From assembly GCA_004144345.1 (NCBI GenBank), contig SEEL01000022.1, positions 1 through 52,734 of the forward strand: DNA of 52,734 nt, in the 5' to 3' direction. Below, in pieces: positions 1-52,734 of the stretch. The position numbers and the translations under genes are program-made. Source of the stretch: Hyphomicrobiales bacterium (GTDB lineage Bacteria > Pseudomonadota > Alphaproteobacteria > Rhizobiales > Devosiaceae). The notes beneath the pieces were generated by a model. That model saw only the letters and a list, made by a program, of their open reading frames with translations, ran no database searches and was not told the DNA's origin. Each line of letters opens with the position of its first letter. The first letter of the stretch is position 1.

Positions 1-46
1 TGCTTCGCATGGTCCCCCCTCCCCACAAGGGGGAGGGAGGGGCTCC
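1..46. repeat. Partial copy of a C/G-rich mosaic hairpin repeat, cut by the window edge
   Basis: The stretch GCTTCGC-ATGGTCCCCCCTCCCC is closely similar to the left arm of the longer element at 6076-6213, where the same block reads GGCTTCGCCGGTCCCCCCTCCCC. The small hairpin tip differs (TGC-TTC-GCA here, GGC-TTC-GCC there) but pairing is kept. A second fold, CTCCCC-ACAA-GGGGAG, follows. The element probably continues to the left of the window. No coding potential is seen in 1-131. Confidence 0.6.
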
Positions 47-72
47 ACTCAAGGTGCCCCATTCTGCGTACT

Positions 73-120
73 CGCAGTCGGCCCCCCTCCCCCGCGTCGC
101 GGGGGAGGAACCTGACTGCG
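73..120 (-). terminator. Strong hairpin just past the yejA stop
   Basis: Arms CCTCCCCCGCG (86-96) and CGCGGGGGAGG (98-108) are perfect inverted repeats of 11 bp around one base. Outer arms CGCAGTC (73-79) and GACTGCG (114-120) add 7 bp. It begins about 12 bases after the yejA stop codon on the minus strand. There is no T-run, so it is better described as a 3' end-stabilising or factor-assisted terminator structure than as a classic intrinsic terminator. It may also be part of the repeat family at the left edge. Confidence 0.5.
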
Positions 121-131
121 GACTCGGTGCT

Positions 132-1985
132 TTACTGCGCCACGCCGGTCTTGGCTGCTTTAGCTTCGTCGTACCACCAGACAGTGGGGAAGCCGTTGGA
201 GAACTCGGGCAGTTTGTCCGGGTGGCTGAAGCGGTCCCAGCGGGCGGCGCGGGTGTTGCGCAGCGTGTAGCTGGGGACGACGAAGTAATTGGCGAGCAGC
301 ACGCGGTCGAGCGCCGCGCTGGCTGCCAGCAACTCGTCGCGGTCCTTGGCGAAGATCACCTTGTTGATCAGCGCATCGACACCCGGATCGGCGATGCCGG
401 CATAGTTGGAGCTGTTCTCGTCATCGGCCGAGGATGAGCCGAAGTAGAAGTTCTGCTCATTACCCAACGACATCGACTGCGACCAGCCGGTGTAGATCAT
501 GTCGAAATCGCGCGAGCGGACGCGGTTGATGTACTCGGCCGAATCCACCGGCCGGATCGTCGCTTCGATGCCGAGCGAACGGAGATTGGTCTGCCACGCC
601 GTCGCCACCGGCTCGATAGTCGGCCCATTGAGCAGTATCTCGAAGGTGAAGGGCTGACCATTGGCATCGACACGCTGATTGCCATTGAGCGTCAGGCCGG
701 CCTCATCCAGGAGCGCGCTGGCGCGACGCAGATTTTCGCGCAGCTTTGCCGGATCGCCCGCCACCGGGTTCTTGTATACGGTGGTGAAAACGCTCGCCGG
801 CACGAGGTCTTTCACCTCGTTGAGGATGGCGAGTTCGGCGCCCTCGGGCAGGCCCTTCGAGGCAAAGGGCAGGCCGAAGAAGTAGGACCCGATGCGCTCA
901 TACTGCTCGTAGAACAGGGTTTTGTTCATGCTCTCGAAATCGAAGGCTTCGAGCAGTGCCTGGCGGACGCGGATATCCTTGAACTTGTCGATTCGGAGGT
1001 TAGGCACGAAGCCGACCATCAGGCCGCTATCGGCATAATCCTGCGGGAACAGTTCCTTGATCACGCGGCCATCCTGCGCGGCCGGGAAGTCGTAAGAATT
1101 GGCCCAGCGGGCGGCACGGTTTTCGAGCCACCAGTCGAAGCGGTCGCCCTTGAAGCCTTCGAAGGCGACGTCGAGGTCGCGGAAATATTCGTAGCGGATG
1201 TGGTCGAAATTGTTCTGGCCGATACCGATCGGCTCGTTGATGGCCCAATAGGCCGGGTCGCGCTCATAGGTGATGGAGGAGCCGGCGGCATATTCCTTCA
1301 TCTTGTAGGGGCCCGAGCCCATCGGCAGCTCGAGCGTCGAGGCGCCGATATTGCGCTGCTTGCCGCTGGCGTCGGTGCCTTCCCACCAATGCTGCGGCAG
1401 CACCAGCAGCTGGCCGAGAATGTTCGGCAGTTCGCGATTGTTGGTGGTCGAAAAGAAGAAGGTGATTTCGCCCGGAGCGGTGACCTCGACCTTATCGACA
1501 TCCTGATAATATTGCTGGACGTTCGGATTGATCGCCACCTGCCGCTCGAACGACCATTTGACGTCCTCGGCCGTGATCGGCTGGCCGTCCTGCCACTTCG
1601 CCTTCGGGTTGATGCGGAAGGTGGTCGACGAATAATCGGGCGGATAGGCCCAGGCTTCGGCGATATGGCCGTAAGAGGCGCTGGTGTCGTCGAGCGACCG
1701 CTTTGTCAGCGTCTCAAAGATGAGGCCGATGCCGGCACCCGCCTCGCCCTCGGGCAGGATCGGGTTGAACGTGTCGAAACTGCCCTGCGCATCGAGGCGC
1801 ACGAGGCCGCCCTTGGGCGCATCGGGGTTCACATAATCGAAGCGCGCAAAGCCGGCCGGATATTTCGGCTCACCCAGCAGTGACGTTGCATGGTGCCATT
1901 CACCATTCTGCGCCGGATCGGCAAAGGCGGGCGCGACGGTGAGGGCGAGGGCGGTGGCAAGGGACGCGAGCAGGAGCTTTGTCAT
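132..1985 (-). CDS. yejA: Peptide ABC transporter periplasmic binding protein, YejA type
   Basis: 617 residues, close to the length of E. coli YejA (about 600). An N-terminal signal peptide (positive MTK, hydrophobic stretch, cleavage near AFA-DPAQ) sends it to the periplasm. The body has the SBP_bac_5 pattern: a peptide-binding fold opening with a FDYVNPDAPKGG segment that is typical of the YejA branch, then WQDGQPITAEDVKWSFER. YejA-type proteins deliver peptides to the YejBEF permease; in enterobacteria this imports microcin C, and in rhizobia and Brucella it has been linked to resistance to host antimicrobial peptides. The ATG is preceded by GAGG at good spacing, 8 bases after the yejF stop. 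Here the binding protein is last in the operon (BEF-A), whereas in E. coli it is first. Confidence 0.9.
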   Translation of the reverse strand: MTKLLLASLATALALTVAPAFADPAQNGEWHHATSLLGEPKYPAGFARFDYVNPDAPKGGLVRLDAQGSFDTFNPILPEGEAGAGIGLIFETLTKRSLDDTSASYGHIAEAWAYPPDYSSTTFRINPKAKWQDGQPITAEDVKWSFERQVAINPNVQQYYQDVDKVEVTAPGEITFFFSTTNNRELPNILGQLLVLPQHWWEGTDASGKQRNIGASTLELPMGSGPYKMKEYAAGSSITYERDPAYWAINEPIGIGQNNFDHIRYEYFRDLDVAFEGFKGDRFDWWLENRAARWANSYDFPAAQDGRVIKELFPQDYADSGLMVGFVPNLRIDKFKDIRVRQALLEAFDFESMNKTLFYEQYERIGSYFFGLPFASKGLPEGAELAILNEVKDLVPASVFTTVYKNPVAGDPAKLRENLRRASALLDEAGLTLNGNQRVDANGQPFTFEILLNGPTIEPVATAWQTNLRSLGIEATIRPVDSAEYINRVRSRDFDMIYTGWSQSMSLGNEQNFYFGSSSADDENSSNYAGIADPGVDALINKVIFAKDRDELLAASAALDRVLLANYFVVPSYTLRNTRAARWDRFSHPDKLPEFSNGFPTVWWYDEAKAAKTGVAQ

Positions 1986-1993
1986 ACGGGCCT

Positions 1994-3654
<1,661 letters not shown>

Positions 3655-3658
<4 letters not shown>

Positions 3659-4836
3659 GTGAGTGTCTTTCGTGGGTCGAACGCATCGCGCACCGCTTCG
3701 CCGATGAACACCAGCGAGGCCAGCATGACCGAGAGCGTGATGAAGGCGGTGATGGCGAGCCACGGCGCCTGGAGGTTCGCCTTGCCCTGCGCCAGCAATT
3801 CGCCGAGCGAGGGCGACCCCGGCGGCAGGCCGAAGCCGAGATAGTCGAGCGAGGTGAGGGTGACCACCGAGCCGCTGAGGATGAAGGGCATGAAGGTGAG
3901 CGTCGACACCATGGCATTGGGCAGGAGGTGGTGCCAGATCACGGCGAAGTTGGAGCGACCCAGCGCGCGCGCCGCCTCGATATATTCGAGGTTTCGGCCG
4001 CGCAGGAACTCCGCTCTTACAAGCCCGACCAGTGTCACCCAGCTGAATAACAGCAGTATGGCGAGCAGGCTCCAGAAGCTGGGCGCAATGACACTCGAGA
4101 CAATCAGCAGCACGTAGAGTGAGGGGATCGATCCCCACAGGTCGATGAAGCGCTGCACGAGCAGATCCGTCCAGCCGGCGAAATAGCCCGACACGGCGCC
4201 GACCGCGATGCCGATGATCGAGGAGGACACGGTGAGCGCGAGGCCGAACAGCACGGAGATGCGGAAGCCATAGAGCAGGCGCGCCAGCACGTCGCGACCC
4301 TGGTCGTCGGTGCCCAGCCAGTGCCAATTGCCGATGACGCAGTCGGGGTCGGCATCGCCGAGAGGATAGGCGGGGCAGCGCTGGTCCGCCGGCATGGCCC
4401 AACTGGGCGGGGTCGGCGCGGCGCGCGGCAATTGGTTGTCGATCGTATCGTAGGAATAGCGGATGGGCGGGAACACCATCCAGCCATTGGCCTCGATCTC
4501 GTCACGGTTGAAGGGGTCGCGGTAATTGGTTGTCGCGAGGAAGCCGCCGAACTTCGCCTCGGGATAGTTCACCGCGAAGGGAAACAGCAGCTCGCCCTTG
4601 TAGCTGGCGACGATCGGCCGATCGCTGACGATGAATTCGGAGAACAGCGACAGGCCGAAAAGGATGGCGAACAGCCAGAGCGCGATGACGCCGCGTCGGT
4701 TGGCGGTGAAGGCGCGGAGGCGGCGCCGGGTGATCGGCGAGACGCGCGGCCGGGCGATCGGCGCCGATATGGCGATATCGGCCGGCGCCCACACCGGGCC
4801 GGAGAACGACAGCGCGCGGGCGAGGATGAGGCTCAT
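3655..4836 (-). CDS. yejE: Peptide ABC transporter permease, YejE type
   Basis: 393 residues, an inner-membrane permease of the BPD_transp_1 family. It has the features of YejE: an N-terminal OppC-like membrane helix after a basic stretch ([14 protein letters not shown]), then a large periplasmic loop with [21 protein letters not shown], then the [18 protein letters not shown] segment and five further helices. The EAA-type loop ([21 protein letters not shown]) contacts the ATPase YejF. The ATG overlaps the yejB stop (ATGA at 4833-4836) and its own stop overlaps the yejF start in the same way, so the three proteins are translationally coupled. It is a little longer than E. coli YejE (about 340). 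Confidence 0.9.
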
Positions 4837-5960
4837 AGCTCGCGGGTCTCGAAGTCGATACGCGGATCGACCCAGGCATAGGTCAGGTCGGAAACGAGGG
4901 TGATCACCATGCCGACCAGCGTGAAGATGTAGAGCGTCGCGAAGATGATCGGGTAATCGCGCCCGATCACCGCGTTGAAGCCGAGATAGCCAAGCCCATC
5001 GAGCGAGAAGATGGTCTCGATCAACAGTGCACCGCCGAAGAAGGAACCGATGAAGGCGCCGGGGAAGGTGGCGATGATGATCAGCATCGCATTTCGGAAC
5101 ACATGGCCATAGAGGATGCGGCCCTCGGTCAGCCCCTTGGCCCGCGCCGTGGTGACATATTGCTTGCGGATCTCATCGAGGAACGAGTTCTTGGTGAGCA
5201 ATGTCGCGGTGGCAAAAGCACCGACGGCCATTGCGAGGATCGGCAGCGTGATATGCCAGAGATAATCGAGGATCTGCTGCCACCAGGGGAGCGTTGCCCA
5301 GTTTGGCGACACCAGCCCCTTGAGTGGAAAGATGCTCCAGAAGCTGCCACCGGCAAACAGCACGATGAGCAGGATCGCAATGAGGAAGCCCGGCAACGCA
5401 TAACCGAGGACGATCACCGATGACGTCCACACATCGAAGCGCGAACCGTCCTTGACCGCCTTGCGGATGCCGAGCGGGATGGAGATGCCGTAGCTCAGCA
5501 GCGTCATCCAGAGGCCCAGCGTGATCGAGACCGGCAGCTTTTCCCTGATCAGGTCGATGACCGAGATGTCGCGGAAGAAGGAATTGCCGAAATCGAAGCG
5601 CAGATAGTTCCACATCATGGACAAGAAGCGCTCGACCGGCGGCTTGTCGAACCCGAAGCGCTGTTCGATCGCGGCGATGACTTTCGGGCTGAGGCCGGCG
5701 GCGCCGCGATAGGCGCTGTTGGCCGATCCGGCGTGCGTACCGGCGCTGGCGGGGCCGTTACCGCCACCGCCAACCTGGACGAGGTCGCCGGTACCGCCAG
5801 TGATGGCGGCGCTGATCGAATTGTTCTGTCCGCTCATGCGGGCAATGGCCTGCTCGACAGGTCCGCCGGGCGCGAACTGCACGATCGCGAATGAGATGAG
5901 CATAATCCCGAGCAGGGTCGGGATCATCAGCAGCAGACGTCGGACGATATAGGCGCCCAT
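4833..5960 (-). CDS. yejB: Peptide ABC transporter permease, YejB type
   Basis: 375 residues, first gene of the operon. [19 protein letters not shown] is the standard first helix of DppB/OppB permeases, followed by the FAPGGPVEQ motif. Between residues of about 40 and 85 lies a glycine/alanine-rich insert ([15 protein letters not shown] and onward) before the [11 protein letters not shown] segment; such an insert is characteristic of the YejB branch but here it is unusually glycine-rich. The EAA loop ([21 protein letters not shown]) is intact. The ribosome binding site is weak. Upstream, on the same strand, lie an inverted repeat (6001-6028) and a mosaic repeat that separate it from pbpC. Confidence 0.88.
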
Positions 5961-6000
5961 CAGGGGTCCGTGTGCGAAGCAGTGAAAGATTTGTGACAGA

Positions 6001-6028
6001 GAAACGTGGCGAGATCACGCGACGTTTC
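6001..6028. promoter_or_regulatory. Inverted repeat upstream of yejB, possible operator
   Basis: Arms GAAACGT (6001-6007) and ACGTTTC (6022-6028) are perfect inverted repeats with 14 bases between them, about 40-70 bases upstream of the yejB start. An alternative inner pairing CGTG/CACG is also possible. The position suits a regulator site for the peptide importer. The regulator is not known, and no clear -35/-10 pair could be assigned. Confidence 0.3.
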
Positions 6029-6075
6029 ACCGCGCCGGGACAAAAGCGGGTGAGGGGGAGTTGTGCGTGTGACTC

Positions 6076-6213
6076 GCCCCACCCACCGGCTTCGCCGGTC
6101 CCCCCTCCCCGGTGGGGAGGGAGGGCTCCGTGAATGGGGCGCGATGGTTGCCTCTCCCTCCTCGGCGCGTAGCGCTGGGGAGGGGGGACCACGCGTAGCG
6201 TGGTGGGTGGGGC
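6076..6213. repeat. Mosaic palindromic repeat between yejB and pbpC (copy 1)
   Basis: The outer arms GCCCCACCCACC (6076-6087) and GGTGGGTGGGGC (6202-6213) are perfectly complementary. Inside them sit a small hairpin on each side (CCGGC-TTC-GCCGG; CACGC-GTA-GCGTG), then complementary inner arms GGTCCCCCCTCC and GGAGGGGGGACC, then a third hairpin (GGCGC-GTA-GCGC) flanked by CTCCC and GGGAG. The whole can fold into a branched cruciform. A second copy, carrying an extra insert, lies at 49307-49497. The element begins about 10 bases past the pbpC stop and may act as its transcript end. Confidence 0.8.
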
Positions 6214-6223
6214 CGACGCTGAC

Positions 6224-8356
6224 CTAGTCCAGAAACACCTTCACGGCGTCGGAGCGGCCCTTGGCGTCCACCACCGACACGGTGACGTAGCCGGGGCCGT
6301 CGGGGGTCCAGCTGCCCTGGCGGGTGAAGGCGGAGTGGCCGAAGGGCGCGCCATTGGCAAAGAAGGTGAAGGGCGGCTGGCCGTTGCGGACCTTGACGAT
6401 GAGTGGCTTGCCGCTGCCATCGGCGATGCCGAGATCGACATCGACGCCATCGGCGGGGAAGGCGATCTCGGGCGCGGCGTCGCGGGCGACGCGATTGTCA
6501 TTGGGATGGCGGAAGCGGCGGAGCGGTTCCGGCAGATCCGGATTGGCGGCGTTGATGGTGCCCTGCGGGGCGGCCGGGAAGGGTGTCACCGGGCCGATGC
6601 GGTCGAAGGCTTCGAACAGGATTGGCGCGGCGGCCTTGATGCCGGAGATGCCCGGCACGGGCACGCCGTCGGGACGGCCGACCCAGACGCCGATGACGTT
6701 CTTGCCGTCAAAGCCGATGGCCCAGGCGTCGCGATAGCCATAGGAGGTGCCGGTCTTGTAGGCGACGCGGCCGGCCGAGCCGTTGAGCGGCGGCGGGATC
6801 TCGCGGAGGATCGAGGAGACGTAATAGGCGGCGACCGGATCGAGCACGGGCGCCGCGAGCAGGCTGTTATCGACGCGCGGCGTGATGCCGTCGTTCAGCG
6901 TCACCGGCGAGCCGCCCCGGCCGATGGCGGCATAGAGCGAAACGAGATCGCGCAGCGTGACGCCGACGCCGCCGAGACCGACCGCGAGGCCGGGCGCCGT
7001 CTCCTGCGGCAGGATGGGGCGCGCATGGGCGCGATTCATGCGCGAGACGAGCCGCGCCGTGCCTACCGCATCGAGCACGACAACGGCGGGGATGTTGAGC
7101 GATTCCGTCAGCGCCTGCCGGATGGTCACGGTGCCGCGGGTGAAATTGTCGAAGTTCACGGGGACGTAGGCGCCGAAGGCCGTCGGGCGGTCCTCGATCA
7201 GGCTCTCGGGATGGGCGAGGCCGAGTTCGAAGCCGAGCCCGTAGATCAGCGGCTTCAGCGTCGAGCCGGGCGAGCGGACGGCCTTGGTCATGTCGACATA
7301 GCCATCGCTCTGCGTATTGAAGAGGCCGGACGAGCCGACCGAAGCGAGGATGTCGCCGCTCTCCTGGTCGGCGACGACGATGGCGACCGACACCTGCGGG
7401 CCGAGCGCGCCGGCACGCGACGCGCCGAGCTTTTCGAGCGCCTGCTGCAGCCTGCGGTCGATGGTGAGATCGAGGCGGCGCGCCTCGGGCCACGAGCGCA
7501 CGGCCTGCTGCGCCAGATGCGCGGCGAGCTTCGGAAATTCGCGGCGGGCCTTGGGCATCGGCTCAAGCTTGGCAGCGTCGGCTTCCTCTCGGCCGATGAG
7601 GCCTGAGGTGACCATGCGGTCGAGCACCATGTCGCGGCTGAGCTTGGCCGCCTTCGGATTGAGATCGGGCCGGCGTGCTTCGGGCGATTGCGGCAGCGCG
7701 ACGAGCAAAGCGCTCTCGGCCGTGGTGAGGCGCGTCGGCTCCTTGCCGAAATAGGCGAGGGAGGCGGCGCGCACGCCTTCGATATTGCCGCCATAGGGCG
7801 CGAGGGTGAGATAGAGCGTCAGGATCTGGTCCTTGCTCAGCTCGCTCTCGAGCCGGTCGGCATGGACCATCTGGCGGATCTTGCCGTCGAGGTTGCGGGT
7901 GCCGCCGCTGTTCTCGATGAGGCGCGCCACCTGCATGGTGAGGGTCGAACCGCCCGAGACGATCTTGCCGCCCGCGGTGATGTACTGGAAGCCGGCGCGG
8001 CCGATGCCGCTCCAGTCGATGCCATGATGGGTTTCGAAGCGCTGGTCTTCATAGGCCAGCAGCATGTCGATGAAACGCCGATCCACCTGGTCCGGCGTGA
8101 TCGGCAGACGCCAGCGGCCATCGGCGGTGGTGAAGGGGCGGAGCAGCAGCCCGTTGCGATCGACCACTTCGGCCGACACGGGCAGCGTCGCGATATCGGG
8201 CGTTAGGGGCAACGCGGCGGCGATCGTCTCGATCGCACTTCGCGTGTAGGCGACGCTGCCCACGGCGAGGCCGCCGAGGACGATGAGGCTCGCCGCGAAG
8301 AGGGGCGAGAAGCGCAGCTTGCGGCCGCGCTTCTGTTGTGTGGGTGCCGTGCTCAT
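6224..8356 (-). CDS. pbpC: Penicillin-binding protein 1C (bifunctional peptidoglycan synthase)
   Basis: 710 residues, slightly shorter than E. coli PBP1C. One N-terminal membrane anchor (FAASLIVLGGLAVGSVAY) is followed by a glycosyltransferase domain with the catalytic glutamate in YEDQRFETHHG (E103) and GGSTLTMQVAR. The transpeptidase domain has SxxK at S365 (SPGSTLKP), SxN in LTESLNIP, and KTG at K534 (YKTGTSYGYRD). The C-terminal 90 residues match the BiPBP_C domain specific to PbpC. Its ATG overlaps the stop of the alpha-2-macroglobulin gene (ATGA, 8353-8356). The fixed pairing is known in many Gram-negatives and is read as repair of peptidoglycan where the macroglobulin traps an invading protease. 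Confidence 0.95.
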   Translation of the reverse strand: MSTAPTQQKRGRKLRFSPLFAASLIVLGGLAVGSVAYTRSAIETIAAALPLTPDIATLPVSAEVVDRNGLLLRPFTTADGRWRLPITPDQVDRRFIDMLLAYEDQRFETHHGIDWSGIGRAGFQYITAGGKIVSGGSTLTMQVARLIENSGGTRNLDGKIRQMVHADRLESELSKDQILTLYLTLAPYGGNIEGVRAASLAYFGKEPTRLTTAESALLVALPQSPEARRPDLNPKAAKLSRDMVLDRMVTSGLIGREEADAAKLEPMPKARREFPKLAAHLAQQAVRSWPEARRLDLTIDRRLQQALEKLGASRAGALGPQVSVAIVVADQESGDILASVGSSGLFNTQSDGYVDMTKAVRSPGSTLKPLIYGLGFELGLAHPESLIEDRPTAFGAYVPVNFDNFTRGTVTIRQALTESLNIPAVVVLDAVGTARLVSRMNRAHARPILPQETAPGLAVGLGGVGVTLRDLVSLYAAIGRGGSPVTLNDGITPRVDNSLLAAPVLDPVAAYYVSSILREIPPPLNGSAGRVAYKTGTSYGYRDAWAIGFDGKNVIGVWVGRPDGVPVPGISGIKAAAPILFEAFDRIGPVTPFPAAPQGTINAANPDLPEPLRRFRHPNDNRVARDAAPEIAFPADGVDVDLGIADGSGKPLIVKVRNGQPPFTFFANGAPFGHSAFTRQGSWTPDGPGYVTVSVVDAKGRSDAVKVFLD

Positions 8357-11300
8357 GGCCCGGTCGACTGGACCTCGACGGTGCCGGCATCGGTGTTGCC
8401 GCGGAACTCCGGCCGGTACATGTCTTCAACCGTCGCGCCCGGCATCACGAAATTGCCTGGCGAGGTGGCACGCACCATGTAGGCGGTCGAGAAGTTCTCG
8501 AGCGCCGACTGGTAGCGGAAGGCGGCGACATATTGGTCGGTCCGCGATTCCACATGGGTCGGCATGGTGACGCTGATCCAGCTGAGCTCCGACACGCCAC
8601 CGGCCTGCGACAGATCCGGGTTCTCGATCTCGAAGCCGGCGGGCAGCGGATCGACGACCAGATACTGGCCCGAACCCAATTGCGTCGGCGTCATCGTGAG
8701 GATCACCACGAAGCGGTCATTCTGGTGGACGTCGGAGAGATCGGCCGGATTGCCATCGGGCGTGTAATAGCTGCGCTCGATGGTGAAGCCATTGTCGGTG
8801 GCCGGCGGCGGCTCGGTCGGGATACCGGTCACCGAAATCTTCATCTCGGTGGCGGTCGTGCCATTGTTGGTGATGGTCACCGGGCCGGTGTCGAACTCTT
8901 CCTGCATGTAGTGGCGATAGACCGTGCCATCGAGCGCCTGGCCATCGACGACGATCTTGCCGTCGCCGGTGGTGCGGGCGAGCGTCGAGGCCGCGATCAG
9001 CGTCCAGGCATCGTCCTGCGTCGAGGTCCAGCGGGCAAGGTCGCGGAGTTCGGCGAGCCGGCTGGTGAGCGCCGGGATGTCGACGCCACTGGGCTTGAAC
9101 TCACCCACAAGGGCAAGCACGGCCGCCGTGTCACGCAGCTGGCTGCCATAGTCGCGGCGGTAGCTGCGCGGGTCTTCCTTGATTTCGAGGGCATCGACGG
9201 CCGCCTGGAAGGCCTGGCTCGAGCGGGTGCGGTCGCCATAGAGGGCGAGCGCGGCGCCGAGCTGGGCCTTGGCGAGCGGCGTGCCGAAGCGGTCGAGCCG
9301 TGCCTCGAAATAGTAGCGGAGGTCACCGATGGCGGCACGGCCGGCGCGAGCCAGATCGTACAGCGCATAGGCGATGTCTTCGCCGCCGACCTCGAAGTCC
9401 GAGGCGTAGCTGAGCTGGTTGCCCAGATTGTCGAGCGCCATCGTCATCGCCTGTTCCGGCACGACGAAGCCCTTGACCTTGGCGCGGAGCAGGAACTCCG
9501 TGACATAGGAGTCGAGCCAGAGGTCGGTCCAGCTATAGGCGCCCCAGAGCCCGAAGCTGCCCGAGGACGTCTGCTTCGACAGCAGGTCCGCGATGGCATC
9601 CTTGATGCGCTGGTCGAGCTCGGCATCGGTGCCGAGACCCAGGGCATTGGCCACGTCGTTGAGGTAGAGCAGCGGCATGGCGCGGCTGGTCACCTGCTCG
9701 GCGCAACCATAGGGGTAGCGGTCGAGCTGCAACAGCAGCTGCGGCACGTCGAGGCGGGAGACCGGCCCAACAGCCAGCGTCAGGAAGCCGGTGTTGTTGA
9801 CGATCTTGGCAAAGCGCTCCTGCTCGAGCGAGACGGTCTCGCCCGGCGCGAGCGGGATCAGTTCGCTGGTCGTCTGCTCGGCGGCGATGGCGCGGACGCC
9901 CAGCGTCAGCTCCTTCACCATCGAGACGCCATCGGGCTGGGTGATGATGACCTTGAGGTCATTGTTGCCGATGCGCGTGCCGGTGAGGCCGAGATTGAGC
10001 GCGGTGCGCTCACCCTGGGCAAGATCGAAGCTGCTGGTCGGCACGTCGGTCGAGAGGCCATCCTGGGTGATCAGCTCGACCTTGTAGGTGCCGGCCGGAC
10101 CCGAGATGTTGTTGACCTCGACGAGGAGACGCGAGCTGTCGTCGAGACGGAGGAACCGCGGCGGGCTCATCGTCACGACTACCGGATCGCGCACATAGAC
10201 GTCCTGCTGCGCATGGCCGACGGCACTATCCGTCCACGCCATCGCCATCAGGCGCGCCGTACCCGCGAAGTCGGGCATGTCGAAGCTGATTTCGGCGGTG
10301 CCATCGGCCCCGACCTCGACGATGCCCGAATGCAGCGCGAGCAGCACGGACGTTGCCGGCGGCGTCGACAGGCGGCCGCCCGAGCCGTCACCACCGACGC
10401 GCAACGCGCCGGCCATGCCCTGGGTCGGGTCGATCAGCATGCCGTAGAGATCGCGGAACTCGACGCCGAGCTGGCGCTGGCCGAAATAATAGCCATCGGG
10501 ATCGGGCGTCTGGTAGCGCGTCAGGTTGAGGATCCCGAGATCGACCGCCGCGACGGCCACATAGGCCTTTTCGCCCGGCTTCACATTGGCAAGCTTCACC
10601 TTGGTGGTGAAGGCCTGCCGCGGCAGCGTCGATTCCGGCGCCTCGAAGCTCACATCGAGCTTGCGGTCGGCGGGATCGACATCGGCATAAGCGAGGCCCA
10701 GCGCGCGCGCCGGCATCCGCTTTTCGGCGGCGTCGGACGGACGGTAGAGGATCGCCGTGACATAGGCGCCCGGCCCCCAGCTCTCGTTGACGGTGAGCGG
10801 CACGGTGGTGCCGCCTTCCGGCACCTCGACGGCATGCATCTCGATGATGCGGTCATCGACCACCATCACGAGGGCCGTGCCGGCGAACTGCGGATCGAGC
10901 TTCAGATTGGCGGTCTCGCCGATCTTGTAGGTGGGCTTGTCGAGCACGACGCGGAGCGTATCCGGCGTGTCCGACCCGGCCTGGGCGTAGTAATAGCCGG
11001 CGTAGAATTTGTAGCTCGACGAGGTCGCGCCGCTGCCGGTGCTTTCCACTTCGAGCAGATACTGGCCCCAGGTCACAGGCGCCGAAATGCCGACCGGTCC
11101 ACCGGCCTTGGCATCGACGGTACCGTCGGCGATCTGGCGCGTCGTGGTGATCGCTTCCCACTGCCAGGTGCCATTGTTGCGGTACCATTGGTAATTGGTC
11201 TCGATGCGCGACAGCGTCCACCTGATGCCATCCTTGTCGATCGCCTTGTTGTCGGGCGAGACGGCAATGATGTCGAAGCTCGCGCTGGAGTTTTCGGCGA

Positions 11301-13851
11301 GCCCGTCCTCGGTGGAATAGGCCGGCTTGATGCCGATCCGATCGACATCGGCCAGCACCGGGCGCGAGAGCGAGCGCTCGACCGTCCGGCCATTGGTGTC
11401 GACGAGCCGCATCAGGATCTGCGCTTCGAGCGGCTTGGTGCCGGGCATCGGGGCAGGCAGCGTCACCTCGGCGGTGGCGTTGCCGGCTTCATCGGTGGTG
11501 CCGACGACGCCCAGCGGCTGGCGGTCGATCTCGGTGGTGTCGTCGAGGCGGCCAAAGCTGTAGCCGGCAAAACCCTTGATCGACATGACCGGGCGGACGA
11601 TCGTGTCGGCCTCGATGGCAAGGCCCGGCGCGGTCGCACCATAGAGATACTTCGCGGCCACTTCGACCGGCGTCACCTCATCGGGGACGATCGGCGCATC
11701 GGCGGCGCTGACTTCGAAGGCAAGACGCTCGGGCTCGAAATCCTCGACGAGGAAATCGATGCTGGTGAGCGCCGGGGCGCTGGTATCGGCAAACAGGCGA
11801 ATACGCCACGAGCCGCGCATCGCGCCTTCGGCCAGCTGATAGGCGAGGTGATAGCCACCGCTACCCTGGTCGTTCAGCACCTGCCGATCGGCGACGACGC
11901 CATCCGGACGCTCCACATCCACCGTCAGCGGCAGATCGTGCACGGCATTGGCCTGCACATCACGCAACAGCGCCGTGAGGAACACCGTTTCAGTCGGGCG
12001 GTAGACGCCGCGCTCGGTGGCAGCGAACACATCGAGCGGACCCGGCGACTGGCGGCCCTCGACGCCGCGATCAGTCAGATCGAAGGCAGTCTTGCTGAGG
12101 TCGAGGAAGGCATAGTCGCTGTCCGTCTCGGCGACGAGCAGCTGCGGCGCGCGGCCGCCTTCGCCGCGGCCGAGGCCGGGGGCGAAATCGGCGCGGCCAT
12201 TGGCGTCGGTGGTCGCGGTGCCGAGAATCTCGTTGTTGCGGGCAACGAGCTTGACCGGCACGTTGGCGACCGGCTGGGCGCTGGTCAGCGAGCGCACGAA
12301 GGCATGGATGCCGTCGTCGCCAGTGACCGTGGTGAGGCCCATATCGGTGACGATGAACCACTGCGTTGCAAGGTTCTGCCAATAGCCCTCGTCGGGCTTG
12401 TTGCTGCTGACCTTGGCGGTGACGACATAGGCGCCGGGCTGCATGACGGTGATCGCGTCATTGACCGGAATGGCGGTGGTGACCATCGCGTTGCGCTGGC
12501 CGTCGCCCAGTTCCGCCGTGCCCTCCCAGACGAGCTCGCCATACTGGTTGGCGATATCCTCGGCCGAGTAGTTGGAGAGATCGTTCGCGAAGATGCCGTT
12601 GCGCACGGCGGTGGCGATCGAGCGGTCGCCGATGCGGTAGATCATCACGTCCGCAGCTTCGGCATTGACCGACGTGATCGGCAGCCCGCCGCCGAGACCG
12701 GCCGGCATCACATAGGCATTGTTGGCGAAGGCGACGAAGGCCGAGCGGTCGGGCACATAGACGTTGAGCTCGACATCGGCGCGCAGCACTTCGCCGTCCT
12801 GCGAGGTGAGACCCGAGCGGACGGTGAGGTTGTAGCGCTTGCCGTGCTCGACGCCGGTGATGCAGAGCTGGTTCTGCTCGGTCTCGACCGCGATCTGCGG
12901 ATTGCCGGCGACGGTGACATAGCTTGAGAGATCGGTGTTGCCCGTGGGCAGCGGATCGGAGAACACGACGCAGAGGCGCGGCGTGGCGGATTCCGAATCC
13001 ACCTCATTGCTGACGATGCGGAAACCATGCTGCTCGACGGCGGTGTCGAGGCGGGCCTGCAATTGCTCATTGTCCACCAGCGCCAGCGAGGCGCGGTAGG
13101 TGGCGATCGATTCACGCCACATCTGGCGGTATTCGAGGCCATGGGCGAGGGCGCCGAGGCCATTGGCGCGGTCGGCCAGTTCCTCGGAGGCGAGGAAGCC
13201 CAGCAGCGCCGAATAGGTGGCGGCGGCGCCATTGTCATAGGCTTCGGACGAATTGCCCGACAGGGCGGCGGATTCGGCGCGGGCGATCGCCGTGGTGGCG
13301 AGCTTGTACCAGATGGCGGGGTCGTTCTGGTTGAGCGCCAGGGCATAGCGGTAGGAGACGGCGGCGCTGGCGAAATCGTCGCGCGCCAGGGCCTCGTCGC
13401 CCGCAATGATCACGTCGCCGTAGGTGAGATCCTTGGGCGGCTGGTCATTGGTCGTGATCTGCTGCGCGAAATAGCGGGCCGAAGAGATGAGGTCGGAGGG
13501 GGGGAAGGGCAGTTCGCCCTCGCGGGCCTTGGCGATGTCCTCGACGCTCGGAGTCATCGCGATGGTGCCGGAGGTGGCACCCTTGAAGCTTTGCAACTCC
13601 GGCACGCCGCCCTTGAGGAAGCACCATTTGGCCTTCTCATTGTAGGTGAAGGCGCGGCAGACCTTGTCGTCGGCGCAGGCCGCCGAGCAGGCATCGAGCG
13701 TGCTGTCCTTGATGGTCGAATAATCGAGACCGGGGAGATCGGTATCGGGCAGCAGCGTCACGCTGCGATCGGCGGCGACCGCCATGCCAAGCCCGAAGAT
13801 AACAAAAACGACCGCGCACAATGACACGGCAAAACGATGCAGCTGATGCAT
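8353..13851 (-). CDS. Bacterial alpha-2-macroglobulin with N-terminal PAN/Apple domain
   Basis: 1832 residues from the ATG at 13851, chosen over a TTG three codons upstream because GGGG sits just before it. A signal peptide (cleavage near AVAA-DRS) lacks a lipobox, unlike lipoprotein YfhM of E. coli. Residues of about 35-80 form a cysteine-rich PAN/Apple-like domain (DACSAACADDKVCRAFTY, WCFLKGG), followed by TPR-like helices near 140-210, then macroglobulin domains. The thioester motif CAEQ is intact at C1383-Q1386 (preceded by YPYG), so the protein should covalently trap proteases. The C-terminal receptor-like domain ends near the pbpC start. The antisense strand is open for more than 1,500 codons, a codon-bias effect. 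It lies downstream of the MoxR-DUF58-VWA genes, separated by a 151-base gap containing a hairpin. Confidence 0.93.
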   Translation of the reverse strand: MHQLHRFAVSLCAVVFVIFGLGMAVAADRSVTLLPDTDLPGLDYSTIKDSTLDACSAACADDKVCRAFTYNEKAKWCFLKGGVPELQSFKGATSGTIAMTPSVEDIAKAREGELPFPPSDLISSARYFAQQITTNDQPPKDLTYGDVIIAGDEALARDDFASAAVSYRYALALNQNDPAIWYKLATTAIARAESAALSGNSSEAYDNGAAATYSALLGFLASEELADRANGLGALAHGLEYRQMWRESIATYRASLALVDNEQLQARLDTAVEQHGFRIVSNEVDSESATPRLCVVFSDPLPTGNTDLSSYVTVAGNPQIAVETEQNQLCITGVEHGKRYNLTVRSGLTSQDGEVLRADVELNVYVPDRSAFVAFANNAYVMPAGLGGGLPITSVNAEAADVMIYRIGDRSIATAVRNGIFANDLSNYSAEDIANQYGELVWEGTAELGDGQRNAMVTTAIPVNDAITVMQPGAYVVTAKVSSNKPDEGYWQNLATQWFIVTDMGLTTVTGDDGIHAFVRSLTSAQPVANVPVKLVARNNEILGTATTDANGRADFAPGLGRGEGGRAPQLLVAETDSDYAFLDLSKTAFDLTDRGVEGRQSPGPLDVFAATERGVYRPTETVFLTALLRDVQANAVHDLPLTVDVERPDGVVADRQVLNDQGSGGYHLAYQLAEGAMRGSWRIRLFADTSAPALTSIDFLVEDFEPERLAFEVSAADAPIVPDEVTPVEVAAKYLYGATAPGLAIEADTIVRPVMSIKGFAGYSFGRLDDTTEIDRQPLGVVGTTDEAGNATAEVTLPAPMPGTKPLEAQILMRLVDTNGRTVERSLSRPVLADVDRIGIKPAYSTEDGLAENSSASFDIIAVSPDNKAIDKDGIRWTLSRIETNYQWYRNNGTWQWEAITTTRQIADGTVDAKAGGPVGISAPVTWGQYLLEVESTGSGATSSSYKFYAGYYYAQAGSDTPDTLRVVLDKPTYKIGETANLKLDPQFAGTALVMVVDDRIIEMHAVEVPEGGTTVPLTVNESWGPGAYVTAILYRPSDAAEKRMPARALGLAYADVDPADRKLDVSFEAPESTLPRQAFTTKVKLANVKPGEKAYVAVAAVDLGILNLTRYQTPDPDGYYFGQRQLGVEFRDLYGMLIDPTQGMAGALRVGGDGSGGRLSTPPATSVLLALHSGIVEVGADGTAEISFDMPDFAGTARLMAMAWTDSAVGHAQQDVYVRDPVVVTMSPPRFLRLDDSSRLLVEVNNISGPAGTYKVELITQDGLSTDVPTSSFDLAQGERTALNLGLTGTRIGNNDLKVIITQPDGVSMVKELTLGVRAIAAEQTTSELIPLAPGETVSLEQERFAKIVNNTGFLTLAVGPVSRLDVPQLLLQLDRYPYGCAEQVTSRAMPLLYLNDVANALGLGTDAELDQRIKDAIADLLSKQTSSGSFGLWGAYSWTDLWLDSYVTEFLLRAKVKGFVVPEQAMTMALDNLGNQLSYASDFEVGGEDIAYALYDLARAGRAAIGDLRYYFEARLDRFGTPLAKAQLGAALALYGDRTRSSQAFQAAVDALEIKEDPRSYRRDYGSQLRDTAAVLALVGEFKPSGVDIPALTSRLAELRDLARWTSTQDDAWTLIAASTLARTTGDGKIVVDGQALDGTVYRHYMQEEFDTGPVTITNNGTTATEMKISVTGIPTEPPPATDNGFTIERSYYTPDGNPADLSDVHQNDRFVVILTMTPTQLGSGQYLVVDPLPAGFEIENPDLSQAGGVSELSWISVTMPTHVESRTDQYVAAFRYQSALENFSTAYMVRATSPGNFVMPGATVEDMYRPEFRGNTDAGTVEVQSTGP

Positions 13852-13914
13852 TTTCCCCAATCCCTCTGGTCCCCAGCGTTCTTAAGGGACGGCTATATTT
13901 GCGGCTTTTATTGG

Positions 13915-13945
13915 TACACCGGCAGCCCAAGCCTAAACCGGTGTA
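13915..13945 (-). other. Inverted repeat between the VWA gene and the alpha-2-macroglobulin gene
   Basis: Arms TACACCGG (13915-13922) and CCGGTGTA (13938-13945) are perfect 8-bp inverted repeats with a 15-base loop. They lie about 60 bases past the VWA stop and about 65 before the macroglobulin start. This could be the transcript end of the upstream operon or an operator for macroglobulin-pbpC; there is no T-run. The rest of 13852-14002 shows nothing else I can support. Confidence 0.35.
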
Positions 13946-14002
13946 AACGACCTGATGGCGGCCTTAGCGCGATTAAGATGAACGGCTGATGACTCAGCAA
14001 TC

Positions 14003-15082
14003 TCAGGTTGTTCGGCCGAACCACCAGAGCGAGAGGAAGGCCGCCGCGATGGCAATGAGCGCCGCGATTCCGGCGAAGATGAAGGCGATTTCGGTTTCTT
14101 TTTGTTCGCCGACATATTTGGCGGTGAGAGTCGAATAGACCCGGGCCAGATCGTCAGCCGAGGCGGCCTCGAAATAGCGGCCATCCGTGCGCTTGGCGAT
14201 ATCCTGCAGCGTCGGGGCGTCGAGTTCGGCCCGCATCGAACGGCCGGCGAAATTGACCACCGAGCCTTCCTTCGAGCCGAAGGCGACGGTGAAGACGCGG
14301 ACGCCGAAATCGGCCGCCAGCTGCCCGGCGGCCAGCGGATCGGGCCCCGCGGTGGTAGCGCCGTCGGTGAGCAGCACGATGATGGCGTTCTCGTAGGAGC
14401 CCGGCTCGACCGCGACGTATTGGAGGTCCTCGCGCGCACCGGGGAGCATGGGGTTGGTGCTGTCGGTCGGCGCGGTGCCATTGAGGGCGAGGCCCGGATT
14501 CATCAGCTCGCCACCCCCGCCGGCGATGCCGCGATAGAAATTGACCTCGGGGAAGATGGTGCGCAGCGACGTGAGGATGCCGGAGCCGACCGCCGTGCCG
14601 CGCCGCAGTTCGAAATTGTCGATGGCGGCATAAAGCGGCTCGCGCTCGAGGGTCGGCGACTGGACCAGCAGTGCCACCGAGGCGAAGGCGACGATACCGA
14701 TTTCGACCGTGCTCGGCTGGTCGGCGATGAATTTCTTGGCCGCCTCCTGCGACGCGACTAGCCGGTTGGGCATCACGTCGTCGGCGCCCATCGAGCCGGA
14801 AATATCCATGGCAAGGACGACGGTGGAGCGCGCCGTGTTGAGCGTCACGAGGGCCGCCGGGCGCGCCACCGCAAGGACCAGCACGGTGATGGCGACGAGC
14901 AGCAGAGCGGGCGGCACATGACGGCGCCAGCCGATGGAGCGGCCCATCGCGGCCTTGACCAGCGCCAGATTGGCAAAGCGCACGGCGCTCCGCTTCTTGC
15001 GCCGCAGCACCAGCACATAGAGCAGCACCAGCACCGGCAGCAGCGCCAGCAGCCACAGCATTTCGGGCCACATGAAGATCAT
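14003..15082 (-). CDS. VWA-domain membrane protein (BatA-like)
   Basis: 359 residues. Two N-terminal hydrophobic segments (MWPEMLWLLALLPVLVLLYVLVL, then PPALLLVAITVLVLAVARPAAL) flank a cytoplasmic basic loop. A von Willebrand A domain follows with a complete MIDAS start (AMDISGSMGADD) and LLTDGATT, and a C-terminal helix (IAFIFAGIAALIAIAAAFLSLWW) closes it. This is the BatA/Aerotolerance layout, in which the VWA domain faces the periplasm. It is third of the MoxR-DUF58-VWA set and overlaps the DUF58 stop by ATGA, with GGAGG before its start. Such sets are linked to chaperone-like maturation and to stress tolerance; the client is unknown here. Confidence 0.88.
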   Translation of the reverse strand: MIFMWPEMLWLLALLPVLVLLYVLVLRRKKRSAVRFANLALVKAAMGRSIGWRRHVPPALLLVAITVLVLAVARPAALVTLNTARSTVVLAMDISGSMGADDVMPNRLVASQEAAKKFIADQPSTVEIGIVAFASVALLVQSPTLEREPLYAAIDNFELRRGTAVGSGILTSLRTIFPEVNFYRGIAGGGGELMNPGLALNGTAPTDSTNPMLPGAREDLQYVAVEPGSYENAIIVLLTDGATTAGPDPLAAGQLAADFGVRVFTVAFGSKEGSVVNFAGRSMRAELDAPTLQDIAKRTDGRYFEAASADDLARVYSTLTAKYVGEQKETEIAFIFAGIAALIAIAAAFLSLWWFGRTT

Positions 15083-16029
15083 GGCCGCGCCTCCTCGCCG
15101 AATGCGAGATGCGGCGGCAGCGTACCCCCGCCGCTCAGCGCCCGCTGCACCTTGCGCAGATCGGCGAACCGCCGGATGGCATCGACCAGGTCGTCTTCGG
15201 TGGAGATTTCGAGCACATCGGTGCCGGCGGCGGTGAACGCCTCGAGCAGGGCCGCCTCGTTGCGCTGGGCGGCGGCGATGTAGCGGTCGCGGAAGCCGCG
15301 ATCGCCAGTATCGACGAACACTGTCTCGCCGGTCTCGGCATCCTCGAACTGCAGCATGCCGATATCGGGCAGGGCGCCGTCGAGCGGATCGCAGAGGCGG
15401 ATGGCGAGCACTTCATGCTTGCGGTTGAGCGCCGCGAGGGCGCGGTCCCAGCCGGGGCTGGAGATGAAATCGGAGACGACGAAGATCAGCGAGCGCCGCT
15501 TGATCGCGCCATAGGCGCCGCCGATGAACTGGCTGATGTCGCTGACCGGCGTATGCAAGAGGCGCGGATTGAGCGCGATGCGATCGAGCAGATGCAGCAC
15601 CTGCTCGCGCCCGCCGCGCGGCGGCAACGCCAGCGTGTTGACGCCATCATAGAGCACCGCGCCGATCTTGTTGCCTTGCCGCGTCAACAGGCGCGCCATG
15701 ATGCCGGTGAATTCGGTGAGCATTTGCCGCTTGCTGACGCTGCCCGAGCCGAAATCGACCGACGGGCTGAGGTCGAGCAGGAACCACGCCGTCACCTCGC
15801 GATCCTCATTGTAGACGCGCACATGCGGGATCTGCGTGCGGGCGGTGACGTTCCAGTCGATGTGGCGCACATCGTCATGCGCCTGGTATTCGCGGAGGTC
15901 GGCGAGGTCGAGGCCGAAGCCGCGGAACAGCGTGCGATAGTCGCCTTGCAGCAGCCCGTCGAGACGGCGGATCACCGTCCATTCGAGCCGCTTGAGCAGG
16001 GCTTCGGCGCTGTTACGCGACGCGGACAT
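15079..16029 (-). CDS. DUF58 domain protein
   Basis: 316 residues, soluble. The DUF58 signature lies at residues of about 45-75 (FRGFGLDLADLREYQ, then DDVRHIDWNVTART) followed by a VWA-like core (FLLDLSPSVDFGSG, IFVVSDFIS). DUF58 proteins are constant partners of MoxR ATPases and are thought to adapt them to VWA membrane proteins. The ATG at 16029 has TGGAGAG before it and lies 17 bases inside the end of the MoxR gene, so the two are coupled. No catalytic residue set is known for the family. Confidence 0.9.
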   Translation of the reverse strand: MSASRNSAEALLKRLEWTVIRRLDGLLQGDYRTLFRGFGLDLADLREYQAHDDVRHIDWNVTARTQIPHVRVYNEDREVTAWFLLDLSPSVDFGSGSVSKRQMLTEFTGIMARLLTRQGNKIGAVLYDGVNTLALPPRGGREQVLHLLDRIALNPRLLHTPVSDISQFIGGAYGAIKRRSLIFVVSDFISSPGWDRALAALNRKHEVLAIRLCDPLDGALPDIGMLQFEDAETGETVFVDTGDRGFRDRYIAAAQRNEAALLEAFTAAGTDVLEISTEDDLVDAIRRFADLRKVQRALSGGGTLPPHLAFGEEARP

Positions 16030-17023
16030 GGCTCTCCAGCAGCTTTTCGGGGGCAGGGATGGCCTTGAGGATGCGCGCCACGATGTCGTCGCTGCTCACC
16101 CCGTCGCTCAGCGCCTCATAGGAGAGCACGATGCGGTGGCGCAGCACGTCGGGCGTGATGTCGATGACGTCTTCGGGCAGCACATAGTCGCGGCCGCGGA
16201 GGAAGGCGAGGGCGCGGCCCGCCTCGATCATCGAGATGGTGGCGCGCGGGCTGGCGCCATAGAGGATCAGGCGCTTCGTGTCCTTGAGCCCGGCCCTGTC
16301 CGGATCGCGCGTGGAGCCGACGACCTTGACCGCGAACTGCAGCAGCGTCGGATCGACATAGACCTGCCGCATCTTCGCCTGCAAGGCGCTCAACTGCTCC
16401 GTCGTGGCGACGCGCGACACGGGCTGCGTCGTGCCGGTGATGCGCGTGACGATGGTGAGCTCTTCTTCTTCGCTCGGATAGCCGATCAGCACCTTCATCA
16501 TGAAGCGGTCGATCTGCGCCTCGGGCAGCGCATAGGTGCCCTCGGTCTCGATCGGGTTCTGCGTCGCCATCACGACGAACGGCGCCGGCACCTTGTGGCT
16601 CTCGCCGGCGATGGTGACCTGCCGTTCCTGCATCACTTCGAGCAGCGCGCTCTGCACCTTGGCCGGGGCGCGGTTGATCTCGTCAGCGAGCAGCAGATTG
16701 CAGAACACCGGACCGAGCACGGTCGAGAAGTCGCCATTCTTCTGGTTGTAGAGGCGCGTGCCGATGAGATCGGACGGCACGAGATCGGGCGTGAACTGGA
16801 TGCGCTTGAAGCTGCCCTGGATCACATCGGCCAGCGTGTTGACCGTGCGCGTCTTGGCGAGGCCCGGCACGCCCTCGACCAGCAAATGTCCGCCGGCCAG
16901 CAGGGCGATCAGCACGCGCTCGAGGAAGCGGTCCTGACCGACGATCACCTTCTTCACTTCGTAGAGCACCTGCTCCATCAGAGCGGCGCCGGCTTCAGCT
17001 GAACTGTCCAGTCTATCCTCCAC
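16013..17023 (-). CDS. MoxR-family AAA+ ATPase
   Basis: 336 residues, a cytoplasmic AAA+ of the MoxR group (AAA_3 plus AAA lid). Walker A is GVPGLAKT, Walker B is LLLADEINRAPAK, sensor 1 lies in FVVMATQNPIETEG, and the arginine-rich SPRATISMIEAGRALAF segment is in the lid. The annotated start is a GTG at 17023. A GGAGGA lies just inside it, so translation might really begin a few codons later or at the methionine at residue 16. It lies 22 bases downstream of the trypsin-like protease gene and overlaps the DUF58 gene, so the four genes look like one transcript. Confidence 0.92.
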   Translation of the reverse strand: MEDRLDSSAEAGAALMEQVLYEVKKVIVGQDRFLERVLIALLAGGHLLVEGVPGLAKTRTVNTLADVIQGSFKRIQFTPDLVPSDLIGTRLYNQKNGDFSTVLGPVFCNLLLADEINRAPAKVQSALLEVMQERQVTIAGESHKVPAPFVVMATQNPIETEGTYALPEAQIDRFMMKVLIGYPSEEEELTIVTRITGTTQPVSRVATTEQLSALQAKMRQVYVDPTLLQFAVKVVGSTRDPDRAGLKDTKRLILYGASPRATISMIEAGRALAFLRGRDYVLPEDVIDITPDVLRHRIVLSYEALSDGVSSDDIVARILKAIPAPEKLLESHVRVA

Positions 17024-17045
17024 GAAACAGGGTCACGAAATAAGG

Positions 17046-18023
17046 TCAGAGCGGGTTCTCTCCAATGGCGCTTGCAGCGGCATCGATGGTGACAGCAAAG
17101 GCAATGCCCGCGAAAGTGCGCGAGCCCGAAGGGTTCATCAGGGCGGTGACGATGCCCACGACCTCGCCCGCCGCATTGACCAGCGGCCCGCCGGAATTGC
17201 CGGGATTGGTCGAGGCATCGAACTGGATGAGATTTTGGAGCGTCTGCCGGCCCGGCTCGCCGAAGGCGCGGTTGAGGCCCGAGACCACGCCGGCCGAGGC
17301 CGACGGGCCGATGCCGAACGGAAAGCCGATGGCGACGACATCGTCACCCGGATTGAGCGTCGAGGCCGAACTCATGATGGCGGGCTTGAGGTCGAACGGG
17401 ATGCGGCTCGGTTGCAGCACCGCAAGGTCGTTGCCCGGCTGCGAGCCGATCAGCGTGGCATCGGCCTCGCTGCCATCGGCGAAGGTGACGCGGATCTTCG
17501 GCGTGCCGGTGACGACGTGGAGATTGGTGAGAATGGTGCCGGTTTCCTCGACCACCACGCCCGTGCCGATCACCTCATAATGGATGCCGCGGCGCTCATC
17601 GGGCGGTGCCGGCGGCAGCTCCTTGTAGGCTTCGGGGTCATAGCCGGCGATGGCCACCACCGAGGGGATGGCATTGGCATAGGCGATGGCAGTGGGCGCG
17701 GGTGGCTGAGGCCGCTGGTCGGCGAGGCCGTTCACAACCTCGACGAACTCACTCGGCGTCAGCCCGAGGCTCGGACCCTTGATGGCATCATAGGCGCCGA
17801 GGATGACCAGCGTCATGGCGACGCCGCCGAGGACGAGCAGCTTGCCCTGGTGGCGGCGATAGACGCGCTGCCAGTAGCGGCGGTGGCGTTCGCCGAAGCT
17901 GGGGCCAGTCGGGGCAGGGGGAATTTCGGCATGGGCAATGGCCGGCGCCGCGGGCGGGAGGAGGCCTGCCTCATCGTTGCGCCTGAGCTTGCCAGACCGG
18001 CTATAGAGTGGCCGCCGTTTCAC
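17046..18023 (-). CDS. Membrane-anchored trypsin-like (HtrA-type) serine protease without PDZ
   Basis: 325 residues from a GTG with GGGAG before it. The first 60 residues are basic and proline-rich (cytoplasmic), then a single membrane helix (LLVLGGVAMTLVILGAY, about 61-79), then a chymotrypsin-fold domain in the periplasm. The catalytic triad is complete: H169 (TNLHVV), D199 (GNDLAVL), S277 (NPGNSGGPL). The chain ends right after the protease domain, so the usual PDZ repeats of DegP/DegS are missing. It heads the MoxR-DUF58-VWA genes, which hints that its activity is tied to that machinery. Confidence 0.9.
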   Translation of the reverse strand: MKRRPLYSRSGKLRRNDEAGLLPPAAPAIAHAEIPPAPTGPSFGERHRRYWQRVYRRHQGKLLVLGGVAMTLVILGAYDAIKGPSLGLTPSEFVEVVNGLADQRPQPPAPTAIAYANAIPSVVAIAGYDPEAYKELPPAPPDERRGIHYEVIGTGVVVEETGTILTNLHVVTGTPKIRVTFADGSEADATLIGSQPGNDLAVLQPSRIPFDLKPAIMSSASTLNPGDDVVAIGFPFGIGPSASAGVVSGLNRAFGEPGRQTLQNLIQFDASTNPGNSGGPLVNAAGEVVGIVTALMNPSGSRTFAGIAFAVTIDAAASAIGENPL

Positions 18024-18149
18024 GTCGCACTCCCTGCGGACTGCCGCCCCTCAGCGCGCCGCACCCCCCAGAGGTTATTGCGCCGCCGCGCCGGTGCCAA
18101 TGACAATTCGGTGATGGATGTCTAGAACACCCGCCAAAGGGAGATGAGA

Positions 18150-19199
18150 ATGCCGCGCACGCTGCTGTTCACCGGTTGTGTCAACCAGCCGCTGTCCTAT
18201 GCCCGGAAGGTGAGCGGCAAGGGCATCGCCAGCTTCTTTGTCGATGAAGCGACGGGCGCGGCGACGGCTGGGCCGGTGTTCACCGATATCGTCAACCCGA
18301 CCTTCATCGCCCTGTCGCCCGATGGCAGCCGGCTGGCCGCGATCAGCGAAACCGAGGACCAGCCGAGCGACAGCATCAGCCTCTTTTCGGTCAACGCCGA
18401 AACCGGCGGCCTGCTGCTGCTCGGCCGGCAATCGACCCGGGGCACCGTCGCCTGCCACTGCGCGTTCGATGCCACCGGCAGCATGATCGGCGCGGCGAAC
18501 TACAGCGCGGGCGACAAACCCGCGGGCGATGCGATCACCATCCATAGCATCGAGGGCAACAGGCCAGGCGAGGCACTGACCGCCATCGCCCATGCGGGGC
18601 ATGGCCCGAACCAGCAGCGGCAGGAGCACTCGCACGCCCATTGCGTGCGCTGGACGCCGGACCATCGCTTCATCGCGGTCGCCGATCTCGGCATCGACAG
18701 GGTGCGGCTCTACCGCGCCGATGATTTCACGCTGGAGAGCGAAATCGCCCTGCCGCCGGGCAGCGGGCCGCGCCATATCGTGTTCCATCCCACAAAGCCG
18801 TTCGCCTATCTGATGGCGGAGCTGCAGCCCGCGGTCACCAGCTTCGCCTATGCCGACGGCAGGCTGGCGCTGCTGTCGACCGAACCGGTGCAGCCGCCCG
18901 TCTCCGGCGGCTCGGGCATCGTCATCGCGCCCGGCGCCACGCATCTGTTCGTCGGCGACCGCGGCAATGCGGCGGTGGCGCGCTTTGATATCGGCAGCGA
19001 CGGCATTGCCCGCTATGCGGCGAGCACGCCCTCCGGTGGCGACGTGCCGCGCGATCTCGCCTTCAGCCGCTCGGGCGAATTGCTGGCGGTGGCCAATGTG
19101 CTGGGCGATGTGGCGCTGTTCCGTCACGCGCCGGATGGCGCGCTGTCGCCGCTCAGCCATATCGCGACCGGCAATCCCACGGCGGTCGCCTTCCTCTAG
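18150..19199 (+). CDS. Lactonase family protein (YbhE/Pgl-type beta-propeller)
   Basis: 349 residues, the seven-bladed propeller family that includes 6-phosphogluconolactonase YbhE of E. coli. Typical repeats are GPVFTDIVNPTFIALSPDG, AHCVRWTPDHRFIAVADLG and GSGPRHIVFHPTKPFAYL. I place the start at the second ATG (18150): AAAGGGAG lies 6 bases before it, whereas the ATG at 18144 touches that ribosome binding site. No signal peptide, so cytoplasmic. The family covers sugar lactonases but also muconate cycloisomerase-like relatives, so the substrate is not certain. It is divergent from the protease-MoxR operon; 18024-18149 shows no promoter I can support. Confidence 0.82.
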   Translation: MPRTLLFTGCVNQPLSYARKVSGKGIASFFVDEATGAATAGPVFTDIVNPTFIALSPDGSRLAAISETEDQPSDSISLFSVNAETGGLLLLGRQSTRGTVACHCAFDATGSMIGAANYSAGDKPAGDAITIHSIEGNRPGEALTAIAHAGHGPNQQRQEHSHAHCVRWTPDHRFIAVADLGIDRVRLYRADDFTLESEIALPPGSGPRHIVFHPTKPFAYLMAELQPAVTSFAYADGRLALLSTEPVQPPVSGGSGIVIAPGATHLFVGDRGNAAVARFDIGSDGIARYAASTPSGGDVPRDLAFSRSGELLAVANVLGDVALFRHAPDGALSPLSHIATGNPTAVAFL

Positions 19200-19225
19200 C
19201 GGAACCGGCAGGCGCGGACCGGGTT

Positions 19226-19251
19226 AGCCTCCTCAGTCAAATGAGGAGGCT
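19226..19251 (+). promoter_or_regulatory. Perfect hairpin that hides the ribosome binding site of the KGG gene
   Basis: Arms AGCCTCCTCA (19226-19235) and TGAGGAGGCT (19242-19251) pair over 10 bp around loop GTCAAA. The 3' arm contains the whole Shine-Dalgarno GAGGAGG, five bases before the ATG at 19255. There is no T-run after it, so a terminator for the lactonase gene is less likely. The structure suggests translation held off until the stem melts, as in an RNA thermometer, or until something else opens it. Confidence 0.6.
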
Positions 19252-19254
19252 GTC

Positions 19255-19575
19255 ATGCCGCGTGGCGACAAGTCCAAATATACCGACAAGCAGGAGCGCA
19301 AGGCCGACCACATCGCCGCGGGCTATGAGAAGCAGGGCGTCGGCGAGAAGGAAGCCGAGCGACGCGCCTGGGCCACCGTCAACAAGGACGATGGCGGCGG
19401 CAAGAACCCCGGCGGCTCCGGCCGCGGCAAGGATACCGGCCACCCCGCCGCCCACAAGGGTGGCGAAAAGGGCGGCAAGGCATCGGACAATCGCTCGGCT
19501 GCCGCCCGCTCCGCATCGGCAAAGAAGGCTGCGGCAACGCGCAAGCGCAACGCCGAGCATCACGCTAACGGCTGA
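19255..19575 (+). CDS. Small basic KGG-type protein (often labelled plasmid stabilization)
   Basis: 106 residues, very rich in lysine, arginine, glycine and alanine. The N-terminal 45 residues (MPRGDKSKYTDKQERKADHI through GEKEAERRAWATVN) recur in a family common in alpha- and betaproteobacteria that databases often call plasmid stabilization protein, without evidence for such a role. The second half is low-complexity and basic, with GGGKNPGGSGRGK and HKGGEKGGK motifs and an AAKKAAATRKR-like tail, suggesting nucleic acid binding or a stress-protein role. Translation is probably controlled by the hairpin at 19226-19251. No partner toxin or antitoxin is adjacent. Confidence 0.75.
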   Translation: MPRGDKSKYTDKQERKADHIAAGYEKQGVGEKEAERRAWATVNKDDGGGKNPGGSGRGKDTGHPAAHKGGEKGGKASDNRSAAARSASAKKAAATRKRNAEHHANG

Positions 19576-19635
19576 GTTGCCTATTGAACCGAAGGCGCTT
19601 CGCTGTCGTATGTCTCAATGACAAGGAGACGATAG

Positions 19636-20400
19636 ATGGCCGAAGCGCAATCGAAGGGCGTGGCATGGGTGACGGGCGCCGGCACCGGCATTGGCCGTGG
19701 CCTCGCCAAACGGCTGGCGCAGGACGGCTGGAACGTTGCCGCCAGTGCCCGCACGGCGCATGATCTCGACAGTCTCGCCGCCCAAGTGCCGGGCCGCATC
19801 ACCGCCTTTCAGCTCGATGTGACCGACGAAAAGGCCGCTGACGCCACCGGCAAGGCAATCGAGGCGGCGCTCGGGCCGATCGATCTCGCGATCTTCAACG
19901 CCGGCTCCTACTTCCCGACCACGGCGAAGGATTTCTCCGTCGAGAATTTCCGCCGCACCGTCGATGTCAATCTGATGGGCACCGTCAACTGCATGGGGCC
20001 AGTCGTGCCGCGCATGGTGGCGCGCCGGGCCGGGCACATCTTGGTGATGGGCTCGCTCACCGGCTTTGTCGGCCTGCCCACCGCCGCCTCCTATGGCGCG
20101 ACCAAGGCGGCGCTCAACAGCATGGTGGAGGCGTTCAAGCCGGATTTTGAGCAATATGGCGTGACGCTGTCGGTAATCAATCCGGGCTTCGTGAAGACCC
20201 CGCTGACCGACAAGAACAAGTTTCCAATGCCGTTCCTGATGAGCCTCGACGATGCCGTCGATCACATCATGCGCGGCATCGCCGACAAGCGCGTCGCCAT
20301 CAACTTCCCCTGGCAGATGACGCTGGGCGTGAAGTTCCTCGCCGCTCTGCCCAATTGGGCGAAGTTCGGCATCACGAGGAAGATGATCCCGAAGGACTAG
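19636..20400 (+). CDS. Short-chain dehydrogenase/reductase
   Basis: 254 residues, classical SDR fold. The nucleotide motif TGAGTGIG is at residues 12-19, NAG is in IFNAGSYF, and the catalytic Y153-x3-K157 is in SYGATK, with serine in MGSLTGF. The coenzyme-binding region carries arginine (ASARTAHDLD) after strand 2, which fits NADP(H). The substrate cannot be told from sequence. AAGGAGA lies before the ATG; a short GTCTC/GAGAC pair flanks it. The stop TAG overlaps the stop of the convergent DUF1365 gene. SDRs are frequent around the RpoE-ChrR stress locus, but no RpoE-type promoter is seen in front of this one. Confidence 0.88.
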   Translation: MAEAQSKGVAWVTGAGTGIGRGLAKRLAQDGWNVAASARTAHDLDSLAAQVPGRITAFQLDVTDEKAADATGKAIEAALGPIDLAIFNAGSYFPTTAKDFSVENFRRTVDVNLMGTVNCMGPVVPRMVARRAGHILVMGSLTGFVGLPTAASYGATKAALNSMVEAFKPDFEQYGVTLSVINPGFVKTPLTDKNKFPMPFLMSLDDAVDHIMRGIADKRVAINFPWQMTLGVKFLAALPNWAKFGITRKMIPKD

Positions 20401-21158
20401 TCGCCGACGACGGTCGTGGCGATGCGCGTGCCCGCCTTCTTGTGGCGGAACACCGGCACGCCCTTGGTCCACAGTTTCAGCGCTTCCCAATGGATTGCGG
20501 CGGTGACCTTGAGCGTCATCAGCGGATAGGCGAACAGCGCCTTGAGCAATGCCCCATCGGTGAGTCGCTGGCGCTCGCCGCTGAATACCGCCCGCAGCAG
20601 CATGCCCTCGGGGTCGGTCTCGTCGATGCGGATCATGACCTTGTCGCCGGGCGGCTCGATGTGGAACTGGTAGGTGCAATCCATCGGCACGAAGGGCGAG
20701 ACATAGAGCTCCTTGGCGCAGCTCTGCTCGACCACATTGGCGCCCGCTGCCACCGGGATCACATAGGTGCGCCGCTCGCCAAAGGTGTTGTGCACTTCAT
20801 GGAGGATGGCGCGGAGCGCCTCGCCATCGGTGCAGAAATAAACGGTCAGGGGGTTGAACACATAGCCGAGGATGCGCGGGTAGCAGAGCATCGTGATCTT
20901 TGGCGCCATCAGCTGGATGCCGGCGGCGCGCAGCTGCTCGCTCACCCAGCCGCGCAGATTGCCATTGCCGGTGCCGTGATCCTTGTCGTGGAAGGAGAAC
21001 ACGGCGCCGCTGTTGTGGCCGAAGAGGCGCAGGCGCCGCGCGAGGCTGTCGATCTCGTCGAGATCGAGCAGCAGCGAGAACACACGATAGGTCAGCTTGT
21101 GCCGCTTGGGACGGAAGCGGGCATGCACGACCTTGCCGGCGTAGATGGCTGAGTTCAT
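20397..21158 (-). CDS. DUF1365 family protein
   Basis: 253 residues from the ATG at 21158, which overlaps the stop of the FAD oxidoreductase (ATGA). The open frame extends further upstream, but MNSAIYAGKVVHARFRPKRH is the conserved N-terminus of DUF1365 (YxGxVxHxRxxPxxHxFxYxVF). The family has no proven activity. It is regularly found beside an FAD-dependent amine-oxidase-like protein and a cyclopropane-fatty-acid-synthase-like methyltransferase, and is assumed to act on membrane lipids. The methyltransferase is not present here. The stop codon shares CTAG with the convergent SDR gene. Confidence 0.88.
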   Translation of the reverse strand: MNSAIYAGKVVHARFRPKRHKLTYRVFSLLLDLDEIDSLARRLRLFGHNSGAVFSFHDKDHGTGNGNLRGWVSEQLRAAGIQLMAPKITMLCYPRILGYVFNPLTVYFCTDGEALRAILHEVHNTFGERRTYVIPVAAGANVVEQSCAKELYVSPFVPMDCTYQFHIEPPGDKVMIRIDETDPEGMLLRAVFSGERQRLTDGALLKALFAYPLMTLKVTAAIHWEALKLWTKGVPVFRHKKAGTRIATTVVGD

Positions 21159-22510
21159 TCGGCGGCCTCGAGCACCGGGGCGAGCGCGATGCGGTTGTTC
21201 TCGCCCGCGACGCGCCACGGCCGGCGCACGCCACCCAGCGTTTCGGCGGCTACCAGACCCGATTGCAGCGCGTCCTCGTGGAAGCCGGCGCCGAAATAGC
21301 TGCCGGCGAAATAGGTGTTGCGGTTGCCCTGCAGGCGCCACAGATGCTGCTGCGCCTCGACCGCCTTATGGTCGAACAACGGATGGGTGTAGTTGAAGCT
21401 ACGGATGAAATGCTCTGGCGCGATGTCGCGCGTCGGGTTCAGCGTCACGAACAGTGGATGGCTGGGGTCGAGCCCCTGCAGAACGTTCATCCAGTAGGTG
21501 ACGCAGAGCGGCCGCTCGCCAGTGTCGCTGCTGTCGCCGATATAGTTCCAGCTGGCCCAGACATGCTTGCGCTTGGGCATCAGGGCGGGGTCTGAATGGA
21601 GCACCGCTTCATTGGCCGTGTAGCTGAACTGGCCCAGCAGCGATGTTTCGGTCTCGTCGGGGTCGGCCAGCAGCTGCAGCGCCTGGTCGGCATGGGTGGC
21701 GATCACCACATCGTTGAACCACTGCCGCTCGCCCTTGCGGTCGATCACGGTGACGCCGCCATGCTCGCGGCGGATCTGTGCCGCGCCGCTGCCCAGCTGC
21801 ACATCGCCGATGGCGCCCAGCAGCCGCTGCGCATATTGCGCGCTGCCGCCGGTAACGGTGCGCCATTTCGGCCGGTTCACCAGATCGAGCAGGCCGTGAT
21901 GGATGAAGAAGCGGACGAAGGCGAGGAGGGGATAGTCACGCATCTGCTGGGCGGTGGTCGACCAGATGGCGGCCCCCATAGGCAGCAGATGGTCCTCGAT
22001 GAAGGCATCGGTGTAGCCGTGCCGATCGAGATACTCGCCGAGGGTCAGATGGGCGCAATCGGCGCGGTCGATCAGCTTGGGCGCATCGACATAGAAGCGG
22101 CAGATGTCGCGCAGCATCAGCCAGAACCGGAGGCTGACCGTGTTGCTGCCCTGGCCGAGCAGGCCCCGCAGCCCATTGCTCGAATATTCGAGCCGCCCGC
22201 CATCGAGCGAGGCGCCGAACGACATGTCGGAATGCTGCGTGGCGACGCCGATATGCTCGAACAGCGCCGTCAGATTGGGGTAATTGCGCTCGTTGAAGAC
22301 GATGAAGCCGGTATCGACCGGCGTGTCGGTCTTGCCGGTGGGCACGAGGACGGTGTGCGAATGACCGCCGGCGCGGCCATCGGCCTCGATCAGGGTGACC
22401 CGGTGGGATTTGGAGAGGAGCCAGGCGGCGGAGAGGCCGGCGATGCCGGATCCGATGACGGCGATATGGCGGGTGTTCTGGGGTTCGCCGCTGCGGTGGT
22501 CGGTTCGCAC
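21155..22510 (-). CDS. FAD-dependent amine oxidase-like oxidoreductase
   Basis: 451 residues starting at the GTG at 22510, preceded by AGGAAGGA at good spacing. An ATG further upstream has no such site and would add a tail unlike the family. The dinucleotide-binding motif is IAVIGSGIAGLSAAWLL, with the following acidic residue in VTLIEADGRAGGHS. NAD-binding-8 and amino-oxidase segments follow (GGSAQYAQRL; the C-terminal NTYFAGSYFGAGFHEDAL). This is the partner usually found with DUF1365 and a CFA-type methyltransferase, and in alphaproteobacteria such genes belong to the singlet-oxygen response near rpoE-chrR. It diverges from rpoE; only a weak CGATCT box is visible as a possible RpoE -35 on its own strand. 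Confidence 0.87.
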   Translation of the reverse strand: MRTDHRSGEPQNTRHIAVIGSGIAGLSAAWLLSKSHRVTLIEADGRAGGHSHTVLVPTGKTDTPVDTGFIVFNERNYPNLTALFEHIGVATQHSDMSFGASLDGGRLEYSSNGLRGLLGQGSNTVSLRFWLMLRDICRFYVDAPKLIDRADCAHLTLGEYLDRHGYTDAFIEDHLLPMGAAIWSTTAQQMRDYPLLAFVRFFIHHGLLDLVNRPKWRTVTGGSAQYAQRLLGAIGDVQLGSGAAQIRREHGGVTVIDRKGERQWFNDVVIATHADQALQLLADPDETETSLLGQFSYTANEAVLHSDPALMPKRKHVWASWNYIGDSSDTGERPLCVTYWMNVLQGLDPSHPLFVTLNPTRDIAPEHFIRSFNYTHPLFDHKAVEAQQHLWRLQGNRNTYFAGSYFGAGFHEDALQSGLVAAETLGGVRRPWRVAGENNRIALAPVLEAAE

Positions 22511-22591
22511 GATAGTCCTTCCTGTTGTTGTAATCAGATACGGAAGGGCGGGAAGATCGGATGCATGGCCGCGCAAATAATGCGGCAGCGG

Positions 22592-22622
22592 TGATCCGGT
22601 CGCGAACCGGCTCCGTTATTCT
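22592..22622 (+). promoter_or_regulatory. Candidate RpoE (ECF11) autoregulatory promoter
   Basis: TGATCC (22592-22597) matches the conserved -35 box of RpoE/ECF11 promoters, and TTATTC (22616-22621) stands 18 bases downstream as a possible -10. The spacer holds an inverted repeat CCGGT-CGCGA-ACCGG. The site lies between the divergent FAD oxidoreductase and rpoE genes and points to rpoE. Autoregulation by RpoE is known in Rhodobacter. The -10 assignment is uncertain. Confidence 0.5.
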
Positions 22623-22734
22623 GGCCATGAGCTTGGACATTTCCGTAAGCCACAAGGCGTGGCACAAGGGGTTTCCGCCGCTGCGGCGCTATCGGCGCCC
22701 GGCGGCACTGAAACGGATTGAACCGAACCGACCG

Positions 22735-23307
22735 ATGGAGCCGACGACCACGACACCGGCCGAACCCAATATGTCCGACCTGCTGGTGCAGGTGGGGCAG
22801 ACTCATGATGTCGAGCTGTTCGAGCAGCTGTTCCGCCATTTCGGACCGCGGGTGAAGGCCTATATGGCCAAGACCGGCAGCCCGGGCATGGCCGAGGAGC
22901 TGATGCAGGAGACCATGGTCGCCGTCTGGAAGAAGGCCGCCATGTATGATGCCAGCAAAGGCGCGGCCTCGACCTGGATCTTCTCGATCGCCCGTAATCT
23001 GCGCATCGACGCCTACCGGCGCGAAAAGCACCCGGAGTTCGACCAGAACGATCCGGCGTTGCAGCCGGTGGTGGAAACCGCCGCCGACAGCCGGCTCGAA
23101 GGCGAGCAATCGGCGACCCTGATCCGCCGGGCGCTGGATGAACTGCCGCCCGATCAGGCCGAGGTGCTGCGCCTCGCCTATTATGAGGACAATTCGCAGA
23201 GCGAGATCGCGACGGCCCTGTCGCTGCCGCTCGGCACGGTGAAATCACGGATGCGGCTGGCTTTTGCCAAGCTGCGCGCCGTTCTTGGACCTGGAGAACT
23301 GAATTGA
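22735..23307 (+). CDS. rpoE: ECF sigma factor RpoE (ChrR-controlled, singlet-oxygen response)
   Basis: 190 residues from the ATG at 22735; alternatives are ATG 22771 (12 codons later) and ATG 22627. No strong ribosome binding site decides. A start at 22561 would lie upstream of the candidate promoter. Region 2 begins with FEQLFRHFGPRVKAYMAKTG, then ELMQETMVAVWKKA (2.2-2.3), TWIFSIARNLRIDAYRR (2.4), and region 4 has LPPDQAEVLRLAYYEDNSQSEIA with LPLGTVKSRMR. This is the ECF11 pattern of Rhodobacter sphaeroides RpoE. The sigma factor is held by ChrR and released by singlet oxygen. Its TGA is overlapped by the chrR start. Confidence 0.92.
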   Translation: MEPTTTTPAEPNMSDLLVQVGQTHDVELFEQLFRHFGPRVKAYMAKTGSPGMAEELMQETMVAVWKKAAMYDASKGAASTWIFSIARNLRIDAYRREKHPEFDQNDPALQPVVETAADSRLEGEQSATLIRRALDELPPDQAEVLRLAYYEDNSQSEIATALSLPLGTVKSRMRLAFAKLRAVLGPGELN

Positions 23308-23951
23308 CTGCCCGCCATCACATTGGTGACGATCTGCTGCTGGCCTATGCCGCCGGCAATCTGGCCGAGGGCTGGAGTCTTGCCGTTGCGACGCATGTGT
23401 CGCTGTGCGCCGAATGCCGCGAGCGCCTCGCCGTGGCCGAGGCTGCCGGTGGGCAGCTGCTGGAAACGCTCGACCGCGAAACCGTGGCGCCCGATTCCTG
23501 GGCCGCCATCCGCAGCCGCCTCGGCACGCCCGATGCGCCCGCGGTGACGCGCCGCTCCAGCGATACCGCCATCCTGCCCAAGCCGCTCCGCGACTATGTC
23601 GGCGGCGACGTCGATGCCATCCGCTGGCAGCGGCTGGGCAAGGGCGCCGCGCAGTTGCGGCTGAAGACCGGCGATCGCGAGACGCAGGTGCGCCTGCTCA
23701 AGATTCCCGCCGGAAAGCCGGTGCCGGAGCATTCGCATTCGGGCCGCGAAATCACCGTGGTGCTGTCGGGCGCCTTCCATGATGGCACGACGCTGTTTGC
23801 GCGCGGCGATGTCGAGGAGGCGGATGACGATATCCAGCACATCCCGACCGCCACGCCCGAGGCCGATTGCATCTGCCTCGCCGTCACCGAGGCGCCGCTG
23901 AAGTTCCGCAGCTGGATTGTCCGCGCCATCCAGCCGATCCTGGGAATCTGA
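23304..23951 (+). CDS. chrR: Zinc-dependent anti-sigma factor ChrR
   Basis: 215 residues with a TTG start that overlaps the rpoE stop (TTGA). GGAG lies about 8 bases before it. The N-terminal anti-sigma domain keeps H6, H31, C35 and C38 (TARHHIGDD; ATHVSLCAEC), the same numbering as the four zinc ligands of R. sphaeroides ChrR. The C-terminal half is a cupin with H143, H145 and E149 (EHSHSGREITVVLSG), the domain needed there for release of RpoE by singlet oxygen. So both the inhibitory and the sensing halves look functional. Translational coupling to rpoE should keep sigma and anti-sigma levels balanced. Confidence 0.95.
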   Translation: MTARHHIGDDLLLAYAAGNLAEGWSLAVATHVSLCAECRERLAVAEAAGGQLLETLDRETVAPDSWAAIRSRLGTPDAPAVTRRSSDTAILPKPLRDYVGGDVDAIRWQRLGKGAAQLRLKTGDRETQVRLLKIPAGKPVPEHSHSGREITVVLSGAFHDGTTLFARGDVEEADDDIQHIPTATPEADCICLAVTEAPLKFRSWIVRAIQPILGI

Positions 23952-23953
23952 CC

Positions 23954-24358
23954 ATGCTGAAATATCTCGTCGCCTATGTCGTCACGGCAGTGGTCTTTCT
24001 CGGCCTCGACTATCTGTGGCTGACCAAGATTGCGCTCGGCATGTACCGGCGCGAACTGGGCGGCCTGCTGCTCGAGCAGCCCAACCTGGTGATTGCCGGC
24101 GTGTTCTACCTGCTGTTCGTCGTCGGCATCGTGGTGCTCGCCATCCACCCGGCGCTCGGCGGTGGTGGCTGGCTGACGGCGCTGCTGCTCGGCGCGGTGC
24201 TCGGCCTGGTTGCCTATGGCACCTATGACATCACCAACCTCTCGACCCTCAAGGGCTGGTCGGTTGCCGTGACGGTTGCCGATGTCGCCTGGGGCACGGC
24301 CCTGACCGCCGTTTCCGCCACAATCGGCTATTGGGTGGTGTCCGCACTAAACCTCTAG
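23954..24358 (+). CDS. DUF2177 family membrane protein
   Basis: 134 residues, four hydrophobic segments (about 3-22, 49-68, 74-95, 108-130). The N-terminal pattern YLVAYVVTAVVFLGLDYLWL and YGTYDITNLSTLKGW are the family signature. The family has no assigned activity; it recurs in RpoE-ChrR neighbourhoods of alphaproteobacteria. The ATG follows the chrR stop by two bases, so it is almost surely transcribed with rpoE-chrR. A role in the membrane response to singlet oxygen is an inference from context. Confidence 0.88.
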   Translation: MLKYLVAYVVTAVVFLGLDYLWLTKIALGMYRRELGGLLLEQPNLVIAGVFYLLFVVGIVVLAIHPALGGGGWLTALLLGAVLGLVAYGTYDITNLSTLKGWSVAVTVADVAWGTALTAVSATIGYWVVSALNL

Positions 24359-24435
24359 TTTGCCGCATCCGGACCATTCTCGCGCCGCGCTTTCTTGGCT
24401 AAGCTCTCGCGCGGTAACGGGTTTTGGGCTGGGTC

Positions 24436-27400
24436 TTGGGCAAGATCTTCATCTCGCATTCTTCGGCGAACAACGCCGAGGCGCTGGCGATCCACGATTG
24501 GCTGGCCGAGCAGGGCTGGGGCGATGTCTTTCTCGACCTCGACCCCAAGCGCGGCCTCGTCGCCGGCGACCGCTGGCAGGCGGCGCTCAAGGCCGCCGCC
24601 GAGCAATGCGAGCTGATCCTCATCCTGATCAGCCCGGCCTGGGCCAAATCCAAATGGTGCCTCGCCGAGTTCCTGCTCGCCAAGCAGATGAACAAGCAGA
24701 TCCTAGGCGTGGTGGTCGAGGCGACGCCGATCGGCGATCTGCCGGTCGAACTGACCGCCGAATGGCAATTGGTCGACCTCAGCGCCCCCGATACGGGCTG
24801 GTCGGTGACGATTTCGCCGCCGCGCTACGAACCCGAAACGACCGTCAATTTCTCCGGCACCGGCCTCGCCCGCCTCCGCACCGGGCTTGAGAAGGCCGGG
24901 CTCGACGCCACCACCTTCCACTGGCCGCCCGCCGGCGACCCCACGCGCGCGCCCTATCGGGGCCTCTTGCCGCTCGACCATGACGATGCCGGCATCTTCT
25001 TCGGCCGCGATGGCGCGATTGTCCTGACGCTCGACCGGTTGCGCGGGCAGCGCGAAGCGGCGGCGCCGCGTTTCACCACCATTCTGGGCGCGTCGGGGGC
25101 GGGCAAATCGTCCTTCCTTCGCGCCGGCATCCTGCCGCGCCTCGCCCGCGACTCCCGGCACTTCTATGTGCTGCCGATCATCCGCCCCGAACGCGCCGCG
25201 CTTTCAGGCGAGCACGGCTTTGCCGCGATGCTCGACAGCGCGCTGCGCGCCCGCAACATCGTGCGCAACCGCGCCGATATCCGCGACGCCGTGCTGGCCG
25301 GTGCTAATGCCGTCGCGCCCTTCCTCCGCGATCTCGCCATCCCCGAGGATGCCGGCGATGGCACGGCGCATTCGCCACCGGCACTGGTCATTGCCATCGA
25401 CCAGGCCGAGGAACTGCTGAGCGCCGACAATGCGGAGGCGGGTGCGTTCCTGACGCTGCTCGCCGACCTCGGCCGCCGTGACGATCCGCCGATCATGGTG
25501 ATCTTCACCGTTCGCTCCGACAGCTTCGACCAGCTGCAATCGCGCCCGGAACTGGCCCCCACGCAGCCGCATCAGCTGGTCGATCTGCCGCCGATCCCGG
25601 CGGGCAGTTTCGGCGACATCATTCGCGGCCCGGCCCGCCGGATGAGCGCCGCCGGCCGCAAGCTGCATGTCGACGAGACGCTGGTCGATGCGCTGCTCTC
25701 TGATATCGAGGAGGGCGGCACCAAGGATGCGCTGCCGCTGATGGCCTTCACGCTCGAACGGCTTTTTACCGAATATGGCGCCGACGGCGATCTGCAGCTC
25801 GCCGAATACGAAAAGCTCGGCCGCATCCGGGGCGCCATCGAGGCGGCCGTGGAGCAGGCGCTGCTGAAGGCCGACGACAATCCGGCCATTCCGCGCGACC
25901 GCGCGGCGCGGCTGATCCTGCTGCGTCGCGGCCTCATCCCCTGGCTCGCCGGCATCGACCCCAACACCGGCTCGCCGCGGCGCCGCGTCGCGCGCCTCGC
26001 CGAAGTGCCTGAAGAAGCGCGGCCGCTGATCGAACTGATGGTGGAGCAGCGCCTGCTCGCCACCGATGTCGATACCGCCACCAAGGAGCGCACCATCGAG
26101 CCGGCGCATGAGGCGCTGCTCCGCCAATGGGGCGCGCTCGACGGCTGGCTGGTCGAGGATACGGCGGCGCTCGCGACCATCGAGGCGCTGCGCCGCGCCG
26201 CCAGCGAATGGGACGCCAATACCCGCGCCAGCGAGTTCATCATCCATCGCGGCGCCCGCCTTGAGGCGACCGAGCAGATGGCTACCGACGCGAAGTTCGC
26301 GACCTATCTCACCTCGATCGACAGCGCCTATCTGAGCGCCGCCCGCAACCTCGAAAACAGTGCGATCAAGAAGGCCCGCGCCGCCCGCACCCGCTGGCTC
26401 AGCGCCGCCGCCATTGCCGGCGTGGTGCTCGTCGCGGGCGCGACGGCGGGCTATTTCACCTGGTCGGCTGGTGAAGCCGCCAAGACTCAGGCGGCGGTCA
26501 ATTTCGAGATCGCCCGTGGCGAAGCTGCCCTGCGCGACGGCCGCCCCGAGGACGCGGCGCGTGCCGCGCTCACCGCCTACGCCCTGTCGCCCTCGACCAA
26601 TACGCGCACCGCGGCACTCACCGGCGCGATGGCGGTATCGGCCAACAGCCTCGGCGCGTTCCCCTTCGCCGATCGTGTCGTCGACACGACATGGCTCGCG
26701 CCCGGCAGACTGGTGGTTCTCACCGCGAAGGGCGAGGTCACTGAGATCGATGTCGCCGCCCGCACGACCTCGAACCTGGCCGCCATCGCCGCAACGCCGC
26801 TGCCTATCGCGCTGGCAGCCGACATGCAGGGCAGTGCCGCAGTCTATCGTGCCGATGCCAGCATCACCGGCCTTGATGGCGCGACGCTGCTGGCGCCGCC
26901 GCAACCAGCCTTCGCGGCGCGCGCGGGCGCCGTGGTCAGCGGTGCCGATGGCAAGCTCGTCGCCTACACCGGCCTCATCGGCGACATGCTGGTCCGCGAC
27001 TGGCGCACGCTGCCCGCCATCGACACGCTGCCCAACGAGCCCGGCGCGCTCGCCATCGCCTTCAAACCCAATGGCAGCAAGCTCGTGGTGCTGCGGCCGA
27101 ACGGCGATCTCGCGACCTATGCCGATATCGCCGCCGAACCGCAGGTGACGGCCTCGGGCATCACCAAGGCGACGGCGATGGATCTCGCCCATGTCATCGA
27201 CTACCTCGCCATCAGTTCGGGGGCGGGCGAGGTGACGATGCTGGCGCTCGCCAATCCAACGGACCGTGTCACCATCAAGACCGGCGCCAAGTCGAACCTC
27301 GTGGCGTGGTCGCCGCTCGAGCAATTGCTCGCCGCCCCATGCGGCAGCAACGATGTCTGCGTCTATGGCCGCGGCGGCGCGCTGCGCCAGCAGATGCATG

Positions 27401-28521
27401 GGCACAAGGCGCCCATCGCCTCGCTGCGCTGGAGCCCCGATGGGCTGCATCTCGCCACCTCGTCCTCCGATGGCAATGTGCGCCTCTGGTCAGTCGCGCC
27501 CGACCGCCATGTCAGTTTCGAGTTGCGCGCCGATGAGCCGAAACCGCTGGCCGCGCTGGCTGTCGATCGCGCCACGCAGCGCATCGCGGCCGGCGATGCA
27601 TCGGGCACCATTTGGGTGTGGACCGGAGATGAGCCTGCGGTGCGCCTGCCGCCGCCGGACGAACTCGCGGGCGACCGCCTGTCGGTCGCCTCGCTCGCCT
27701 TCCTCAGCGACGGACGGCTCGCGGCGGTCTACCTCAATCGCGGCGTCGCCGTGTGGTCGGTGGAACGGCAGGCGACCGATCGCGTGACCGTCCTCGACAA
27801 TCTCAGCTTCTCGCGCGTCGCTGCATTGACCGGCGACATCCGCGCTGCCGTGCCGCTGAGCGACAAGACCATGCTGGTGTTCTCAGGCGATGAACTGCGC
27901 GAGGCGCGTATCGCCGCCGACACGATGCCGCTCGACCAATGGGGCGTCACGGCCGCGCCCGCCGCCAACGCCGCCTTCGTCTCCTATTCCGACGGCACCA
28001 TCCGCCGTCGCGACCTCGGCACAGGCGCCGAGGGCACAGTGGCATTTGACGCCAGCCAATCCATCTGCGGCCTCGCCCCGACCATCGACAACAATGGGGC
28101 CAAGAGTCTCGATGTCAGTGCCGACGGCAAATGGCTGGTCGCGACGCGCGCCGACAGCTCAGTCGTCGTGCACAGTCTTGCCGATCCCGCGAAGCCGCTC
28201 TGCCTCGCGCTGCCGGCACCCGACAGCAAGACGGTCGCCTTCTCGCCGGACTCGCGCCGTCTCGCCATCCTCAGCGCCACCGACCGGCTCTTTGTCTTCG
28301 ATCTCGCCGCGCCCGACAGCGCGCTGATCTTCGACGCGCCGGCCGTGCCCGTGAATTCGCCGCTGACCGACGGCGCCGGGGCAGCGCGCACCAGCTCATG
28401 GCTCGGCTGGCGCGACGACAATACCCTGGCCATCGCCACGGCGGCCGGCTCGGTCGAACTGATTGCGCTCGATCCGGCGGGGTGGCGGACGCGGGTAGAC
28501 TCGCTGTCGTCAGCCCCATAA
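24436..28521 (+). CDS. TIR - STAND NTPase - transmembrane - WD40 protein
   Basis: 1361 residues if translation begins at the TTG at 24436 (GKIFISHSS); a TTG four codons upstream is the alternative, and no ribosome binding site is clear. Residues 1-130 are a TIR domain (TIR_2 type: DPKRGLVAGDRW, then WCLAE with E78 at the position of the NADase glutamate). Residues of about 172-600 are a STAND NTPase module: PYRGLLPL and FFGRD, Walker A GASGAGKSS (218-226), Walker B LVIAIDQAEEL. A single membrane helix lies at about 652-672 (WLSAAAIAGVVLVAGATAGYF). The remainder is a WD40-like propeller with a clear repeat near residue 987 (HKAPIASLRWSPDG). With the positive residues before the helix, the TIR-NTPase half should be cytoplasmic and the propeller periplasmic. 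This architecture is that of a conflict or stress sensor with a possible NAD-cleaving output; activity is not shown. The MORN gene follows 32 bases later. Confidence 0.85.
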   Translation: MGKIFISHSSANNAEALAIHDWLAEQGWGDVFLDLDPKRGLVAGDRWQAALKAAAEQCELILILISPAWAKSKWCLAEFLLAKQMNKQILGVVVEATPIGDLPVELTAEWQLVDLSAPDTGWSVTISPPRYEPETTVNFSGTGLARLRTGLEKAGLDATTFHWPPAGDPTRAPYRGLLPLDHDDAGIFFGRDGAIVLTLDRLRGQREAAAPRFTTILGASGAGKSSFLRAGILPRLARDSRHFYVLPIIRPERAALSGEHGFAAMLDSALRARNIVRNRADIRDAVLAGANAVAPFLRDLAIPEDAGDGTAHSPPALVIAIDQAEELLSADNAEAGAFLTLLADLGRRDDPPIMVIFTVRSDSFDQLQSRPELAPTQPHQLVDLPPIPAGSFGDIIRGPARRMSAAGRKLHVDETLVDALLSDIEEGGTKDALPLMAFTLERLFTEYGADGDLQLAEYEKLGRIRGAIEAAVEQALLKADDNPAIPRDRAARLILLRRGLIPWLAGIDPNTGSPRRRVARLAEVPEEARPLIELMVEQRLLATDVDTATKERTIEPAHEALLRQWGALDGWLVEDTAALATIEALRRAASEWDANTRASEFIIHRGARLEATEQMATDAKFATYLTSIDSAYLSAARNLENSAIKKARAARTRWLSAAAIAGVVLVAGATAGYFTWSAGEAAKTQAAVNFEIARGEAALRDGRPEDAARAALTAYALSPSTNTRTAALTGAMAVSANSLGAFPFADRVVDTTWLAPGRLVVLTAKGEVTEIDVAARTTSNLAAIAATPLPIALAADMQGSAAVYRADASITGLDGATLLAPPQPAFAARAGAVVSGADGKLVAYTGLIGDMLVRDWRTLPAIDTLPNEPGALAIAFKPNGSKLVVLRPNGDLATYADIAAEPQVTASGITKATAMDLAHVIDYLAISSGAGEVTMLALANPTDRVTIKTGAKSNLVAWSPLEQLLAAPCGSNDVCVYGRGGALRQQMHGHKAPIASLRWSPDGLHLATSSSDGNVRLWSVAPDRHVSFELRADEPKPLAALAVDRATQRIAAGDASGTIWVWTGDEPAVRLPPPDELAGDRLSVASLAFLSDGRLAAVYLNRGVAVWSVERQATDRVTVLDNLSFSRVAALTGDIRAAVPLSDKTMLVFSGDELREARIAADTMPLDQWGVTAAPAANAAFVSYSDGTIRRRDLGTGAEGTVAFDASQSICGLAPTIDNNGAKSLDVSADGKWLVATRADSSVVVHSLADPAKPLCLALPAPDSKTVAFSPDSRRLAILSATDRLFVFDLAAPDSALIFDAPAVPVNSPLTDGAGAARTSSWLGWRDDNTLAIATAAGSVELIALDPAGWRTRVDSLSSAP

Positions 28522-28553
28522 TCTCGCGGCGAAATCTGGGCTTGGGGGAGCAT

Positions 28554-30389
28554 ATGGGCAGGGTGCAGAAACTGGCGCTGGTACTGGCGCTCGGCACCGC
28601 GCTCGCTGCGCCCGCTGTCGCCGGCACGGTGACGCCGGTCGATCCCGCGAGCCTCAACTCCACCGCCTGGCCCGGCAGCGCCGACGGCGCCCTGCGCAGC
28701 TGGGTGCAACTGGTGTGGAATCCGGTGACGCGCCAGCTCGAACGCCTCAGCTATGCGGCCTGGGACCCGGTGCCGTCGCTCGGGCTCGAACTGCAATGGG
28801 TGCCCGATGATCCCAAGGCGTTGGGCTCCGGCCCGATCAGCGGCAAGGGCACGCTGAGCTTCCGCCGTCCGGGCGCCGCCGCCTACGATCCATCCGGCAC
28901 CGTAGCGCATTATCGCGGCACGCTGGTCGATGGCCGCGCCGACGGCCCCGGTCAATATCTCGACAGCGGCGGCTTCGCCTATGAGGGCGAGTGGCGGGGC
29001 GGGCTGATGGATGGCAGGGGCCGCCTGTCGCTCGCCAATGGCGACGAATATGTCGGCCAGTTCGTCGCCGGCAAGCGGCAGGGCAGGGGCGTCTTCATCG
29101 ATTCGACCGGCGCCATCTATGACGGCGAATTCCTCGCCGGCGAGCGCGACGGCGAGGGGCTGTTCGTGCCGGTCGCGGGTGATGCCTATCGGGCCGACTG
29201 GAACGACGGTCTGGAAGTGCCGGGCACGCGCGATATGTTGCCGGTGGGACTCGTGCCCTATCCGCGCCTGAGCAAGGCGCAGTCTGCCGAAGTGGAAGGC
29301 GTGCGCATCGGGGTGGTCGCCGAGCGCCGCCCGCACAATTACGCGCTGGGCCTCGATCCGCTGAGCTACACCAGCCAGTCCGACGGACAGCAGCTCAACA
29401 TCTTCCCCGACGATCAGCGCCTGCTCGATGTGTGGCACGGCAATGTGCCCATCAACCTCACCCCCGACGAAATCTTCGCCTTCGACAACATTTCCACCAC
29501 GCCGAGTTTCCTCGGCCCGTGGGAACGCTTCGATCCGCTGTCGCTGGTATTCGAGATCGAGAACGCCACCGTCGATCCGCTCACCCTCGTTGGCGGCTAT
29601 CTCAACGTCACCACCAGCGCGCGCAATCGCGAGCCGGCCATGCAGGTGCGGCCCATTCCGCGCGATCCCTGCTCGGGCCAGATCGAGTTCGAACCCGCCT
29701 TCTTCATCGACAATTTCGGTTGGGCCAGTGCCGACAATGCCGCGATCAATGTGAGCGCTGGATCGGTCGATGGCCGGGCCGTGGGCGCCCCCTTCAGCGT
29801 GCCGCTCGGCAGCATCGGCGACAGCATCAAGGCCGATGTGACCAATGAGCTCGAAGCGCTCGGGCTCAATGTCGACTATGTGTCGAAGAACAAGCTGGTC
29901 TGCACCGACCCCAATGATGAGCGGCTCTGCCTTGGCGAGCTGCGCCAATCCGGCAATTTCGGCCAGCTCAGCGACTATATCGGGCTCGACTATCTCACCG
30001 TCACGGTCGGCATCGCTGGCACGCTCGACTATGATTGGGCGGCTTCGGATGGCGCCGTGTCGCACAAGAGCTCGCCCTTCACCATGATCCTGCCGGTGGC
30101 ATCGGTCGCGAGCGATGCCGAATGCGGCGAGGGCGGCGAGATCGTGCCGGTCAGCCACGACCCGTTCATGCTGCATCTCGATGAGAGCAACTACAAGATC
30201 GCGATCCCGTTTGCGGGCGATGTCGAGCCGGGCTTCACCTCACGCTGGCGGCTCGAACTGCAGGCGCCCGAAACCTCCGAGCACGACTTCCAGCTGGTGC
30301 TGCTGCTCGCCGATGGCCAGCAGATCGCCTCGCGTCCCGTGCATCTCACCTATTTCACCCCGCGCCAGCACGAGGTGCTGCGCGACTAG
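28554..30389 (+). CDS. Secreted MORN-repeat protein
   Basis: 611 residues from the ATG at 28554 with GGGGGAG in front; the open frame runs farther upstream but only through the STAND gene. A signal peptide (KLALVLALGTALAAPAVAG) precedes an unassigned segment, then four MORN repeats at about 120-215 (YRGTLVDGRADGPGQY, YEGEWRGGLMDGRGRL, YVGQFVAGKRQGRGVF, YDGEFLAGERDGEGLF). The C-terminal 380 residues match nothing I recognise; they are rich in beta-type segments and hold a few cysteines (DPCSGQIEF, KLVCTDPNDERLCLG, DAECGEGG). It is probably transcribed with the TIR-STAND gene. Its stop shares CTAG with the convergent Memo-CapA gene. Confidence 0.8.
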   Translation: MGRVQKLALVLALGTALAAPAVAGTVTPVDPASLNSTAWPGSADGALRSWVQLVWNPVTRQLERLSYAAWDPVPSLGLELQWVPDDPKALGSGPISGKGTLSFRRPGAAAYDPSGTVAHYRGTLVDGRADGPGQYLDSGGFAYEGEWRGGLMDGRGRLSLANGDEYVGQFVAGKRQGRGVFIDSTGAIYDGEFLAGERDGEGLFVPVAGDAYRADWNDGLEVPGTRDMLPVGLVPYPRLSKAQSAEVEGVRIGVVAERRPHNYALGLDPLSYTSQSDGQQLNIFPDDQRLLDVWHGNVPINLTPDEIFAFDNISTTPSFLGPWERFDPLSLVFEIENATVDPLTLVGGYLNVTTSARNREPAMQVRPIPRDPCSGQIEFEPAFFIDNFGWASADNAAINVSAGSVDGRAVGAPFSVPLGSIGDSIKADVTNELEALGLNVDYVSKNKLVCTDPNDERLCLGELRQSGNFGQLSDYIGLDYLTVTVGIAGTLDYDWAASDGAVSHKSSPFTMILPVASVASDAECGEGGEIVPVSHDPFMLHLDESNYKIAIPFAGDVEPGFTSRWRLELQAPETSEHDFQLVLLLADGQQIASRPVHLTYFTPRQHEVLRD

Positions 30390-32032
30390 GGCTTGGTGAG
30401 GTCGAAGAGGTTGGGGATCGGCACCAGCCGCACGGCGATCGTGCCCTGCCGGAACACCCGCAATTCGAGCAGCGTGCCGGAGCCGCGCGGCGCCGACTGG
30501 TCGAAGATGAAATTGCCCAGCGAATAGGCCAGCTGCGCCGCGCCGCCGCGCAGCACCTCGATGCGCTCGCTCGCCTGATGCGAATGCGCGCCGACGATCA
30601 GCGACACGCCACACCGTGCCAGCGTCTCCGCTATGCGCCGCTCCTTGTCGCTGGCGCCCACATATTCCTTGCCCCAATGGAGGAACGCCACCAGCGGCGG
30701 CGCGGCATCGAGGTCGCACACCCAGTCCAGCGCCTCAGGATCGGCGATGGCCTCGCCGATGAATTTACCGCCAACGAAATTGAGCGGCAGCAGGCGGAAG
30801 GCGCCGAGATCGGTCAGGGCGCCATGTTCCATTGCAGCCACGTCGAGCGCGTCGAGCAGCCGCCTGGTCTCGGCGCGACCCTCTGGCCCGAGATCATTGG
30901 CGTGATTGTTGGCAAGGCTCGCGGCACCGATGTTGAGCGCCGCGATGATTGGCGCCGCGTCGGCGGTAACCATCACATGCGTGTTGAAATCGACGCCGGT
31001 CACCGGCCCGTCGAGCAGCACGCCTTCGAGATTGACGATGAGGCTCGTACCCTGCGTTGCCGCCAGTACCGTGTCGCGCAGCCTGCCCCATGATGACGGA
31101 TCGCGCAGGGCAGGCAGAAAATAACGCCCGAGCAGCACATCGCCGCCGAACATCACGCGCGACTGGTCGGCATAGGCGAGCCCGGCGCCATCGTTCGTGT
31201 CCCGCAGCCAGGCGGTCACGATGTAGCTCGTGGTCGAGCCAATGCTGCTGCCATAGTCAACCGAATTGGCATTGGCCAGCACCACGGGATGGGCGCCCGC
31301 CGCACCCTGCAGTGCCATCTGGATGTATTGCGCCGCCTTCGAATCCATATGCGCCGGCTGCAACAGCGGCACGACGCCCTCCGGGTCGCCGGTCGCGACG
31401 ACGGCCAGTGTCTCCTGGTCGCGCGCAATGGCCTCGGCATAGGTCCGGTAGTGCGAATAGTCCGTCGATTGCACGACCAGTGTGTCCGGCGTCACCAGCG
31501 GCAGCAGCGCCGCCGCCATCGTGCGCCAGTCCTCCGGCTTGGCGTTTACCGAAGCGAGCAGGGGCACCACCTCCGCCGCGGGAAAGAAGCGGCGGACGAA
31601 TGGCATCACCGCCATCACGCCATGTTCCGTCTCGATCGTGTCGAGCAGTTCGACGCGCTCATCGGCGGCGAGCGCATCGATGGCGGCCAAATCCGGCGCC
31701 ATCGGTCCGAACACCGTCTCCAGCGTTTCGCGCGTCGTGCCGAACGGCTTGGTCACCTTGTGGAAATGGTCGGGCGAGATCACGATGATCCGGCTGTAGC
31801 GGCCGGCCGAGGCGGCCCAGAAGCCGCGGGCGATGAGATCGGCGGCCAGCAGATGATGCGGCACGCTGATGCCGGTGACCCCGGCGGGCGGCGCGAAGTC
31901 CGGTGCCTCCTTCTCGATGGCGGCGAGGATTGGCGCCGGGTCGCGGGCCGGGAGGTACGGATTGTCGGCCGCCAACGCCGGCCAGCAGAGCAGCGCCAGC
32001 GCTGCCACAATCCGCGTAAACCCTGTCACCAT
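30386..32032 (-). CDS. Exported Memo (AmmeMemoRadiSam B)-CapA fusion protein
   Basis: 548 residues. A signal peptide (IVAALALLCWPALAA) is followed by two domains. Residues of about 25-265 are Memo-like, with PHHLLAADLIARG, SPDHF, EHGVMAVMPFVRRFFP and DYSHYRTYAEA standing for the four conserved blocks of that metal-site family. Residues of about 290-530 are a CapA/PgsA metallophosphoesterase-like domain, with MFGGDVLLGR, NHANDLGPEG, FLHWGKEY, VGAHSHQ and YSLGNFIFDQ. CapA domains are linked to poly-gamma-glutamate capsule anchoring, and Memo proteins are dioxygenase-like with unclear roles. No cap genes and no AMMECR1 or radical SAM partners are adjacent. The gene lies opposite to its neighbours and ends tail-to-tail on the MORN gene. 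Confidence 0.85.
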   Translation of the reverse strand: MVTGFTRIVAALALLCWPALAADNPYLPARDPAPILAAIEKEAPDFAPPAGVTGISVPHHLLAADLIARGFWAASAGRYSRIIVISPDHFHKVTKPFGTTRETLETVFGPMAPDLAAIDALAADERVELLDTIETEHGVMAVMPFVRRFFPAAEVVPLLASVNAKPEDWRTMAAALLPLVTPDTLVVQSTDYSHYRTYAEAIARDQETLAVVATGDPEGVVPLLQPAHMDSKAAQYIQMALQGAAGAHPVVLANANSVDYGSSIGSTTSYIVTAWLRDTNDGAGLAYADQSRVMFGGDVLLGRYFLPALRDPSSWGRLRDTVLAATQGTSLIVNLEGVLLDGPVTGVDFNTHVMVTADAAPIIAALNIGAASLANNHANDLGPEGRAETRRLLDALDVAAMEHGALTDLGAFRLLPLNFVGGKFIGEAIADPEALDWVCDLDAAPPLVAFLHWGKEYVGASDKERRIAETLARCGVSLIVGAHSHQASERIEVLRGGAAQLAYSLGNFIFDQSAPRGSGTLLELRVFRQGTIAVRLVPIPNLFDLTKP

Positions 32033-32105
32033 AATGCCTCTTGGCCGCTTTCCACCTGCCGCATGACCATGCCATGTTGCGCGGCGATTGGGGAAAATCT
32101 CTGCC

Positions 32106-34145
32106 GTGAAGCTTCGCCGGTTCGCTCTTTATGCGCTTGGCCTCGTCGTGCTGGCGGTTGCCGGCGTCGCGCTGGTGTTCTGGGCGCTCTATGCCTGCGC
32201 CCCGCCGCCGCTGCCCGGCGACGAACTCTGGACCTCGCGCCAGAACTTCGGCGAGGCGCTGGGCATCGTGCTGCGCCTCGGCAGCAAGGCCTGCTTCACC
32301 AGCGACACGCTGGGCAGCTTCGCCCTCTGGCTCGGCAGCCGCACCACCGGCGTGCTGGTCGTGCTGCTGGCGCTGGTGGTGCTGTGGGAGACGTTGGGCC
32401 GCGACCTCCGCCGCCGCTTCTTCGTCATGCGCGGCGGCCATGTCGTCCTCGCCGGCACCTATGACGATCTGCGCGAACTGGCGCATCGCCGCCGCAGCTT
32501 CGCCGGCACCTTCTTCCTCGCCCCCGATCGTGCCGCCGCTCTCGATGTGGCGCGCCACCGGCCCTTCGCCGAAATCGTCACCGCCGAGGCCCGCAAGCTC
32601 GGCCGGCAATTGGCGACGCTCGGTGTCGGCAGGGCAAAGCTGCTCGCCGCCGCCACCCGCAACGACCTCACCAATGTCGCCATCGCCGAAGCCGGGCTAT
32701 CGACGCCGGGCGAGGGCGAATTGCTGGTGCGGCTCGAGCAATATGCGGTGCGCGTCTTTTCAAGCCACCGGCTCCGCGTCCGCGCCGCGCAACAGGGCCG
32801 CAAACTCGCCGTCGTGTCGCTGACCCAGCTGCAGGCCCGCCGCGGCATGGCTGCGGCGATGCCCGGCCGCTACACTATGGATGGCGCGCCGCGCGTCCAT
32901 GTCGTGCTCTGCGGTTCCGGCCCGGCGTTGCAGGCCGCGAGCTTCGAGATCGCCCGCCAGGGCTTTGGGCTCGAGCGCGAGAAGCCGCTGCTCTCGATCC
33001 TGCGCACCGGAGCCGGCGATTTCGCCACCGGTGCGCTGCAGCGCCTGCAGAATGCCGGCATCGCCGATGTCGAGGTCAGCGACGTGATGACTTCGGCATC
33101 CGACGGGCTCGACCGCGCCATCGCCGCCACTGTCGAGGATGCGCCGCCATTGATGGCGGTCCATTGCATCGGCGAAAACAGCGGCGAGGCCGAAGCGCTC
33201 GCGCTGCGCTGGGAGGAAGTGCTGCTGGCGCTGCACCAGCCCGTGCCGCCCATCGTCGCCTATGCCGGGCACGATCATCCGCTCGGCTCGACCGGCATGA
33301 TCCGCATCGCCGCCGCCGAGGATCTGGCCAAGGCGCGCGAGGCCGCGCATCTGATGGACCAGCGTGCCCGCGCCGTGCACCAGCAATATCTCGACGGCCA
33401 GCGTGCCGATCGCGGCGACACATTCGGCGCGGCGCCCGCCGAGGTCGAATGGGAAAAGCTCCCCGAGAGCTTTCAGGACGACAACCGCAACGTCGCCGAC
33501 CAGATGGACTACAAGCTCGCCACCGTGTTCATGCTGGCCGGCCGCGGCGAGGCCTGCGCCATGCTCGACCGCGACGAGATCGAGGTGATGTCGGGCATTG
33601 CCCATGCCCGCTGGATGGCAGCCAAGGCGCTCGGCGGCTGGCGCTATGGGCCGGTGCGCGACGACCGCAACATGATCCACCCCGACATGATCCCCTATAT
33701 CGAGCTCACCGAAGCGGCGCGGCAGAAGGACCGCGATGTCGTCGCGAGCCTGCCCGACATGGCCGCGTTGGCGGGCGAAACGCTGCAGCGCGAGCGCCGC
33801 ATCGGCATTCCGCGCGCTTTGGTAGCCGACGCGGTGAAAGCCTTCGCGGCCCATTGCGCGGCGAGCCCCAAGGGTTCGGTGCCGGTGGCCGTCTTACCGC
33901 TCGATGATGCCGGCATGATCCGCCTCGCCGAGGCGCTGCTCGCTGCCGGCATCCGCATCGAAGCGGTGCTCGACCGCTGGGTCGAGACGTTGCGCGCTAG
34001 TGACGAGACGGCCAGCCCGCTCGCCGGCGTGCTGCGCCGCGCCTGGCGCATCCATGTGGTGCGCGAGGGCGAGGCCCGCGATGCGCTGGACGAATTGGTG
34101 ACGGAGATCGTCTATGAATGCGGAGCGATCCATGCGCATCCCTAG
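32106..34145 (+). CDS. Two-helix membrane protein with TrkA-N-like and RyR domains
   Basis: 679 residues from the GTG at 32106 (a TTG six codons earlier is possible). Helix 1 spans about 6-30 (ALYALGLVVLAVAGVALVFWALY) and helix 2 about 80-100 (TTGVLVVLLALVVLWETLG), with some 50 residues between them; no TVGYG-like potassium filter is present. A Rossmann-type TrkA-N-like region follows (HVVLAGTYDDLRELAHRR; RVHVVLCGSGPALQAASF). Residues of about 485-560 are a clear RyR domain (IAHARWMAAKALGGWRYG, then IHPDMIPYIELTEAARQKDR). RyR domains are named from ryanodine receptors; in bacteria they occur with channel- or conflict-type partners and their ligand is unproven. The last 14 bases overlap the caspase gene, so the two are coupled. 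Confidence 0.85.
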   Translation: MKLRRFALYALGLVVLAVAGVALVFWALYACAPPPLPGDELWTSRQNFGEALGIVLRLGSKACFTSDTLGSFALWLGSRTTGVLVVLLALVVLWETLGRDLRRRFFVMRGGHVVLAGTYDDLRELAHRRRSFAGTFFLAPDRAAALDVARHRPFAEIVTAEARKLGRQLATLGVGRAKLLAAATRNDLTNVAIAEAGLSTPGEGELLVRLEQYAVRVFSSHRLRVRAAQQGRKLAVVSLTQLQARRGMAAAMPGRYTMDGAPRVHVVLCGSGPALQAASFEIARQGFGLEREKPLLSILRTGAGDFATGALQRLQNAGIADVEVSDVMTSASDGLDRAIAATVEDAPPLMAVHCIGENSGEAEALALRWEEVLLALHQPVPPIVAYAGHDHPLGSTGMIRIAAAEDLAKAREAAHLMDQRARAVHQQYLDGQRADRGDTFGAAPAEVEWEKLPESFQDDNRNVADQMDYKLATVFMLAGRGEACAMLDRDEIEVMSGIAHARWMAAKALGGWRYGPVRDDRNMIHPDMIPYIELTEAARQKDRDVVASLPDMAALAGETLQRERRIGIPRALVADAVKAFAAHCAASPKGSVPVAVLPLDDAGMIRLAEALLAAGIRIEAVLDRWVETLRASDETASPLAGVLRRAWRIHVVREGEARDALDELVTEIVYECGAIHAHP

Positions 34146-35874
34146 GCTCGGTGGAGCCCTGGCCGCTCTGGCTTTCGCCTTGCTCGCGACCACCGCCGCA
34201 CAGGCGATTGTCCCCATCACCGATGCGCAGTCGCGCAATCGCGACGCCATCGCCCGCCAGCTCGCCCCGCAGCACTCCTACGCGCTGGTCATCGGCATCT
34301 CCGAGTTCGACAATGCCGGCTGGACCGATCTGGGCGGTGTGCACGGTGAAGTGGAGAACGTTGGAGCGGCGCTCCAGCAGCAGGGCTTTACCATCGTGCC
34401 CGAAAGCCGCATCGGCCGGGTCGATCACAAGACGATGACCGAGGCCATCGCGCAGTTCTTTGCCACCTATGGCAGCAAGGCCGAGAACCGGCTGGTGGTC
34501 TACGTCGCGACGCACGGCTATTCCGATCCGTCACGCCCCGACGCCGATGGCTATCTCGTCGCCTCTGATGGCGGCGCGCCGCGCGATGGCGCGGTGACGA
34601 ATGGCTATTCGGTGAAGCAACTGTCCTCGGCGCTCACCTCGCTCGCCGCCCAGCACGTGTTCCTGTTCTTCAACTCCTGCTTCTCGGGCTCCATGTTGCC
34701 CGAGCCGACGCGAGAGTCGAATAACCTCCTCGGCAACAAGCCCGGCACCGCGCTCAGCAAGGAGACGGTGGACTGGACGCTGGATCTGCTGTCGCACAAT
34801 GCGCGGCTGGTGCTGACCGCCGGCAATGCCAGCCAGACCGTCCCCGACGCCAACAATCCGTTCTCGCTCGCCGTGGTCGATGCGCTCAATGGCGAGGCCG
34901 ATGTCGATGGCGACGGCATCATCCTCGGCACCGAGATCGCGCAATTCGTGCGTGGCCGCGTTGCGCGCGCCACCCGCCTTGCCGGTCATGCCAATGACCC
35001 GGTGTTTGCCGTGCTGCCCAAGCTCGTGCCGCCGGTCGAACCGCGTCCCGACGCGCCCGATGCTGGGCGGCTGGACTATGCGTTGCAGGGCGATTTTATC
35101 TTCCTTGCGCCCGATGGCCCGAAGCAGACCGCCGCCGGTGAAGGCGAGCAGCAGGCGCTGCTCAAGGACAAGCAGAGCCGCCTCCTCGCCAATCAATATC
35201 TCGCCTGCATCGACTGTCCGACCATGGTCGAAGTGCCCGGCGTCAGCGCCGACACCCGTGTGGCGCTCGCCGCCACCGAGATCACCTATGCCCAGTGGGA
35301 CGCCTGCTTCCGCGAGAGCGCCTGCACCCGCTATCTGCCCGATGACGGGCTCGGCCGTGGCGACCGTCCGGCGGGCGGCGTCACCTGGCTCGATGCGCTC
35401 GAATACGCCAACTGGCTCGCCACCAAGACCGGCACCGACGCGCCCTGCATCGACTATCGCCTGCCGACCGCCGACGAATGGCGCAGTGCCGCCCTCTATG
35501 GCACGCACGGTAATGTGACGTGGGAAGCCGCCGTCGCCGACAATGCGGCCGTCTGCTGGGGCTGTGGTCCGGGGCAGGACGGCACCGCCGCCATCCGCAC
35601 CGCCGCCTCGCCCGCCAATCCCGCCGGTCTCTACGATATGGTGGGCAATCTGTGGGAATGGGTCGATCAGGACGCCGGCGCCTGCGACCTCACGGCGATC
35701 CGCCAGAACGGCCAGTGCGCGCCAGGGCTGGTGCTCGGCGGCTCCTACGCCACCCGGGCCGATGCCTTGCCGCTGATCGAAGCTGGCGGCGCCGCACCGC
35801 GCACCGGTAATGACCGCCCCTGGTCCTCGCCCACCATCGGCTTCCGCGTCGCCTGCGACGTGAAGCGCGGCTGA
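34132..35874 (+). CDS. Exported caspase-like protease with FGE/SUMF1 domain
   Basis: 580 residues from the ATG at 34132, chosen because GGAG lies 7 bases before it; an ATG six codons upstream would lengthen the signal peptide. The signal peptide ends near AAQA-IVP. Residues 48-310 are a C14 caspase-like domain with H128 (VATHG) and C183 (FFNSCFSG). An EF-hand-like loop DVDGDGIILGTE lies within it at about residues 258-269. Residues of about 355-575 are an FGE-sulfatase/SUMF1 fold (TYAQWDACF, GGVTWLDALEYANWLA, RLPTADEWR, VGNLWEWV, LGGSYATR, TIGFRVAC). The cysteines of true formylglycine-generating enzymes are not at the usual place, so this domain is probably a binding or recognition module. 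Overlap with the RyR gene implies a joint role. Confidence 0.87.
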   Translation: MRIPRLGGALAALAFALLATTAAQAIVPITDAQSRNRDAIARQLAPQHSYALVIGISEFDNAGWTDLGGVHGEVENVGAALQQQGFTIVPESRIGRVDHKTMTEAIAQFFATYGSKAENRLVVYVATHGYSDPSRPDADGYLVASDGGAPRDGAVTNGYSVKQLSSALTSLAAQHVFLFFNSCFSGSMLPEPTRESNNLLGNKPGTALSKETVDWTLDLLSHNARLVLTAGNASQTVPDANNPFSLAVVDALNGEADVDGDGIILGTEIAQFVRGRVARATRLAGHANDPVFAVLPKLVPPVEPRPDAPDAGRLDYALQGDFIFLAPDGPKQTAAGEGEQQALLKDKQSRLLANQYLACIDCPTMVEVPGVSADTRVALAATEITYAQWDACFRESACTRYLPDDGLGRGDRPAGGVTWLDALEYANWLATKTGTDAPCIDYRLPTADEWRSAALYGTHGNVTWEAAVADNAAVCWGCGPGQDGTAAIRTAASPANPAGLYDMVGNLWEWVDQDAGACDLTAIRQNGQCAPGLVLGGSYATRADALPLIEAGGAAPRTGNDRPWSSPTIGFRVACDVKRG

Positions 35875-35960
35875 GCCCACCAGAAGCGCGTTCTTTCTCC
35901 ACAATCGCGCGGGCAGCGGAAATCGCTTCCCGCTTCGCTTGTTTCGGCGTCTGCTCCATT

Positions 35961-35981
35961 TCTCGACTAAGTCAGTAGAGA
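35961..35981. promoter_or_regulatory. 21-bp imperfect palindrome upstream of tauA, candidate operator
   Basis: The site begins TCTCGACTAA, has G at its centre (35971), and ends TCAGTAGAGA. Eight of ten positions pair across the centre (pattern TCTC-n-ACT-n-A / T-n-AGT-n-GAGA). It lies about 85 bases before the tauA start. A second site with the same 5' half, sharing CATTTCTCGACTA, lies at 39704 ahead of the small gene at 39763. The binding protein is unknown; regulators of sulfur-starvation genes are the natural candidates. The rest of 35875-36066 holds only the leader hairpin listed next. Confidence 0.55.
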
Positions 35982-36016
35982 TAGTGCAGTTTATGAAGGC
36001 TGGGGCGTTGGACATC

Positions 36017-36064
36017 GGTCCGCCGGGTGCTTCGCCGCCAGCCCCAATTCAACCGGAACGGACC
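36017..36064 (+). promoter_or_regulatory. Leader hairpin ending two bases before the tauA start
   Basis: GGTCCGCCGG (36017-36026) can pair with CCGG-AA-CGGACC (36053-36064): ten base pairs with a two-base AA bulge. The 3' arm contains the only purine-rich ribosome binding sequence (CGGA). The loop contains a smaller GGTG-CTTC-GCCG fold. If it forms in the mRNA, it would hinder tauA translation. No known riboswitch class was recognised. Confidence 0.4.
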
Positions 36065-36066
36065 AA

Positions 36067-37065
36067 ATGAGCCCCAACCGCCGCCTCATCCTCACCGCCG
36101 CCCTTGCCGGCCTCGCCCTGTCTGGGCTTGGCGCGAGTGCCGCTTCCGCCGTCGATCTGCGCATCGGCTGGCAGCAGATTGTCGAACCTTCCCGCGTGCC
36201 GCAGGCCGCCGGTGAATATGAGAAGGCGACGGGCGCCAATATCACCTGGAACCAGTTCGGCGGCGGGGCCGATGTGATTGCCGCCATCGCCTCGGGCGCG
36301 CTCGACATCGGCTATGTCGGCTCCTCGCCGCTCGCTTCGGCGGCGAGCCAGGAACTGCCGATTGAGACCATCTTCATCGTCGGCAACATCGCCGAAGCCG
36401 AAGCGCTGGCGGTCAAGGGCGTCACCAATCCCGCCGACCTTGCCGGCAAGAAGATCGCGACCCCCTTCGTCTCCACCGCGCATTACGCGCTGCTTGCCGC
36501 GCTGAAGCATTGGAACGTCGATCCAGCGAGCCTCGAACTACTCAACCTCCGCCCGGCCGATATCGGCGCGGCGTGGGAGCGTGGCGATATCGACGGCGCC
36601 TATGTGTGGGATCCGGTGCTCAACCAGATCAAGACCAGTGGCGGCACCGTGCTCGTCGACTCCGCTGAGGTCGCCACCTGGGGCGCCCCGACCTTCGATG
36701 CCTGGATCGTCCGCAAGGACTATGCCGAGCAGCATCCGGAGATCGTCACCGCCTTCGTCAAGACCACCGCCGATGCCTATGCGGCCTACCTCGCCGATCC
36801 GGCGGCGTGGAACGCCGAGAGCGATGCCGCCAAGGCCATCGCCCAGCTGACCGGCGCCAATGCCGCCGACGTGCCGGCGCTGCTCAAGGGCTATGTCTTC
36901 CCCTCGCTCGCCGATCAGGCCGGCCCCGATTATCTCGGCGGCGCCACCGTCAAGGCCATCGCCGACACCTCGGCCTTCCTCGTCGAGCAGGGCAAGATCC
37001 CGGCGGCACTCCCCGACTACGCCGCCTATGTGAACACCCGCTTCGTTATCGACGCGGCGAAGTAA
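36067..37065 (+). CDS. tauA: Taurine ABC transporter periplasmic binding protein
   Basis: 332 residues with a twin-alanine signal peptide (LILTAALAGLALSGLGASAASA). The mature part has the TauA/SsuA pattern: DLRIGWQQIVEPSRVPQAAG, ATGANITWNQFGGGADVIAAIASG, DIGYVGSSPLA and PADLAGKKIATPFVSTAHYAL. It binds taurine in the periplasm for TauBC. The operon tauABCD follows the classic order, used to obtain sulfur from taurine when sulfate or cysteine is scarce. Upstream are a candidate operator and a leader hairpin. An 89-base gap with a second hairpin separates it from tauB, which could allow more binding protein than permease. Confidence 0.93.
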   Translation: MSPNRRLILTAALAGLALSGLGASAASAVDLRIGWQQIVEPSRVPQAAGEYEKATGANITWNQFGGGADVIAAIASGALDIGYVGSSPLASAASQELPIETIFIVGNIAEAEALAVKGVTNPADLAGKKIATPFVSTAHYALLAALKHWNVDPASLELLNLRPADIGAAWERGDIDGAYVWDPVLNQIKTSGGTVLVDSAEVATWGAPTFDAWIVRKDYAEQHPEIVTAFVKTTADAYAAYLADPAAWNAESDAAKAIAQLTGANAADVPALLKGYVFPSLADQAGPDYLGGATVKAIADTSAFLVEQGKIPAALPDYAAYVNTRFVIDAAK

Positions 37066-37131
37066 ACCTTCCCCCGGCCGGGCACTCCCTGTCCCGGCCA
37101 TCCTGCCGCTGTCGCTCCTCCTGGCGACGGC

Positions 37132-37153
37132 GGCCTTTCCTCAAGGAGAGGCC
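37132..37153 (+). promoter_or_regulatory. Hairpin that hides the tauB ribosome binding site
   Basis: GGCCTTTCC (37132-37140) pairs with GGAGAGGCC (37145-37153) over nine base pairs, one of them a T-G wobble, around loop TCAA. The 3' arm holds the Shine-Dalgarno AAGGAGAGG of tauB, whose ATG begins one base later at 37155. It may lower tauB translation relative to tauA or protect the tauA 3' end. Confidence 0.5.
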
Positions 37154-37154
37154 G

Positions 37155-37958
37155 ATGAGCGAACTGCGCCTCGACAATGTGTCGCTGAGCTTCGAGCGGC
37201 CGCAGGCCACCAGCCGCGCCACTCGCGTGCCGATCCTCGCCAATCTCCAGCTGAGCATTTCGAGCGGCGAATTCGTCGCCATCATCGGCCGCTCCGGTTC
37301 GGGCAAGACCTCGATCCTCAATCTCGCCGCGGGCTTTCTCGCGTCGACCAGCGGCCGCGTCAGTGTCGATGGCGCGGCAATCACCGGCCCGGGCGCCGAT
37401 CGCGCCGTGGTGTTCCAGGACGATGCGCTCTTTGCCTGGCTCAGCGCCCGCGAAAATGTCGCGCTGCCGCTGAAGCTGCGCCATCTCGATACGGCGCGCC
37501 GCGCCGCCCGCGCCGATGAATTGCTGCGCCTTGTCGGTCTCGGCGAGCATAGCGGCAAATCCATCTGGCAGCTCTCGGGCGGCCAGCGCCAGCGGGTCGG
37601 CATTGCGCGGGCGCTCGCCGCCGATCCGCAATTCCTGCTCATGGACGAACCGCTCGGCGCCCTTGACGCGATGACGCGCGAGCGCATGCAGGAATTGCTG
37701 CTCGACGTCTGGGGCGCGTCGCGCGCCGGGGTGCTGCTGATCACCCATTCGGTCGAGGAGGCCCTGTTCCTCGCCACCCGCATCATAGTCCTCGCGCCCG
37801 ATCCGGGCCGCATCGTGCTCGAGCGCGAGGCGAGTTTCGGCCGCCGCTATCTCGCCGGCGAGAGGCCCCGCGCCCTCAAGGCCGATCCGTCATTCATCGC
37901 GCTGCGCGAGGAGCTGATCGAAGCCATTGGCGCCGGCGACGAGAGGCTGGTCGCGTGA
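37155..37958 (+). CDS. tauB: Taurine ABC transporter ATP-binding protein
   Basis: 267 residues from the ATG at 37155. The open frame extends far upstream inside tauA, but MSELRLDNVSLSFERPQ after AAGGAGAGG is the natural start. Walker A is GRSGSGKTS, the signature [10 protein letters not shown], Walker B FLLMDEPLGALD, and the H-loop ITHSVEEALFLATRI. The Q-loop reads VVFQDDALFAWLSARENV, as in TauB/SsuB. It powers TauC. Its TGA overlaps the tauC GTG. Confidence 0.93.
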   Translation: MSELRLDNVSLSFERPQATSRATRVPILANLQLSISSGEFVAIIGRSGSGKTSILNLAAGFLASTSGRVSVDGAAITGPGADRAVVFQDDALFAWLSARENVALPLKLRHLDTARRAARADELLRLVGLGEHSGKSIWQLSGGQRQRVGIARALAADPQFLLMDEPLGALDAMTRERMQELLLDVWGASRAGVLLITHSVEEALFLATRIIVLAPDPGRIVLEREASFGRRYLAGERPRALKADPSFIALREELIEAIGAGDERLVA

Positions 37959-38776
37959 GCTCAACCGCCGTGAGCGAGGCCGTCATCGCCGAGCGGCACG
38001 CGCCGCCACGCCGCCTCTGGCGCGCCCCCATCGCGCTCCTCACCATCGCGGCGATCCTCGGCCTCTGGCAGCTCGCCGTGAGCTTCGTCTGGGTGTCGCC
38101 GGTGTTCCTGCCGGCGCCGGCCAAGGTGGTCACCGCTCTGTTCCGCCTGCTGAGCCAGGGCTATATCGACGGCACGCTGTGGCAGCACGCCTGGGCCAGC
38201 ATCGGGCGCGTCTTCTCGGCGCTGCTGATCACCACGCTCATTGCCGTGCCCGCCGGCATCGCCATCGCCACCAGCAGCATCGGCCGCGGCATCCTCGACC
38301 CCATCATCGAGTTCGTGCGGCCGCTGCCGCCGCTCGCCTATCTGCCGCTCATCATCATCTGGTTCGGCATCGGCGAGCCGAGCAAGATCCTCGTCATCGG
38401 CCTTGCCATGCTGGCGCCCATCGCCATCTCGACGGCCTCGGGCATCCGCTCGGCGCCACTAAGCCAGATCAATGCCGCGCGCTCCTTCGGCGCGACGCGG
38501 CTGCAGGTGCTGCGCGAGGTGCTGCTGCCGAGCGCCTTGCCCGAAATTCTCACCGGCATCCGCATTGCGCTCGGCGCCGGCTGGTCGACGCTGGTCGCCG
38601 CCGAACTCGTCGCCGCCTCGCGCGGGCTTGGCGTCATGATCCAGTCCGCCGCGCAGTTTCTCGTCACCGACATCGTCATCGTCGGCATCTTCGTCATTTC
38701 CGCACTCGCCTTCGGCTTCGAAGCGCTGCTCCGTCTCATCGAGCGCCGCTTCCTGCCCTGGGCCCGTCATCGCTAG
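37955..38776 (+). CDS. tauC: Taurine ABC transporter permease
   Basis: 273 residues from a GTG overlapping the tauB stop (GTGA). Six hydrophobic helices are visible. The first follows WRAPIALLTIAAILGLWQLAV, and the EAA loop is INAARSFGATRLQVLREVLLPSALPEI. AELVAASRGLGVMI is the typical TauC/SsuC helix. It forms the inner-membrane channel for taurine with TauB. The tauD ribosome binding site (AGGAGG) overlaps its stop codon. Confidence 0.93.
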   Translation: MSSTAVSEAVIAERHAPPRRLWRAPIALLTIAAILGLWQLAVSFVWVSPVFLPAPAKVVTALFRLLSQGYIDGTLWQHAWASIGRVFSALLITTLIAVPAGIAIATSSIGRGILDPIIEFVRPLPPLAYLPLIIIWFGIGEPSKILVIGLAMLAPIAISTASGIRSAPLSQINAARSFGATRLQVLREVLLPSALPEILTGIRIALGAGWSTLVAAELVAASRGLGVMIQSAAQFLVTDIVIVGIFVISALAFGFEALLRLIERRFLPWARHR

Positions 38777-38785
38777 GAGGATCGA

Positions 38786-39646
38786 TTGAACGCACCCGCC
38801 CCCGAACTGCATCTGGCCACGCGGCCCCTCACCCCGGTCATCGGCGCCATCATCGATGGCATCGATCTGGCCGCCGAGCTCAACGACGCGACCATCAATT
38901 CGCTGCGCCGCGCCCTGCTCAAGCATCATGTGCTGTTCTTCGAGCGCCAGTCGCTGACGCCGGTCGTGCAGAAGGCGCTCGCCGCCCGCTTCGGCGATCT
39001 GCACATCCACCCCATCTATCCGCATGTCGAAGACGTGCCCGAGATCATCATCCTCGACACGTCGCACAACAATCTGCCCGACAATGACAATTGGCATACG
39101 GATGTGACCTTCATCCGCAATCCGCCGCTCGGCGCCATCCTCGCGGCCAAGACCATTCCGCCGTCGGGCGGCGATACCAGCTGGTCGTCCACCATTGCGG
39201 CCTATGAGGCGCTGAGCCCGTCCTTCCGCGCCCTGCTCGATGGCCTCACCGCGATCCACAACATCGAGAAGAGTTTCCCTGAAGCGCGCTGGGGCCAGAA
39301 CGAGGACCGCAGCAAGTTCGAAGAGGCCAAGCGCAAGAACCCGCCGCTCGCCCACCCGGTGGTGCGCGTCCATCCCGAAAGCGGCCGCAAGGGCCTGTTC
39401 GTCAATGAGGGCTTCACCACCCGCATCGTCGAACTCAGCCAGACCGAGAGCGACGCCGTGCTGCGCCTGCTCTTCACCCATGTCGCCAAACCGGAGTTCA
39501 CGGTGCGCTGGAAGTGGAAGGAGGGCGACGTCGCCTTCTGGGACAACCGGCTGACGCAGCACTACGCGCTGGCCGATTATCTGCCGCACCGCCGCATCAT
39601 GCACCGCGCCACCATCCTCGGCGATGTGCCGGTAGGCCCGGGCTGA
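38786..39646 (+). CDS. tauD: Taurine dioxygenase
   Basis: 286 residues from a TTG with AGGAGG at ideal spacing. The iron triad of 2-oxoglutarate dioxygenases is present: H104 and D106 in NWHTDVTF, and H273 in RIMHRATI, followed by the arginine that holds 2-oxoglutarate. Also conserved are LTPVIGAIIDGIDL at the N-terminus and AHPVVRVHPESGRKGLFVN. TauD cleaves taurine to sulfite and aminoacetaldehyde in the cytoplasm. Together with TauABC this gives a complete taurine-sulfur pathway. Confidence 0.94.
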   Translation: MNAPAPELHLATRPLTPVIGAIIDGIDLAAELNDATINSLRRALLKHHVLFFERQSLTPVVQKALAARFGDLHIHPIYPHVEDVPEIIILDTSHNNLPDNDNWHTDVTFIRNPPLGAILAAKTIPPSGGDTSWSSTIAAYEALSPSFRALLDGLTAIHNIEKSFPEARWGQNEDRSKFEEAKRKNPPLAHPVVRVHPESGRKGLFVNEGFTTRIVELSQTESDAVLRLLFTHVAKPEFTVRWKWKEGDVAFWDNRLTQHYALADYLPHRRIMHRATILGDVPVGPG

Positions 39647-39703
39647 GACCGGGAGGGGCGGAGAAAAGCCTTTCCCGGCCAATAGCTGTACGGAAAAGTC
39701 ATT

Positions 39704-39724
39704 TCTCGACTAGTTTGGTAGTGT
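39704..39724. promoter_or_regulatory. Second copy of the tau operator-like motif
   Basis: The stretch CATTTCTCGACTA ending at 39712 is identical to the 5' half of the site before tauA; the 3' half (TTTGGTAGTGT) is degenerate. It stands about 40 bases upstream of the small gene at 39763. This suggests that the small gene has its own promoter under the same regulator as tauABCD. The region 39647-39762 otherwise holds only the hairpin at 39737-39757. Confidence 0.45.
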
Positions 39725-39736
39725 AATCCACGCTGA

Positions 39737-39757
39737 CCCTCCCAACCCAAAGGAGGG
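39737..39757 (+). promoter_or_regulatory. Short hairpin over the ribosome binding site of the 67-residue gene
   Basis: CCCTCC (39737-39742) pairs with GGAGGG (39752-39757) around a nine-base loop. The 3' arm is the Shine-Dalgarno sequence, six bases before the ATG at 39763. The stem is only six base pairs, so chance is a real possibility. It follows the same pattern as the hairpins before tauA, tauB and the KGG gene. Confidence 0.35.
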
Positions 39758-39762
39758 ACGCC

Positions 39763-39966
39763 ATGAACAGCCTCATCGATTTCCTGACGTTCAAGGACAA
39801 ATCGGCCCGCGCGGCACCAGCCCCAACGGCCGAATCCGACATCCGCCTGCGTCGCGACGAACGCGACGCTGCCGTACTCTCCGACAAATATCCGCCCGAC
39901 GGCGCGGACATCGAATCCGTCAGCGAGTACCGGCTGGCGAGCCTGATGCAGTATCCGCATTACTGA
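39763..39966 (+). CDS. Small cysteine-free protein linked to the taurine genes
   Basis: 67 residues, beginning MNSLIDFLTFKDK. I do not recognise the family. AAAGGAGGG stands at good spacing, and the gene has its own upstream motif shared with tauA, so I take it as real. The protein is charged (RLRRDERDAA) with a proline/alanine stretch in the first third and no membrane segment or signal peptide. It contains no cysteine and only two methionines, which fits a product made under sulfur limitation. Translation ends five bases before a strong palindrome. Confidence 0.65.
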   Translation: MNSLIDFLTFKDKSARAAPAPTAESDIRLRRDERDAAVLSDKYPPDGADIESVSEYRLASLMQYPHY

Positions 39967-39971
39967 GGGGC

Positions 39972-40072
39972 GGGGGCGCGCCCCCACCCATCCGCCCTTC
40001 GGGCAGCAGTCGGGCCTTCTCCCTTGATGGGAGAAGGTGGGCGAAGCCCGGATGGGGGTGGTGCCCCATCCG
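39972..40072. repeat. Hairpin cluster between the tau-linked gene and uxaC, bidirectional terminator-like
   Basis: Three perfect inverted repeats stand in series: GGGGGCGCGCCCCC (39972-39985), CCTTCTCCC-TTGAT-GGGAGAAGG (40015-40037), and CGGATGGGG/CCCCATCCG (40049-40072). CACCCATCCGCCC near 39986 can also pair with GGGCGAAGCCCGGATGGGGGTG near 40040. The element lies between converging genes, with the first stem just past the plus-strand stop and the last just past the uxaC stop. The sequence style resembles mosaic intergenic repeats of rhizobia-like genomes. No T-runs. Confidence 0.65.
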
Positions 40073-40082
40073 CCTGACCTTC

Positions 40083-41486
40083 TTACAACCGGTACGCCAG
40101 CTTCGGCAGATTGTAGGCGAGGTCGGCGGCCACCTCATACGCTTCTTCCTCGCGCAGCCGGTGCTCGACCACGAGCCGCGCCAGATAGGCGCAGTCGATG
40201 CGGCGGGCCACGTCGTGCCGCGCCGGGATCGATGGAAAGGCCCGCGTGTCGTCGTTGAAGCCGACCGTGTTGTAGAAGCCCGCCGATTCCGTCGCCAGTT
40301 CGCGGAACCGCATCATCCCTTCGGGACTATCAAAGAACCACCAGGGCGGCCCGAGCCGTAGCGCCGGATAGACGCCGGCCAGCGGCGCCAGTTCGCGCGC
40401 GTAAGTCGTCTCATCCAGCGTGAACAGGATGATACGCAGCTCCTTCTCCATGCCGAAGCGGTCGAGCAGCGGTTTCAACGCGCTCACATAATCGGTGGGG
40501 CCGGGGATATCGAAGCCCTTGTCCGCCCCATAGGTCTGGAACATCGACGGCGAATGGTTGCGCCGCGAGCCGGGATGGATCTGCAGCACCAGTCCGTCAT
40601 CGACGCTCATCCGTGCCATCTCGGTCAGCATCTGGGCGCGGAACAATTCCTTCTCGCCCGCATCGGCACGGCGGCTGCGCACGCGGTCGTAGAGTGCCGA
40701 CGCGTCGCCCGGCGCGAGGTCGGCGGTCAGCGCCGTGGGATGGCCATGGTCGCTCGCCGTCGCGCCCATCGATTTGAAGAATTCACGGCGCTTCCGATGC
40801 GCGTCGAGATAGCCCTGCCACCGGCCGGTATCGCAGCCGGTGATCGCATCGAGCGTATCGAGGTCGCGCTGGAAGCTCGGCTTGTCCGGGTCGACGATAT
40901 TGTCCGGCCGGTAGGTCGGCACCACGCGGCCGCCCGTCCAGCCGCTCTCATTGATCATCTTGTGCCATTTGAGATCGTCGATCGCGGCGTCGGTGGTGGC
41001 GATCACCTCGAGCTTGAAGCGCTCGAACATCGCGCGCGGCAGATATTCCGGCTTTTGCAGGCACTCGGCGATGGTGTCGTAATAATGATCGGCGGTCAGC
41101 GCCGAGAGCGGCTCAGTCAGCCCGAACAGATCCTGGAACGTCGTGTCGAGCCAGCTGCGCGAAGGCGTGCCGCGGAAGAGGTAGTAATTCTCGGCAAACA
41201 GCCGCCAGATCTTGCGGCCATCCGTCTCGACCGGCTTGCCGTCCTTGCGGGCGACGCCGAGCTGGCTGAGGTCGATCCCCTGGCTGACCAGCATGCGGTT
41301 CACGTAGTGGTCGGGCACGATCATCAGCTGCGCCGGATCGGGGAACGGCTCGTTCAGCGCGTACCATTGCGGCTCGGTGTGGCCGTGCGGCGAAATCAGT
41401 CCATATCTTCGGATGCTTTTGAAGAGATTGCGGGCGATTTCGCGGGTCGCCGGGTCGGCGGGAAAGAAGCGATCGTCGTGCAGCAT
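40083..41486 (-). CDS. uxaC: Glucuronate isomerase
   Basis: 467 residues, the usual length for UxaC (about 470). Family blocks include DDRFFPADPATREIARNLF, ISPHGHTEPQWYALNEPFPDPA with the metal-binding HGH, PTYRPDNIVDP, and LQIHPGSRRNHS, plus GFNDDTRAFPSIPARHDVARR near the C-terminus. It converts D-glucuronate to D-fructuronate (and galacturonate to tagaturonate) in hexuronate breakdown. No other hexuronate gene is beside it. A 51-base hairpin lies 80-130 bases upstream on its strand. The ribosome binding site is weak (GGTGAG). Confidence 0.95.
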   Translation of the reverse strand: MLHDDRFFPADPATREIARNLFKSIRRYGLISPHGHTEPQWYALNEPFPDPAQLMIVPDHYVNRMLVSQGIDLSQLGVARKDGKPVETDGRKIWRLFAENYYLFRGTPSRSWLDTTFQDLFGLTEPLSALTADHYYDTIAECLQKPEYLPRAMFERFKLEVIATTDAAIDDLKWHKMINESGWTGGRVVPTYRPDNIVDPDKPSFQRDLDTLDAITGCDTGRWQGYLDAHRKRREFFKSMGATASDHGHPTALTADLAPGDASALYDRVRSRRADAGEKELFRAQMLTEMARMSVDDGLVLQIHPGSRRNHSPSMFQTYGADKGFDIPGPTDYVSALKPLLDRFGMEKELRIILFTLDETTYARELAPLAGVYPALRLGPPWWFFDSPEGMMRFRELATESAGFYNTVGFNDDTRAFPSIPARHDVARRIDCAYLARLVVEHRLREEEAYEVAADLAYNLPKLAYRL

Positions 41487-41563
41487 GGCTCACCGGCGGT
41501 GCAGGGAGCAACTAGTATGGAAGTTGCCCGGCGCGGGTCAAGCCACGGAAATTGAAGTCAAAA

Positions 41564-41614
41564 TGACCGAGGCCGCCGCGCTTTGGGGGAAAGCAGGGCG
41601 GCCTCTCAGGGTCA
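41564..41614 (-). promoter_or_regulatory. Long hairpin in the uxaC / GGDEF-EAL divergent region
   Basis: GAGGCCGCC (41569-41577) pairs with GGCGGCCTC (41597-41605). Inside, GCTTT (41580-41584) pairs with AAAGC (41590-41594) around GGGGG, and outside, TGACC (41564-41568) pairs with GGTCA (41610-41614). The total is 19 base pairs with small internal loops. It could be part of the uxaC mRNA leader or a regulator site. Nothing else is seen in 41487-41773 apart from an AT-richer stretch just before the GGDEF-EAL gene. Confidence 0.4.
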
Positions 41615-41773
41615 ACAATCGTCGGGGACATCGCATTAACGCGCGGCCAGGCGCCGGGTTCCCGCCGGTTTCAACTATTTTCATTTAACCCGCGATCAAC
41701 CATCCGCAGCACCATTCCGCGCCGCTAAGGCAACCTTAAGTCCCGGTATCCAAAACTGAATTTAGCTATTGGG

Positions 41774-44473
41774 GTGAGCTGGATTTTGGGCGTCTTCGGG
41801 ACGATCTGGGGGAATTTGCGCAAAGGCATGGCGGTCGCGCTGCGGCCGACCAACCTGATTTTTGCCGTTGCCGTGCTGGCGGTGCTCGGCTCCGCGATCT
41901 TCGCCGACATCCAGAACCGCACCATCCAGGAACAGCAGCTCCGCGCCCTGGTCAGCCGTCAGGTGAGCGTCCTGAGCACGCGGCTCGAAGGCAATATCAA
42001 CGGCAATATGCAATTGGTGCGCGGGCTCGTTGCGACGCTGGTCACCGAGCCGGGCATGGGGCAGACGCGGTTCACCCGCCTCGCCAGCCAGGTGTTCAAG
42101 GAGAACTCGCAGCTCCGCAACATTGCCGCCGCGCCCAACCTCAAGGTGACGATGGTCTACCCGCTGGCGGGCAATGAGGCGGCGCTCGGGCTCGACTACA
42201 CGAAAAACGAGGCGCAGCGCGCGGCCGCCTACCGTGCCCGCGACGGCCGGCAATTGATCATCGCCGGTCCCGTCGATCTGGTGCAGGGCGGACAGGGCTT
42301 CGTCGGCCGCTTCCCCGTCTACACCGGCGACCAAGGGCAGGAGAATTTCTGGGGCATCGTCTCCGCCGTGGTCGATGCGCAGCAGCTTTACGCCGATAGC
42401 GGCCTGGTCGATCCCGACCTCGATCTCGATGTGAGCCTGCGCGGTCGCGATGGTACCGGCTTTTCGGGCGCGGCTTTCTTCGGCACGCCCGGGGTGATCG
42501 CCGACCGCCCGGTGACGGCCGAAGTGCGGCTGCCGACCGGCTCGTGGCAACTCGCGGCGCGTCCGCGTGGCGGCTGGGCGGCCGGATTGCCCAATCCGCT
42601 GTTCTTCCGCCTGCTCGTTGCGCTGGCCTCCGCGCTGATCATTGTGCCGCTGCTCATTGCGCGCTTCCTCATCGGCGAACGCCAGAAGCACATCCGCACG
42701 CTCGGCGAACGCGAGCGCCAGCTCGATGTGGTGTCGCGCCGTCTCGGCCTCGCGCTCGACACCTCGGAAGTCGGCGTGTGGGAATACAATATCGACACCG
42801 ACACGCTGGTCTGGGACGACCGCATGAACGACCTTTACGGTCAGCCCAAGGACGGCAAGTCGCGCACCTATCACCACTGGCGTGATGCGTTGCATCCGGC
42901 CGACCAGAAGCACGCGCAGGCCGATTTCGCTGATGCCATCAAATCACGCGGCCGCTACGTCTCGGAGTATCGCGTGCGCCTGTCCGACGGCACCGAGCGC
43001 CACATCCGCTCCATCGGCAATTGCTATCGCGATCGCGACGGCTCGTCGCGCATTGTCGGCGTCAACTGGGATGTGACCGCCGACGTCGTGATCAAGCAGG
43101 ATCTTGAGCGCGCCAAGGCGCTGACCGAGGCGCGCAATGCCGAACTGATCGCCGCGACGGCGCGGATCGAGCACACCTCGCTGCATGATGCGCTGACGCG
43201 CCTGCCCAACCGCCGCTATCTCGACCGCATCCTCGAAGAGCGGGCCGCCCGCTGTGCCGAGAGCGATAATGGTGGCCTCGCGCTGCTGCACATCGATCTC
43301 GATCGCTTCAAGGAAATCAACGACACGCTTGGCCACGCAGCCGGTGACTCCATGCTGGTGCATGTCGCCGAAATCCTGCGCAAGAATGTGCGCGAGGACG
43401 ATTTCGTGGCGCGTATCGGCGGCGACGAATTCGTCATCGTCTCGGGGCTCGGCAAGGGCCGCCGCGACCTCTCGCGTCTCGCAACGCGCATCGTCGAACA
43501 GATGCGCGAGCCGGTGCCCTATATGGGCTATGAATGCCGCTGCGGCGTCTCGATCGGCATCGCCTATCAGCGCGGCCCCAAGGTCGATGACAAGCGCCTG
43601 CTGATGGATGCCGATATCGCGCTCTATCGCGCCAAGCGCCGCGGCCGCAATCGCCACGAATTCTTCACCGAAGCGCTGCAGGCCGAGATCGTCTCGAGCA
43701 AGCAGATGGCCGACGATATCCTCGCCGGCATCGAGCAGGGCCAGTTCGTCGCCTGGTACCAGCCGCAGGTCGATGGCCGCACGCGGCAGATCGCCGGCGT
43801 CGAGGCGCTGGCCCGCTGGGAGCACCCGACGCGCGGCATCGTCCCGCCCGACGTCTTCCTGCCCATCGCCGAGGATCTCAACGTCACCGCCACCATCGAC
43901 CGCATGATCCTCGAGCAGACGCTGGCCTGGATGAAGGTCTGGCGCAGCAAGGGCCTCGCCATTCCCCATGCCTCGGTCAACGTCTCCGGCCGCCGCCTGC
44001 GCGACGAGAATCTGATCAAGCAGTTGCGCAAGCTCGATATCGAGCCGGGCACCATCTCCTTCGAGCTGGTTGAATCCATCTATCTCGACGAGCGCGACGA
44101 CATGGTCACCTGGAACATCGACCAGCTGCGTGAACTCGGCATCGAGATCGAGATCGACGATTTCGGCACCGGCTACGCCTCGATCGTCAGCCTCCTGCAG
44201 CTGCAGCCGCGGCGCCTCAAGATCGATCGCCAGCTGGTCAATCCGGTGCGTGAATCCGAAGCGCAGCGCCGGCTCATCGCGTCCATCGTCGACATCGGCC
44301 ACTCGCTCGGCATCGGCGTCATCGCCGAGGGCGTCGAGACCGAGGAGCATGCGCGCATCGTCACCGAACTCGAATGCGACATGCTGCAGGGCTACGCCAT
44401 CTCGAAGCCGCTGAGCCCCGACAAGCTCGAACGCTTCGTCGCCGGCTGGCAATCGCAGATCGCGGCCGCCTAG
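41774..44473 (+). CDS. CHASE-PAS-GGDEF-EAL cyclic-di-GMP signalling protein
   Basis: 899 residues from a GTG; the ATG 18 codons later (MAVALRPTN) is an equally good start. Two membrane helices (NLIFAVAVLAVLGSAIFADI and LLVALASALIIVPLLIARFLI) enclose a periplasmic CHASE domain (VYPLAGNEAALGLDY). A PAS domain follows (LDTSEVGVWEYNIDTDTLVW). The cyclase domain has an intact GGDEF (549-553) and an inhibitory RxxD site (REDD) at correct spacing. The phosphodiesterase domain has EAL (E677), DDFGTGYAS, EGVETEEH and QGY. Both activities therefore look possible. CHASE domains sense small extracellular ligands; the ligand is unknown. Its stop shares CTAG with epmA. Confidence 0.9.
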   Translation: MSWILGVFGTIWGNLRKGMAVALRPTNLIFAVAVLAVLGSAIFADIQNRTIQEQQLRALVSRQVSVLSTRLEGNINGNMQLVRGLVATLVTEPGMGQTRFTRLASQVFKENSQLRNIAAAPNLKVTMVYPLAGNEAALGLDYTKNEAQRAAAYRARDGRQLIIAGPVDLVQGGQGFVGRFPVYTGDQGQENFWGIVSAVVDAQQLYADSGLVDPDLDLDVSLRGRDGTGFSGAAFFGTPGVIADRPVTAEVRLPTGSWQLAARPRGGWAAGLPNPLFFRLLVALASALIIVPLLIARFLIGERQKHIRTLGERERQLDVVSRRLGLALDTSEVGVWEYNIDTDTLVWDDRMNDLYGQPKDGKSRTYHHWRDALHPADQKHAQADFADAIKSRGRYVSEYRVRLSDGTERHIRSIGNCYRDRDGSSRIVGVNWDVTADVVIKQDLERAKALTEARNAELIAATARIEHTSLHDALTRLPNRRYLDRILEERAARCAESDNGGLALLHIDLDRFKEINDTLGHAAGDSMLVHVAEILRKNVREDDFVARIGGDEFVIVSGLGKGRRDLSRLATRIVEQMREPVPYMGYECRCGVSIGIAYQRGPKVDDKRLLMDADIALYRAKRRGRNRHEFFTEALQAEIVSSKQMADDILAGIEQGQFVAWYQPQVDGRTRQIAGVEALARWEHPTRGIVPPDVFLPIAEDLNVTATIDRMILEQTLAWMKVWRSKGLAIPHASVNVSGRRLRDENLIKQLRKLDIEPGTISFELVESIYLDERDDMVTWNIDQLRELGIEIEIDDFGTGYASIVSLLQLQPRRLKIDRQLVNPVRESEAQRRLIASIVDIGHSLGIGVIAEGVETEEHARIVTELECDMLQGYAISKPLSPDKLERFVAGWQSQIAAA

Positions 44474-45519
44474 CCCGCCACCGGCACCCACAGCACCTGG
44501 TCGATCCGGTCGGCCCCGACAGCCAGCATCACCAGCCGGTCAAAGCCCAGTGCAATGCCGCTCGCGTCGGGCATGAGCTTGAGCGCCGCGAGAAACTCCT
44601 CGTCCAGCGGATAGCGCTCGCCATAGAGCCGCGCCTTCTCGTCCATCTCGGCTGCAAAGCGCCGCCGCTGCTCGGCCGCGTCGGTCAATTCGCCGAAGCC
44701 GTTGGCGAGCTCCACGCCGCACGCATAGATCTCGAACCGCTCCGCGACGCGCGGATCGTCGGGCGTCCGCCGCGCCAGCGCCGCCTCGCTCGCCGGATAG
44801 CGGTCGAGGATGGTGATGCGCCCGCGCCCCAGTTGCGGCTCGACCTTCTCGGTCAAGATACGCGTGAACAGATACGACCATTGGATCTCGTCCGGCACCT
44901 CGAGCCCCGCCGCCCGCATCTGCGCCGCCAGCGCTTCCGCATCGGTATTGCCCGCCGCATCCATCGTCGCCAGCAGATCGATCCCGGCATGTTGCGCGAA
45001 CGCCTCGGCGACGCTGATCCGCTCGACCGCCGCCGCCGGATCGGCCTCCACCCCACGATAGCGCAGCTGCGGCGCGCCGATGGTCGCGGCCGCCAGCCGG
45101 ATCATCGCCACGCAATCGTCCATCACCGCGGCATAGGGCTCCTCCACCCGGTACCATTCGAGCATCGTGAATTCGGGGTGATGCCGGCCGCTCCGCTCGC
45201 GATTGCGCCACACATGGCCGAGGCTGGCGATGCGCCGCTCCCCCGCCGCCAGCAGCTTTTTCATCGAAAATTCCGGCGAGGTGTGGAGGTAGCGGGTCTG
45301 CGCCACCCCGTCCTCGCCGATCATCCGCGTGGCAAAGGCATGCAGGTGCGTTTCATTGCCCGGACTGCGCTGCAGCCCCGGCGGATCGACCATCACGAAG
45401 TCCGCTGCCCCCAGATACCCCCGGATCGCCGCCTCGATGCGGTTGCGGGCCAACAGGATCGGCCGCCGGTCGGCATGCACATGCGGCGTCCACCAGGGCG
45501 AGGCAGGCATTTCGGGCAT
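44470..45519 (-). CDS. epmA: EF-P beta-lysylation enzyme EpmA (GenX/PoxA)
   Basis: 349 residues, the class II lysyl-tRNA-synthetase-like catalytic core without an anticodon domain. Motif 2 is [23 protein letters not shown], the N-terminus [23 protein letters not shown] matches EpmA, and motif 3 is [15 protein letters not shown]. EpmA attaches (R)-beta-lysine, made by EpmB, to a lysine of elongation factor P. The efp gene lies head-to-head with it, 125 bases away, and carries the target lysine. The EpmB gene is not in this window. Stop shared as CTAG with the GGDEF-EAL gene. Confidence 0.93.
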
Positions 45520-45644
45520 TTGACGCTCGGGACTGGCGGATTTGCCGTTTTTGCGCTATCGGCGGCGCCGAAAACACAAAATGGTTCCGGGTGAAGGGTT
45601 GGCCGTCTCTAGGCTCCCTCCGGTGCCGCCACAAGGAAGAAATA

Positions 45645-46214
45645 ATGGTCAAGGTCATCGCCTCGTCCCTGCGCAAAGGCAACGTCGTCGAGCAGGACGG
45701 CAACCTCCACATCATTCTAACGGCCGAAAACGTCCACCCCGGCAAGGGCAACTCGGTCACCAACGTCAACATGCGCCGCATGTCGGATGGCGTGAAGGTC
45801 ATCGGCCGCTGGCGCACCGTCGAAATGGTCGAAAAGGCCGATGTGGACGAGCGCGAATACCAGTTCCTCTACAATGATGGCGAAGGCTACCACTTCATGG
45901 AGCCCACCACCTATGAGCAGCTCGCTGTTCAGGAAGACGTCATCGGCGACCAGAAGATCTTCCTGCAGGACGGCATGAAGGTGTTCATGAAGACCTTTGA
46001 AGGCAACGCCGTGGCCATCGAACTGCCGGCCCGCGTCACCCTCGAGATCACCGAGACCGAACCGGTCGTGAAGGGCCAGACGGCCTCGTCCTCGTTCAAG
46101 ACGGCGATCCTGTCGAACGGCGCCAAGACCATGGTCCCGCCCCATATCGGCGTCGGCACCCGCGTGGTCGTGATGACCGAAGACGGCTCCTACGTCGAGC
46201 GCGCCAAGGACTGA
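45645..46214 (+). CDS. efp: Elongation factor P
   Basis: 189 residues from the ATG at 45645 with AAGGAAG before it; the open frame extends upstream without a better start. Three EF-P beta-barrel domains are present: [37 protein letters not shown] and a C-terminal [29 protein letters not shown] block. The modified lysine is K34 (PGKGNS), the same number as in E. coli. EF-P rescues ribosomes stalled at polyproline. The neighbour epmA supports the beta-lysine form. Confidence 0.96.
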
Positions 46215-46220
46215 TCGTGC

Positions 46221-49208
46221 CTAGGGTGCTGGCTGCGCTGCCGCCAGCACCTCGTCGATCATCGCCAGCCTTTCGCTGAAATAGCCATCCTGGTCGGTGA
46301 TGCCATTGCCGCGGACAATGTCCCACGCCGCCGCGATCGCCGACCGTCCCTGCGCCATCGTCGCCCTATCCCCCGCCCGGTAGCCGGCCTGCGCCAGCGT
46401 CCAGCCGGCACTGTTGGCGATGCTTGCCCACAGCAGCGGATTGGTGTCTGCCGTGTAGACTCCCGTGGCGGCATCATAGGCTTCGAGCGCCTCGCGGTAG
46501 CGCTCGACACCGCTGCCCTCGCGCCAGCCGATCTCGTAGAGCACATTGCCGATCTTGATCTGGAGGTCGGCCCATTGCGCGGGCATGCGCTCCCGCGTCT
46601 GCTCGCTCGCTGCGTCGCGATAGGCCGCGACCGCCGACAGCAGCGTCTCTGTACCCGTCTCGCGGCTGCCGATATTGGACAGCACATTGCCCATGTTCGA
46701 GCGGACCATCGCCCAATCATGCGGCAGGCGGTCCCGCGTGCGGATGTCGAGCGAGCGCTGCAACGCCGTGAGCGCTTCGCCGAATACCGCAGGATCGCCG
46801 CTCCGCTCGCCTACCAGGTTCAGCGTGCTGCCCAGATTGTTCTGCGCCAGCGCCCATTGCAGCGGCGCCTGCTCCGGGCTGATGGCCGCCGCCGCTGTGC
46901 GATAGGACTGCACCGCCGCGGCCAGCTTGCCATCGTCGCCGCCGCGCATGCCGAGCTGCGCCTGCACATTGCCCAGGTTGATCGTCGCCGTGACCCAGTC
47001 GATGAGCGAGCGTTCCGGCGAGAATTCTTCTAGGGCGCCGCGAAAGGCCAGCTCGGCTTCCATGAACAGCGCTGTGCCGGGCTCCAGATTGCCCAACTGC
47101 GTCAGGGTCGAGCCGAGATTGCCCTGCGTCTGGGCCCACATCAGCGGCATCCGTTCACGTGGCATCAATTCGAGTGCCGCGCGTAGCGTCGCGGCCGCGT
47201 CGACGAACGCCTGCCGGTCGCCGGTTCGTGTACCCAGCAGCAATAGCGTGCCGCCCAGATTGTTCTGGATCAGCGCCCAGTCATAAGGCCGCGTGGTTGC
47301 ATCGGCTACCGACAGGGCGGCGCGGAACGCATCGGCTGCAGTGAGCAGGCTGGCCGGGTCGGACTGCTGGTCGCCGACAATGCGCAGCGTGTTGCCGAGG
47401 TTGTTCTGCGCCATCCCCCATTCGAAAATATGGCTCTCCGGCGAGAGCCTTTCGAGGGCGGCCTGATAGCCATCGATGGCGGCAAGCAGCCCCGCCGCAT
47501 CGCCGTCCCGCTCGGCCCGAATGGACAAGCTGGCGGCGAGCCGCGTCATCGTCATCGCCCATTCGGCTGGCGCGGCCTCGCGGTCGATGGCGCCCAGCGC
47601 CAGCTCATAGGCGCCGATGGCGGCCGTGATGCTGGCATCATCGGCATCGCGTTCGGCGAGCTGGGCGTAGCCATTGCCGATGTTGCGCTGCAGTCGCGGC
47701 CAATGCGGATTGTCCGGCTGCACCAGCCCGAGTGCCGCCTGATAGGCCGCCACCGCCCCGCGCAATCCCGCCTTGTCGCCGGCCTGCACGCCGAGCTCGT
47801 AGAGCGCATCGCCCTCGGCCTCCTTGTAGGCGACGGCCAGTTCGTCATCCCAGCGCTCGACCTCGGCATAAGCGAGGCGGAAATTCTCGGCAGCGGCGGC
47901 AAAGTCGCCGCTGATCCCATAGGTGCGCGCCGTACGCGCCAGCAGATCGCCGCCTTCCAACCGCCGTGCTTTCAGCAGGTCTTCGGTCGCATCGAGGCTG
48001 GTGCTGAGGCTCGCATAGCGCGCCTTGGCGTTCTCCCAGAAGCCGATGCTGACGGCGAGCGCGCCCTCGTCGAACGCCTGTTGCGCGAGGGACGCGAGGC
48101 GCACGATCTCGGCGTCGGTGCTGCTCAGCGTCTGCCTCTCATCGATCAGCGCACGCACCGTCTCGGTTTGCTTGCGCAGCAACTGGTCGAGCTCACCCGG
48201 ATCGGCGGGCGTTTCCTCGCCCAGCGCGTCAAGCAAGCCGTAGAGCGCATCCATCGGTACGGCCGCCTCATCGGCCGCGTTCTGCACCTGCTGGCGCACT
48301 GCCGCGGGCATGGTCGCGATGCTGAGCAGCAGCTGCCGCCGTCCATCGCGGATCAGCGCCTCGTCGCCATCGCTCTCGATTGGCGCGCCGAAACTCAGCA
48401 CGCGCCGCAACGACGAATTCATCCACGGGACCTGCCGCGCGCCGGTCTTGAGATAGACCTCCTCGGTCACCATCGTCATCAGATCGCCGAACGCGTAGCC
48501 GCCCGCCGCGAAATGTTTCAGCAGCGCTGCCGCGTAAGGCGAATTGCCGCCGGGTTCACCATCGAGCGCCGGTTGTCCCGGCGCCGACGCAAAGCCGATC
48601 ACCATGCCCAGACTGTCCGGCGCCACATTCACCTGCGCCACGGGGGCCGGCCCGCGCATTTCGCCGAGGCCCGTCGCGGCGAGTGGGATCGCCGCATCGC
48701 TGCCGGGCAACTGGATCGCCGCGCCATCGGGAAAGGCCTCGCTGCGGCAGGCATCGAGCAGCATGATGGTGACCGGCACGGTGCGCGCCAATTCATCCAG
48801 CAGATCGCTCACCGCCACGAGGCTCTGGCCCGCCAGTTGCGGCGTGCTGATATCGGCATCGATGGGGACGAGATAATTCTGCCCCGCGGCTTCCACCGCA
48901 TGACCCGCGTAATAGACCAGCGCCACATCGGCGCCTTCGGCATCGGCGATGAAATCCTCGATCTCGCGCCGGAGCCGGTCGCCATCGCGGTCGAGCACCC
49001 GCGTCACGTCGAAGCCGAGATCGCCCAGCATCTCGTCCATGGCGCGCGCATCATTGAGCGTGTTGGTCAGATCGCCCAGCTGCTCATAATCGGCAGCACC
49101 GATCACCAGTGCGACGCCGCGCAGCTCATCGCCCGCCGCCCGCCCGCTCAGGCTGGCGGCAACAAGGATCACCAATAGCGACACGCCCCTGCGCAGTCGG
49201 CCCATCAT
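46221..49208 (-). CDS. Exported caspase-like protease with TPR-like repeats
   Basis: About 995 residues. I place the start at the ATG at 49208; a GTG four codons earlier and an ATG one codon later are alternatives, with GGGGGGA directly in front. A signal peptide (RGVSLLVILVAASLSGRAAG) is followed by a C14 domain with H103 (YYAGHAVE) and C154 (LLDACRSE). A helical linker follows, then about ten repeats of some 50 residues with the pattern WAxxxxNLGxxLxxxGxRxGD (for example WALIQNNLGGTLLLLGTRTGD). Such repeats form TPR-like superhelices that bind proteins. It is the second caspase-like protein in the window, with another partner domain. Confidence 0.88.
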   Translation of the reverse strand: MMGRLRRGVSLLVILVAASLSGRAAGDELRGVALVIGAADYEQLGDLTNTLNDARAMDEMLGDLGFDVTRVLDRDGDRLRREIEDFIADAEGADVALVYYAGHAVEAAGQNYLVPIDADISTPQLAGQSLVAVSDLLDELARTVPVTIMLLDACRSEAFPDGAAIQLPGSDAAIPLAATGLGEMRGPAPVAQVNVAPDSLGMVIGFASAPGQPALDGEPGGNSPYAAALLKHFAAGGYAFGDLMTMVTEEVYLKTGARQVPWMNSSLRRVLSFGAPIESDGDEALIRDGRRQLLLSIATMPAAVRQQVQNAADEAAVPMDALYGLLDALGEETPADPGELDQLLRKQTETVRALIDERQTLSSTDAEIVRLASLAQQAFDEGALAVSIGFWENAKARYASLSTSLDATEDLLKARRLEGGDLLARTARTYGISGDFAAAAENFRLAYAEVERWDDELAVAYKEAEGDALYELGVQAGDKAGLRGAVAAYQAALGLVQPDNPHWPRLQRNIGNGYAQLAERDADDASITAAIGAYELALGAIDREAAPAEWAMTMTRLAASLSIRAERDGDAAGLLAAIDGYQAALERLSPESHIFEWGMAQNNLGNTLRIVGDQQSDPASLLTAADAFRAALSVADATTRPYDWALIQNNLGGTLLLLGTRTGDRQAFVDAAATLRAALELMPRERMPLMWAQTQGNLGSTLTQLGNLEPGTALFMEAELAFRGALEEFSPERSLIDWVTATINLGNVQAQLGMRGGDDGKLAAAVQSYRTAAAAISPEQAPLQWALAQNNLGSTLNLVGERSGDPAVFGEALTALQRSLDIRTRDRLPHDWAMVRSNMGNVLSNIGSRETGTETLLSAVAAYRDAASEQTRERMPAQWADLQIKIGNVLYEIGWREGSGVERYREALEAYDAATGVYTADTNPLLWASIANSAGWTLAQAGYRAGDRATMAQGRSAIAAAWDIVRGNGITDQDGYFSERLAMIDEVLAAAQPAP
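46225..46251 (+). terminator. Hairpin after efp, inside the end of the converging gene
   Basis: GGTGCTGGC (46225-46233) and GCCAGCACC (46243-46251) form nine perfect pairs around a nine-base loop. It begins ten bases past the efp stop, but its bases are also the last codons of the caspase-TPR gene on the other strand. No T-run follows. It is a plausible transcript end for efp, or a chance result of an alanine-rich C-terminus. Confidence 0.35.
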
Positions 49209-49306
49209 TCCCCCCGGCACGATACAATGCAGCTAAGCCTAGGACGCCGCCCGAAGCCAGTGTCTTGGTCAGACGGGACGCGCGCGCTCATTTGCGCAAG
49301 CGGCCC

Positions 49307-49497
49307 GCCCCACCCACCGGCTACGCCGGTCCCCCCTCCGCGCTTTTTTGCGCTCTGTCCGAAGCAAGCCAAGAGGCGTGCTTCGGCCAACCGCTGATGG
49401 GGAGGGAGTCTCCAGAGCACCGGGCTTTCAGTCAGGTCTCCCTCCTCGGCGCGCAGCGCTGGGGAGGGGGGACCACGCGCTAGCGTGGTGGGTGGGG
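49307..49497. repeat. Mosaic palindromic repeat with insert (copy 2)
   Basis: It has the same outer arms as copy 1 (CCCCACCCACC and GGTGGGTGGGG), with tips CCGGC-TAC-GCCGG and CCACGC-GCTA-GCGTGG, and the same inner block near 49440-49475. Between the arms, relative to copy 1, is an extra stretch of about 55 bases with its own hairpins: GCGC-TTTTTT-GCGC and CCGAAGCA/TGCTTCGG. It fills most of the gene-free stretch 49209-49580. The remaining 49498-49580 shows nothing I can support except the region just before the next gene. Confidence 0.8.
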
Positions 49498-49580
49498 TGA
49501 GCCACGGCCCCGAAGCAATCCCCTTGGCCGTGATCGGCCGCAGGGTTGCGGCGCTGCGCCATGAGCCATATCTTTGGCCC

Positions 49581-50483
49581 ATGCAAACACCCGCGCTTCC
49601 TTCCGTGGTCGCTTTGCGCGCCCACATCCCCGACGATGCCTTCACGGCCCCCGGCCTCGGCACGCTGCGCGAAGGCAGTGGCGTCGTGATCGGCGAGAAT
49701 GGCCTTGTGCTCACCATCGGCTATCTCATCACCGAGGCCGAGGAAGTCTGGCTCACCACCCATGATGGCCGCGTCCTTGCCGCACATCCGCTGGCCTACG
49801 ATCAGGAAACCGGCTTCGGCCTCGTGCAGGCGCTCGGCCCGCTCGACCTCCCTGCCATCGAACTGGGCGATTCCTCCGCCGCCAAGCTCGGCGACAGCGT
49901 GGTCTTTGCCGATGGCATTGGCGGCTCGGTCACGGCCGCCATTGTCGGCAAGCAGGAATTTGCCGGCTATTGGGAATATCTGCTCGACGAGGCGATCTTC
50001 ACCGCGCCCGCCCATCCTTCATGGGGTGGTGCGGCGGTGATCGGCGCCGATGGCAAGCTGATCGGCATCGGCTCGCTGCGCCTCCAGATGATGCGCTCGG
50101 GCGATGTCACCGACATCAACATGGCCGTGCCAATCGATCTGCTGCGGCCGATCTTCGATGACCTCATGACGCGCGGCCAGCCCAACCGTCCACCGCGCCC
50201 CTGGCTCGGTGTGTTCTCGGCCGAGAACAATGGCGAAGTCATCGTGATGAGCGTGGCCGATGGCAGTCCCGCCGCGAAGGCCGGCCTCCAGCAGGGCGAC
50301 ATCATCTCCGACGTGCGGGATGGCGAAGTGGCGAGCCTTGCCGATTTCTACCGCAAGCTCTGGACCATCGGTCCGGCTGGCGCCGAAGTGCCCATGCGCA
50401 TCGTGCGCGATGGCCGCGAGTCATGGCTCCGCATCAAATCGGCCGACCGCAATTCCTTCCTGCGCAAGCCGCAGATGCAATAG
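49581..50483 (+). CDS. HtrA-like pseudoprotease with PDZ domain
   Basis: 300 residues from the ATG at 49581; the frame is open upstream into the repeat, and there is no clear ribosome binding site. The fold follows S1C proteases: GSGVVIGENGLVLTIGYLI, LGDSSAAKLGDSVVFADG, and a C-terminal PDZ domain (PWLGVFSAENNG, SPAAKAGLQQGDIISDVRDG). The catalytic residues are gone: Y48 stands where LTNxH has histidine, GFGLV replaces DLAVL, and W148 (HPSWGGAAV) stands at the serine of GNSGGP. No signal peptide or membrane helix is seen. It is therefore probably a binding or scaffold protein. The frame is intact, so this is not a decayed gene. Confidence 0.8.
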   Translation: MQTPALPSVVALRAHIPDDAFTAPGLGTLREGSGVVIGENGLVLTIGYLITEAEEVWLTTHDGRVLAAHPLAYDQETGFGLVQALGPLDLPAIELGDSSAAKLGDSVVFADGIGGSVTAAIVGKQEFAGYWEYLLDEAIFTAPAHPSWGGAAVIGADGKLIGIGSLRLQMMRSGDVTDINMAVPIDLLRPIFDDLMTRGQPNRPPRPWLGVFSAENNGEVIVMSVADGSPAAKAGLQQGDIISDVRDGEVASLADFYRKLWTIGPAGAEVPMRIVRDGRESWLRIKSADRNSFLRKPQMQ

Positions 50484-50486
50484 GCG

Positions 50487-50861
50487 CTATTCAGCGGCGA
50501 CGCGCAGCTCATGCGCAATGCGGGTCGGCGCCGTCTCGGGGGCACTGGTAAAGCTGTCCAGCACATCATGCGAGTGGCTGACGCTTTCGAGCAGCGCGAT
50601 CGCCGTCTTTTGCGCCATCAGCAGGCCGGCGAATTCCGCATGTCCCACCGGTAGCGTGTCGAGGGCGCGCTCGATCTCGTCGAGCAGGCCCGTCAGTCCG
50701 TCATGCGCTTCCTCAACTGCCGCCATCAACAGCGAGCCCGGTGCCTCGCCCTGCCGCGCGGCAATCGCCGCCTGGCGGAAACGGTCGGCCTCGCCGTTCC
50801 ACGCGTCGAGCAGCGCGCGGATTGCATCGAGTTTCTGATCGGCGGTCGGACGGAACAACAT
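50487..50861 (-). CDS. Small helical protein of unknown function
   Basis: 124 residues, starting MLFRPTADQKLDAIRALLDAW after a good ribosome binding site (GGAGG, 8 bases). I do not recognise the family. It is predicted almost entirely helical, with repeated hydrophobic heptad-like stretches (LTGLLDEIERALDTL; LLMAQKTAIALLESVSHSHDVL), suggesting a coiled or four-helix bundle. No signal peptide, cysteine or membrane segment. It converges on the pseudoprotease gene (three-base gap) and diverges from hrpB with 93 bases between. Confidence 0.7.
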   Translation of the reverse strand: MLFRPTADQKLDAIRALLDAWNGEADRFRQAAIAARQGEAPGSLLMAAVEEAHDGLTGLLDEIERALDTLPVGHAEFAGLLMAQKTAIALLESVSHSHDVLDSFTSAPETAPTRIAHELRVAAE

Positions 50862-50954
50862 GGCGAGCCTCCAGTTGAGCGGCTAACGCCAATTAAGGCG
50901 GGGCAGGTTGCGTGGAGCTTGCGGCGACCGGCAATTGCAGCGAATACACCGTTA

Positions 50955-52734
50955 ATGAACCTGCCCATCGACAGCGTCCTGCCCGATCTGCTCGCGTCCC
51001 TCGATCGGGGGCCGCGCGCCGTGCTCGTGGCCGCGCCGGGCGCCGGCAAGACAACCCGCGTCCCGCTCGCTCTGCTTGGCGCAGGCTGGCGCAATGACGG
51101 CCGGATCATCCTGCTCGAACCTCGCCGCATTGCCGCCCGCGCCGCAGCCCGCTTCATGGCCGCCTCGCTCGGCGAGGAGGTCGGCCAGCGGGTCGGCTAT
51201 CGCGTCCGCATGGAAAGCAAGATCAGCAAGGCGACCCGCATCGAAGTGGTCACCGAGGGGGTCTTCACCCGCATGATCCTCGACGATCCCGAGCTGACGG
51301 GTATCGCGGCGGTCCTCTTCGACGAGTTTCATGAGCGCAGCCTCGATGCCGACCTCGGTCTCGCGCTGGCGCTCGATGCCGCCGAATTGCGGCCCGACCT
51401 CCGCCTCGTCGTGATGTCGGCCACCATCGATGGCGCCCGCGTCGCGGCGCTGCTCGGCGACGCGCCGGTGATCGAAAGCGAGGGCAGGGCCTTCCCGGTC
51501 GAGACCCGCCATATTGCCCCCGATCCGCTGCAGCGGCTGGAGGATCAGGTGACGGCGGCGGTGATGAGCGCGCTGCGCGACGATGAGGGCTCGCTCCTCG
51601 TCTTCCTCCCCGGCCAGGCCGAGATCGCCCGCACCGCCGAGCGGCTGGTGGCCCGCGTGCCCGCTCACGTCGATATTGCCCCGCTCTATGGCCAGCTCAC
51701 CGCCGAGGAGCAGGATCGCGCCATCTCGCCGGCCCCATCGGGCCGCCGCAAGATCGTGCTCGCGACCTCCATCGCCGAAACCTCGCTCACCATCGAGGGC
51801 ATCCGCATCGTCATCGATTCCGGCTTCCGCCGGGTGCCGGTCTACGATCCCGCCACCGGCCTCTCGACGCTTGAGACGCGCCGCGTCTCGCGGGCTGCGG
51901 CCGACCAGCGCCGCGGCCGCGCCGGCCGCACCGCCCCCGGCATCGCCTACCGGCTCTGGGGCGAAGGCCAGACCGGCGCGCTCGCCCCGTTCGATACGCC
52001 CGAAATCCTCGCCGCCGATCTCAGCGGCCTCGTGCTCGATCTCGCCAGTTGGGGCGTCAGCGACCCGGCGCGGCTGACCTTCCTCGATCCGCCGCCCAGG
52101 CCCGCCTGGCAGGAAGCGGTGGCGCTGCTGCAGCAACTCGACGCGCTCGATACCGCCGGCCACATCACCGCCGGGGGCAGGGCGCTGGCCAAACTCCCGC
52201 TCCATCCGCGCCTCGCCCACATGATCCATCGCGCCGAGGACAAGGGTACGGCCGCCCAGCTGGCCGTGCTGCTCAGCGAACGTGGTCTCGGCGGTACCGA
52301 TACCGACCTCGCGCACCGCCTGTCGCGGTTTCGCGCCGATCGGTCGAGATCGGCGCAAAACGCCCTCGCTCTTGCCCGCCGTTTGGGGGGCAGTTCCGGC
52401 CAGGACCATGAAATCGGCCGCCTTCTCGCTTTGGCTTTTCCGGACCGCATCGCCCAGCAATCGGGCGCCCGCGGCCGCTTCCGCCTCGCCAATGGCCGCG
52501 CCGCCGCCCTCGACGAGACCGACGCCCTGGCCCGCTCCCCATGGCTGGTCGTCACCGACATCTCAGGCGCCGCCGCCACCGGCCGCATCCGCGCCGCTGC
52601 CCAGCTAAGTCGCGAGAATATCGAGGAAATCTTCGCCGGCCACATTCGTGCCGAGACCGTGCTGACCTGGGATTCGGCCGCCAATGCCGTCCGCGCCCGC
52701 CGCCGCCGCACCTACGAAGCGCTGCTGCTCTCCG
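50955..52734 (+). CDS. hrpB: ATP-dependent helicase HrpB (runs off the right edge)
   Basis: 593 codons are present and the frame is still open at the window end; the full protein is usually about 810-830 residues, so roughly the last quarter is missing. DExH motifs: Walker A APGAGKT (residues 27-33), LLEPRRIAARAAA, DEFHER (from D123), VMSATI, LVFLPGQAEI, ATSIAETSLTI and RRGRAGRTAPG. The family-specific HrpB helicase-associated segment follows (RLWGEGQTG, DLSGLVLDLASWG). It is related to RNA helicases of the DEAH group; the cellular role of HrpB is poorly defined. The start ATG has only a weak ribosome binding site. Confidence 0.93.
   Translation, partial: MNLPIDSVLPDLLASLDRGPRAVLVAAPGAGKTTRVPLALLGAGWRNDGRIILLEPRRIAARAAARFMAASLGEEVGQRVGYRVRMESKISKATRIEVVTEGVFTRMILDDPELTGIAAVLFDEFHERSLDADLGLALALDAAELRPDLRLVVMSATIDGARVAALLGDAPVIESEGRAFPVETRHIAPDPLQRLEDQVTAAVMSALRDDEGSLLVFLPGQAEIARTAERLVARVPAHVDIAPLYGQLTAEEQDRAISPAPSGRRKIVLATSIAETSLTIEGIRIVIDSGFRRVPVYDPATGLSTLETRRVSRAAADQRRGRAGRTAPGIAYRLWGEGQTGALAPFDTPEILAADLSGLVLDLASWGVSDPARLTFLDPPPRPAWQEAVALLQQLDALDTAGHITAGGRALAKLPLHPRLAHMIHRAEDKGTAAQLAVLLSERGLGGTDTDLAHRLSRFRADRSRSAQNALALARRLGGSSGQDHEIGRLLALAFPDRIAQQSGARGRFRLANGRAAALDETDALARSPWLVVTDISGAAATGRIRAAAQLSRENIEEIFAGHIRAETVLTWDSAANAVRARRRRTYEALLLS

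Follow-up and report, generated by a model that had tools for sequence, protein, structure and literature searches.

Whether a bacterial RyR domain can read a nucleotide made by a TIR enzyme is the question raised by a cluster of five genes in the window, the whole 52,734-nucleotide stretch of DNA analysed in this study. In animals, the direct action of cyclic ADP-ribose on ryanodine receptors has long been disputed, and a TIR enzyme and an RyR membrane protein that travel together would offer a small, testable case of an RyR domain reading a TIR nucleotide. Such a locus would also help to account for the phage RyR proteins by which these nucleotides are bound or broken down. With a probability that we put at roughly 55%, the locus encodes one TIR-to-RyR nucleotide-signalling system that works across the inner membrane, with a caspase or a patatin as its likely executor.

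Domain composition of the five genes

The sequence-only reading had described a TIR-STAND-WD40 membrane protein, a secreted MORN protein, an RyR-domain membrane protein and an exported caspase-like protease on one strand and an exported Memo-CapA fusion on the other, and for all five genes the Pfam domains and a hydropathy scan agree with that description. The scan, which was used for calling membrane spans and signal segments in place of a dedicated topology predictor, placed a single span in the TIR protein and a pair of spans in the RyR protein. It also marked a signal-like segment at the N-terminus of each of the MORN, Memo-CapA and caspase proteins. An additional marginal hydrophobic segment was seen inside the Memo-CapA protein.

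The first gene (24436..28521, plus strand) encodes a protein of 1361 amino acids, read from a TTG start that was set from orthologues, with Pfam matches to TIR_2 (58.8 bits), nSTAND1 (231.9 bits) and WD40 (53.8 bits). Within the TIR_2 domain (24445..24783, plus strand), Glu78 (bases 24667-24669, plus strand) lies at the expected NADase catalytic position, is invariant in 8/8 aligned TIRs and, in a profile alignment, pairs with the Glu of the SpbK motif YCLNEM; we take this position to be that of the TIR catalytic glutamate. A search of the PDB with the TIR domain alone returned nothing at E 0.01, and a search with the profile of the eight TIRs returned matches that include SpbK. The basic residues around the single predicted span (26395..26451, plus strand) lie mostly on its N-terminal side, which predicts that the TIR-STAND part is inside and the WD40 part outside the inner membrane. 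The same TIR_2-nSTAND1-WD40 architecture was found by Pfam in L047 and L111, and in L119 by Pfam for TIR_2 and by tblastn for the STAND and WD40 parts. Besides the cluster's own, this genome has seven TIR_2 matches, one of which is under the cut-off and has a stop.

The gene for the predicted secreted MORN-repeat protein (28554..30389, plus strand; MORN, 60.8 bits) starts 32 bases past the TIR gene, and MORN orthologues adjoin TIR-STAND genes in L008-L010 and L112. On the minus strand (30386..32032) follows the predicted secreted Memo-PGA_cap fusion, Memo-CapA (PGA_cap, 92.8 bits; Memo, 47.8 bits), which occupies the identical place and strand in four other Devosia genomes, in one of which it is cut by a contig end, and in L112. 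The RyR gene (32106..34145, plus strand) encodes a membrane protein of 679 amino acids with two predicted spans and an RCK/TrkA_N-like region, and the last gene (34132..35874, plus strand) a predicted exported caspase (C14)-FGE-like protein. Comparison with orthologues shifted the starts of these two genes to GTG 32106 and ATG 34132, and with both starts re-placed the genes overlap by 14 bases, an overlap that is kept in 5/5 Devosia pairs.

The caspase protein matches Peptidase_C14 with 34.9 bits (cut-off 21.4) and FGE-sulfatase with 80.0 bits, and its His-Cys dyad, H128 and C183, is kept in 6/6 sequences. It also contains an EF-hand-like loop, DVDGDGIILGTE (34900..34935, plus strand), recognised by its motif, whose residues D257, D259, D261 and E268 are conserved in 6/6 and which may bind Ca2+. 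The signal peptide earlier ascribed to this protein recurs in the hydropathy scan as an N-terminal signal-like segment in 5/5 Devosia sequences. It had been held against a signalling role, and it is compatible with a signal that crosses the inner membrane via the RyR protein.

Conservation of the gene set in Devosia and in other lineages

Among 19 Devosia genomes, orthologues of the RyR protein and of the full-length caspase-FGE protein occur in the same five and were not found in the other 14, several of which are incomplete drafts (82-87% for the lowest three); the probability of this pattern by chance is 1/C(19,5) = 8.6e-5, without phylogenetic correction. TIR-STAND orthologues are present in those five genomes, with a partial match in a sixth, and G007 has a TIR-STAND protein without the rest of the cluster. 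The whole gene order is intact in four of the five and split between contigs in the fifth. The five genes form a unit. A survey of relatives for co-occurrence of the TIR-STAND gene with the RyR and caspase genes had been proposed as a check on the signalling idea, and such co-occurrence was found both in these 5/19 genomes and in loci outside Devosia.

One of the outside loci is in G549 (assembly 78% complete), where the same trio is rearranged within about 12 kb that hold genes for a caspase, the RyR protein, caspase-FGE and TIR-nSTAND1-WD40; the one TIR_2 match and the C14 matches of this assembly (at least two) are all inside that locus. A caspase-FGE fusion is also directly downstream of the RyR gene in L047, and the sole TIR_2 match of G176 adjoins its RyR gene. 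In G954, which belongs to another family, the TIR-STAND, MORN and Memo-CapA genes are present in order together with an RyR gene. The likely executor differs there: the locus contains a patatin and has no caspase match, and the caspase is therefore not an obligatory part.

In an out-of-sample survey of six new large-RyR loci, TIR_2 exceeded the Pfam cut-off near the RyR gene in three, being adjacent in G1017 and G839 and part of one cluster with it, at no more than 7 kb, in G954. Taken together, the lineages with large RyR proteins (593-841 amino acids) number 13, with a clear TIR gene near the RyR gene in six and a caspase in two; of the seven for which the search gave no clear TIR gene nearby, two have loci cut by contig ends and a third has a TIR match that falls short of the cut-off. 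This count treats G130, G492 and G686, which are from one family, as one lineage and includes G500 and G1055, whose contigs end beside the RyR gene, G1017, whose contig is 9 kb long, and G940, whose RyR protein has no span and whose sub-cut-off TIR match was not scored. It leaves out a RelA-like protein with an RyR domain (G603, L046), a 313-residue RyR protein in a phage-like region (G474, L050) and the single-domain RyR proteins of 95-121 residues from G044, G811 and G951 (L116-L118). The HMMs for the scan were built partly from the scanned loci; Pfam confirmed the TIR hits in all six lineages. The frequency of six in 13 is above chance by two rough estimates, of which the first is post hoc and ignores phylogeny and the second assumes TIR frequencies of 1.5% and 3.4% per 20 kb, so that the pairing is favoured, though not obligatory.

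Caspase-FGE was also considered as a marker of the system and rejected, as G341 carries a full-length copy with no RyR or TIR match within 20 kb. At E 1e-40, 28 of 385 genomes of the class match caspase-FGE; among the matches listed, the only near-full-length one besides the window's own is in G341, and the remaining ones cover the FGE part. A genome search for C14 missed the cluster's own caspase-FGE in all five Devosia genomes, and its counts, such as the at least five further matches in this genome, are therefore lower bounds.

The RyR membrane protein and its possible ligand

The Pfam RyR domain (PF02026) scores 37.1 bits in this protein (cut-off 27.4) and 40.2 bits in a second scan. In its core (33582..33749, plus strand), which is predicted to be cytoplasmic, His500, Trp503, His525 and Asp542 correspond to H75, W78, H100 and D117 of the phage protein RyDEP, with identical spacing from the first His (3, 25 and 42). 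Across the aligned proteins, the His, Trp and His are present in 12/12 and the Asp in 11/12. According to the preprint PMC13232231, these four residues contact ADP-ribose nucleotides in RyDEP and are conserved throughout the family, animal RyRs included; their presence here is therefore no proof of a cADPR ligand. The same preprint describes phage RyR-domain proteins that bind or cleave 2'cADPR or 3'cADPR, and RyDEP itself as a glycosidase with an H75/D117 dyad; eight RyDEP homologues were assayed, of which none cleaved the signal and six bound it, whereas RyDEP cleaved it.

Judged from its family profile, the N-terminal half of the protein appears to be related to RCK potassium channels. The profile matches GsuK, TrkA, KefC and MthK, GsuK being best in the PDB (E 2e-12), and an NAD-bound structure of GsuK exists (4gx2). 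In a Pfam scan of 12 relatives, TrkA_N was above the cut-off in seven (L037, L048, L012, L110, L111, L112 and L114) and below it in L036 (19.1 against 23.8); Pfam found none in L047, L038, L113, L115 or the window's own RyR protein. The canonical selectivity filter of K+ channels is a TVGYG-like motif, and none was recognised among 19 RyR proteins: within the first 250 residues, one protein (L049) has GYG, as part of the Rossmann glycine loop, and five have GFG. An ion-channel role is therefore a guess. The AlphaFold model, built from five sequences, is poor (pLDDT 57.6, pTM 0.28), and its Foldseek matches to GsuK, CASTOR and TrkA (TM-scores ≤0.20) consequently serve only as a hint.

Proposed signalling, alternatives and relation to known systems

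The course of events that we infer, with its topology, product, ligand, gating, order of steps and defence role, would run as follows. The periplasmic WD40 propeller of the TIR-nSTAND1 protein would sense a disturbance there; candidate triggers are contact with a phage, damage to the envelope or a partner protein, for instance the MORN protein. ATP-driven assembly of the STAND part would then gather the cytoplasmic TIR domains, which could turn NAD+ into a cyclic ADP-ribose isomer. On the cytoplasmic side, this nucleotide would be bound by the RyR domain of the adjacent membrane protein. That protein may then change state by way of its RCK-like gating region and both spans, with ion passage or movement of its periplasmic loop. 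This would switch on the executor, namely the exported caspase-FGE in Devosia and G549, perhaps with the help of Ca2+ acting through the EF-hand-like loop, and the patatin phospholipase in other lineages, and the outcome would be cell death or arrest. We likewise infer the direction of the signal at the RyR protein, as receptor rather than off-switch, and a role in phage defence.

The sequence-only reading had also proposed a TIR nucleotide read by the RyR protein with the caspase as executor. In favour of this proposal, the genes are a unit and the TIR glutamate and the RyR contact residues are conserved; the caspase as executor is not general, as the G954 locus has no caspase match. These data suggest a TIR immune system in which sensor and executor are both periplasmic and a second messenger links them via the cytoplasm, and a module whose executor, caspase or patatin, is swapped between lineages. 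More tentatively, and at somewhat less than even odds, bacterial RyR domains on RCK-type membrane proteins may be receptors for TIR-made cADPR isomers and pass the alarm through the inner membrane to a phospholipase or to a caspase in the periplasm, so that host RyRs read the signal and phage RyRs steal it.

The suspicion that the genes are mere neighbours with separate functions could draw on the abundance of TIR and caspase proteins in Devosia and on the opposite strand of the Memo-CapA gene. However, the co-occurrence in the same 5/19 genomes, the kept order, the 14-base overlap of the RyR and caspase genes in 5/5 and the recurrence in unrelated lineages make a chance neighbourhood very improbable, and we reject it on co-occurrence and recurrence. 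An alternative that we consider unlikely is that the RyR domain reads a general metabolite (NAD+, ADP, ATP or ADP-ribose) and that the cluster is a circuit for envelope or redox stress, with the TIR protein as an NAD+ depleter or scaffold. This would agree with the NAD-bound structure of GsuK, which among PDB entries matches the N-terminal half best, with the ECF sigma/ChrR-cupin pair ahead of the cluster in G000 and G004, and with the seven of 13 lineages that gave no clear TIR gene close to the RyR gene, three of them with the contig-end or cut-off caveats given above; the clear TIR gene near the RyR gene in the other six, above chance by the rough estimates, favours the pairing of TIR and RyR.

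It has also to be considered that the RyR protein is an off-switch that protects the cell by cleaving or sequestering the TIR product as long as the signal is weak, the effector being the caspase directly or the loss of NAD+. Both members of the RyDEP glycosidase dyad (H75/D117) have counterparts here at equal spacing, and the 313-residue RyR protein of the phage-like region (L050) would suit a sponge. However, in the assays reported in PMC13232231, 0/8 RyDEP homologues cleaved the signal and 6/8 bound it, and one would hardly expect a hydrolase of a soluble signal to be built as a large membrane protein and encoded in overlap with an exported protease. We regard the off-switch as quite unlikely and favour the RyR protein as receptor of the TIR nucleotide.

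In some Thoeris systems, the TIR product, N7-cADPR, activates a caspase-like protease. The present locus resembles these systems in combining a TIR that has the NADase glutamate with a caspase-like protein, but here the TIR shares one polypeptide with nSTAND1, a membrane span and WD40, the locus contains an RyR membrane protein of its own, and the caspase is predicted to be exported. Membership in Thoeris was rejected: the NCBIfam model ThcB4 gives 33.5 bits (cut-off 220), and the PADLOC ThsB models, to which no curated cut-off is attached, give at most 20.7 bits on the TIR protein. With RyDEP and the phage RyR sponges the locus shares the RyR (R12) domain and the four ligand residues at equal spacing, whereas here a host gene encodes the domain in combination with membrane spans and RCK-like domains, and lies beside a TIR gene rather than in a phage counter-defence operon. 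The EACC1-caspase system (PMC7159879) likewise has a membrane gene on the 5' side of a caspase gene whose C-terminal domain varies, but the membrane partner here is RyR/RCK-like and has two spans instead of one; the EACC1-associated caspase model gives 57.8 bits (cut-off 140), and membership was rejected. Like GsuK, MthK and TrkA, the best PDB matches of the N-terminal profile, the RyR protein is predicted to have a membrane span followed by an RCK-like Rossmann region, but it has no recognisable selectivity filter and carries an added RyR domain. The cluster was not found as a described system in the literature searched, and the gene set seems to be a so far undescribed relative of bacterial immune signalling systems.

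PADLOC gave weak hits only on the locus. The surroundings of the cluster are not an evident defence island: the flanking genes that were inspected are metabolic or housekeeping ones, with a second caspase as the sole exception. A single common insertion site was not supported by the comparison of flanking genes in the Devosia loci. A DUF2177 gene precedes the cluster in G000, G004 and G005, is on a different contig in G008, and had no match in G018. The ECF sigma/ChrR-cupin pair precedes the cluster in G000 and G004, and a glucuronate isomerase gene lies downstream of it in G000, G005 and G008.

The five-gene cluster in Devosia

The cluster at 24436-35874 is composed of genes for a TIR_2-nSTAND1-WD40 protein (24436-28521, plus strand), a MORN protein (28554-30389, plus), a Memo-PGA_cap (Memo-CapA) protein (30386-32032, minus), a RyR-domain membrane protein (32106-34145, plus) and a caspase-FGE protein (34132-35874, plus), the starts of the last two having been set by orthologue comparison. 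Every domain named in the sequence-only reading was matched by Pfam where that reading had placed it. The window's genome and 18 others (G001-G018) form one genus, which we take to be Devosia, and within it the five-gene cluster is a unit. A survey of co-occurrence and gene order, proposed in the sequence-only reading as a check on its grouping of these genes, bore the grouping out: the RyR protein, the full-length caspase-FGE protein and the TIR-STAND-WD40 protein are present in the same 5 of 19 genomes, and all five genes keep one order and relative strands in four of these five. The locus of the fifth genome, G004, is divided between two contigs, each with the expected part. The other four RyR proteins are 59-73% identical to that of the window, and the RyR gene shares 14 bases with the caspase gene in all five genomes having both (orthologue-based starts). 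The FGE part alone was matched in two further Devosia genomes, a partial 47% match to the TIR protein was found in G007, and the neighbours on the TIR side vary among species. Beyond the genus, 42 other genomes from the same family and order gave no match to the RyR protein at E 1e-10; among 385 genomes sampled across the class (E 1e-12), a full-length match was found only in the window's genome, with partial matches in three others.

Genes for an ECF sigma factor, a ChrR-like cupin and DUF2177 lie immediately upstream of the cluster (22561-24358), as they do in G004 (L022), and are possible candidates for its regulation. A second caspase (999 aa; C14, 127.7 bits) is encoded 10 kb past the cluster (46224-49220, minus); a trypsin-PDZ (HtrA-like) gene at 49485-50483 runs divergently from it.

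RyR loci in other lineages

G549 belongs to another family in the same phylum, and about 12 kb of its sequence carry genes for a caspase, a RyR protein, a caspase-FGE fusion and a TIR-nSTAND1-WD40 protein. The fusion gene lies directly 3' of the RyR gene, overlapping it by 4 bases if the earliest possible start codon is used and otherwise starting slightly downstream; the TIR gene is convergent. The single TIR_2 match and both C14 matches of this genome fall inside the RyR locus; with an assembly completeness of 78% and a C14 search that did not pick up the weak C14 domain in the window's caspase-FGE protein, further weak members may exist. Beside the RyR gene of G176 lie genes for an FGE-domain protein and a TIR-WD40 protein, the latter being the only TIR_2 match in the genome.

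A second survey, of 397 genomes of the order, was run when the pattern of TIR beside RyR was already known. PF02026 was present in 13 genomes, yielding six large RyR proteins new to the analysis and three single-domain ones. TIR genes above the Pfam cut-off adjoin the RyR gene in G1017 (TIR-nSTAND1-WD40) and G839 (TIR-TPR), and G954 has one (TIR-nSTAND1-WD40) less than 7 kb away, within the same cluster. The WD40 protein adjoining the RyR gene of G940 has a TIR match under the cut-off (24.5 versus 28 bits), the G1055 locus ends at a contig end, and the stretch fetched around the G981 gene gave no TIR gene. A clear TIR near three of the six loci has p of about 7e-5 to 7e-4 if TIR genes are assumed to occur at 1.5-3.4% per 20 kb.

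The G954 locus, from another family, resembles that of Devosia in having the TIR gene followed by MORN (38% identity) and an opposite-strand Memo-CapA (50%). A patatin and a TPR-S/cyclase protein come next, followed by the RyR gene, which is on the other strand, and an FHA-trypsin protein; the fetched stretch gave no caspase match. The likely executor is exchanged between lineages, caspase or patatin. Among the fetched neighbourhoods of 13 lineages with large RyR proteins (the Devosia cluster, G000:C102, G255, G176, the G130/G492/G686 family, G549, G500, G1055, G1017, G954, G940, G839 and G981), 6 have a clear TIR gene, 2 a caspase and 4 a patatin. WG-repeat, TPR-S/cyclase and FHA-trypsin proteins surround the G954 set (L119 3024-4151; L112 8119-13575).

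Proposed signalling and its receptor

Glu78 of the TIR domain is invariant in the eight TIRs aligned and is matched in the SpbK alignment by the glutamate of YCLNEM; we take this position to be the catalytic glutamate. In 6 of 6 proteins, the caspase has H128, C183 and an EF-hand-like loop. In the phage protein RyDEP, H75, W78, H100 and D117 hold ADP-ribose (PMC13232231). The window's RyR protein has H500, W503, H525 and D542 at identical spacing; in 12 large RyR proteins aligned, the H, W and H are kept in all and the D in 11, and those found later keep HxxW and a His after it, in some cases at a different spacing. Since these residues are described as conserved family-wide, animal RyRs included (PMC13232231), they are a necessary but insufficient sign.

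Hydropathy predicts two spans in the window's RyR protein and one or two near the N-terminus in 12 of the 13 lineages; the scan found none in the G940 protein. Both cysteines of its loop (C31, C63) are conserved in 5/5 Devosia proteins and 0/7 others aligned. A family profile of the N-terminal half (9 sequences) matches the solved RCK proteins GsuK (E 2e-12), TrkA (5.5e-10), KefC (6.3e-9) and MthK (3e-5 to 3e-4). The TrkA_N cut-off was exceeded by 7 of 12 relatives scanned, the window's protein having no Pfam match to TrkA_N. Its predicted structure is poor, and a fold search using it agrees with the RCK likeness in kind only. No K+-channel filter motif is shared among the RyR proteins examined.

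From hydropathy and flanking basic-residue counts, TIR, STAND, RCK and RyR are predicted to be cytoplasmic, and WD40, MORN, Memo-CapA and caspase-FGE periplasmic. In the simplest scheme, WD40 would sense in the periplasm, STAND would then assemble and TIR would produce an ADP-ribose signal; the RyR domain would bind it, the membrane protein would relay the change outward, and the executor would act last. We put the probability that the cluster genes are one functional system at about 0.9; this estimate and those for ligand, caspase and defence are judgements. The RyR domain probably binds a TIR-made nucleotide, the first rivals being a domain that reads another nucleotide and one that serves as an off-switch for the TIR signal. 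Activation of the caspase by that signal or by RyR binding is given an even chance or slightly less, and phage defence is about equally likely to be or not to be the main role.

A bacterial TIR and RyR locus was not found among the matches listed in the literature searched on RyR with TIR, caspase, cADPR and related systems. Bacterial RyR domains may be mentioned in a survey of nucleotide-centric conflict systems published in 2015. One work among the matches listed concerns RyR domains handling TIR signals and deals with phage proteins (PMC13232231). Modules of caspase, TIR, STAND and FGS domains and an EACC1-caspase pair are described in PMC7159879, whose main text has no mention of RyR or ryanodine; RyR is likewise absent from the main text of PMC9503650. 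We regard the cluster as a variant of TIR-nucleotide signalling, a known kind of system, with a proposed receptor that we did not find in print.

FGE domains and other RyR proteins

In G500, a reverse-transcriptase gene precedes the RyR gene, in a region (L048, G500:C202, 29-5308) that also encodes an nSTAND1-FGE protein. A 125-base repeat has one copy near the end of the nSTAND1-FGE gene (variable repeat, 2078-2202) and a second (template, 4640-4764) after the reverse transcriptase (3562-4629), and 17 of 19 mismatches fall at adenines of the template copy. Adenine-specific mismatches mark diversity-generating retroelements, and the G500 elements appear to form one. This suggests a ligand-binding role for the FGE-type domains of RyR loci, and in the Devosia caspase the FGE part may, by analogy, serve in sensing or in substrate binding and not as an enzyme.

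Other RyR neighbours include a SLATT/DUF4231 protein (G255) and SLOG-like proteins, judged by eye and having no Pfam match. The window's genome encodes a second RyR/TrkA_N membrane protein (G000:C102:70209-70403; L012 7532-10057, minus); it is 841 aa long, its tail looks SLOG-like by eye, and no TIR, caspase or patatin match lies beside it. Free-standing RyR proteins of 95-121 aa in G044, G811 and G951 (L116-L118) carry the full ligand motif (Pfam 113.5-121.9 bits), with no TIR match within the fetched stretches. In G474 (L050 8734-9675), the protein that ends in a RyR domain is 313 aa long and is encoded in a phage-like region, with an adjoining SSB-like gene (by eye); this protein could be a signal sponge resembling phage RyR proteins. 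In G603 (L046 7041-9563), a RyR domain is fused to a RelA/SpoT-type synthetase-like protein with repeats (by eye).
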